From: a bacterium
Lineage (GTDB): Bacteria; Gemmatimonadota; Glassbacteria; GWA2-58-10
Assembly: GCA_021372515.1 (NCBI GenBank)
Contig: JAJFUG010000008.1
Coordinates: forward strand, 1 to 37,811
DNA: 37,811 bases
Direction of reading: 5' to 3'
The position numbers were made by a program, and so were the translations under genes. Of the stretch, positions 1 to 37,811 are shown piece by piece (positions within the stretch are counted from its first letter, which is position 1; each line of letters starts with the position of its first letter). The notes beneath the pieces are model-generated. The model saw nothing but the letters and a program-made list of their open reading frames with translations, was not told the origin of the DNA and searched no databases.

Positions 1-302
1 ACCCGGAACTGGCCGGTCAGGCCCTGGCCGCGGAATTTCTCGCGTGCCAGGCGCAGCATGCCGGAGGACAGGTCCACCGCCACCAGGCGGGCGTCCTCGC
101 GGCGTCGTGCCAGCTCGAGGGGGATATTGCCCGGCCCGGCGCCCACATCCAGCACGAGGGGCCTTCTCTTGCTTTTCAGAAGAGACAGCAGGCGCTGGAT
201 GAACTTGCGCTCCACCAGGCCCAGGTGCTGCCTGGAGAGCTGGTCGTAGGATTCCACCTCGCGGGGGTCATCCATGGCTCCGTTTTCGGGGACCCTCTTC
301 AT
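1..302 (-). CDS. Class I SAM-dependent methyltransferase (3' end outside window)
   Basis: The frame is open from the ATG at 302 to the window edge, giving about 100 N-terminal residues. The SAM-binding motif I is plain (VLDVGAGPGN), and a motif II-like acidic strand end follows (LVAVDLSSGM), so this is a Rossmann-fold class I methyltransferase. The substrate cannot be read from this part. The start at 302 has a purine-rich GGGAGAGGG just upstream; an in-frame ATG at 275 is the alternative. It begins 20 bases after the radical SAM gene and is probably the last visible gene of the same operon. It may act on the same substrate as that enzyme, which is an inference from position only. Confidence 0.85.
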   Translation of the reverse strand, partial: MKRVPENGAMDDPREVESYDQLSRQHLGLVERKFIQRLLSLLKSKRRPLVLDVGAGPGNIPLELARRREDARLVAVDLSSGMLRLAREKFRGQGLTGQFR

Positions 303-322
303 CTTTACCCTCTCCCTCGCTC

Positions 323-2095
323 TCAGTTGGACACTGTGCTCCGTTCGGCGTTGCGCGCGGCGATTTCTCGGCTGACCCGGTTGACCTTGTCTTGCAGCCC
401 GTCCATCCAGCGGTAGTCGCAGGAGAGCAGGCCGATCAGGGCGGCGCGCTTGAAAGCGGCGGCCCCGGCGGCTCCCTCGAACCCGGCGGCCCGCAGCATC
501 AGAAAATGCTCGTCCGTGACCTCGGTGATAATCCCCCGTTTCTCCAGCTCCGCTCGCAGGCCCTGGCACTCGGCCAGGATGCTGCGCAGGCCGCGGCCCT
601 CCAGGCGCAGGCCCACATCCGGCCACATCGAGGGCGGCTTGTACAGGACATAGTCGTACTCCAGCATGTCCCGCACGAAACTATCGGCCAGCTCGAAACC
701 GTAGCTCTGGCGCTGCTCGAACCAGTCGGCGCCGGGGAACGGCGCGGGCGGGCTGACCAGCACCGAGTCGGGGCCGCAGGCCTCGACCAGCGACAGGTCA
801 TCCGCGGCCAGCTCCTGGAGACTGAACTTACCGCGGGTGGGCGCAGGGTAGATCAGCGACAGGCCGATGTCCAGGTGCACGCCCTCGGCGCGGGCTGCCT
901 CGCGCATGGCGCTCACGGTTGCGATCAGGTCCTCGCGCCGGGCGCCCTTGTTCATCACCGCGGCGTTGGCCTTGTCCGAGCCGGACTCGGCCCCCAGGAA
1001 CACGGCGCGCAGGCCGGCGCGGGTCAGCACCCGGTACGCTTCCACCACCCGTGCTCGCACGGCCGGGTCGGCCGCGCCGGTTTCGGCCCGGGCGAACATC
1101 GAGAATATCACGCTCAGGCCGCGCTCCAGGAGCCGTGCGGCGATGTCCTCGGCCAGCTCCAGTGTGGTGGAGGAGCCGGCGAAACGGAAGATGCCGATCC
1201 CATGCCCGATTTGGTATTCTATCTCCCGCACCACCTGGTCCGCAGGGCGCAGGGAATGCTGGGGGTAGATGCGCGAATGCACGCAGAAACTGCATTTGCC
1301 CCAGGGGCAGCCCAGGGAGTCGACCAGCACGTGTATCATCGTTTTGCCGCGCGTGTCGGTGGAATACACCGGGATGATCTTGTCCTCGGCCGTGTCGGGC
1401 ACGGCGGGAGCGGTGCAGATACGGCCGTCCACGCGCAGCATGGAGTTGCCCAGCTCGCCGCGCGCCAGTGGCTCGGCCAGGGCGGCGAGGAGGCTTCCGC
1501 GGCTGTCAGATTTGCGGGCCAGTCCGAGCAGGCGGGCCAGGGGCTTCTCGCCGCTGCCGGCCACCACCAGGTCGAACAGCCCATCCTCCAGGATCGCCTC
1601 GCGGTAGATCGAGGCGTGCGGGCCGCCGGCCACGATCAGCACCCCGGGGGCGAGCTGGCGCAGCATGGCGGCCAGGCTGCGCGCCGCGGTGAAAGCCTCG
1701 CCGTACCAGGTCTTGATCCCCAGGACCCGGCAGCCCGAGTCGCGCACCCGCAGGGCCAGCTCTCGCAGCATGCGCCTCTGGCGTCGCCGCTGGGTGCGGG
1801 CGACACTCTCCTGCAGCAGGAAGAAAGCGTTGCCGTAGAGCTTGCGGGCGAGCCGTCCCGGCGCGGCGGCTCCCGGCTGCGCCACCAGCCTTTCGGCCAG
1901 GGTGTGGCTCAGACGGGCCAGGGGCTTGGGGGTGAAACTCTCCCACAGCCCGCCGCGCGCCCAGTCCACCACCTCAACCGCGTAGCCGTCCCGGCTCAGT
2001 GCGGTCTCGAGCAGGGCCAGCCCGTTTTCGAGGAACGTGTCGCCCGGCGAGCGCCGCCGCCCGGCCACCGAATTCCAGAGGATGAGTTCAGGCAT
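323..2095 (-). CDS. B12-binding-domain radical SAM protein
   Basis: This 590-residue cytoplasmic protein has an N-terminal region typical of cobalamin-binding radical SAM enzymes (about residues 1-190, including VLGIKTWYGE and LIVAGGPHAS). The DxHxxG lower-ligand motif is absent, as is usual for this class. The radical SAM core (about 250-450) carries the 4Fe-4S cysteines C263, C268 and C271 in a CX4CX2C spacing (GCPWGKCSFC), a variant of CX3CX2C. FLGAESGSD resembles the GxES-type SAM-contact strand. Such proteins methylate or rearrange unactivated carbons; the substrate here is unknown. The ATG at 2095 overlaps the end of the HD-GYP gene by 8 bases, so translation is probably coupled to the signalling genes. 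A methyltransferase gene follows 20 bases downstream. Confidence 0.88.
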   Translation of the reverse strand: MPELILWNSVAGRRRSPGDTFLENGLALLETALSRDGYAVEVVDWARGGLWESFTPKPLARLSHTLAERLVAQPGAAAPGRLARKLYGNAFFLLQESVARTQRRRQRRMLRELALRVRDSGCRVLGIKTWYGEAFTAARSLAAMLRQLAPGVLIVAGGPHASIYREAILEDGLFDLVVAGSGEKPLARLLGLARKSDSRGSLLAALAEPLARGELGNSMLRVDGRICTAPAVPDTAEDKIIPVYSTDTRGKTMIHVLVDSLGCPWGKCSFCVHSRIYPQHSLRPADQVVREIEYQIGHGIGIFRFAGSSTTLELAEDIAARLLERGLSVIFSMFARAETGAADPAVRARVVEAYRVLTRAGLRAVFLGAESGSDKANAAVMNKGARREDLIATVSAMREAARAEGVHLDIGLSLIYPAPTRGKFSLQELAADDLSLVEACGPDSVLVSPPAPFPGADWFEQRQSYGFELADSFVRDMLEYDYVLYKPPSMWPDVGLRLEGRGLRSILAECQGLRAELEKRGIITEVTDEHFLMLRAAGFEGAAGAAAFKRAALIGLLSCDYRWMDGLQDKVNRVSREIAARNAERSTVSN

Positions 2096-3140
2096 CGCGG
2101 CTCTCCCCCACTGCCGGCAGCGAGTCCAGCCCGCCGGATTCGGCCAGGCTGATGAAGGCCTCGACCAGGGACGGGTCCCACATTATGCCCGCGTTGCGCC
2201 GCAGTTCCTCCAGGGCGGTCTCGCGGCTGAGGGCCTTGCGGTAGGAGCGGGTGGTGGTCATGGCGTCGTAGCTGTCGGCGATGGAGACTATCCGGGCCAG
2301 CAGTGGAATCTCCTGCGCGCGCAGACCGCGCGGATACCCTCGCCCGTCGAAGCGCTCATGATGGCAGAGCACCACCTCGCGCACATCGGCCAGCGAGCGC
2401 AGGGGCTTGAGGATCTTGTTGCCGTTGTCCGGGTGGGTGAAAATGCTTTCGCGCTCGTTGCCGTCCAGAGGGCCCTCCTTGTTCAGGATGCTGTCCGGGA
2501 CGCCGATCTTGCCGATGTCGTGGAGGATGCCGGCCATGCGGATCAGGGCGAGATCGTGCTCATCCAGCCCGACCGAGCGGCCCAGGGCCACGGAGTAGAG
2601 CGAGACGCGCTCGTTGTGGCCCTCGGTGTACTTGTCCTTGGCCTCGATGGCGTTGGCCAGGGAGGCGATCACCATGTCGGCCCGCTCGAGCAGGTCGTTC
2701 AGGTGCTTCATCCTGAGCAGCGAGCGCACGCGGGCGCGCAGCTCGGCCAGGTTGACCGGCTTGTTCAGGAAATCATCCGCCCCGGCTTCGATCGCGGCGA
2801 TCTTGTCATCCGGGTTGTTGACCGCGGTGATCATCACCACCGGGATGAGGCGGGTGTCCTCGCCGGACTTGATGATGCGGCAGACCTCGATCCCGCTGAT
2901 ATGGGGCATCATCATGTCGAGCAGGATCAGGTCGGGACGCTGGCTGCGCACCAGCGCCAGCGCCTGGGCGCCATCGGCCGCCTCGAGCGTGGAGTGCCCC
3001 TCCTTGGCCAGCAGGAACGACAGTCCGCGCCGGATGGCGGTGTCGTCATCCACCACCAGCACGAGCGAGCGATAGCCGCCCTCGGTGCCCGCCGGGGGGT
3101 GGTCGGTGGTCTCGGCCTGCCCGGTTTGTGTCTCCATCAT
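2088..3140 (-). CDS. Response regulator with HD-GYP c-di-GMP phosphodiesterase domain
   Basis: This 350-residue cytoplasmic protein has an N-terminal receiver (about 25-145) with acidic pocket D31/D32, phosphoacceptor D75 (LILLDMMMP) and K127. After a helical linker comes an HD-GYP domain (about 155-335) with H207-D208 (ILHDIGK), H260-H261 and the intact signature HHERFDGRGYP ending in G268-Y269-P270. Family knowledge says HD-GYP domains hydrolyse cyclic di-GMP to pGpG or GMP. All expected receiver and metal-binding residues I can check are present, so both halves are probably active. Its start overlaps the stop of the single-domain receiver gene by four bases (ATGA), and its end overlaps the radical SAM gene. 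The histidine kinase of the same operon is the obvious phosphodonor. Confidence 0.93.
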   Translation of the reverse strand: MMETQTGQAETTDHPPAGTEGGYRSLVLVVDDDTAIRRGLSFLLAKEGHSTLEAADGAQALALVRSQRPDLILLDMMMPHISGIEVCRIIKSGEDTRLIPVVMITAVNNPDDKIAAIEAGADDFLNKPVNLAELRARVRSLLRMKHLNDLLERADMVIASLANAIEAKDKYTEGHNERVSLYSVALGRSVGLDEHDLALIRMAGILHDIGKIGVPDSILNKEGPLDGNERESIFTHPDNGNKILKPLRSLADVREVVLCHHERFDGRGYPRGLRAQEIPLLARIVSIADSYDAMTTTRSYRKALSRETALEELRRNAGIMWDPSLVEAFISLAESGGLDSLPAVGESRDA

Positions 3141-3517
3141 CCGTTCTCCAGCAACTGTTTGACCACGCGGATCAGGTCGCGGTAGTCGAAAGGTTTGGTC
3201 ATGTAGTAGTCGGCGCCGGCCTCCAGGCCCTCGGCCCTCTCGCGCTCCTGGCCGCGGGCCGAGAGGAACACGATCCGCACCCGGCTGGTGTCCGGGTCGC
3301 CGCGCAGGGCGCGGCAGACCTGCAGCCCGTTCATCCCGCGCATCATCACGTCCAGCAGCACCAGGTCGGGTTTCTCGCTGCGCACCAGGGCCAGCGCCTG
3401 CTCGCCGTCCTCGCTGGTCAAGGTCTCGAAACCGGCGTTCTCCAGGCAGCGGGCCAGGCCCAGCCTGAGCATGCGCTCATCGTCCACGATCAGAATCTTA
3501 TGCCGGCTTTGGCTCAT
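3137..3517 (-). CDS. Single-domain response regulator (CheY-like receiver)
   Basis: This 126-residue protein consists only of a receiver domain: acidic pair D12-D13 (ILIVDDE), phosphoacceptor D56 (LVLLDVMM), S86 in the Thr/Ser position and K108 (MTKPF). There is no output domain, so it acts by protein contact or as a phosphate shuttle. The start at 3517 is chosen over an upstream ATG at 3592 because GAGGAAAG precedes it and the canonical receiver begins there; the extra N-terminus would lie inside the kinase gene. It overlaps the histidine kinase by 20 bases upstream and the HD-GYP regulator by 4 bases downstream. The likely flow is kinase to this receiver or to the HD-GYP receiver. Confidence 0.9.
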   Translation of the reverse strand: MSQSRHKILIVDDERMLRLGLARCLENAGFETLTSEDGEQALALVRSEKPDLVLLDVMMRGMNGLQVCRALRGDPDTSRVRIVFLSARGQERERAEGLEAGADYYMTKPFDYRDLIRVVKQLLENG

Positions 3518-5207
3518 CGCTTTCCTCGTTCTCTCCCTCCAGGGCGGTGCGCATGTCGGCATCCAGCAGGGTGAACAGGACTGTGGTCCCACGGCCGAGT
3601 TCGCTCTCGATCCAGATCTCGCCGCCCAGGCGCTCGATGATGGACTTGGAGATGGTCATCCCCAGGCCGCTGCCCTCGGAGTGGTGGTCGATGCTCTCCA
3701 ACTGGCCGAAGCGGTCGAAGACTTTAGAGATGTCATCGCCGCGGATGCCCTTGCCCGTGTCCGAGACTGTCACCAGGCCCATCCCGTCACGCCGGCTCAG
3801 CTCCACGCTGATCCGCCCGTTCTCGGGGGTGAAACGCACGGCGTTCGAGACGATGTTGGTCAGGACCTGGATCACCTTGTCGTAATCGCCCCAGAGCCGC
3901 AGGTCGGGAGCTTGGATCTCCCGGTACTCGAAGGCTATGCGCTTGGCCTCGATCGAGGGTTTCAGGCCGTTGAGCGTGTCGGCCACCACGGCGCGGAACT
4001 CCAGCTTGTCCAGCTTGAAACGCATCCGTCCAGCCTCGATCTTGCTCAGGTCGAGCACGTCGTTGATCAGGCGGGTCAGGCGCTTGCAGTTGTCGACAAT
4101 CGTGCCGAGGAACTCGGTGCGGCTTTCCTCGGAGTCGGCCAGGCCGTCGAGCAGCATCTCGGAGTAAAGCAGGATCGAGCTGAGCGGTGTGCGCAGCTCG
4201 TGGGAGACCAGGGAGAGGAAATCGTCCTTGGCCTTGTCCAGGGTCTTAAGGGCCTCGTAGGCGCGCCCCAGCTCGGCGTGCTTGGCCTCCAGCTCGCGGG
4301 TGCGCTCCTGGACGCTGGCCTCGAGCTCGCGGTTCCAGGCCTCGATTTTCTCGCGCGAGGCCTTGAGCTGATCGATCATGTTGTTGAACGATTCGGCCAG
4401 CACGCCGATCTCGTCCTCGCGCTCCACGCTCACCTTGCGGTCGAGGTCTCCGCGGGCCACGGCCTGGGTGGCGCCGGCCAGCTCGAACACCGGTCCGGCC
4501 ACATGGCCCACCATCAGCACGGTGATCAGCGACCCGCCGGCGACCATCAGCAGCGAGATGAGCACGGCCTTGCGCGTTCCGGCCTCCAGGGCGTCGTGCA
4601 GGCTGGCCAGCGAGACATCCAGCACGGCGAAGCCCAGTTTCTGCCTCAGCACGGCCGAGCCCGCGCTCGAGGCCCCGGCAGTGGGCGGCGCGAACAGCAG
4701 CATCTCGTCGTTCTCGGGCGTCTTGCGCTCGATTTCGATCAGGGTGGCGGCGCGCCAGAGGTCGGGCCGCGGGGTGGAGTACCAGCGGCGGCTGGTCAGG
4801 GTGTCCAGCTCGCCTCCGAGCTTCCAGCGCGGGTCGGAGGGCATGTCCAGCCGGGAGGAGCGGGCGTTGGGCGTGACCGTTATCCCGCCGGAGTCGGCCA
4901 GCACCAGGACCTGGCCTTTCAGGTCGGTGATCAGCACCCGCTCGATCTCGCTCTCCTTGAGCACGCCGGAGATGAGGGTCTTGATGGTCACGGTGTCGCG
5001 CGAGAGCACGGCATACTGGCTGTTGAACGCCAGGTTGCCGGAGAGTGAGAGGGCGCGCTTGGCCAGCTCGTCCATCATCGAGCTGCGCTGACGGGAGAGG
5101 AAAAAGGTGGTCAGGGTGGTGGAGATGGCTATGATCAGCAGCACCACCGCCAGGATGGATTTGGCTTTCAGGCGCGAGCGTATTGACCGGACGAGGGTTT
5201 GCAGCAT
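3498..5207 (-). CDS. Membrane-bound sensor histidine kinase
   Basis: This 569-residue inner-membrane protein has a first membrane helix at about residues 18-38, a periplasmic sensor region of about 170 residues and a second helix at about 213-236. A HAMP domain, a coiled coil (about 275-325) and a HisKA domain with phosphorylated H336 (SHELRTPLSS) follow. The HATPase domain has an N box (N451/N455), G1 box DTGKGI (D483), FDRFGQ and G2 box GSGLGM (about 512-517). All catalytic motifs are intact. The C-terminus has an acidic tail (about 555-569). It starts immediately after the stop of the substrate-binding protein, which suggests that the periplasmic protein presents ligand to this sensor; that is inference. 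Confidence 0.93.
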   Translation of the reverse strand: MLQTLVRSIRSRLKAKSILAVVLLIIAISTTLTTFFLSRQRSSMMDELAKRALSLSGNLAFNSQYAVLSRDTVTIKTLISGVLKESEIERVLITDLKGQVLVLADSGGITVTPNARSSRLDMPSDPRWKLGGELDTLTSRRWYSTPRPDLWRAATLIEIERKTPENDEMLLFAPPTAGASSAGSAVLRQKLGFAVLDVSLASLHDALEAGTRKAVLISLLMVAGGSLITVLMVGHVAGPVFELAGATQAVARGDLDRKVSVEREDEIGVLAESFNNMIDQLKASREKIEAWNRELEASVQERTRELEAKHAELGRAYEALKTLDKAKDDFLSLVSHELRTPLSSILLYSEMLLDGLADSEESRTEFLGTIVDNCKRLTRLINDVLDLSKIEAGRMRFKLDKLEFRAVVADTLNGLKPSIEAKRIAFEYREIQAPDLRLWGDYDKVIQVLTNIVSNAVRFTPENGRISVELSRRDGMGLVTVSDTGKGIRGDDISKVFDRFGQLESIDHHSEGSGLGMTISKSIIERLGGEIWIESELGRGTTVLFTLLDADMRTALEGENEESDEPKPA

Positions 5208-6185
5208 TCAACTGCCTCCGTTACGCACGATCACGGCTTTATCCCGCACGGCTTTGGGTATGTTCAGCCCCAGGCTGGAAGCGACGAAATCGTTGATGTA
5301 GAGCTGCACCCGCCGCGGCCCCACCACCCGCGTCCCCGATTCGGCGCCGCTCAGACGGCGCAGGGCCATCTCCGCGGTCTGGCGCCCGATGTCGGAGTAG
5401 TCCACACCCAGGGCCAGCGGAGTGCCGGCCTCGGCCACCGCCCGGCTGGCGGCGATAATGGGTACGCTGTTCTGGAAACATTCGAGCAGGATGAAACGGA
5501 TGATCCGGCTGTCGTAGACCAGGTTGTCGGGCGGCATCCAGACCACGTCCACATCCGGCAGCAGCGAGCGCAGCGCCTCGGGGACATCCCGCTCGCCGCT
5601 GATCACGCGCGGCTCCAGGCGCAGCCCCAGCTCATCGGCCTGACGGATCACCGCGCTGTAGAGAGCGGCGCTCGAACGGCTGTAGAGCAGCCCCACTCGG
5701 CGCGCCTCGGGCAGCGCCTGACGGATCATCTGCAACTGTTCGCGCAGCGGGACCAGCAGGGTTACGCCGGAGGCCGGCAGGTCCGGAGTAGAGTTTGCAT
5801 CCTCACCGGTTGGATTGTCAAGGACAAGTGTGAAAATGAGGGGCAGGTTTCCGGCGTACTGCATACCGGAACGGGTGGCCGGAGTGCCGACCGTGATCAG
5901 AAGGTCGGGCTGTTTCTGGCCCAGGGACTTCCAGAACGCGGGAAGGCGCGCCGGGTCGCTTTCGAGGAACGTTTCCTCGACCTCCACGGACAGGCTGCTC
6001 TCACGCAGGGTCGAGGCGATCACACGCGAGGTCTCGCTGTACTCATGCCAGACCCGGTCGCTTTTGATGAGGACCACCCGCAGAGTCCGGGCCTGGACAG
6101 TCCAGGAGGAGGGCAGCCCCAGCAGCAGGGCGCAGATGAGAGTCAGCCATCGCGGTATATGTCTTGACACCTTTGTCAGCACCAT
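5208..6185 (-). CDS. Periplasmic ABC-type substrate-binding protein (PF04392-like), no permease nearby
   Basis: This 325-residue exported protein has a signal peptide at about residues 1-32 (hydrophobic LTLICALLLGL, cleavage near VQA). The rest has the two-lobed pattern of the ABC_sub_bind family: LLITVGTPATRSG, LIFTLVLDNP, VGLLYSRSSA, VVWMPPDNLVY and the C-terminal lobe SVPIIAASRAVAEAG, closing with LGLNIPKAV. Characterised relatives bind aromatic amino acids or similar small molecules; the ligand here is unknown. No ABC permease or ATPase is adjacent. It sits between a TonB receptor (33 bases upstream) and a histidine kinase (directly abutting), so a sensing role is more likely than transport. 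The ribosome-binding site at 6185 is weak. Confidence 0.85.
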   Translation of the reverse strand: MVLTKVSRHIPRWLTLICALLLGLPSSWTVQARTLRVVLIKSDRVWHEYSETSRVIASTLRESSLSVEVEETFLESDPARLPAFWKSLGQKQPDLLITVGTPATRSGMQYAGNLPLIFTLVLDNPTGEDANSTPDLPASGVTLLVPLREQLQMIRQALPEARRVGLLYSRSSAALYSAVIRQADELGLRLEPRVISGERDVPEALRSLLPDVDVVWMPPDNLVYDSRIIRFILLECFQNSVPIIAASRAVAEAGTPLALGVDYSDIGRQTAEMALRRLSGAESGTRVVGPRRVQLYINDFVASSLGLNIPKAVRDKAVIVRNGGS

Positions 6186-6218
6186 CGCAGAATAATCCCG
6201 CCGGTTGCGAGTACTGAA

Positions 6219-8117
6219 TCAGAACCCGAAATTGAGGCCCGCGGTCAGACGGCGGCGGGTTTTTTCGGCCAGAGGGTATTCCAGCTTCCGGCTGTTGAAC
6301 AGGTCGAGCGCGGCGACGAATATTTCTGGCCCGCGCTTGCCGATGTTCCAGGCCAGCCGGGTGTCGCAGCGCAGGTAGGAATCGAGTTCCACGGGCAGGT
6401 AGTCGCCGGTCTGGGTCGGAATCTCCCACACCGTGCGTCCGGTGTACCCGGTCAGGAAAGCCAGCGAGGCGCCGTGCGGCATGGTGAAAAAGGCCTTGAA
6501 CGCGGCCTTATGCTTGGGCGGGCGCTGCTGGCGGCTCACCGTGTAATGGTTCTGCAGGTCCTGGTAGCTGTAGTTGGCCGAGAGTTTCATCCAGTAGACC
6601 GGCACCAGGTCGGCGCTAAGCTCGAACCCGCTGGCCCGGGCGCTGCCCAGGTTGTGGAACGACTGCACCGGAACGCCATCCTCCAGGTGTGGAGCGTCCG
6701 GACCGATGTAGTCGCGGAATCGGTAGGTGAACAGATCGATCTCGGCGCGGAAAGTGTGGCTGGGGAAGAAAGTGTAGCCCAGCTCCCAGGTGGTGTTCTT
6801 CTCGCTCTCCAGGTCGGGCTGACCCACGATCTGCAGCCCGGTGGGGGTCATCAGGCGGAAATAGGAGTCGGTGAACGAGGGGTTGCGGAAAGCCTGCCCC
6901 ACCGAGAAACGCAGGGTGTGATCGGCGCGGGGGCTGTAGATCAGGCTGCCGCGCGGGCTGAAACTGGCCCCCACCAGGGGGTGATGGTCCAGGCGCGCCC
7001 CGACCAGCAGGCTCACCTCGGGCACCAGGCGGTACTCGTCCTGGAAATAGGCGGCCAGAAGGTTCTGGCTGTGGTCGCGGTCGATGATGTTGGACTGGAT
7101 GGTGTTCAGGCGGTAGGAGGCGCCGTAGATCAGGGTGTTATTGCCCCCGATCTCGCTCATGTTCTGGGCCTCGAGGTCGACCGTGTTGTAGAGGATCGAG
7201 ACATCCTCGCCGGGCGAGAAGATCGGGTCGCCGGTCTCGTCCCCGCGGTTCCAGAAAGCCTGGAAATGGAAATCGGAGTGCTCCAGGTTGAGCTTGGCGT
7301 AGGTCGTGGTGGCGTCGAAATCGTTCTGCTCGATGCGCACCACCTGCTCGACCGAGCCGTAGCTCAGGCCGCCCTCCACCGAGAGCCGCAGGTCGTTCTC
7401 GAAACGGTGGCCCAGGTAGAGGTTGCCCAGGACCACGTTCTCGGAATTGTGGTCCGTATCGGCCAGGCTGTTCAGGCGGCGCGAGCCGAGAGCGGCCCGG
7501 AAATCGGTGTCGCCGCGCTGGACCCCGGCCAGGAACGAGCTGAACAGGGTGCCGTTCTCGCCCACCTGGACCTTGACCTGGTCACCCTTGATCTGGCGCG
7601 GGGTCTTGGTGATGATGTTGATCACGCCGCTGAAAGCGTTGGCCCCGTAGAGGGCGCTGCTGGGGCTGCGCACCACCTCGATGCGGTCGATCTGGTCGAG
7701 CAGCACGGGCAGGCCCTCCCAGACCACACCGCCGAAGAAATCGAAATACACCGAGCGGCCGTCGATCAACACCAGCATCTTATTGGACAGAAGCTGGTTG
7801 AGGCCGCGGGCGTTGACCTCGGCGTGGGAGGCGCTCACGGTCATCACGTCCAGACCGGGGACGAAACGCAGCAGCTCGGGGACGGTCAGGGCGCCGGAGG
7901 CCTTGATCTCGGCGGCTGAGATCACTGTCACCGTGGCCGGGGCGCGCTCGATGCTCTGCTCGGTGCGCCCGGCGGTGATGACCTTCTCGATCGGCTGGAA
8001 GAACAGTCTTTCGGTCATTTCATTCTCGGCGCGGCACTGGGAGGGCGCCACGGCGAGAGTAAAACCCGCAATACAGAGCAGCGGCCCCAGCCATGGGCTG
8101 GCGTCTCGGGTCCTCAT
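6219..8117 (-). CDS. TonB-dependent outer-membrane receptor
   Basis: This 632-residue protein has a signal peptide (about 1-30, ending SQCRA), a plug domain (about 45-165) and a 22-strand-type barrel to the C-terminus. Typical plug motifs are visible: TVISAAEIKASG, LVLIDGRSVY and the block ending SALYGANAFSGVINIITK. The chain ends in Phe (LNFGF), as outer-membrane barrel proteins do. The family imports bulky ligands such as siderophores, cobalamin or oligosaccharides using TonB energy; the sequence alone does not tell which. AAGGAG precedes the start. It is the first gene of the seven-gene minus-strand run and probably brings in, or senses, the ligand of the downstream binding protein and kinase. 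Confidence 0.93.
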   Translation of the reverse strand: MRTRDASPWLGPLLCIAGFTLAVAPSQCRAENEMTERLFFQPIEKVITAGRTEQSIERAPATVTVISAAEIKASGALTVPELLRFVPGLDVMTVSASHAEVNARGLNQLLSNKMLVLIDGRSVYFDFFGGVVWEGLPVLLDQIDRIEVVRSPSSALYGANAFSGVINIITKTPRQIKGDQVKVQVGENGTLFSSFLAGVQRGDTDFRAALGSRRLNSLADTDHNSENVVLGNLYLGHRFENDLRLSVEGGLSYGSVEQVVRIEQNDFDATTTYAKLNLEHSDFHFQAFWNRGDETGDPIFSPGEDVSILYNTVDLEAQNMSEIGGNNTLIYGASYRLNTIQSNIIDRDHSQNLLAAYFQDEYRLVPEVSLLVGARLDHHPLVGASFSPRGSLIYSPRADHTLRFSVGQAFRNPSFTDSYFRLMTPTGLQIVGQPDLESEKNTTWELGYTFFPSHTFRAEIDLFTYRFRDYIGPDAPHLEDGVPVQSFHNLGSARASGFELSADLVPVYWMKLSANYSYQDLQNHYTVSRQQRPPKHKAAFKAFFTMPHGASLAFLTGYTGRTVWEIPTQTGDYLPVELDSYLRCDTRLAWNIGKRGPEIFVAALDLFNSRKLEYPLAEKTRRRLTAGLNFGF

Positions 8118-8146
8118 AGCCTTTGTTCTCCTTGTCCTGGCGGAAG

Positions 8147-8155
8147 TTTATATCA
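8147..8155 (-). promoter_or_regulatory. Candidate extended -10 promoter element for the receptor operon
   Basis: On the minus strand this reads TGATATAAA, an extended -10 (TGn followed by TATAAA), about 30 bases before the receptor start. No convincing -35 hexamer lies upstream. If real, it would let the receptor operon be transcribed independently of the HTH-receiver gene. Confidence 0.35.
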
Positions 8156-8216
8156 AGGTCCGGCGCGGGTCGGCCGGAGTTGCGAACCGGTTTGAGGAAG
8201 ACTGTCCCGGCGGCGG

Positions 8217-8819
8217 TCAGCCCAGCAGCGGGCGGACATGCTCCAGGAGGGTCTTTATGTCGAACGGTTTGAGCATGTAGTCGTTCGCCCCGTTGGCCGA
8301 AACGGCCTCCTTATCGTAGGCTTCGCTGTGGCCGGTGACGGCCAGGATTTTCATCTCCGGGTTGACATTGGGGTTGCCGCGCAGGCGGCGGCAGACCTCG
8401 AGGCCGTCGAGCTGCGGCATCCGGATGTCCAGGATGAGCAGGTCGGGCTTGAAATCCCCGGCCTTGATCAGGGTCTCGTAGCCGTCCACCGCGGTCTCGA
8501 TTTCCAGGTTGCCCACCGCGGCGGCCAGCACCCGGCTCACGGCATCCACCACCGCCGGGTCGTCATCGGCCACCAGGACTTTTTTCTTCCTTCCGCCCAC
8601 GAAATACTCATCCACCACCGGCATACCGTTGCGCTGAAGAAATTTCTTGAACTCCTCGCGTGTCACCCGGTGCTGTCCTCCGGGGTTGCGGAACGCCTTG
8701 AGCGCCCCGCTCTTGATCCAGCGGTTGACCTGCATGACCGTGGTGTGGCAGTAGCGTGCGATGTCACCCGTGGTCAGAGGCGGGTCGGGAATCATATCGG
8801 GCAGAGATTTTCGAGACAT
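8217..8819 (-). CDS. DNA-binding regulator: MerR/excisionase-type HTH followed by receiver domain
   Basis: This 200-residue cytoplasmic protein has an N-terminal helix-turn-helix of the MerR/excisionase type (about 13-62; LTTGDIARYC, VNRWIKSGALKAF, GGQHRVTREEF). A receiver domain follows (about 78-200) with D85-D87, phosphoacceptor D131 (LLILDIRMP), T162 and K184 (MLKPF). The order is the reverse of classical response regulators, where the receiver comes first. All receiver key residues are present, so phosphorylation is expected. It lies 99 bases upstream of the TonB receptor on the same strand and is transcribed divergently from the first receiver-acyltransferase gene. It could therefore control either or both; no partner kinase is identified beyond the one in the downstream operon. 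Confidence 0.9.
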   Translation of the reverse strand: MSRKSLPDMIPDPPLTTGDIARYCHTTVMQVNRWIKSGALKAFRNPGGQHRVTREEFKKFLQRNGMPVVDEYFVGGRKKKVLVADDDPAVVDAVSRVLAAAVGNLEIETAVDGYETLIKAGDFKPDLLILDIRMPQLDGLEVCRRLRGNPNVNPEMKILAVTGHSEAYDKEAVSANGANDYMLKPFDIKTLLEHVRPLLG

Positions 8820-8871
8820 GGCGGCGTCTCCGTATAAAACAAACCAAACATAACAATAGTATTATACCTAT

Positions 8872-8901
8872 ATAATTTCTTCAGTATATCAAACCTGTCA
8901 A
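8872..8901 (-). promoter_or_regulatory. Candidate sigma-70 promoter for the HTH-receiver gene
   Basis: The minus strand has a perfect TTGACA (-35; 8896-8901), an 18-base spacer and AATTAT as -10 (8872-8877). A perfect TATAAT also occurs further down at 8861-8866, but too far from the -35. The transcript leader would be about 45 bases. The -35 is strong and the -10 choice is uncertain. Confidence 0.45.
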
Positions 8902-8931
8902 GAAAAATCAATGCCCCGACGGAAAAAAATG

Positions 8932-8946
8932 TGGCATGGAAGTTGT
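8932..8946 (+). promoter_or_regulatory. Candidate sigma-54 (-24/-12) promoter before the first receiver-acyltransferase gene
   Basis: TGGCAT, five bases, then TTGT matches the sigma-54 pattern TGGCAC-N5-TTGC in spacing and in most positions, but the -12 GC is GT here. The leader to the start at 9123 would be about 165 bases. No sigma-54 activator is seen in the window, so this is tentative. Confidence 0.25.
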
Positions 8947-9122
8947 CTTAAAAGCTTCGCGCTGTCTGGAACAGAGCTGGCCCAGACCGGAAGTCTGCAA
9001 CACTGAACTCAAACTTTTCTAAAGTCTTCCATCATGAAAAGCTGAAAATCCGTGGGTGCCAGTCGGAAAAAACGACCGTCGGCGTCAGGCCCCGTGCGGA
9101 AATATTATCCCAGGAGAAGAAC

Positions 9123-10337
9123 ATGGATTGCCGTATCGTGCTGTGGGACTCGGACCGTTCGTTGCGTGAGGCACTGTTCAGCCGTCTGCTGCGCAAGGGT
9201 TTCTACCCGGTTTCGCTGGGCGACCCCTCCAAGCTGGACAAGGCGGTGCGGATGCTCGCCCCAGAGCTGGTGCTGTTCGAGGCGACCTGGGAGCGCGGGG
9301 AGACAGTGAGCCTGGGCGGCGGCGGTGCGGTACCGGTGCAGGACGGCGACTTGTCGCTGGTGCTGCCGCTGGCGGCCGGATCATCCGGGACAGCCTCCGG
9401 GGCGCGCGGCCTGGTGCTGGAGCGCCTGCGCAAGCCGTTCGGCACGCGGGAGCTGCTGGGCGGGATCAGCAGCGCCCTGGCCGTGCGCGAGCGCCTGAAC
9501 CGCCACTGCCGTCCCGGCCGGGAATGGCTGGAGGTCAAGCGTCTGAGCGACGACAGCGAGATCGAGGCGGCGTTGCGCCTGCGGCAGGAGGTCTATCGCG
9601 AGACCGGGTTCATCCAAGCGGGCGCCCTCCCGCTGGAGTACGACCATTACGACCGCAACTCGATCCATTTCGGGGCGTTCCATGTTCAGGGCGCTCAGCG
9701 CGAGTTGGCCGGCACCATCCGTATCATCCGCCGCGGGACAGAGGGCACCCCGACCTGCAGCGAGGCTGTCGAGCGCGTGGTGCGGCGCTACGAGCCGTCC
9801 TGGTGTGAATCGGCCGCCTCGGAAGTGTGCCCCGAGCTGCCGGCACTAAAGACATTCGGCCTGGGGGCCGGAGAGCTGGAGGTCTTTCTGCCCGGGTTCG
9901 GCGGGCGCGAGTCGGCCTGCGGCCGCCGGGCGGGCGGTGAGGTCTGCGAGCTGAGCCGCCTGGCTATCGCGCGGCCCTGGCGGCTCAGCCGTTTCGGGAT
10001 CGAGCGGATGCTGTTCCAGATGATCGTGGTCGATTCGATGGCCGGCAACCCGCGCCGCAACTGGTTCGTGATCGCGGTGCACCCCTCGCGCCAGGCCAAG
10101 TTCGAGCGTTTCGGCTTCCGGGTGCTCGACCAGCTGGGGGTGCGCCCCTACGCCGGGCTGAACCAGCCGGCGATCCTGCTCAGCCTGGACCTGCAGCACT
10201 ATCTGACCACGCCCAACCCGTTCAGCGCCAGCCTGGAGCTGGAGCTCCTGCTTTACCGGGCAGCGGGCTATCTTTCGCACGCGGTGGCCGAGGAAAACGA
10301 GCAAAAAGGGCGGGTCGCAGCGGGTCAGACGGTCTGA
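9123..10337 (+). CDS. Degenerate receiver fused to LuxI/FeeM-type N-acyltransferase, copy 1
   Basis: In this 404-residue protein, residues 1-125 follow a receiver fold: RIVLWDSD (D9, D11), then LVLFEATW where E53 replaces the phosphorylated Asp, and RKPFG with K104. Residues about 133-385 match the autoinducer-synthase/GNAT superfamily: LRLRQEVYRETGF, then LEYDHYD (E172, D174, D177, as in the LuxI ExDxYD signature), GTIRIIRR (R200) and CELSRL (E276, R279, like the LuxI ExSR). About 76 residues separate R200 from E276, against about 31 in LuxI, so it is closer in size to FeeM or exosortase-associated acyltransferases. Family members join an acyl chain to an amino acid or to SAM; acyl donor and acceptor are unknown. 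AGGAGAAG precedes the start. Copy 2 follows after 312 bases. Confidence 0.82.
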   Translation: MDCRIVLWDSDRSLREALFSRLLRKGFYPVSLGDPSKLDKAVRMLAPELVLFEATWERGETVSLGGGGAVPVQDGDLSLVLPLAAGSSGTASGARGLVLERLRKPFGTRELLGGISSALAVRERLNRHCRPGREWLEVKRLSDDSEIEAALRLRQEVYRETGFIQAGALPLEYDHYDRNSIHFGAFHVQGAQRELAGTIRIIRRGTEGTPTCSEAVERVVRRYEPSWCESAASEVCPELPALKTFGLGAGELEVFLPGFGGRESACGRRAGGEVCELSRLAIARPWRLSRFGIERMLFQMIVVDSMAGNPRRNWFVIAVHPSRQAKFERFGFRVLDQLGVRPYAGLNQPAILLSLDLQHYLTTPNPFSASLELELLLYRAAGYLSHAVAEENEQKGRVAAGQTV

Positions 10338-10531
10338 AAGGGGAGAATTCGGGGCAAAACATAACAAACTTCTAAGCTCTAACTTATGTCTATCTCATCA
10401 TATATAAATAATAGATAACATGTAATTTGATAAAAAAATCATTGATTTAATTTGTTTTTCCCGCCATATTTACTTCGCAGATTTAATTCCGCAAGCATAT
10501 TTTCCTTCTCCTGCAATAAAGCAACTAATTT

Positions 10532-10561
10532 TTGATAGAATTCGGATTGCAGGCGTATAAT
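10532..10561 (+). promoter_or_regulatory. Sigma-70-like promoter for receiver-acyltransferase copy 2
   Basis: TTGATA (10532-10537), an 18-base spacer and a perfect TATAAT (10556-10561) form one of the clearest promoters in the window. The transcript leader would be about 80 bases. It implies that copy 2 is expressed separately from copy 1. Confidence 0.6.
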
Positions 10562-10578
10562 AATTCACAGACAGAGGG

Positions 10579-10640
10579 GCCGTCCCGGCAAGGTTTTGTG
10601 GGACGGGCTTCTGACGGCGGCAGGCCACAGTTTAAGCCTG
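10579..10640 (+). promoter_or_regulatory. Two-hairpin 5' leader of copy 2
   Basis: The first hairpin pairs CGTCCC (10581-10586) with GGGACG (10600-10605), extended outward by GC pairs with one bulge. The second pairs CAGGC (10621-10625) with GCCTG (10636-10640), directly before the Shine-Dalgarno sequence GGAGGCGAGG. The second hairpin could limit ribosome access. It fits no riboswitch class I can recognise. Confidence 0.4.
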
Positions 10641-10649
10641 GAGGCGAGG

Positions 10650-11816
10650 ATGAAAGAGACGATACTGTTCCGTGATTCCGATCCGGCGTTGCACGAGGCC
10701 CTTCTGGCGGTGCTCGGCGGACGGGGGTTCAGGGCGCTGGGGCTGGACAGTCCGGCGGTGCTGGGTACGGCGGTCAGGCTGTTCGATCCCGCTCTGCTCG
10801 TCCTGGAGGGCTCGTGGGAACGCGGGGAGCGCATGGTGCTGGCTGACAACCCCTCCGGCGCGGTCAAAGCCGGCTACCTGGCGATAGTCCTGCCGCTGCC
10901 GGGTGTGGGTTGCCGGGGCATGGTGGTGGAGAGCCTGCGCAAGCCGTTCGGCCTGAAACAGCTCCTGGCGGCTGTCAACGGCGCCCTGGAGCTGCGCGCG
11001 AGCCTGAGCCGGATGCCGCGGGGTTACGACACCGAATGGCTGGAGGTGCGCCGCCTGACCGATGAGTCCGAACTGGAGACCGCGTTCCGCCTGCGCCGTG
11101 AGGTCTACCTGGAAACAGGCTATATCGATGACCGCTGCCCGCCCCTGGAATGCGACTGCCTCGACCCGCGCTCGATCATCCTGGGCGCGTTCGTGCACCA
11201 CCGGGGGGAAAGCGAGCTGGGCGGGACGCTGCGTATAATCCGCAGCGGGGGCGATGGGCCGCTGAGCGCGCTGGTCTCGCGCCTGGGCGAGCTGCACGGC
11301 ATGCGCAGCCTGGTTGCCGACGGGGCCGGGGCGCCCCTGCCCGCCTGCGAGTCTTTCGGCCTGATCCCGGATGAGCTGGAGGATTATCAGCCGGGGTTCG
11401 CCTCGATGCACTCGATCACCGGGGCCACTGTGTCGCCGGAGGTCTGCGAGCTGTCGCGCCTGGCCGTGCCCGCCCGCTGGCGCCGTCACCGCCTGGGCAT
11501 CGAGCGCCGGCTGTTCGATCTGGTGGTGGTCGATTCGGTGGCCTCGGCGCCGCGGCGCAACTGGTTCGTCATCGCAGTCCACCCGAGCAAGCGCATGAAA
11601 TTCCACCGCTACGGGTTCCTGGCCGTGAACGACCTGGGCGTGCGGCCCTACGCCGGGCTGGACCAGCCCGCGGTCCTGATGACCCTGGACCTGCAGCAGT
11701 ACCTGCTGACTCCGAACCCGTTCACCGCCAACCTGGACCAGGATGTCCTGCTGTACCGGGCCGGGGGCTGCCTGGTCCACGAGCCGGGCCGGGAGAGCCT
11801 GGCCGCGGCGGGTTGA
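10650..11816 (+). CDS. Degenerate receiver fused to LuxI/FeeM-type N-acyltransferase, copy 2
   Basis: This 388-residue paralogue of the gene at 9123 has the same architecture. The receiver-like part (1-118) has D9/D11 (FRDSD), E53 in the phosphoacceptor position (LLVLEGSW) and K98 (LRKPFG). The acyltransferase part (about 128-370) has FRLRREVYLETGY, LECDCLD (E167, D169, D172), GTLRIIR (R195) and CELSRL (E267, R270). Long blocks are shared with copy 1, such as RRNWFVIAVHPS, LGVRPYAGL and LLTPNPF, so the pair arose by duplication. The region between R195 and E267 is the most divergent and may set substrate choice. The start at 10650 is preferred to an ATG at 10596 because GGAGGCGAGG precedes it and it aligns with copy 1. 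Confidence 0.82.
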   Translation: MKETILFRDSDPALHEALLAVLGGRGFRALGLDSPAVLGTAVRLFDPALLVLEGSWERGERMVLADNPSGAVKAGYLAIVLPLPGVGCRGMVVESLRKPFGLKQLLAAVNGALELRASLSRMPRGYDTEWLEVRRLTDESELETAFRLRREVYLETGYIDDRCPPLECDCLDPRSIILGAFVHHRGESELGGTLRIIRSGGDGPLSALVSRLGELHGMRSLVADGAGAPLPACESFGLIPDELEDYQPGFASMHSITGATVSPEVCELSRLAVPARWRRHRLGIERRLFDLVVVDSVASAPRRNWFVIAVHPSKRMKFHRYGFLAVNDLGVRPYAGLDQPAVLMTLDLQQYLLTPNPFTANLDQDVLLYRAGGCLVHEPGRESLAAAG

Positions 11817-12263
11817 ACTGCCCGGAATACGACCCCGGTTGCTTCAATCTTTGCGATGTGAACGATATCGAGAGAGGACGGTTGCCGGGGCGGCGGCCGT
11901 CCTCTTGTCATTCACGCCGCAAGCGTTTCCATCCGCAGAACTGAGAACCGCATTTCTGGAAATGAGAAATTACACCCGGGCCCTGCGACTGACAGCGCCT
12001 GGAAACCGGCGCGCCGGCTGAATCCCTCCCGCGGGCATAATTCTTGATAACCGCCGGTCAATAAGGGCTTGGGGCCAGGCCCCGCACCCGGTCCGCGGCC
12101 GGTGGGACGGCACCGGCCGGGCCGGCGCGAAAGAAATTGCCGGGGACCGGCTGAACACTCTGTCCCTTCCCGCCGTCGAAGTCTATATTATACTCCGGTT
12201 TAAGTGTTGTTCAAGGCCAGGCAGGTTCAACTCACTTCCATCCCCTTTTATAAGGACATATTT
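11817..12263 (+). other. Intergenic region without a recognisable gene
   Basis: This 447-base region starts with a terminator-like hairpin (11873-11905). It then has GC-rich structured sequence, including the palindrome CCGGCGCGCCGG at 12006-12017 and repeated CCGG-rich inverted segments at about 12080-12150. A TATACT at 12189-12194 could be a -10 for the DUF5107 gene, but I find no good -35. No gene is seen. Confidence 0.5.
11873..11908 (+). terminator. Terminator-like hairpin after the acyltransferase pair
   Basis: AGAGGACGG (11873-11881) pairs perfectly with CCGTCCTCT (11897-11905) around a 15-base loop and is followed only by TTG, so the U-tract is poor. It lies 57 bases after the stop of copy 2 and probably ends its transcript. 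Confidence 0.5.
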
Positions 12264-15200
12264 ATGCGAACGCTTCGAAACAGGCTGCTCGTCGCAACCC
12301 TTGTCCTGAGTGTGATGCTGCTCCAGAGTCCCACGGTTCTGCTCGCGGTGGACCAGGTTCGGATCTGGGAGGAGGACCTCACCCTGCCCACCTACCCGGT
12401 CGGCCAGGCCGAAAAGAACCCGATTTTCTACGGCACCCGGCGCTACCAGGGGGCGCAGGGACGGGTCTATCCCTACGAGTTCCTGGACAGCCTGAGCGAC
12501 CGCAGCGTGCCCCGCACCTACCGCGCGGTCTACCTGGAGAACGAATACGTCAAGATCTGCGTGATCCCGGAGCTGGGCGGCCGTCTGTTCTCGGCTGTGG
12601 ACAAGACCGACAACTACGATTTCTTCTACCGTCAGCACGTGATCAAGCCGGCGCTGATCGGGATGTTAGGCGCCTGGATTTCGGGCGGCGTGGAATGGAA
12701 CGTCCCGCACCACCACCGGGCCAGCACGTTCATGCCGGTGGACTACAAACTGGAGCAGAACCCGGACGGCGGCGCGACGGTCTGGGTGGGCGAGACCGAG
12801 CTGCGCCAGCGGCTCAAGTGGATGGTCGGCCTGACCCTGAGTCCCGGGCGCTCCTGGGTCGAGGCCACGGGCCGGATCGTGAACCCCACCCCGTTCACCA
12901 CCAGTTTCCTCTACTGGGCGAATGTCTCGGTGCACGCCGACTCCTCGTACCAGGTAATTTTCCCACCCTCGGTGGACTGGGGTGTATACCACGCCAAGCA
13001 CGAGTTCACCCGCTGGCCCTGGTCGGACAATGTCTACAACGGGCTCGAGGGCTATGCCGGCGGCCGTGATCTGAGCTGGTGGAAAAGCCACCCCTCGCCC
13101 ATCTCGATCTTCGCTTTCGAGGCGGGCGAGGATTTCATGGGCGGCTACAACCACGGCCTGGGGGCCGGGGTGCTGCACGTGGCCGACCATCACCTGGTGC
13201 CGGGCAAGAAACTCTGGGAATGGGGCCCGGGCACGGAAGCCCAGGCCTGGGACAAGATCCTGACCGATTCCGACGGCCCCTACATCGAGATCATGGTCGG
13301 GGCCTACTCCGACAACCAGCCGGACTATTCCTGGATCCAGCCCGGCGAGGTGAAGCGGTTCACCCAGCGCTGGTACCCGATCCGCGCCATCGGCGGGGCG
13401 AAAAACGCCAACACCGAGGCCGCGGTCAACCTGAGCGTTGAGGACGGCAAGGCCAAGCTGGGGTTCAACGTCACCTCCGACCGTCCCGGCTGCCGGGTGG
13501 AACTGACCCGCGGCGGGGAAAAGGTGCTGGAGCAGACTGCCGACCTCAGCCCGGCCCGTCCTTTCACCGCCACGCTGGACCTGCCCGCCGGGGCCCAGGA
13601 GACCGAGCTGCGCGCCGCCCTGTACGACAAATCCGGAGCGGAGCTGGTTTCCTATCAGCCGGTCAGGCGTGAGCCCTCGCCGAAGCCCGGGGCGGTCACC
13701 CCGCCGGAGCGGCCTGAAAAGATCAAGACCAACGAGGAGCTTCTTCTGGCCGGGCAGCGCCTGGAACAGTTCCACAGCGCGGCCCTGGAGCCGGACCCGT
13801 ATTACGAGGAGGCCCTGAAGCGCGATCCCGGCGATTACCGGGTCAACAACGCGCTGGGCCTTCTGTACCTGAAGCGGGGACGTTTCGAGGAGGCCCGCAA
13901 GCTGTACGAGGCCGCGGTGGCCCGGGTCACGGCCCAGTACACCCGTCCACGGGACGGCGAGGCGCTCTACTACCTGGGCGTGACGCGCGGGTTCCTGGGT
14001 GACCTGGCCGGGGCCGAGGAGGCTTTCTACCGGGCGAGCTGGAGCGCGGCCTGGTACTCACAGTCGTTCCTGGACATCGCGCGCCTGGAATGCCGGCGGG
14101 GGGATTTCACAGCGGCGCTGGAGCACCTGGAGCGCGCCTGGTCGACCAACAACCCGGATATCCGTATCCTCTGCCTTAAAGCCGCTGTCCTGCGCCGTCT
14201 GGGCCGCGGCGGTGAGGCCGCCGCCCTGGCCGCCCAGGCCGCAGCCACCGATTGCCTGGACATGCTGGCTGCCTGCGAGCTGGCCCTGGATCAGGGCGAG
14301 AGCGGCGACCCGCTGGCTGCGCGGAAAGAGGGGATCGCCGACCAGTTCCAGACCCGCCTGGAGGTGGCCTGCGAGTACATGAACGCCGGCCTGGACGCCG
14401 AGGCGGTGCAGGTGCTCGCGCCTCTGGCCCCGGTGAGCGGCAAGGTGAACCCGCTTGTGCTGTACTACCTGTCCGCCCTGCAGCGCAGTCTGGGCCAGAG
14501 CGCCGCGGCCGAGGCCAGCCTGGCCCGAGCCGCCCAGCAGAGCCCGGACTACGTGTTCCCGTTCCGCCTGGAGACAATCGGCGTGCTGCGCCAGGCCATC
14601 GCCGCCGCGCCCAAGGATGCCCGGGCGCCCTACTACCTGGGCAACCTTCTGTACGAGGGCCAGCCCGAGGCGGCAATAGCCTGCTGGGAGAGCGCCCGCA
14701 GCCTGGACCCGTCTCTGGCCGTGCTGCAGCGCAACCTGGGCCTGGCCTACCTCAATGTGCGCAAGGACATCCCGGCCGCCACGGCCGGCCTGGAGGCTGC
14801 GGCCAAGCTGGCCCCGCGGGATAAGCGCATCCGCCTGGAACTGGACCAGATGTACGAGGCCGGGAAGATGGCCCCGGAAAAGCGCCTGGCCATCCTCGAA
14901 AAATCCCATTCCTTGGCCCTGGCCAGTGATGAGCTGCTCTCGCGCGAGATCGAGCTGATGGTGCGCCTGGGGCGCTACGACCGCGCCCTGGAACTTCTGC
15001 GCGGCCACCATTTCCACACCTGGGAGGGCGGTGGCGAGATCCACGGGGTCTACGTGAGCGCCTGCCTGCTGCGCGGGGACAGCTACCTTCGCCGCAAGGA
15101 CTACAAGCGCGCCCTGACCGATTTCCAGGCCGCCCTGGAATACCCCGACAACCTCGAGGTGGGCCGTCCCGCGGACGGCGGGCCGGAGTGCGAGGTCTAC

Positions 15201-15599
15201 TATTTCATCGGCCTGGCGCACCAGGGCCTGGGTGACAAGGCCAAGGCCACGGAGAGCTTCGAGAAGGCCCTGGAGCGTAAGCAGCCGCCCTCCGAGCTTC
15301 TCTGGGCGCAGGGTATGGCCATGCAGGCGCTGGGACGCGGCCCCGAGGCGGAGCAGGCGTTTGGAGCCCTGCGGGAAGAGGGCGGCAAGCTGCTCAATCC
15401 GGACCAGGAGGCGGCTTTCTTCGCCAAGTTCGGCCACCGCGCGACCCACGAGGGCACGCTGGCGGAGGCACATTACCTGATCGGCCTGGGGCTGGCCGGC
15501 AAAGGGGACATCGCGGGGGCCAAAGCCGAGTTCAGCAAGGTCCTGGAGCTGGATGTCACCCACACCGGGGCGGCCTGGCAGTTGGCCCGGATGAAATAG
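12264..15599 (+). CDS. Secreted DUF5107 domain protein with long TPR array
   Basis: This 1111-residue exported protein has a signal peptide at about 1-29 (hydrophobic LLVATLVLSVMLL). A DUF5107-type domain (about 35-400) contains the recognisable block VKICVIPELGGRLFSAVDK, then WNVPHHHR and WANVSVHAD. The fold resembles the beta-sandwich of aldose epimerases; its function is not established. From about residue 490 to the end lies a run of tetratricopeptide repeats, for example ALGLLYLKRGRFEEARKLYE and YFIGLAHQGLGDKAKATESF, probably ten or more. The start at 12264 (AAGGA eight bases upstream) is chosen over 12204 because the signal peptide begins there. It converges on the secreted glycosidase-like genes and probably belongs to the same glycan pathway. 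Confidence 0.85.
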   Translation: MRTLRNRLLVATLVLSVMLLQSPTVLLAVDQVRIWEEDLTLPTYPVGQAEKNPIFYGTRRYQGAQGRVYPYEFLDSLSDRSVPRTYRAVYLENEYVKICVIPELGGRLFSAVDKTDNYDFFYRQHVIKPALIGMLGAWISGGVEWNVPHHHRASTFMPVDYKLEQNPDGGATVWVGETELRQRLKWMVGLTLSPGRSWVEATGRIVNPTPFTTSFLYWANVSVHADSSYQVIFPPSVDWGVYHAKHEFTRWPWSDNVYNGLEGYAGGRDLSWWKSHPSPISIFAFEAGEDFMGGYNHGLGAGVLHVADHHLVPGKKLWEWGPGTEAQAWDKILTDSDGPYIEIMVGAYSDNQPDYSWIQPGEVKRFTQRWYPIRAIGGAKNANTEAAVNLSVEDGKAKLGFNVTSDRPGCRVELTRGGEKVLEQTADLSPARPFTATLDLPAGAQETELRAALYDKSGAELVSYQPVRREPSPKPGAVTPPERPEKIKTNEELLLAGQRLEQFHSAALEPDPYYEEALKRDPGDYRVNNALGLLYLKRGRFEEARKLYEAAVARVTAQYTRPRDGEALYYLGVTRGFLGDLAGAEEAFYRASWSAAWYSQSFLDIARLECRRGDFTAALEHLERAWSTNNPDIRILCLKAAVLRRLGRGGEAAALAAQAAATDCLDMLAACELALDQGESGDPLAARKEGIADQFQTRLEVACEYMNAGLDAEAVQVLAPLAPVSGKVNPLVLYYLSALQRSLGQSAAAEASLARAAQQSPDYVFPFRLETIGVLRQAIAAAPKDARAPYYLGNLLYEGQPEAAIACWESARSLDPSLAVLQRNLGLAYLNVRKDIPAATAGLEAAAKLAPRDKRIRLELDQMYEAGKMAPEKRLAILEKSHSLALASDELLSREIELMVRLGRYDRALELLRGHHFHTWEGGGEIHGVYVSACLLRGDSYLRRKDYKRALTDFQAALEYPDNLEVGRPADGGPECEVYYFIGLAHQGLGDKAKATESFEKALERKQPPSELLWAQGMAMQALGRGPEAEQAFGALREEGGKLLNPDQEAAFFAKFGHRATHEGTLAEAHYLIGLGLAGKGDIAGAKAEFSKVLELDVTHTGAAWQLARMK

Positions 15600-15600
15600 G

Positions 15601-15662
15601 CGGCGCGGGGCGCCGTGAGGTGCAGGAAAGAAAAAGTCAGGGGCGACCAGCCGGTCGCCCTT
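15601..15662. terminator. Tandem hairpins after the DUF5107 gene
   Basis: CGGCGC-GGG-GCGCCG (15601-15615) starts immediately after the stop codon. GGGCGACC-AGCC-GGTCGCCC (15641-15660) is a second perfect stem followed by TT. Together they are likely to end the plus-strand transcript, although neither has a long U-tract. The second resembles the other AGGGGCG palindromes nearby. Confidence 0.5.
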
Positions 15663-15695
15663 GAAGGGCAGTTCCATGAAAAAGGGCTGAATAAA

Positions 15696-15726
15696 CGTAG
15701 GGGCGGGTTTTAAACCCGCCCCTACG
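15696..15726. repeat. 31-base perfect palindrome between convergent genes
   Basis: CGTAGGGGCGGGTTT, a single T, then the exact reverse complement. It sits between the convergent DUF5107 gene and the first glycosidase-like gene, and a TTTT follows shortly downstream at 15730-15733. It could act as a bidirectional terminator, and its form is typical of REP-like intergenic repeats. The same AGGGGC...GCCCCT theme recurs at 19346-19375. Confidence 0.7.
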
Positions 15727-15756
15727 CTGTTTTGGGTTACCTTGCCATCCGAGGCC

Positions 15757-17496
15757 CTATTTCGATCCGGGCAGCGGCCCTGCGGTGTGTTTGCGCGGGG
15801 CCGATACGAGATCGCCGAACGCCGGCAGCAGCTCGAACTTGTCCAGCCAGCTCGTGTACATGATCCCCAGCGCGCCGGGGGTGGCATCCAGCGATGCGAG
15901 CCAGGCCGCGTCGTGGTCCAGGTTGTCGGCGTCGTAATAGCCGCAGGCGAACGTGCGGTAGCCCAGGTCGGAGAAGAATTTGAGGCTCTTGTCACGCACC
16001 TCGTAAAACCAGCAGGCGATGATGAGGCCCTTGGGCAGGTGCTCCCAGCTCTTGTCGTAGTTGCCGGCGCAGAGATAGTAGTTGTCGCCGTGACGGTTGT
16101 TGGCGTTGTGGTTGGGGTCGAACATGTCGGACCAGATGACGATCTCGGCGTTCGGGTCGGCGGCCTTGACTATCTCCACCTGTTTCTGCACGCAGTCGCC
16201 GATGATCTCGCCCATGCTCAGGTGGCGGTCGGCGCAGGCTTTGCAGGTGCCGCCCACCCGGACCTCGTCCACGTTCAGGAAATAGTACTTCGGGTGAAGG
16301 TGCTGCTTGATGAGCGGCACGGTGCGGCTCCAGATCTCGTAAACCTCGGGCTCGGACATGCAGCAGGTGACCTGGTCGTTGTAGATCTGGGTAGCGTGGT
16401 ACCAGCTCACGCGCAGGCGCTCGCCGGGCTTGATCCGCGAGCCGGGTAGAATGCCGATCCCGGGGCCGTCGTGCTCGAAATCGTAGTCCATCTGCGGGTC
16501 GGAGACAGGGGCGAAATCACGGCCTTCCTCATACTCCACCCCGCTTTTCTCGCCGCGTACGCTGAGCGGCGCTCCCGGACGGCGCAGCACGTTTACCAGG
16601 CCGATTTCCTCGATGGAGAGGTCGTCGAACCAGATCCGGCCCGGGGTGCGCTCCTGCACTCCGAACGAGATTTCCACCTTGTCGTTGCCGAAGCTGTTGA
16701 ACCCCACCTCGGCCTCGAACCAGTCGGAGGTCTTGGGGTCGCGGATGTTGCGGTAGCAGAGCTCCTGGTGTCCGGCCCCGATGGCGGTCAGGCGAAGGTT
16801 GCCCGAGCCGAAGGGCTGGCTTTCACCCATGTCCTCGACCTTGATCCAGACCCGCAGGCGGTAGCAGCGTTTCGGCTGGACCGGGATGCTCACGCTCAGG
16901 ACGCCGGCCCGGGAGCCCGCCTCCGCGCTTTCCAGGTTCTGGATGCGCAGGCCGGCCTGGCCGCCGTGGAACACCTCGCGGTCCAAGGCCACGCAGTCGG
17001 CCACGCTGTCGCTGAGGCTGAACCCGTCCGGATGCCCGTCCTGTCCGCTCTCGAAGCCGCCGTTGGGTATCCCGACCGCCGGGTCGGCGGTAAGGACAGC
17101 CTCGGTCTTGCCGGCCACGAACAGGGCATCCACCACGGGCATGCCCTCGGCCAGGTTGCGGTTGTGCGAGAGCAGGCCGCCGTTGTAGCCCACGTTCAGG
17201 CAACCGGCGGCGATATCGACATGCAGGCTGTCGCACAGGTCGCGCAGGTGGTACAGGCGGCGCAGGTAGTCCTCGCCCTTCTGGTCGATCTGGTCGAAAG
17301 CGGCGGAGAGCAGGAACCCGTTCAGCCCGTGCTCGTGGCCCACTTTCACCAAGCCCTCGACCCGGGCCAGCTCCTCGTCGCTCTGCAGTCCGGTGGAGAT
17401 GTAGTTCCAGCGGATCGGATAGACCGTGCCGCGGCTGCAGGAAACCGCGAGCAGCGCGGCCAGGGACAGTAATAAGAGCAAAATGTTACGCTTCAT
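15757..17496 (-). CDS. Lipoprotein of an unrecognised glycosidase-like family, paralogue A
   Basis: This 579-residue protein has a lipoprotein signal peptide (lipobox LAVSC, C20). The first barrel-like strands (about 25-130) are followed by a jelly-roll, carbohydrate-binding-module-like insertion (about 143-298; from IPNGGFESG to RIWFDDLSI). The remaining TIM-barrel-like half has conserved SEP (381-383), FLNVDE (D410-E411), GTCKAC (C418, C421) and IWSDMFDPNHNA (455-465). An adjacent Asp-Glu pair after a hydrophobic strand recalls GH20-type catalytic residues, so hydrolysis of an N-acetylated or similar sugar is possible but unproven. AGGGAGAA precedes the start. It is last in a run of six minus-strand genes and lies 24 bases after paralogue B. 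Confidence 0.7.
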   Translation of the reverse strand: MKRNILLLLLSLAALLAVSCSRGTVYPIRWNYISTGLQSDEELARVEGLVKVGHEHGLNGFLLSAAFDQIDQKGEDYLRRLYHLRDLCDSLHVDIAAGCLNVGYNGGLLSHNRNLAEGMPVVDALFVAGKTEAVLTADPAVGIPNGGFESGQDGHPDGFSLSDSVADCVALDREVFHGGQAGLRIQNLESAEAGSRAGVLSVSIPVQPKRCYRLRVWIKVEDMGESQPFGSGNLRLTAIGAGHQELCYRNIRDPKTSDWFEAEVGFNSFGNDKVEISFGVQERTPGRIWFDDLSIEEIGLVNVLRRPGAPLSVRGEKSGVEYEEGRDFAPVSDPQMDYDFEHDGPGIGILPGSRIKPGERLRVSWYHATQIYNDQVTCCMSEPEVYEIWSRTVPLIKQHLHPKYYFLNVDEVRVGGTCKACADRHLSMGEIIGDCVQKQVEIVKAADPNAEIVIWSDMFDPNHNANNRHGDNYYLCAGNYDKSWEHLPKGLIIACWFYEVRDKSLKFFSDLGYRTFACGYYDADNLDHDAAWLASLDATPGALGIMYTSWLDKFELLPAFGDLVSAPRKHTAGPLPGSK

Positions 17497-17520
17497 TTTC
17501 GATTCTCCCTGTGAAGAGGC

Positions 17521-19239
17521 TTACTTGAGTTTCCGGTTGACCAGGTCGCCGAACTGCGAAAGGGCATTGAAATTCTCGTTCCAGGTTGTGTACATGATCC
17601 CCACCGCGCCGCTGGTGGCATCCAGGGATTTGAGCCAGCCGCGGGCGGTGTCGAGGCCACCGGAGCTTGAGCCGAGGGTGCGCAGGCCCAGGCTGTTGAA
17701 ATGCGCCAGGCTCTTGTCGCGCACCTCGCCATACCAGCAGACCATGATCACGTCCTTGGGCAGGTAGTTCCAGGAGCCCTCGAACGTCCCGTCCACATGG
17801 TAATAGTAGTTCTGGCCGTGCTGGTTCCCGGCGTTGTGGTTGGGGTCGAACATGTCGGTCCAGACGAAGATTTCGGCATCCGGGTTGATCGACTTGACTA
17901 TGTCGCGCTGACGGGTGATGCAGTCGGCGGCCAACTGTCCGGGGGTCAGGCCGCGGGCCTTGCAGGTCTCGCAGTTGCCGCACATGCGCAGCTCGTCCAG
18001 GCCAAAGAAATACTTCTTCGGCTTGATGATCCCGTCCAGCAGGGTGATCACCTGGCGGCAGATGTCATAGTAGCGCGGCTCGGAGATGCAGGCCGGGGTC
18101 TGGCCGTTGTAGATCGGGTAGTTGTTGTAGAAACTGACCCGCAGGCGCTCGCCCTCTTTGATGTAGCCGCCGGGGATGATCCGGATGGCCGGGGCGGGAT
18201 GGTCGAAGAGCAGGGTCTTGAGCGGGTCCTCGACCCGGGCGAAGTCACGGCCCTCGGTGTAAACCTGGCCGCTCTTGTCGGACTTGACCACCAGCGGGGC
18301 GCCCTCGCGGCGGATCACGTTGATCAGGCCTTCCTCGGCGATACTGTAGTCATCGATCCAGAACTTGCCGCTCTTGCCCGAGGGGCAGCCGACCGAGACA
18401 GTCACATCGGTGTTTTCCAGGCTGTTGAACCCGACCTGGGCCAGCACCCAGCCGTCCGAGGTGGCCGGCACCACCGGGATGTAGTACTGCAAGCGGCGGC
18501 CGTTCGCCCCCTGGACCAGCATCGGGAACACATCCCCGCGGCCGTCCAGGCCCTGGGTCCTGACCCAGCAGCTCAGGCGGTAGCAGCGTCCGGGGTGCAC
18601 AGGGATTTTGCGCGAGACCAGGGAACCCCAGTCCTGGAACTCACCCGACAGGTCGGCGATCTGGTCGGTCATCTCGACCCGCAGCGAGTTCTTGCCGCTC
18701 TTGCACACTTTGCTGTCCAGGCTGAGCAGGGCGCCTTTCTTGACTACCTGCTCCCAGCCGGCGGGCAGCGTCCCCGCGGCTTCCTCGAACCCGCCGTTGG
18801 GGATCGAGACAGCCGGGTCGGGAACCACATTCGCCAGGCCGCCTTTGACCTCGAACAGGACATCCTTGACCGGCAGGCCCTCCAGAAGGTTCTTGTCCCA
18901 GGCCAGGGTGGGCGCGTTGTAGCCCATCGGGCAGACTCCCGGGATCAGCTCCACGTCGCAACTGTCGCAGATACGCTTGATTTCGTAGAGGTTCTTTACG
19001 TTGTAAGGCGGCTCCAGGGGCAGACGGTCGAGCATGGCGCTCAGGATAATGCCGTTGAGGCCGTGGTCCTTGGCCGTGCGGGCCAGATTGCGCACCAGCT
19101 CCACCTGGGCCATGTCTTCCAGGGCTTTGCCGTGCAGGTAAATGAAGCGGTAGGGATAGATTTTTCCCTGCTGCGCATTGGCGTTGACTGCTCCCAGGGC
19201 CAGGAACGCCAGCAGTGCCAGGACGAAGAATCTTTTCAT
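17521..19239 (-). CDS. Secreted protein of the same glycosidase-like family, paralogue B
   Basis: This 572-residue protein has a conventional signal peptide (about 1-22, ending NANA) and no lipobox, unlike its two neighbours. It is probably periplasmic or released. The order of parts is the same: an N-terminal half-barrel, a jelly-roll-like insertion (about 147-300; SIPNGGFEE to FWIDDYSI) and a C-terminal half with SEP (386-388), FFGLDE (D415-E416), GNCETC (C423, C426; extra C420) and VWTDMFDPNHNA (459-470). The Asp-Glu pair and DPNHN are strictly kept among the three copies, which marks them as likely active-site residues. AAGGAGAGAGG precedes the start. Confidence 0.7.
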   Translation of the reverse strand: MKRFFVLALLAFLALGAVNANAQQGKIYPYRFIYLHGKALEDMAQVELVRNLARTAKDHGLNGIILSAMLDRLPLEPPYNVKNLYEIKRICDSCDVELIPGVCPMGYNAPTLAWDKNLLEGLPVKDVLFEVKGGLANVVPDPAVSIPNGGFEEAAGTLPAGWEQVVKKGALLSLDSKVCKSGKNSLRVEMTDQIADLSGEFQDWGSLVSRKIPVHPGRCYRLSCWVRTQGLDGRGDVFPMLVQGANGRRLQYYIPVVPATSDGWVLAQVGFNSLENTDVTVSVGCPSGKSGKFWIDDYSIAEEGLINVIRREGAPLVVKSDKSGQVYTEGRDFARVEDPLKTLLFDHPAPAIRIIPGGYIKEGERLRVSFYNNYPIYNGQTPACISEPRYYDICRQVITLLDGIIKPKKYFFGLDELRMCGNCETCKARGLTPGQLAADCITRQRDIVKSINPDAEIFVWTDMFDPNHNAGNQHGQNYYYHVDGTFEGSWNYLPKDVIMVCWYGEVRDKSLAHFNSLGLRTLGSSSGGLDTARGWLKSLDATSGAVGIMYTTWNENFNALSQFGDLVNRKLK

Positions 19240-19345
19240 GGACCTCTCTCCTTAAATCGTTCGGGTTAACAACTATTCGGACACTCTATCTCGTCGCCCG
19301 TAAGGAAAATACACCCCACGGCCGGGGCCGCGGGGGATAAGGAGG

Positions 19346-19375
19346 GCAGGGGCAGCCACGGTGGACCGCCCCTGC
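19346..19375. repeat. Imperfect AGGGGC/GCCCCT palindrome
   Basis: GCAGGGGC (19346-19353) pairs with GCCCCTGC (19368-19375), with an inner CCAC-G-GTGG stem (19356-19364). It lies in the 177-base gap between paralogues B and C and shares its outer stem with the palindrome at 15696. It could be a REP-like element or a site that reduces read-through within the operon. Confidence 0.5.
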
Positions 19376-19416
19376 GCAGTACTCAACTTTGTCCCGGCCT
19401 GAACCGTTAACCGGCA

Positions 19417-21141
19417 TCAGAGCTTGGGCCGCTCGGCCTTGGAGACCAGGTCGCCGAAATCGGGCAGCAGGGCGTATTTCTCCAGCCAGGTGGTGTAGAT
19501 GATGCCGCTGGCGCCCGGGGTCTTGCTCAGGGATTCGAGCCAGCCCTTGATGTTCTCCAGGTCGTCCCCGTCGTAGTAGGACGCTCCGATGGTGCGGAAG
19601 CCCAGGCCCGAGAAATGGGCCAGGCTCTTCTCGCGCATGTCGTACCACCAGCAGGCCACGACCAGGTCCTTGGGGATATGCTCCCAGGAGCCGTAGTAGT
19701 TCTCGGGCACGTGGTAGTAGTAGGGCCGCTTGTTCGTGGCGTTGTGGTTGGGGTCGATCATGTCGGACCAGATGAATATCTCGGCCTCGGGCTCGACTTC
19801 CTTGATGATGCCATAAGCCTTGGTGATGCAGTCGCCCAGGATTTCGGCCATGGGCAGGTGGCGCTCGGTGCAGGCGGCGCAGGTGCCGCCCGCGCGGATC
19901 TCGTCCATGTGGAAGAAATATTTCTTGAAGCCGAACTTCTCTTTCATCAGACGGGCGTTGTCGCGCCAGATTTCGTAGGTCTTTGGCTCGCTCATGCAGA
20001 TCGTGACCTGGCCGTCGTAGACATGCGTGCCGTGGTAGTAGCTGACGCGCAGCCGCTCGCCGTCCTTGATCGCTCCGCCCTCGATCAGCTTGATCGACGG
20101 GCAGTCGTGGTCCCAGTCGAAATTGAGGTTCGGGTCTGATACCTCGGCGAAATCCTTACCCTCCTCGTAGAGCGTGCCGTCCTTGTCGCTCTTGACCAGC
20201 AGCGGGCAGCCGGGGCGGCGCAGCACGTTGACCAGACCCACCTCGCGCACCTCGAGGCCGTCCAGCCAGAACTTGCCGGCCGACTCGCCGCTGGGGCCCA
20301 GCACTATTTTCACCTTGTCGTAGCCCAGGCTGTTGAAGCCCAGGTTGACCTGCTGCCAGTCGCCGCCGGCGGGGGCGTTGATGTTGATCCATTCGAGCTG
20401 GTGGTTGTCCTCGGCGGCGTAGGTCTTGATCCGCACGTTGCCCGAGCTGAACGGCTTGGAGGCGTCCAGTCCCTCGGTCTTCAGCCAGGCGCTCACGCGG
20501 TAGGTGCGCCCCGGCTTGACCGCGAAAGTCTGGCTGAGCGCGATGCGCTCGTGGTGCTCGTCCTCATCCAGGGTGTCGGCCGCCGACTCGAAACGCAGGG
20601 CGGCCTTGCCCTCCTTGACCGTTTCCTTGTCCACGAACACCTTGCCCGCGGTGTCGCCCTGGTAGTCGAAATCGGCGATCTTGTCCCCCTCGACCTTCTC
20701 GAAGGAGCCGTTCTTCAGGCCCTCGGGCGAATCGGGAGTGAACGTGGCCTCACCGCCCTTGACCACGAACAGGGCGTCCGTGACCGGCAGGCCCTCGGCC
20801 AGGTTGCGGTCGTGGGCCAGCGAGGTGCCGCCGTAACCGATGGAGAAAATAGAGGGGATGATCTCCACCCCGCGCTCCTCGGCGAATTTTTTCACCGCGC
20901 CCAGGCGGTCGACGTACTCGGCCGGCTGCATGTCCAGATGGTCACAGCCGCAGGAGAAGAGGATACCGTTGAGGCCGTGGTCGGCCGCGGTCTGGATAAT
21001 CTGCTCCACCTTGCTCACGTCTTCATCGCTGCGCAGGCTGTTGGAGACATAGACCCAGCGGTAGGGATAGCGGTTGTCTGTCTTGCCGCAGGCGGCCAGG
21101 CAGACCAGGCTGAACAGCAGGACTGCGGACAGGGTTCTCAT
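19417..21141 (-). CDS. Lipoprotein of the same glycosidase-like family, paralogue C
   Basis: This 574-residue protein has a lipoprotein signal peptide (lipobox LAAC, C18). The start at 21141 is chosen because AAGGAG lies nine bases upstream and the signal peptide begins there; an ATG at 21195 would add 18 residues with no signal character. The architecture matches paralogues A and B: a half-barrel (about 24-130), a jelly-roll-like insertion (about 143-300), then SEP (384-386), FFHMDE (D413-E414), GTCAAC (C421, C424) and IWSDMIDPNHNA (457-468). Identity with A looks higher than with B. Lipid anchoring suggests it works at a membrane surface, perhaps together with paralogue A. Confidence 0.7.
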   Translation of the reverse strand: MRTLSAVLLFSLVCLAACGKTDNRYPYRWVYVSNSLRSDEDVSKVEQIIQTAADHGLNGILFSCGCDHLDMQPAEYVDRLGAVKKFAEERGVEIIPSIFSIGYGGTSLAHDRNLAEGLPVTDALFVVKGGEATFTPDSPEGLKNGSFEKVEGDKIADFDYQGDTAGKVFVDKETVKEGKAALRFESAADTLDEDEHHERIALSQTFAVKPGRTYRVSAWLKTEGLDASKPFSSGNVRIKTYAAEDNHQLEWININAPAGGDWQQVNLGFNSLGYDKVKIVLGPSGESAGKFWLDGLEVREVGLVNVLRRPGCPLLVKSDKDGTLYEEGKDFAEVSDPNLNFDWDHDCPSIKLIEGGAIKDGERLRVSYYHGTHVYDGQVTICMSEPKTYEIWRDNARLMKEKFGFKKYFFHMDEIRAGGTCAACTERHLPMAEILGDCITKAYGIIKEVEPEAEIFIWSDMIDPNHNATNKRPYYYHVPENYYGSWEHIPKDLVVACWWYDMREKSLAHFSGLGFRTIGASYYDGDDLENIKGWLESLSKTPGASGIIYTTWLEKYALLPDFGDLVSKAERPKL

Positions 21142-21204
21142 CGAGCCGGACTCCTTGAGCGGGTTAAAGTGACCGGACACACCTCGGTTAAGCAACCTCG
21201 AACC

Positions 21205-22608
21205 TTATCTTATCGTCAGAGCACCCACCTTGTACCAACCGTCCGCCTGACGGCCCTGGATGGCGAGTTTGACCTTTGGCTGGCCGTCCGCCGGATCGAC
21301 CAGGCCCACCAGAAAGTCATAGCTGCCGGCGGCGAGCTGCGGCGGCGCCTGGAGCGCGGCGCTCACCTTTGTCTCGCCGGGCAGCCAGCCGCACACCGCC
21401 TGGCCGGTCGGGCAGACCGTGGTCTCGCCGGTCTGGGGGTGGCGCAGGGCCAGAGTCAGCTCGTATCGTCCGTAGCAGGGGGCCACGCCGCGGTTGAGCC
21501 AGTTCATCTCCACGTTCAGCGAGTCCCCGGCGAAAACCTTCTCCGGGTAGTCGAGCGAGGCCAGGACAAAACGGTAGCCCATGCGCTTGAGGAACTTGTC
21601 CACGTTGGGGCGGATGGCCTCGGGCACGTCGAACGACTTGTTGTTCAGCACCGAGATGTGCCAGTCCAGGGCCTGGTTCAGGATCGAGTCGACATCCCAG
21701 CCCTGCTCGGCCCAGTAGCCCATGTTCCAGCAGGTCTCGAACACCACCGGGGCGGTTTTCCAGACCTCGGGCGGGACAAACTTGCCGATTATGCGCGGGT
21801 AGCGGTTGAGCTGGTGGTTTTCGCCGTTGCCGTTCTCGTCGACAAACTCGCCCACGCTCATGTCACCCAGGCAGTCGGCGCGCCAGCCGGTTCCGCGCGA
21901 GATGGCGTAGGCCGTGGCCGGACTTTCCTCGAGGTTCATCACCAGCGGGGTCTTCTTGAAATTGTCCACGTAGAGGTCGATCACTTTCTCGTGGTTTTCG
22001 AGCGTGGGCATGGGCAGCGGCAGGCCCTCGGTGTGCCACTCGCCCCAGCGTCCGACCGAGCCGATATCCATGTGGTCCAGGTCGGGGTGTCCGTCGTAGC
22101 GCGCCGCCAGGGCTCGGATCAGGGCGCCGTGTTTTTCCAGGAACAGCGGGTCGTCGTAATCCGGCTGCCAGTGCTGCCTGTCCGGGTAGAGCCAGCCCTT
22201 GGCCCCGCTGTGCACGTACCAGAGCGGGACTTCGTACTTGACCGTGACCGACTTGTCGGCCACCTCGTGCCCGTTCTGGCACATCACGCGGAAAGCCAGG
22301 CGCTGGCCGTGGGCGTGGCAGAGCGCCAGGACCGAGTCGATCAGCGCGAAATTGACCTGGCCCTCCACGGGCTCCAGCACGTCCCAGTACCAGCGGAAAT
22401 AGGCAATGGAGCATTCCGGGTAATGGGCGTTGATTGGGTCGCCGTTGAAACTGTAGAACGTGGTGAACCCTATCCCGGGGTTGACCAGCACCTCGTCGGT
22501 CTCCACAGGATTGACCGTGACCGTGCGGGTCTTGGCGCAGCCGGCGGCCTGCGCGAGCAGAAGGGCGGCAAAAGCCGGGACAAGCAGCCATCTCGTTCCA
22601 GAAAGCAT
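21205..22608 (-). CDS. DUF4832/DUF4874-type lipoprotein with GH-A-like barrel
   Basis: This 467-residue protein has a lipobox signal peptide (LAQAAGC, C24). The N-terminal part (about 40-330) has the TIM-barrel pattern of DUF4874/DUF4832 proteins: NPGIGFTTF, FRWYWDVLEPVEG, then DIGSVGRWGEWH with E190 and VVFETCWN with E291. Two conserved glutamates in these positions are what a retaining clan GH-A glycosidase would have, but activity for the family is not established as far as I know. A C-terminal beta-sandwich (about 345-467) follows. GTGGAGG supports the start at 22608; an alternative ATG at 22629 overlaps the upstream stop as ATGA. Coupling with the GH74-like gene is therefore likely either way. 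Confidence 0.72.
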   Translation of the reverse strand: MLSGTRWLLVPAFAALLLAQAAGCAKTRTVTVNPVETDEVLVNPGIGFTTFYSFNGDPINAHYPECSIAYFRWYWDVLEPVEGQVNFALIDSVLALCHAHGQRLAFRVMCQNGHEVADKSVTVKYEVPLWYVHSGAKGWLYPDRQHWQPDYDDPLFLEKHGALIRALAARYDGHPDLDHMDIGSVGRWGEWHTEGLPLPMPTLENHEKVIDLYVDNFKKTPLVMNLEESPATAYAISRGTGWRADCLGDMSVGEFVDENGNGENHQLNRYPRIIGKFVPPEVWKTAPVVFETCWNMGYWAEQGWDVDSILNQALDWHISVLNNKSFDVPEAIRPNVDKFLKRMGYRFVLASLDYPEKVFAGDSLNVEMNWLNRGVAPCYGRYELTLALRHPQTGETTVCPTGQAVCGWLPGETKVSAALQAPPQLAAGSYDFLVGLVDPADGQPKVKLAIQGRQADGWYKVGALTIR

Positions 22609-22625
22609 AAGGCCTCCACTGGAGT

Positions 22626-25067
22626 TCATTTGCCGTTCCAACGCAGGAAAGAGCCGTCCACGATATCCTCCAGGCTGTCCGGCGCGCCCGCGGCCGGGCC
22701 GTGGAACACGCTGCCGCCGAACGAGGTGAGGTAGAGCCAGCCCGGACGCTGCGGGTCGGGCACGGGACGGTGGCCGTACTTGAAATTGTAGCCCCGGATT
22801 TTCCGCCAGCTGGCCCCGCGGTCGTGGCTCACAAAGGCGGCGCTGTCGAAGGTGTTGATGTAGACTGTGGCCGGGTCGGCCGGGTCCACGGCCGCGGCGT
22901 AGACATGCGCGTCCTCGTCGAACACCCGCTGCCAGGATTTGCCGCCGTCCTCGGAGCGCAGCAGCCCGCCGCCGCGCTCGACGCCGTCACGCGGCCAAGG
23001 CCAGCAGCTCAGGTACATGCGCTCGGGGTCGGAGGGGTCTATCACCAGGTCGTTGGGATCGTCGACCCCCGCGGGCAGTTCCACCGGCTGCCAGGAGGCG
23101 GCGCCATCCGTGCTCGTGAAAACCGCCCCTCGGGTGACCTGGCGCTCCCGCAGGGAGCGGCAGACCACGAGGAACAGGGTCCCGTCCGGCTTGCGCGCCA
23201 TGCGCCAGGCGGATCGGCAGGCCTCGCCCAGGCCCGTATTGGCCGCGCGCCAGGAGAGGCCGTCATCCACCGACTTGTAGACCCCCCAGGGCAGGGAGCA
23301 GACATACAGCGTGCGGCTGCCGGCCGGGCTGGACGGGTCGAGCAGGATATGGGTGCAGACCGCCGAGGGCGGCAGGCCCGCGTTACTGGGCTTCCAGCTC
23401 AGGCCGCCGTCATCCGAGACCGCCACGCCGCCCTGGAATTGACCGTTCAGCAGCCGGCCGTCGCGGAACATCTTGAGCCGCGGAAGGTCGTGGCAGTCGG
23501 AGCGCACGCTGAACACGCGGCCGCGCACCTCGGGGTCGAACTCCAGCCAGTAGGTGGTGTTGATCCATTCCAGCGGGATGCCCTTGAGGCTGTGGAACCA
23601 GCTCTTGCCGCCGTTGAAAGTGTGCCAGAGGCCGATGTCGGTGTAGGAGATGAAAAAGTGCTGCGGGTCGAAGGGGTCGAAATGCACGCCGTAGGTGGTG
23701 GTGACATCGATCCCGCGGGTGCTCCAGGAGCCGTCCGGATGGCTGTCGGTGTAGAGCTGGGTCCAGCTCTTGCCGCCGTCGCGGGTGGCGTAGGTGCGGT
23801 TGTCGGTCACGTAGCAGATATCCGGGTCCACCGGGCTGACCCCGAACGAGTGCGGCGACTCGCCCCACTCGGGGCCGTAGTCCAGGGTCTCCCACTCGGG
23901 GGTCAGGTTGTTCGACCAGACCGTGTCCTCGTCCGCCTGGTAGACCCAGCTCCAATGCTCCCCGGCATCCGTGGTGCGCAGCACGCCGAACTTGCGGTCA
24001 CGCTGCGGGCGCTGGGGTTTCCAGTATATCTCATCAATGTAGACATGCGCCGAGAGGTAGACATTGGAGGGAGAGTTCCGGCAGACCGCCAGGGTTTTGA
24101 AATAGGGCGCCTGGGCCGTGAGCGGATAGCTGTCCAGCAGGCCCCCCACGGCCTGGGTCCAGCCCGCTCCGCCGTCCCGGCTGACATACACCCCGCCGGC
24201 GACAGAGTCACCGCTGGTCTGCATCGCGCTCAGGATATAGAACAGTGTGCCCTCGGCCCCGCTGCCGCCGTCCGCCGCGAGCACCCGCCCGACCGGCAGG
24301 GGGAAATCCTGCCGCTCGGTGCTCTTGCTGGAGAGCCGGGCGCAGGCGCGGTCGGTGACCACGGTCACCGTACCCTCCAGACCGAGCCAGCTTCCCGGGA
24401 AAAGGGCCAGCACCTGAGAGCCGGGGACCTCACCCAGAGTGCGCCACGTGGCCCCGTGGTCTTCCGAGAACAGGACTTTCGCGCTCTCGCGGCCCGGGCG
24501 CGGCCCGGTGACCGCGTTGACCGTGCCCGGGGCGGAAAGGCCGAGGAAAATCCGGTTGTTGTCCGCCGGGTCAACCAGCACCTGCGAAATCTGGCCGTCC
24601 GGCATCCCGTCACGCGTCTCGTACCACTGCTCGGCGTGGTCGCCCACCATATGCTCGGCCAGGACATTCTTCGGGTCGGGGTAGATGAGCTTCCAGGTCA
24701 GGCCGCGGTCGGCCGAGCGATAGAGGCCGGTGTTGGAGGCGTAGACCGTGTTGGCGTCCAGCGGGTCGAACTCGAAATCGAGGATCACGGTGCGGAGGTT
24801 GAACATGCGCCAGTGCGCGCCGCCGTCCCAGGTGAGCTGCGCGCCCGACATGTCGCAGCGCGAGAGCACGAAATCCGGGTCGAAGGGGCTGACCGTGCAG
24901 ACAAAATGGCTCCCGCCGCCGCCGGGGCCGATCCGGGTCCAGCCGGCAGCGGAGTCCGCGACTGACGGAGTGGATTCAGCAACCGGGACGCCCGTCTTGC
25001 CGCAGCCGGCAGCCAGGGCCGCGGCCAGCAGAAAAGTCAGGCACGAAAGCGCGTCGCTCCTGTGCAT
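22626..25067 (-). CDS. GH74-like lipoprotein with Asp-box beta-propellers
   Basis: This 813-residue protein has a lipoprotein signal peptide (ALAAGC, C22). At least eleven Asp-box (SxDxGxxW) motifs are spread along it, for example YRSADRGLTW, LFSEDHGATW, YVSRDGGAGW, YATRDGGKSW, VSDDGGLSW and LRSEDGGKSW. That number and the length fit two seven-bladed propellers as in GH74 xyloglucanases and oligoxyloglucan hydrolases. The N-terminal block PGGGGSHF...SPFDPDFVLSRCDMSGAQ resembles the GH74 opening, with D72 in the place of one catalytic Asp. Sortilin/BNR proteins of unknown function look similar, so xyloglucan specificity is only a suggestion. The start at 25067 has AAAGGAAAG before it and begins the signal peptide; 25148 is rejected. 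Confidence 0.78.
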   Translation of the reverse strand: MHRSDALSCLTFLLAAALAAGCGKTGVPVAESTPSVADSAAGWTRIGPGGGGSHFVCTVSPFDPDFVLSRCDMSGAQLTWDGGAHWRMFNLRTVILDFEFDPLDANTVYASNTGLYRSADRGLTWKLIYPDPKNVLAEHMVGDHAEQWYETRDGMPDGQISQVLVDPADNNRIFLGLSAPGTVNAVTGPRPGRESAKVLFSEDHGATWRTLGEVPGSQVLALFPGSWLGLEGTVTVVTDRACARLSSKSTERQDFPLPVGRVLAADGGSGAEGTLFYILSAMQTSGDSVAGGVYVSRDGGAGWTQAVGGLLDSYPLTAQAPYFKTLAVCRNSPSNVYLSAHVYIDEIYWKPQRPQRDRKFGVLRTTDAGEHWSWVYQADEDTVWSNNLTPEWETLDYGPEWGESPHSFGVSPVDPDICYVTDNRTYATRDGGKSWTQLYTDSHPDGSWSTRGIDVTTTYGVHFDPFDPQHFFISYTDIGLWHTFNGGKSWFHSLKGIPLEWINTTYWLEFDPEVRGRVFSVRSDCHDLPRLKMFRDGRLLNGQFQGGVAVSDDGGLSWKPSNAGLPPSAVCTHILLDPSSPAGSRTLYVCSLPWGVYKSVDDGLSWRAANTGLGEACRSAWRMARKPDGTLFLVVCRSLRERQVTRGAVFTSTDGAASWQPVELPAGVDDPNDLVIDPSDPERMYLSCWPWPRDGVERGGGLLRSEDGGKSWQRVFDEDAHVYAAAVDPADPATVYINTFDSAAFVSHDRGASWRKIRGYNFKYGHRPVPDPQRPGWLYLTSFGGSVFHGPAAGAPDSLEDIVDGSFLRWNGK

Positions 25068-25513
25068 GTTCTTTCCTTTGCCAGGGGTTGAAAAACTATT
25101 GGGCAGCACCTGAACGGTAATTCTCATCTTCAGTTGGGCGAACACCAAGCACGCCCCCTACGTCGAAGCCGGTGGAGTCTGCACAAGCCCCGTCGCCAGC
25201 ATTTCCCCCCTTGTATAATGGGAGGCCAGGGGGGATTTATCCAGAAAAGTCCACCTTATCACCTTTCTAAACTATCCCCACGCCAAACAAGGCTATGGAA
25301 AGTAAGGATTTAATTCCATCAAATCCCCCTCGATCCCCCTTTTTCAAAGGGGGAGGCAGAGACCGCCTCTGCAGTACCCAGTGCAACCCGTATGCTATCC
25401 ATGCCGCCACACCGGCTCTTCTGGATCAGGGACCGGATTCATCGTGAACCGATAGTCCATATTCCGGACAAATCGGACGCGGGCGGGGCTTTGCGCTCCG
25501 CCTTCACCGTGCG
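25068..25513. other. Intergenic region with inverted repeats, no gene
   Basis: This 446-base gap lies between two minus-strand genes. It contains a C6/G6 inverted repeat (25205-25234) and a pair of hairpins (25335-25372). I see no open frame with coding character and no convincing promoter. The gap may separate transcription of the GH42-like gene from the genes below it. Confidence 0.5.
25335..25372. repeat. Two adjacent hairpins of a REP/MITE-like type
   Basis: CCCCCTTT-TTC-AAAGGGGG (25335-25353) is followed at once by GCAGAG-ACCGC-CTCTGC (25356-25372). The first, preceded by AAATCCCCCTCGAT, is of a type often dispersed in intergenic DNA. It could also act as a rho-independent terminator on either strand, but it lacks a separate U-tract. 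Confidence 0.5.
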
Positions 25514-27604
25514 TTATTTCTGCTCCACCACCACCACGTCGTAGGTCTCCAGCTCCGGGACACGGAACGTGCAGCGCCCGCCCTGGACCTGGAACTGAAT
25601 GTCACGCGAGCCCTCGCGGTCCGGGCTGACCACCTTGACCGAGCTCACCCCCTTGCCCCTGTCCAGGGCCAGGTCCACCGGGATGCCGCTCAAGCGGTTG
25701 CCGCGGCGGTAGTTGACCAGGTGGAGCATGATCCGCTTGTCTTTCTGCACCTGCTCGACCGCGACCCACTCGGGGAGCTCGGTCTCCAGGGAGAGCTTAC
25801 CGCCGGCGGCCTGACGCACGGCCTGTTCCAGCTCACGCCAGTTGGTCGGCCTGATCCAGGAGCCTTCCTTGACGTTGCCGTCCCAGGAGCCGGTCCAGTT
25901 CTCGGCCTGCTCCTTGTCCGGCGGGACAATGGCCGGCACGTACACCACCCGGCCGTCCGCGCTGACCTCGGTCTTGCTGGAGTAAGCCGCGCCCTCGGCG
26001 GCGGCCCCGCCATGGCGGCCCGCGCTCTCCAAGCCCAGAAGGTCGTTCAGGGCCGGGGTGCTCCTACGACGGAGCCACTGGTCGCGCGAACCAGTCAGGC
26101 CGGTGAACACCAGAGAGCCGCCCGCGGCTACGAACTTCCTGATCTTCGCCACGTTCTCATCCGACAGGTTGTTCTGCCCGGCCAGCACCAGCACGCGGTA
26201 GCGCGACAGGTCGTCCATCTGCTCATCGAACACCAGGTCGAACGGCACCTGCGACTGGATCAGGGCCTGCTCGAACATGCACTGCTCCAGGGCGGCGCGG
26301 TGGTTGTCGTAGGCCATGGTGGCGTAGGAGCGCAGCAGGGCGGCATCCTCGCGGTTGAGTGTGCCGGTGTATAGGTCGCGGTTGGCGATGTAGAAGTTAT
26401 AATATTTGCGGTTCGAGGGGTCGGAGCCGGGGCGCAGCTCCACGTTGCCCGGGGTCTGGTTGAACGCCAGGGCCTCGGCCATCATCAGATCGTCCGGCTT
26501 GTAGGTGAGCACCATGTTGTCCAGGGCGCGTCCCAGCTTGTAGGTGCGTATCTTGGAGACAATTGTGCCCCACTGGGTGTAGTCGGCCGGGTTGGTCTCC
26601 TCGCTCCACATCACCTCGGAGTATTTCATGAACCAGGGGTGCCAGAGCGCGGCCTGGAACGCCCGGTTGCGGCCGAACAGACCGTGGGGGTTGGTGTCGA
26701 AGGCGACGTTGGGATTGAGCGAGCGGGCATAGGTGGTGATGTCGCGCAGCCAGTCGGCCATCAGCCAGCAGCGGTAGTCGATCCACTCCTGCTGCGCCGG
26801 GTCGAGGATTTCACGGATGGCCGCGGGCGGGTTCTCCATGTTCCAGACCGGCGGCATGACCAGGTCGTAGTTGGCGTGGCCGAAACGCTCGATCATCTTC
26901 TCGGGGGTGAACTTATTACGCAGGTAGGCGTGGAACCCGGCCACGTTGACCGGGCTGTGGTCGCTCTCCGGCTCGGCGTTGCAGTCGAAATTATCGAAAT
27001 GCAGAAGGTCGCTGCCGACATCCTGGACCAGGGCCTTGATTATCTTTTCCTTATAGTACCTGCGGTAGTCGGGGTGGCCCAGGTTGGGCTTGGGGCGGTA
27101 GGACTGCTGGTGGTCGTAGGTGAGCATGATCGGAATGCCGCTGGCGTCCCGCTGCACCCAGTCCATCACCTCGGGCACCTCGGCCTGGAAAGTCTCGGGC
27201 ACGATGGTCATCACCTGGCAGTAGGTGTCGAGCTTCATCCCCTGCTTGTGGACATAGCCCGAGAGGGTCTTGAGCATGTCCATCTCTTTTTTCTCGGCCT
27301 CGTAGCCGAACCCCTTGTAGCCGTGGGTGTGGTAGACCTCGATCCCGGCTTTCTGCGCCTCGATCACGGTCTGCTCGCTGTGCTCGGCCTCGAACTGTTT
27401 CCACAGCTCACCGTAGGGAAGGTTGCCGCCGCGGCGGACCCGGAAGATGAAAGCCTCGTGGTTGCCCCAGCCCAGGACCAGGCCTTTGTCCAGCCAGGCG
27501 GGACGGGGGTTTTCCTGGTAGGGCTTGCGGCCCTCGGCGGCCAGGGCCAGGCCGGCCCCGGCGAGCAGGCAGAACAGGAACGCGCGGACTATGATCCCTT
27601 TCAT
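25514..27604 (-). CDS. Secreted GH42-like beta-galactosidase-type protein
   Basis: This 696-residue exported protein has a signal peptide (about 1-23, ending ALAAE). A TIM-barrel-like region (about 40-420) contains VGSDLLHFDNFDCNAEP (D204, D207) and YSEVMWSEETNP (E335, E336), positioned like active-site segments of GH42-related enzymes. A Rossmann-like segment (about 440-530; VPFDLVFDEQMDD, YRVLVLAGQN, VAAGGSLVFTG) matches the GH42 trimerisation domain. A small C-terminal beta domain ends the chain. Substrate is unknown, and catalytic residues cannot be fixed without alignment. The start at 27604, preceded by GGGGGGAT, is chosen because the signal peptide begins there; an open frame up to 27880 runs through the promoter region and has no coding character. 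Confidence 0.75.
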   Translation of the reverse strand: MKGIIVRAFLFCLLAGAGLALAAEGRKPYQENPRPAWLDKGLVLGWGNHEAFIFRVRRGGNLPYGELWKQFEAEHSEQTVIEAQKAGIEVYHTHGYKGFGYEAEKKEMDMLKTLSGYVHKQGMKLDTYCQVMTIVPETFQAEVPEVMDWVQRDASGIPIMLTYDHQQSYRPKPNLGHPDYRRYYKEKIIKALVQDVGSDLLHFDNFDCNAEPESDHSPVNVAGFHAYLRNKFTPEKMIERFGHANYDLVMPPVWNMENPPAAIREILDPAQQEWIDYRCWLMADWLRDITTYARSLNPNVAFDTNPHGLFGRNRAFQAALWHPWFMKYSEVMWSEETNPADYTQWGTIVSKIRTYKLGRALDNMVLTYKPDDLMMAEALAFNQTPGNVELRPGSDPSNRKYYNFYIANRDLYTGTLNREDAALLRSYATMAYDNHRAALEQCMFEQALIQSQVPFDLVFDEQMDDLSRYRVLVLAGQNNLSDENVAKIRKFVAAGGSLVFTGLTGSRDQWLRRRSTPALNDLLGLESAGRHGGAAAEGAAYSSKTEVSADGRVVYVPAIVPPDKEQAENWTGSWDGNVKEGSWIRPTNWRELEQAVRQAAGGKLSLETELPEWVAVEQVQKDKRIMLHLVNYRRGNRLSGIPVDLALDRGKGVSSVKVVSPDREGSRDIQFQVQGGRCTFRVPELETYDVVVVEQK

Positions 27605-27995
27605 TGTCAATCCCCCCGAGAGCGTTTGGATGGGCCTGAATACGCGGTCCGCGGGCCGGGATTCCACCCGCTGAAATGGAGCCCCCGGCCGCCGAAAGCG
27701 GCGGCGGATTCCTTGCAGCAAGGACCGCCTGTTGGATATATGGAAATAATCGGAAGTGTTCTGCCTCCCGGCAGATTCTTTCGGAGGAACGCGCGGGGGG
27801 CAGCGGTCCCCTGGCGACGGCAACCCTGTCCCGACCCCACACGTCGCAAGAATGTTAACCCAATCCGCGCCGGGTGTCAATGCAGTCGGAATAAAAAATA
27901 CACATTGCTGCGCGCGTGACGGCGGTGTTATCTTGTCTTTCGTTCAGGATTCGAACTGAGTGATGGAGCGCACGGCACCCGCACCGGAGGCCCGG
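27605..27995. promoter_or_regulatory. Divergent control region of the glycan locus
   Basis: This 391-base region lies between the GH42-like gene (minus) and the esterase gene (plus). It contains the minus-strand promoter at 27852-27880 and a hairpin GCCGCCG-AAAG-CGGCGGC (27688-27705) inside the resulting leader of about 240 bases, which is unusually long. No gene is seen. A rightward promoter near 27905-27935 is possible (TTGCTG, about 18 bases, TATCTT) but weak. Confidence 0.5.
27852..27880 (-). promoter_or_regulatory. Sigma-70-like promoter for the glycosidase operon
   Basis: The minus strand has a perfect TTGACA (27875-27880), a 17-base spacer and TAACAT (27852-27857). It points toward the GH42-like gene and probably drives at least that gene, possibly the whole run down to 15757. 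Confidence 0.55.
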
Positions 27996-30212
27996 ATGAA
28001 AAGACTGTTCGTTTACGCAGCGTTGACTTTCCTTTGCCTGGGCGCCCCCCTGGCCGCGGCCGAGCCCCAGCCCGGCCAGTTGGACGTCCTTCCGGCCGAG
28101 GACTTTTTCGCCGACCAGGCGATCATGCTCTCCAAGCACTTCCAGCGCCAGCCGCAGGAGCGTATCTGGCAGCGGGATGTCGAGCTGGCGCGTATCCGCT
28201 CTGAGGATGACTGGCAAGCCTACCGTGAGAAGCTTTTGGCCAATTACAAAAAGGCCCTCGGCCTGCCGTTCCCGGAGCGCACCGACCTGGCCGCCGAGTG
28301 CACGGGCGTGCTGGACCGGGGCAGCTACCGGATCGAGAAGATTGTCTACCAGAGCCAGCCCGGGATCATGGTCACGGCGAACCTCTACGTGCCGCAGGAC
28401 GGCAGCGGCGGCAAGTACCCGGGGATCGTGTTCCCCTGCGGACACTGGCACAACGCCAAGGCGGCGATCGAGTACCACAGTTGCGCCCTGGACCTGGTGC
28501 TGAAAGGTTTCGTGGTGCTGCTGTTCGACCCGATCGGCCAAGGTGAAAGGTGTGACTATTTCAAGCCGGACGGCTCGCTGGTGACCGAGGAGCCGGTGAT
28601 CGAGCACACGTTGCTGGCCAACCCCTTGTTCCTCATGGGCCGCCACCTGATGACCCTGCGCCTCTGGGATACGGTCCGCGGGATCGACTACCTGCAGAGC
28701 CGCCCCGAGGTCGACCCGGAGCGGATCGGGATCACCGGCAACTCGGGCGGCGGCACGGTGACATTGCACCTGGTGCCGCTGGAGGACCGGATCAAGGTGG
28801 CGGTGCCGGACGGCACGGTGGGCGCGCCGGACTGGGACCTGGGCCAGGGCGGGATCGGCGACGGGGAGCAGAATCTCCCCGGCCGCGTGCCCCTGGGGAT
28901 CAGCCACGCCGACCTGATGCTGCTGGCTTTCCCGCGCCCCTACCGTCTGATTATCGAATCGCGCGGCGGCTCGCGCACCGGGACCCGTCAGAGCTGGGTC
29001 GAGGCGAACTGGCTGTACGAGAGCCTGGGCCAGCCGGGCCGGATGGACCTGGTGGAGACCGAGTGGCCCCACGGCCTGTTCAAGTTCAGCCGCGAGAAAA
29101 CCTGCCAGTGGTTCCTGCGCTGGTTCTACGGCCGCGAGACAGGCTGGGAGGAGCCGGAGCTGAAGACCGAGAAAGAAGCGGACCTCTGGTGCTCCAAGAG
29201 CGGACAGATTCTGCGTGAGCGCGGCAAGTCGATCCAGGTCTACATCGACGAGCAGGCGCAGAAAATCCTGCCCGTGCGCGAGGCGCCGGGCAAAGGGGCC
29301 GCGTTCGAGAGCTATCGCGACGATATCCGCAAGGGGGCGGCCGAGGCCCTGAACAACCCGCCCCTGCCCGAGGCCGCACCGCGGATGGTGCCGCTGGGCG
29401 AGGTGGAGCTGGAGGGCATAAAGGTGGAGAAATTCGCCCTCTACAGCGAGGACGACATTTATCTACCCGTGCTGATGTTCAAGCCGCCGAGCAAGGATAA
29501 GTTCCCGCTGGTCGTGCTGGCCGACAGCCGTGGCAAGGCCTCGGACGGCGGTGCGCTGGCCGTGGCTCTGGCCCGTGCGGGCGTGGGCGTGGCCGCGGTG
29601 GACCTGCGCGGCTACGGTGAGACCTCCCAGGCCGAGAACAGCGAACGCGACCAGATGGGCGGCCTCATGGCCCAGACCCTGGGCGCTCAGGCCAGCCTGG
29701 CCTATGACGGGCTGGCGCTGGGACGCTCCGTTTTCGCGATGCGGGTCTACGACATCCAGCGCACGCTCCAGTACCTGCGGACCCGTCCCGAGCTGAGCGG
29801 CCTGGCCCTGGCCGGACGGGGCGGCGGCGGACCGCTGGCCCTGTACGCCGCGACTCTTGAGAAAGGCCTGGCCGGGGTGCTGCTCGACAGCTCGTTGGTG
29901 GCCTGGCGCGAGCTGACCCGCCCGGGAGTGTACAGCTACAACTTTATCGATTTCCTGCCCGGCGCGCTGAAATACAGCGATTTCCCGCAACTGGCCGCGG
30001 CCTGCGCCCCGGCCAGGGTGCGGCTGGTCAACGCCCTGGATGCCCGGATGGAGCCGTTGAGCCAGAAAGCCGCCGAAAGCGCCTGGGCGTTCACCGGGGC
30101 GGCTTACCGCGCCCAGGGTGCGGGCGGTGCCTTTGCGGTCGCCAGCGCAGCCACCGCCGCCGCAACCCAGGCGGCCTGGCTGGACTGGGCGGCCAAGGCG
30201 TTCAAACCATGA
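27996..30212 (+). CDS. Secreted two-domain alpha/beta hydrolase (acetyl-xylan-esterase-like; second domain degenerate)
   Basis: This 738-residue protein has a signal peptide at about 1-22. The first alpha/beta-hydrolase domain (about 100-385) has oxyanion-type strands (YPGIVFPCGHWH, VVLLFDPIGQGER), nucleophile S250 in GNSGGG and a likely catalytic H359 in EWPHG, as in acetyl xylan esterase/dienelactone hydrolase relatives. A second hydrolase-like domain (about 465-738) has VVAAVDLRGYG-type strands, but its elbow reads GRGGG (607-611), with Gly609 where the Ser should be. It is therefore probably non-catalytic. The protein may remove acyl groups from a glycan handled by the neighbouring glycosidase-like proteins. 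GGAGG six bases before 27996 supports that start over 27960. Confidence 0.8.
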   Translation: MKRLFVYAALTFLCLGAPLAAAEPQPGQLDVLPAEDFFADQAIMLSKHFQRQPQERIWQRDVELARIRSEDDWQAYREKLLANYKKALGLPFPERTDLAAECTGVLDRGSYRIEKIVYQSQPGIMVTANLYVPQDGSGGKYPGIVFPCGHWHNAKAAIEYHSCALDLVLKGFVVLLFDPIGQGERCDYFKPDGSLVTEEPVIEHTLLANPLFLMGRHLMTLRLWDTVRGIDYLQSRPEVDPERIGITGNSGGGTVTLHLVPLEDRIKVAVPDGTVGAPDWDLGQGGIGDGEQNLPGRVPLGISHADLMLLAFPRPYRLIIESRGGSRTGTRQSWVEANWLYESLGQPGRMDLVETEWPHGLFKFSREKTCQWFLRWFYGRETGWEEPELKTEKEADLWCSKSGQILRERGKSIQVYIDEQAQKILPVREAPGKGAAFESYRDDIRKGAAEALNNPPLPEAAPRMVPLGEVELEGIKVEKFALYSEDDIYLPVLMFKPPSKDKFPLVVLADSRGKASDGGALAVALARAGVGVAAVDLRGYGETSQAENSERDQMGGLMAQTLGAQASLAYDGLALGRSVFAMRVYDIQRTLQYLRTRPELSGLALAGRGGGGPLALYAATLEKGLAGVLLDSSLVAWRELTRPGVYSYNFIDFLPGALKYSDFPQLAAACAPARVRLVNALDARMEPLSQKAAESAWAFTGAAYRAQGAGGAFAVASAATAAATQAAWLDWAAKAFKP

Positions 30213-30236
30213 AAATAAGAACGGAGATACATACAG

Positions 30237-30620
30237 ATGGACAAGGACAGAAAAGCCGCGCTCAAGGCGGCCTACCGTCAGACCCGCAGCCTGGCCGGCG
30301 TGATGGGACTACGTAACCTGCAGAACGGCAAGGTGCTGGTCGAGGGCAGCGCGGACGTGCAGGCTCTGATCAACCGCTACCGCAGCTCGCTGCGCTTCAT
30401 CGGCTGCCGTAACGCGGCGCTGCAGGAGGACTGGACCGCTTTCGGGCCGGAGGCTTTCGCGTTCGAGGTGCTGGAGAGTTTCGAGCCGGGGGCCGATGAC
30501 AGTAAGGAAGATGTGCTGGCGATGGTGCGCGAGCTGGAGGACGCCTGGGTGGAGAAGCTCCAGCCGTTCGATGAGAAGGGCTACAACAAGCGCGGCGAAT
30601 CCAACCGTTTCCGCTACTGA
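30237..30620 (+). CDS. GIY-YIG nuclease-family-like small protein
   Basis: This 127-residue cytoplasmic protein resembles a common group of small proteins annotated as GIY-YIG family: an N-terminal helix, then AGVMGLRNLQNGKVLVEGS, ALINRYRSSLRF, NAALQEDWTAFGPEAFAFEVLE and a C-terminal EKLQPFDEKGYNKRG. The GIY and YIG strands are altered (GVM and VEG), while an Arg-rich helix, a downstream Glu and the GYN are kept. Nuclease activity is uncertain. It starts 24 bases after the esterase gene and may be co-transcribed, but its function seems unrelated to glycans. A strong terminator follows. Confidence 0.75.
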   Translation: MDKDRKAALKAAYRQTRSLAGVMGLRNLQNGKVLVEGSADVQALINRYRSSLRFIGCRNAALQEDWTAFGPEAFAFEVLESFEPGADDSKEDVLAMVRELEDAWVEKLQPFDEKGYNKRGESNRFRY

Positions 30621-30657
30621 GCGCTGCCGCATCCGCCAGGGCTTGTCAGATAAGACG

Positions 30658-30694
30658 AAAGGCCGCTCCCGGCAAAACGGGAGCGGCCTTTTTA
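30658..30694 (+). terminator. Strong rho-independent terminator
   Basis: AAAGGCCGCTCCCG pairs perfectly with CGGGAGCGGCCTTT around the loop GCAAAA, followed by TT and ATT. It lies 37 bases after the GIY-YIG-like gene and also faces the convergent Gfo/Idh/MocA gene, where it could act weakly. Confidence 0.9.
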
Positions 30695-30724
30695 TTCGGT
30701 CAGCCTGTATACGGTGACAACCGC

Positions 30725-31858
30725 TCACTGCAGCCGCACGGTCCTTCCCTCCCGCGCCGAGGTCCGGGCGGCCTCCAGGATACGGGCCACGCTCACGTTG
30801 GCCTCCAGGCCCGACAAGTCCGTCCGGTCCGGGATAATCTTGCCCCGCACCACCGCGGTCAGGTAGTTGAAAGCGTTATCGTAAGGTGCGGCGCGATGAG
30901 GAACGCTGCGAGGTGGCTGTTCACTCTTGTTCTCGGCCGTGCGCACCAGCAGGGTCCGGCTGTCCGGGGCGAACACGTAGCCGGTCCGTCCGTACACGTA
31001 CATGTCCTTGCGGTCGAACGGCCAGTTCCAGGAAGCCTGGATTATCGCCTGGGCCTGGGGGTAGGTGAGCACAAGCGTGGCCTCGTCATCAACCTTCGGG
31101 TAGACCTCGGGCTTGATCTGCTGGGTCACCGCGGTCACGCTGGTGGGCAGGGCGCCGTCCATCAGCCAGGTGCTGAGGCTCGCCCCGTAGCAGCCGAAAT
31201 CGGTGAGCGCGCCGCCGCCGTTCAGCAGCGGATCGGTGAGCCAGGCCAGGAACTCCGGCCCGCAGCCGATCTCCTTGGGTCCGCTGTGCCCGTCATGGAT
31301 CACCACCTTACGGATATCCCCCACCAGAGCCTTGTCGCAGACCAGCTCGTGCGCCGCGTTAAAGCTGCCGAACCAGGTGGTGGCGTAGTTGGTAATCACC
31401 TGAATGTGGAACTGACTGGCCAGCGCGGCGATGCTGTCGGCGACGGAGGCCTCGAAAGCCAGCGGCTTTTCCACCATCACGTGCACCCCCCGCGGGGCGC
31501 AGGCCTCCACCAGTTCCAGGTGTTCGGCCGTGGAGCCGTAGCCGGTGACCACCTCGGGAGAGGTTTTGTCCAGCAGCTCGGCCAGGGTGGAGAACACGGG
31601 CACGTCCTCGGCCGCATACTGTTTCTCATAGTAGCGGGCCAGCTCGCGATCCGGCTCGTAGATACCCACTATCGTGATCTCGCCCCGCTTGCGGCTTTCG
31701 AAAACATCCCCGGCGTGGCCGTGGATGAGCCGCGCCACCGCCACCCGCAGCGGGCCCGCGGTCGCCGGGTCCGCCGCCCGGGCCGGAGCGAGTCCGGCCA
31801 GCAGCAGGGCCGCAACCGCCGCCGCTGTCCGCAGCACCCTCCGGCTGTATCCAGTCAT
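30725..31858 (-). CDS. Secreted Gfo/Idh/MocA-family oxidoreductase with Tat-like signal
   Basis: This 377-residue protein has a signal peptide with a twin-arginine pattern (SRRVLR, R6-R7) and a hydrophobic core up to ARA (about residue 28). A Gfo/Idh/MocA fold follows: a Rossmann half with the family's catalytic-site EKP (E130-K131-P132 in VMVEKPLA), then the C-terminal sheet domain with LNGGGALTDFGCYG. The first strand reads VAVARLIHGHAG and lacks the usual GxGxxG, so cofactor binding may differ. Periplasmic relatives such as glucose-fructose oxidoreductase use Tat because NADP(H) is bound before export. Substrate is unknown; a sugar or sugar acid fits the neighbourhood. AAAGGAG supports the start at 31858 over 31996. 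Confidence 0.85.
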   Translation of the reverse strand: MTGYSRRVLRTAAAVAALLLAGLAPARAADPATAGPLRVAVARLIHGHAGDVFESRKRGEITIVGIYEPDRELARYYEKQYAAEDVPVFSTLAELLDKTSPEVVTGYGSTAEHLELVEACAPRGVHVMVEKPLAFEASVADSIAALASQFHIQVITNYATTWFGSFNAAHELVCDKALVGDIRKVVIHDGHSGPKEIGCGPEFLAWLTDPLLNGGGALTDFGCYGASLSTWLMDGALPTSVTAVTQQIKPEVYPKVDDEATLVLTYPQAQAIIQASWNWPFDRKDMYVYGRTGYVFAPDSRTLLVRTAENKSEQPPRSVPHRAAPYDNAFNYLTAVVRGKIIPDRTDLSGLEANVSVARILEAARTSAREGRTVRLQ

Positions 31859-31893
31859 GTCCGGTCTCCTTTCCCGTGCCGCCGGATTTCGGC

Positions 31894-33006
31894 TCACCAC
31901 GCCCCACCATCCATGTCCTTGAACAGACGGGTGGCGTTGAGGTAGTAGATTTTCTGCAGCACCTCCTCCGGCAGGTTGAGGCCGTAGTTCATCCACCAGG
32001 CGGCATCCGGCACGCGGAAGAACTCGTCCTCGGTCTCCAGAAGGCGGAACCAGCCGCGGTACATGTCCTCATCCGGGTTAAGGTCGGTGCCCCAGAGGAT
32101 ACGGTCCTGGTAGCGGATGATGAACTTGCGCGCGCTGAACGGCTGACGGCCCAGGTCCCAGGCGCGGGCCGACAGATCGATGTAGAAATTGGGATACAGG
32201 TCCAGCAGGCGACCCACCTCGTTCAGGTCGTGGCTCAGGTTGCCCACGTGGCAGCCGATGAAGATCGTGTTGGGGTGCTTGGCTATGGCCCGGTTGCGGG
32301 TGGCCTGGATTTCGGCCCGGGGCAGGATGCCCGGCTTGCCGTAGACATTCCAGGGCGCGCCGGCGGTGCCCAGCTCGCTCTCGGCGGTCAGGGGATAGTA
32401 GCAGTCCTCCATGTCGCCCACGTGGATCGAGATCGGCATGCCCAGCCGTCCGGCGGTCTCCAGGGCCAGGTCCCAGCGCGGGTCGTCCAGGTGCACGCCT
32501 TTCCTGCCCTCCTTGCGGCTCCCGCCGAAACCCCAGCCCATGTCCTTGTACTCGCCGATCCCGCGCGCGCCCATCTCGTAGGCTTTCTCCACCGAGCGGG
32601 CCGCCCGCTTCGGGTAGTCGGGGGCGTCGATGTCATGGGCGTCGATATGCGCCCATATCTGGAAATGCCGCGGGTACTTGCCCAGGTAGTCCTTGATCAC
32701 CGCCTCCAGGCTGCTGTCGGGCTGGCAGCCGCTGAGGATCACCACCTTGCGCACGTTGCAGGCGCGCATCATCTGCACCCACTTGTGGATGTCCTCGCCT
32801 TTGAGGTAGGGGTGCGAGTGGGAGTCGATGGACGGGAAGCGCGAGCGCAGGACCGTGTGCGCCGGGACCTCCAGGCGGCTTTGTGGGTTGAAATCCTTCA
32901 CTTTCAGGGTGTCGAAGATGCCCATGCTGGGGGTCTCGTCGTACTGGGCGAAGAGCGCGCTGAAGCCCAGGCAGATAAACAGCGCGGCGGTAAAGAGTTT
33001 TTTCAT
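31894..33006 (-). CDS. Secreted amidohydrolase-family (Amidohydro_2-like) metal-dependent hydrolase
   Basis: This 370-residue protein has a signal peptide at about 1-20 (ending ALFA). A TIM-barrel metal-hydrolase pattern follows: HxH-type start IDSHSHP (H63, H65), ISIHVGD (H195), FIGCHVGN (H253) and LWGTDLNPDE (D308). These match the metal ligands and catalytic Asp of amidohydrolase family 2 (PF04909), whose members hydrolyse or decarboxylate small acids and lactones. Export is unusual for that group. GGAGGG precedes the start. It lies 24 bases after the unknown secreted gene and 35 before the oxidoreductase, so the three probably form one transcript. Confidence 0.87.
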   Translation of the reverse strand: MKKLFTAALFICLGFSALFAQYDETPSMGIFDTLKVKDFNPQSRLEVPAHTVLRSRFPSIDSHSHPYLKGEDIHKWVQMMRACNVRKVVILSGCQPDSSLEAVIKDYLGKYPRHFQIWAHIDAHDIDAPDYPKRAARSVEKAYEMGARGIGEYKDMGWGFGGSRKEGRKGVHLDDPRWDLALETAGRLGMPISIHVGDMEDCYYPLTAESELGTAGAPWNVYGKPGILPRAEIQATRNRAIAKHPNTIFIGCHVGNLSHDLNEVGRLLDLYPNFYIDLSARAWDLGRQPFSARKFIIRYQDRILWGTDLNPDEDMYRGWFRLLETEDEFFRVPDAAWWMNYGLNLPEEVLQKIYYLNATRLFKDMDGGAW

Positions 33007-33030
33007 CCGGTCCCTCCTGTGTGGTGATGG

Positions 33031-33909
33031 TCAGGGCTTTGCAAGCAGCGCTTTCGCCCGCTCGACCAGCCCCTCGAAACTACCTTCGTGGAATATAACA
33101 AGCCCCCGGGCCCGGGTGGTTTCCCCGGGCGGACAGTCCGGCGGCAGCGGGTCACTGTGGATGCAGGGGATGCGCTTGTTGCTGAACACCAGGCGCGCGG
33201 GAGTCCAGATCGTGGCAAGCCAGCGCTCGGGCGTGCCCTTTGCACGCACCGCGATAAGCGGCGGGTCGGCCCGCTCCTCGACGATGCGCCCCGGCCCGCT
33301 GCCTGGACGGAACCAGCCCAGGTCATCGAAAGTGAGGTTGTCCGGCCCGCCCGCGACATTGAGCGCCCAGAACACGGGGCTGCTTTCGGGCAACGGGCCG
33401 CTGTAGTGCGTGTCCCGGCCCAGCAGCGCCGGACGGCCATTCACCGCCACGAAAGTGCGGGCGTAGGCGGTGTCCAGGAAAGCGGCCAGACTGCCTGGAC
33501 GCAGGCAGATCAGGGTGCGGATGTCCGTGATCGCCGTGTCGGTGCGGTTGTCGATTTCGAGGCTGAGCCGCACGGCCATTGAGTCGGCCTCAGCCTCGGC
33601 GCGGAATGTCACCCCGTCGCGCGGGCTGTACTCGAACCCGGCGCGGCTGGAATCATCGCTCAGCCGCCAGGGCGTGTCTACCTGCACGGGGTTGGAGTGA
33701 TTCACATCCGGCATGCCGCGACCCCAGCAGTGCTCCGGAAAATTGAGCTGAAGACACTCGGTCGGGTTCCAGGGCGAACTGACAAGCAGAAGGTTCGTGA
33801 TATCTTTGTCCGGCTTTCCGGGCAGACTGGAGAGCTTCACCCCGGCGGCGTTCAACTGGAGGACCAGGACGCCCAGAAGGAGCGCGACGGTTGCCAGGCA
33901 GCTTTTCAT
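33031..33909 (-). CDS. Unknown secreted protein, probably beta-sandwich
   Basis: This 292-residue protein has a signal peptide (about 1-22, LLLGVLVLQLNAAG). I do not recognise a family. Alternating hydrophobic patterns (MAVRLSLEIDNRTDTAITDIRTLICL) suggest beta strands, as in carbohydrate-binding or mutarotase-like sandwiches. HCWGRGMPDVNH and the C-terminal RGLVIFHEGSFEGLVERAKALL stand out as possible conserved segments. It is first of three secreted genes (with the amidohydrolase and the oxidoreductase) and is divergent from the transglutaminase-like gene. The ribosome-binding site is weak (AAGGC). Confidence 0.65.
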   Translation of the reverse strand: MKSCLATVALLLGVLVLQLNAAGVKLSSLPGKPDKDITNLLLVSSPWNPTECLQLNFPEHCWGRGMPDVNHSNPVQVDTPWRLSDDSSRAGFEYSPRDGVTFRAEAEADSMAVRLSLEIDNRTDTAITDIRTLICLRPGSLAAFLDTAYARTFVAVNGRPALLGRDTHYSGPLPESSPVFWALNVAGGPDNLTFDDLGWFRPGSGPGRIVEERADPPLIAVRAKGTPERWLATIWTPARLVFSNKRIPCIHSDPLPPDCPPGETTRARGLVIFHEGSFEGLVERAKALLAKP

Positions 33910-34095
33910 CCAGTTGCCTTTTTTGGGGTTAGACAGAAAGTGGATTAAGCCGGTCTGTTTATTGCAATCAATGCCACGGTGCGACCCGGACCGGTCTCAA
34001 CACCTTGAAACCTAACACTCTGGACAATAAACGCAAGATGATCGCTTCTCATTTCCGTAAAGACGGCTTGCACATTTGAGAAAAACGGAGGGGAA

Positions 34096-35886
34096 ATGGC
34101 GCGTATTCCGAGATGGTTGCCTGCACTGGCCCTGGGCATGCTGTTGGTCGCGTTGCAGAGCGCTCCGGCGGCGGCCGGCGAACTGAAAACTTTCAGCCGC
34201 GAGATCACCGCGCAGGACGACGAGTACACGATCGAGGTGGGCGGCACGCTCGACCCGGAGAATGTGGAGATCGTGATCGAGAACCTGGGCGACACCCCGG
34301 TGGCCGACCCGCGCCTGAGTATCAACGGCAATTACGACTGGTTCGACATCAACTCCATGGTGGCCGAGATCACCCGCGGCTGCACCACGGATGAGGAAAA
34401 GGCCCTGGCGATCTGGGAGTTCATCCTCTGGAAACGTTTCCAGCGCTCACCGGATGACCCGGCCTCCACCCACCCGGTGAAAGCGATGAACGGCTACGGC
34501 TACGGTATCTGCGGGCACGCCGCCTACTGGCTCAAGGCTTTCGCCACCGCGGCCGGGCTGCAGGCGCGGGTGCAGGAGATCTGGGGCCACACGGTGAACG
34601 AGGTGTTCTGGGACGGCAAATGGCATTTCCTGGACAGCAACGTGAAAGTCTACTACCTGTCGCGCGACAACCGCACCCTGGCCAGCCTGGCCGAGCTGGA
34701 GAAAGACCCCTGGCTGATCCAGCGCACGATCCACCCGCGCGACCCCTGGGTGCGCCAGGCCGACGCACCGGGACGGAACGAGGAGTTCGTGCGCTATATC
34801 GTCTCGGCCCGCGACAATTATGTGGACAACAGCTCCGACAGCACTATCGCCAAGCCCTACAACATGGCTTTCAGCCTGAAGCCGGGGATGAAAGTGACCC
34901 GCTGGTGGGAGCCCAGGCTGGGCAAGTTCGAGGGCCTCAAGGAGCGCGCCGAGGTGCCCACCCGCTACGCCAACGGCCAGATCGTCTGGGAGCCCGACCT
35001 GTCCAGGATCGACATGCTGGCCTACATCGACACGATAGACAACGTGACCACCAAATGGCACAAGGGCGGCCAGGGCCCGGCGATCCAGGTGAACTACCCG
35101 CAGGATGACCAGTACAGCCGTCCCTCGCGCGCCGGACTTCCCATCCAGAGCCCCTGGCCGGTGGTGGGGGGACGGTTCGCCTGCACTCTGCTCAAAGAGA
35201 ACGGCTGCTCGGCCGCGGTGTTCTTCGGCGAGCCGCAGTGGGGCGGCGGCAACCTCTACAGCTACCGCTGGGGCAGCGGCGCCGAGACCAACTCGTTCGA
35301 CCTGGACTACCTGATCACCAACGCCGCACCGCTCTACGACTACACGATCGGGTTCACCTTGGAGGCCAACGGCCGGGGCAAGAACCCCCGTCAGGCCGGA
35401 GTGGACTGGTTCCGCTCCGAAACCGACCTTCAGGTGGGACCCTACAGCATTCCGGCCCTGCACCTGGGGAAGAATGTGGTCAAGTACCACGATTCCACGA
35501 ACAGGGCCAAGAAAGTACGGATCACCCATGTCTGGCGCGAGAAGGACGACAACCACGCCCCGGCGCCGGTGAGCGCGGCGCTCTCGCCCAAGGAAGTGAA
35601 GTCCCTCACCCCGGTGCTCGAGTGGCAGGCCGCCACGGACCAGGACAGCGGCGACTCGGTGACCGACTACCAGGTGCTGGTCAGCCTGCGGCCCGACTGC
35701 CGCTGGCCCCTGTCCAACACGGTCTACCGCAATGTCGGCTCGGCGGACACGCACTGGCAGGTGCCGGCCAGTTTCCTGAACCCGGGCGCCACCTACTACT
35801 GGAAAGTCCGCTCGCGCGACAGCAAGGGCGCGATCAGCGACTGGAGCGCGGTGTTCTCGTTCAGCACCGCGGCCAAGGCCAAGTAG
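34096..35886 (+). CDS. Secreted transglutaminase-like protein with C-terminal FnIII-like domain
   Basis: This 596-residue exported protein has a signal peptide at about 1-27 (ending APAAAG). A transglutaminase-like papain-fold domain (about 85-200) shows the Cys-His-Asp triad: C139 in YGYGICGHAA, H165 in IWGHTVNEV and D180 in WHFLDSNV. Such domains act as proteases, amidases or cross-linkers; which one applies here is unknown. The long middle (about 230-490) is unassigned. The C-terminal part (about 495-590; PVLEWQAATDQDSGD, YYWKVRSRDSKGAISDW) looks like a fibronectin type III domain, often used for binding. GGAGGGG precedes the start. It is probably monocistronic, between a divergent promoter region and a terminator. 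Confidence 0.85.
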   Translation: MARIPRWLPALALGMLLVALQSAPAAAGELKTFSREITAQDDEYTIEVGGTLDPENVEIVIENLGDTPVADPRLSINGNYDWFDINSMVAEITRGCTTDEEKALAIWEFILWKRFQRSPDDPASTHPVKAMNGYGYGICGHAAYWLKAFATAAGLQARVQEIWGHTVNEVFWDGKWHFLDSNVKVYYLSRDNRTLASLAELEKDPWLIQRTIHPRDPWVRQADAPGRNEEFVRYIVSARDNYVDNSSDSTIAKPYNMAFSLKPGMKVTRWWEPRLGKFEGLKERAEVPTRYANGQIVWEPDLSRIDMLAYIDTIDNVTTKWHKGGQGPAIQVNYPQDDQYSRPSRAGLPIQSPWPVVGGRFACTLLKENGCSAAVFFGEPQWGGGNLYSYRWGSGAETNSFDLDYLITNAAPLYDYTIGFTLEANGRGKNPRQAGVDWFRSETDLQVGPYSIPALHLGKNVVKYHDSTNRAKKVRITHVWREKDDNHAPAPVSAALSPKEVKSLTPVLEWQAATDQDSGDSVTDYQVLVSLRPDCRWPLSNTVYRNVGSADTHWQVPASFLNPGATYYWKVRSRDSKGAISDWSAVFSFSTAAKAK

Positions 35887-35959
35887 GGGAAACGGTTTTC
35901 CGAAGGTGTGCGGCGCTCTGTACCACCGCAAGCACGTGACAGGTCCGGCCCCCCCGAAC

Positions 35960-36000
35960 AAAAAGGCCCCCGGAGGAGAACTCCGGGGGCCGTGCTTTTT
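35960..36000. terminator. Bidirectional rho-independent terminator
   Basis: GGCCCCCGGAG (35965-35975) pairs with CTCCGGGGGCC (35981-35991) around GAGAA. TTTTT follows on the plus strand (35996-36000) and AAAAA precedes it (35960-35964), giving a U-tract on the minus strand too. It serves the convergent transglutaminase-like and TPR genes. Confidence 0.9.
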
Positions 36001-36025
36001 CCATTCCAAATCGACTGCCGCTGTC

Positions 36026-36718
36026 TCAGCCTTTCTGGCCGGACTGCATGCGGGCCCGCACCTCGGCGCGGTGTTCCTTGATCAGCGGGGTGCGCGGGCT
36101 GTCCGGGTATTTTTCCACGATCTCGTCCATCACCTTGAGGGCCTCATCGGTCTGGCCGCCGACTTCCAGCGCACGGCTGAGGTCTCCCATCAGGATAACT
36201 TTCTCGTAATCGAAATGCGCAAGCCCCACGGCCTCGCGGTAGATCCCGGCGGCCGCGGCCGGGTCGCCCTGCTGCTCGGCCACAGCGGCCAGCCCCGCCA
36301 CACTGTTGAGCTTGAGCGGGTCGGAATTGCTGAGTTGCTTGCGCGCCTTCTCGAAACGCTCCTTGGCCTGGTCGTACTGGCCGGCCTTGTAGTAGGAATC
36401 GCCGGCAAAGAACAGGGCCTTGGCCGCGGAGGGCGTGCCCGAGTAATCATCGGCCACGCGGTCGAAATCCGTGGCGGCCACGGCGAAATTGCCGCCCATG
36501 TAAATGGACTCGGCCTTGAACAGCTCGAGCGAGGCCTCGGTGATCCGCTCGCTTCGGTAGTTCACGTACAGCCAGCTCCCGCCGACCAGCACCAGAAGGC
36601 CCACGGCGCCGAGGACGATCTTGAGCATGTTTTCTTTGAAAAAGTGGCCCGCTTCGAACGCGGCGGTGACAAAGGCGTCCTCTTTAAGCTCTTTTTTGGT
36701 GATCCGGCTCTTGCTCAT
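36026..36718 (-). CDS. YfgM/TPR_21-like membrane-anchored TPR protein
   Basis: This 230-residue protein has a charged cytoplasmic N-terminus (about 1-31), one membrane helix (about 32-53, IVLGAVGLLVLVGG) and an external TPR region (about 65-220) with GNFAVAATDFDRVADDY, ALFFAGDSYYKAGQYDQAKERFEKA and DEALKVMDEIVEKYPDSP. This layout matches the YfgM-like family (PF09976), anchored in the inner membrane and facing the periplasm, where E. coli YfgM works with SecYEG and periplasmic chaperones. The ribosome-binding site is AAGGAG ten bases before the start. It has its own promoter (36835-36863) and appears unrelated to the glycan genes. Confidence 0.82.
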   Translation of the reverse strand: MSKSRITKKELKEDAFVTAAFEAGHFFKENMLKIVLGAVGLLVLVGGSWLYVNYRSERITEASLELFKAESIYMGGNFAVAATDFDRVADDYSGTPSAAKALFFAGDSYYKAGQYDQAKERFEKARKQLSNSDPLKLNSVAGLAAVAEQQGDPAAAAGIYREAVGLAHFDYEKVILMGDLSRALEVGGQTDEALKVMDEIVEKYPDSPRTPLIKEHRAEVRARMQSGQKG

Positions 36719-36834
36719 CTAAGGCCTGCTCCTTCGCTCTGGGGCGGGTGTAGTAAAAGACAAACCCATGACAGCATGGAAGTTATGGCGATGACAAAAT
36801 ACGCGGGACAGCCGTGCCGGCCCGGATTTGGAAG

Positions 36835-36863
36835 AATATAACAGGAAAGGGTGCCCCTGGCAA
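36835..36863 (-). promoter_or_regulatory. Sigma-70-like promoter for the YfgM-like gene
   Basis: The minus strand has TTGCCA (36858-36863), a 17-base spacer and TATATT (36835-36840), each one mismatch from consensus. The leader to 36718 would be about 110 bases. Confidence 0.6.
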
Positions 36864-36903
36864 GGACATACGGACAATCCGGCGCCCCGGTTGCCGCCAC
36901 GGC

Positions 36904-37311
36904 TCAGAACGGGATGCTTTTCATCCGCTCGGACAGGAACGGGCCGTACTTGTGGTCCTCGGTGCGGATATGGTTGGTGATCCAGTCGTACAGGAAACTT
37001 TTTATCTCGAGGGCCAGCCCGGCGCTGTCCTTATCCAGGCGCTGACGGAAGTCTTTCACCCGGCGCTTGAACACCTCGTGCTCGGCCACCTGTGCGTCAA
37101 ACTCCGGGTAGCCGTGTTTTTTCATCAGGTGTTCCTCGCAGACAAAATGATAGAGCGTGTAGACATCCAGCTTGATCACGGAGTACTCGATATCCAGGGG
37201 CAGGTTGTCCTCGATCGCCTCGGAGAGTTCATCCAGCAGACGGAACAGCTCGATGTGCTGGGCGTCCAGCTCGCGGATGCCCACGCTGTAGGATTTTTCC
37301 CAACTGGACAT
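36904..37311 (-). CDS. Bacteriohemerythrin-like oxygen-binding protein
   Basis: This 135-residue cytoplasmic four-helix protein carries hemerythrin signatures: LDAQHIELF (H19), LYHFVCEEHLM (H55, E59), AEHEVFKRR (H78) and ITNHIRTEDHKY (H114, D119). These bind the di-iron centre used to carry or sense oxygen. In the third helix the canonical HxxxH reads QxxxH (Q74, H78), so one of the usual His ligands appears to be Gln. Length is normal for the family. The start at 37311 is well supported by GGGGGAGG; the frame stays open upstream to 37650, but that stretch contains the promoter and has no hemerythrin character. It is monocistronic by spacing and has its own promoter. Confidence 0.9.
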   Translation of the reverse strand: MSSWEKSYSVGIRELDAQHIELFRLLDELSEAIEDNLPLDIEYSVIKLDVYTLYHFVCEEHLMKKHGYPEFDAQVAEHEVFKRRVKDFRQRLDKDSAGLALEIKSFLYDWITNHIRTEDHKYGPFLSERMKSIPF

Positions 37312-37384
37312 GTTCACCTCCCCCCTTGCGGGTCCAATGTTCACTGATTCCCAGGGTCCGGATGTGAAAATGTCTCCCAGCTTG

Positions 37385-37413
37385 ATTATACATCGGATGG
37401 GTTGAGGCTGCAA
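37385..37413 (-). promoter_or_regulatory. Candidate promoter for the bacteriohemerythrin gene
   Basis: The minus strand has a perfect TATAAT (37385-37390), a 17-base spacer and TTGCAG (37408-37413). The leader to 37311 would be about 65 bases. The -10 is strong and the -35 moderate. Confidence 0.5.
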
Positions 37414-37508
37414 TCGATTATCCCGAAAATACATCACATTGGGTTGGTGTTGTGAGGCATATGAATGACGGCGCTCTCCGGCGCCCGTTCGTGGCAGGGA
37501 CGTATCAT

Positions 37509-37538
37509 TTGACAGTCGCGGCCGGGCCCTGTTATTAT
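37509..37538 (+). promoter_or_regulatory. Sigma-70-like promoter for the right-edge lipoprotein gene
   Basis: A perfect TTGACA (37509-37514), an 18-base spacer and TATTAT (37533-37538). It stands about 30 bases before the lipoprotein start at 37569 and is one of the best promoter matches in the window. Confidence 0.65.
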
Positions 37539-37568
37539 TTTCGCTGAAACCGTTCCCTGGAGCCTGCC

Positions 37569-37811
37569 ATGCCCAGAGTCTTTCTCGCCCTGCTCCTTCT
37601 GTCCTCCGCCTGCGGCCGCGGCGCCGGTCCGATACAGTTATGCAACTCACCCAGGAGCCAGATGACGTCTACTGGTTTGTCCTGTATGACTCCAGCGCCT
37701 ATTACTCACGGTACATCGAGCCGGTGGACAGGCGCTATATCCTGGAGCGACACGCCGTGTTTGGTGGTCCCACGCCACCCGACAGCCTGGATCACGCGGG
37801 GATCAATTTCG
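37569..37811 (+). CDS. Lipoprotein gene with apparent frameshift (3' end outside window)
   Basis: The ATG at 37569, with GGAG six bases upstream and a strong promoter, starts a lipoprotein signal peptide (MPRVFLALLLLSSACG, lipobox cysteine at residue 15). Shortly after the cysteine the protein-like sequence continues in another frame. From about 37628 the frame reading SDTVMQLTQEPDDVYWF and then VDRRYILERHAVFGG to the window end has natural composition and GC-rich third positions. The frame of the signal peptide instead turns Ser/Thr/Cys-rich. One extra G in the GGT at about 37625-37627 would join the two. Either a base is missing from the assembly or the gene is disrupted. The product is not recognised. 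Confidence 0.6.
   Translation, partial: MPRVFLALLLLSSACGRGAGPIQLCNSPRSQMTSTGLSCMTPAPITHGTSSRWTGAISWSDTPCLVVPRHPTAWITRGSIS

Follow-up and report, generated by a model that had tools for sequence, protein, structure and literature searches.

In an uncultured species of Glassbacteria (Gemmatimonadota), two adjacent genes encode proteins with the same domain fusion, an N-terminal pseudo-receiver joined to a C-terminal FeeM-type N-acyltransferase. Acyl-ACP N-acyltransferases, most of which stand alone, are a main source of the lipid signals and surfactants of bacteria. Our reading of the two proteins, which we consider probable, is that each is a two-component-regulated synthase of an N-acyl amino acid (or related aminolipid) that carries a phosphorylation-dead regulatory domain.

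Both genes lie within a 37,811-nucleotide stretch of DNA (the window), and the features of the fusions and of the surrounding locus are listed in Table 1. The two open reading frames were found where an earlier, sequence-only reading of this DNA had placed them, and in both proteins a receiver fold (about residues 1–127) is followed by an acyltransferase domain. The preferred start of fusion B is the ATG at 10650, which has a GGAGG-like site closely 5' of it, rather than the TTG at 10596 given in the open reading frame list; the residue numbering used previously for fusion B matches this 388-residue form.

Table 1. Features of the fusion genes and adjoining locus in the window
Feature	Position	Strand	Details
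SAM methyltransferase start, interrupted by contig end	1..302	-	Methyltransf_25 3.6e-10
B12-binding radical SAM protein	323..2095	-	Pfam; genome survey
Response regulator with HD-GYP-type output, putative c-di-GMP phosphodiesterase	2088..3140	-	Response_reg 6.4e-33, HD_5 2.5e-38
Single-domain response regulator	3137..3517	-	Response_reg 1.1e-29; ATG start within listed ORF 3137-3592
Sensor histidine kinase (HAMP-HisKA-HATPase)	3498..5207	-	Pfam
ABC_sub_bind periplasmic binding protein	5208..6185	-	PF04392 1.2e-29; solved relatives 3LKV, 6HNI, 3LFT; transporter gene not adjoining
TonB-dependent receptor	6219..8117	-	Pfam 8.5e-39; NCBIfam TOL_0244 family 278 bits, under cut-off of 645
HTH_17 DNA-binding domain + canonical receiver	8217..8819	-	200 aa; Response_reg 3.5e-26, HTH_17 1.4e-9; divergent from fusion A
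Intergenic, between HTH_17 response regulator and fusion A (divergent)	8820..9122		One ATAACA element; promoter-like sites for the - strand gene
Fusion A, pseudo-receiver + FeeM-type N-acyltransferase	9123..10337	+	404 aa; Pfam FeeM 3.7e-16; Foldseek FeeM 2G0B E 4.3e-6
Pseudo-receiver domain of A	9123..9503	+	Residues 1-127; D9, S10, E53, L83, K104; family profile, AF2 fold, residue table
FeeM-type GNAT domain of A	9522..10337	+	Residues 134-404; R154, Y158, E172, D174, D177, R200, E276, R279
Intergenic before fusion B, AT-rich	10338..10649		312 bp; two ATAACA elements; sigma-70-like site 10532-10561 (11/12)
Fusion B, pseudo-receiver + FeeM-type N-acyltransferase	10650..11816	+	388 aa; Pfam FeeM 1e-11
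Pseudo-receiver domain of B	10650..11012	+	About residues 1-121; D9, S10, E53; alignment
FeeM-type GNAT domain of B	11034..11816	+	E167, D169, D172, R195, E267, R270

The Pfam FeeM model (PF21926, gathering cut-off 27 bits) matched fusion A with 59.7 bits and fusion B with 45.3 bits. The same model matched all seven fusions that were found in five genomes, and six of the seven were also matched by Acetyltransf_5, a family that we take to include the ornithine-lipid OlsB-type enzymes. In two Foldseek searches the FeeM structure 2G0B ranked first (E 4e-6 and 2e-5, target TM about 0.6) and FeeM was the only solved family at E ≤ 0.001 in both, with LasI and BjaI ranked lower; the mean pLDDT of the GNAT part was 67–68 in both models, i.e. 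of modest confidence. A PDB sequence search with the acyltransferase domain alone returned no acyltransferase relatives, so the link to FeeM rests on the Pfam and fold matches. These matches support assignment of the C-terminal domain to the LuxI/FeeM superfamily as a FeeM-type domain, closer to FeeM than to LuxI. The window proteins share with FeeM the GNAT domain and, at the ExxQ/ExxR site, a conserved Glu. However, FeeM is a single-domain protein, whereas they are of greater length and extend further at the C terminus, and ELSR corresponds to the ExxQ of FeeM (E94 and Q97; PMC9654057). FeeM-like or exosortase-associated relatives had both been proposed from the sequence, and only the former proposal held. 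The likeness to the TIGR03694 PEP-CTERM/exosortase acyltransferases was weak and confined to the initial third of the domain, with scores of 35 and 22.6 bits where the cut-off is 111.95, and the exosortase profile PF09721, positive in one control genome, had no match in this 99.5% complete genome. Membership of TIGR03694 was therefore rejected.

The LuxI-type residues noted earlier in both proteins were confirmed and proved to be kept across the fusions. All seven have R154, Y158, D174, D177, R200, E276, S278 and R279, and position 172 is Glu or Asp in every one, although C-domain identity among the fusions is only 40–54% except for one pair at 75%. As these residues are conserved in all seven fusions, their occurrence is not due to chance. 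In a comparison with LuxI-type AHL synthases (PF00765; LasI 1RO5, BjaI 5W8A), which was limited to database sequences retrieved with a rough composite LuxI query, the R/aromatic pair, ExDxxD, Arg and ExxR were in register, and the ELSR of the window proteins is identical to residues 101–104 of LasI. This register comes from an hhalign alignment over 168 columns, which against LuxI alone has a probability of only 9% (E 0.0035). The Arg-to-ELSR spacings of 76 (fusion A) and 72 (fusion B) were reproduced and contrast with about 31 residues in LuxI-type synthases; neither window protein matched PF00765 (Autoind_synth) at E ≤ 1. Strict AHL quorum sensing is thus unsupported, as the LuxR-type autoinducer-binding domain (PF03472), for which the E. 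coli control was positive, also had no match in the genome. The insertion of about 45 residues relative to LuxI between Arg and ELSR, together with the moderate FeeM scores, could mean that the acyltransferase fold is inactive or protein-modifying and that the fusion has a regulatory or scaffolding role. We consider this very improbable, because the catalytic-type residues are all invariant despite the low identity of the C-domains. The ExDxxD/Arg/ExxR arrangement occurs across the acyl-ACP N-acyltransferases in general, and hence the motif by itself does not mean a signal synthase.

The N-terminal domain had been described as receiver-like; the fold was borne out, but the phospho-acceptor Asp is lost. 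Pfam Response_reg did not match this domain of the window proteins, even at E ≤ 1. A profile built from the seven fusions found receiver domains in the PDB (PhoB and Spo0F, the best match being PhoB at 8e-8), the top entry, 2JB9, being a PhoB mutant with D10A and D53E, and Foldseek matched the domain to MtrA over about 50 columns. The AlphaFold2 model of residues 1–127 was a largely confident but incomplete receiver fold in which helices alpha3 and alpha4 were not formed, and E53 lay at the end of strand beta3, the place of the phospho-Asp. The phospho-acceptor Asp at position 53 is replaced by Glu in five fusions and by Pro in two, the second acidic residue (position 10) is S, A or P, and the receiver Thr is L, A or E, with the Lys kept in all seven. 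By its residues the domain is a pseudo-receiver, i.e. a receiver homologue without the phosphotransfer residues. As the phospho-acceptor Asp is absent, the enzyme is unlikely to be controlled by a classical phosphorelay. The window domains share with aspartate-less receivers the receiver fold, the Asp to Glu change and the loss of the second acidic residue, which is a common pattern in bacterial pseudo-receivers (PMC12632262, PMC4395418); Glu is the commonest substitute at the phospho-Asp position (PMC12632262). They differ in being too diverged for Pfam Response_reg, in the unformed alpha3 and alpha4 of the model, and in having an acyltransferase as output, a word that is absent from the main texts of both papers.

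JadR1 and RedZ have pseudo-receivers to which end products of the pathways under their control bind (PMC12632262). By analogy with this precedent, the domain might bind an intermediate of the pathway or the acyl product itself and switch the attached enzyme, and the fact that every copy has lost the phospho-site yet kept the fold is consistent with such feedback. We regard this explanation as rather doubtful, as the sequence does not point to any ligand site, and JadR1 and RedZ are transcription factors, not enzymes. How pseudo-receivers are activated has been termed a mystery (PMC12632262), and a phosphorylation-dead receiver on an acyltransferase would constitute an enzyme-linked pseudo-receiver with a directly assayable output.

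Among the genomes searched, only those of Candidatus Glassbacteria carried the fusion, and a profile scan of genome contigs with the seven fusions identified four loci, all from the same clade. Other FeeM matches in the phylum had different architectures (aminotransferase or cyclic-nucleotide-binding fusions). The two adjacent, diverged copies recognized earlier are 50% identical by alignment and are sisters in the tree (support 86/96); they probably arose by duplication in this lineage. The earlier statement that no characterised synthase is known to bear a receiver also agrees with our literature search, in which no published receiver-FeeM/LuxI fusion was found among the papers covered, and the combination of a pseudo-receiver with a FeeM-type acyltransferase looks new.

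The locus around the fusions is conserved in four full-context genomes (that of the window, G001, G003 and G005) and includes the TonB receptor, the binding protein, the histidine kinase, response regulators and the B12 radical-SAM protein. The HTH_17 response regulator divergently adjoins the fusion in all five copies with readable flanks. At the second copy in G001 the regulators adjoin the fusion, and the receptor, binding protein and kinase are absent. The B12-binding radical SAM protein was present in six of six Glassbacteria genomes and in none other of 395 phylum genomes; both this gene and the fusion are confined to Glassbacteria among the genomes searched. The 5208–6185 product is a clear homologue of the PF04392 aromatic amino acid binding proteins (CD0873, VC_1101, SP1069), solved members of which hold Tyr, Phe or Trp (PMC6816091). 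Its gene is linked to the TonB receptor and histidine kinase genes rather than to ABC transporter genes. Further copies of the TonB/binding-protein/kinase module, with or without the HTH_17 response regulator, lack an acyltransferase both at other sites of this genome (L086, L087) and in its relatives (L089, L090, L091), and we therefore rejected the idea that it is specific to the acyltransferase.

LuxP and LuxQ read AI-2, and the idea shared with this locus, a histidine kinase that acts together with a binding protein of the periplasm, is a functional analogy only. On that analogy, an N-acyl amino acid might exit the cell, return via the TonB receptor, be bound by the periplasmic protein and be read by the kinase. 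Linkage of the synthase, receptor, transporter-less binding protein, kinase and regulators in the four genomes favours such self-sensing, as do the aromatic ligands of PF04392 and the N-dodecanoyl-L-tyrosine held in 2G0B (PMC9654057). We nevertheless consider a self-sensed signal unlikely, given a genome without a LuxR-type domain, a G001 copy without the receptor, binding protein and kinase, and the occurrence of the sensor module without the acyltransferase. Less likely still is a full LuxP/Q-style autocrine system, in which an N-acyl amino acid signal from the pseudo-receiver-bearing enzyme would be sensed via the TonB receptor, the aromatic-amino-acid-type periplasmic protein and a histidine kinase feeding back on the synthase gene. 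For the sensing of acyl signals in Gemmatimonadota, the locus is a specific candidate that lends itself to testing.

It is also conceivable, though not the reading that we favour, that the enzyme makes an N-acyl amino acid surfactant or an ornithine-lipid-like membrane lipid under environmental control and has no signalling role. The Acetyltransf_5 matches place the enzyme among acyl-ACP N-acyltransferases generally, the radical-SAM and methyltransferase neighbours fit a tailored product, and there is precedent in the planctomycete Stieleria, whose N-acyl tyrosines are surface-active and alter biofilms (PMC7293339). However, the attached regulatory fold and the conserved position next to a sensor system point to a role beyond the making of bulk lipid, and the locus showed no second enzyme for O-acylation.

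For the favoured two-component-regulated synthase we infer the following scheme. The acyl-ACP-type N-acyltransferase most likely transfers a fatty acyl chain to the amino group of an amino acid or of a comparable small amine, and the pseudo-receiver, with Glu or Pro in place of Asp and thus not phosphorylatable, is probably a constitutive or ligand-responsive dimerisation or regulatory domain. The TonB receptor and periplasmic protein would deliver or bind a ligand, and the histidine kinase would phosphorylate the true response regulators of the locus. Two-component control would then be transcriptional, with the divergent HTH_17 regulator switching the acyltransferase genes, and the B12 radical-SAM enzyme and methyltransferase may tailor the product.

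The upstream regions were also inspected for candidate control elements. The hexamer ATAACA was observed 19 times on one strand in seven upstream regions compared to about 1.8 expected; it is missing from one of the seven and present as a single copy ahead of fusion A. The intergenic region that precedes fusion B and the sigma-70-like site within it suggest that this gene probably has its own, putative promoter.

The tandem ORFs of the window (one whole 37,811-base contig of a 4.87 Mb, 99.5% complete genome) encode proteins that are 50% identical. For fusion B, ATG 10650 was preferable to the mechanical start, TTG 10596. ORF translations confirmed the LuxI-type residues and Arg-to-ELSR spacings previously described from the sequence alone for both proteins. 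As the fusions are separated by 312 AT-rich bases containing a sigma-70-like site, they are probably transcribed separately.

The Pfam FeeM model matched fusions A (3.7e-16) and B (1e-11) above its cut-off and was found in all seven full-length fusions from five genomes; Acetyltransf_5 matched six. Foldseek searches with two AlphaFold2 models, one of the full-length chain (mean pLDDT 68, pTM 0.70) and one of the acyltransferase domain alone (67, 0.71), both ranked FeeM 2G0B first among PDB structures (E of 4e-6 and 2e-5), ahead of the AHL synthases BjaI, RpaI and LasI (E of about 0.01–0.1). The FeeM-like relationship proposed in the sequence-only reading was thus upheld, while the exosortase-associated model TIGR03694 scored only weakly, far under its cut-off. 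Comparison with a LuxI profile of six plasmid-borne AHL synthases yielded E 0.0035 and a probability of 9%, which is weak as homology evidence. We conclude that the C-terminal domain is of the FeeM-type superfamily by profile and fold, not LuxI by profile and not exosortase-associated.

In that same low-probability (9%) profile alignment, R154/Y158, E172/D174/D177, R200 and E276/R279 (fusion A numbering) were in register with LuxI residues. Position 172 is E or D and the others are invariant across the fusions, such that the chemistry would most likely be acyl transfer to an amine. A published active-site table lists E94 and Q97 in FeeM and E101, L102, S103 and R104 at that place in LasI (PMC9654057). 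The window's E276-L-S-R279 is LasI's own sequence at 101–104, whereas Q97 of FeeM corresponds to R279, the Glu being common to both.

Pfam Response_reg did not match the N-terminal domain of the fusions. The seven-fusion profile picked up PDB receiver domains, the best being PhoB chain 2JB9 (8e-8), named in the Foldseek table as a constitutively active D10A/D53E mutant. At the receiver-site positions the seven fusions carry D/E (9), S/A/P (10), E in five and P in two (53), L/A/E (83) and an invariant K (104). In the AlphaFold2 model residue 53 ends strand beta3, and helices alpha3 and alpha4 are unformed. This domain is a pseudo-receiver, not a canonical receiver. According to a recent review, aspartate-less receivers most often have Glu in place of the Asp, the second acidic position is non-acidic in about 80% of pseudo-receivers, and some pseudo-receivers (JadR1, RedZ) bind end products of pathways under their control (PMC12632262). 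Conservation is lower in the N-terminal domain than in the enzyme domain (mean pairwise identity 37% versus 48%).

Among 150 relatives, full-length fusions turned up only in the window's family, three genomes having a single copy and G000 and G001 having two apiece. Same-family relatives include Candidatus Glassbacteria MFIX01000221.1, JAUVUV010000345.1 and the Gemmatimonadales-labelled bin JAJRTS010000035.1. A pattern-based scan of limited sensitivity across 84,980 species genomes matched only same-clade relatives. Stand-alone FeeM-type proteins of four of these genomes formed a clade apart from the fusions (support 100/100). The adjacent, diverged copies noted earlier are sisters in the tree (86/96), and because of this they probably arose by duplication in this lineage. 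Other Gemmatimonadota carry an N-terminal FeeM-family GNAT joined to an aminotransferase-like domain (about 490–575 aa); Aminotran_5 was weak in L054/L018 (single member scanned) and Aminotran_1_2 clear in L059. The L053 protein is another regulatory fusion in this enzyme class.

The fusion is divergent from an HTH_17-response regulator gene in 4/4 full-context genomes (window, G001, G003, G005); the fusion contig of G004 is too short for this comparison, and that of G002 stops at the place expected for the fusion. Past this regulator the order is TonB receptor, ABC_sub_bind protein, histidine kinase, single-domain response regulator (no gene called in G001), HD-GYP-type response regulator and B12 radical-SAM. 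The second G001 copy adjoins the HTH_17 regulator and two response regulator genes; receptor, binding protein and kinase are absent. We conclude that the pseudo-receiver–FeeM-type N-acyltransferase is a real, lineage-restricted architecture within a conserved sensory and tailoring locus. ATAACA was enriched on one strand in 6/7 upstream regions (19 found versus about 1.8 expected overall, the motif having been picked after viewing the same regions), with direct repeats spaced 9–18 bp in places in the window and in relatives' corresponding regions. These elements are suggestive of a shared operator, a candidate site for the HTH_17 regulator, whose transcriptional control of the fusion genes would be the best-supported mechanistic step.

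The radical-SAM protein occurs in 6/6 Glassbacteria and in no other genome of a 395-genome phylum sample. It is 52–55% identical between the genomes compared (A4 homologues) and matched no NCBIfam family above cut-off. The gene next past it encodes a SAM methyltransferase in both G001 and the window, where the contig end truncates it. In G004 these two genes are separated by a stand-alone FeeM-type gene that starts 2 bp past radical-SAM, and the radical-SAM/FeeM pairing recurs in G002. This 2 bp spacing in two Glassbacteria suggests that both enzymes share a joint pathway.

TonB/binding protein/kinase modules without the acyltransferase, often with their own HTH_17 regulator, occur at two further loci of the window genome (L086, L087) and at L089, L090 and L091 in relatives and other Gemmatimonadota; no ABC transporter genes were seen beside these five. 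Module neighbours were recognised by length and sequence rather than Pfam scan. L088, also in the window genome, combines a binding protein with a probable sensor gene. Given this occurrence, the set is a general sensor module to which the acyltransferase was added at one locus, and the repeated modules look like a widespread Gemmatimonadota sensor system. Its presence without any acyltransferase tempers the earlier suggestion that the acyl products are perhaps signals, as does the failure to find a LuxR-type autoinducer domain in the genome. However, Tyr, Phe or Trp is bound in the solved structures of the family to which the window binding protein belongs (PMC6816091), and the FeeM structure is known with N-acyl tyrosine bound (PMC9654057); we would regard this pairing as an attractive coincidence and not as binding evidence.

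On the far side of the contig, neither of two secreted-looking proteins had a Pfam match, and polysaccharide- and sugar-type genes were present.

Coordinates of the fusion genes, neighbouring features and related loci
Feature	Locus	Position	Remark
Fusion A	window	9123-10337 (+)	404 residues
Fusion B	window	10650-11816 (+)	388 residues
Sigma-70-like site	window	10532-10561	11/12
Direct ATAACA-containing repeats	window	8820-9122; 10338-10649	
Radical-SAM gene	window	323-2095	
Secreted-looking proteins	window	15757-17496; 17521-19239	570-580 aa
Polysaccharide- and sugar-type genes	window	15757-35886	GH42 trimerisation domain, acetyl xylan esterase, GFO/IDH/MocA oxidoreductase, sortilin/BNR repeats
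Stand-alone FeeM-type genes, two Glassbacteria	L050; L051	1441-2313; 9192-10064	start 2 bp past radical-SAM gene
FeeM-type GNAT then cyclic-nucleotide-binding domain	L053	6782-7936	one protein
FeeM-GNAT/aminotransferase-like fusions	L018, L019, L020, L022, L023, L024, L029, L040	1501 of each	matches
FeeM-GNAT/aminotransferase-like fusion	L059	5056-6582
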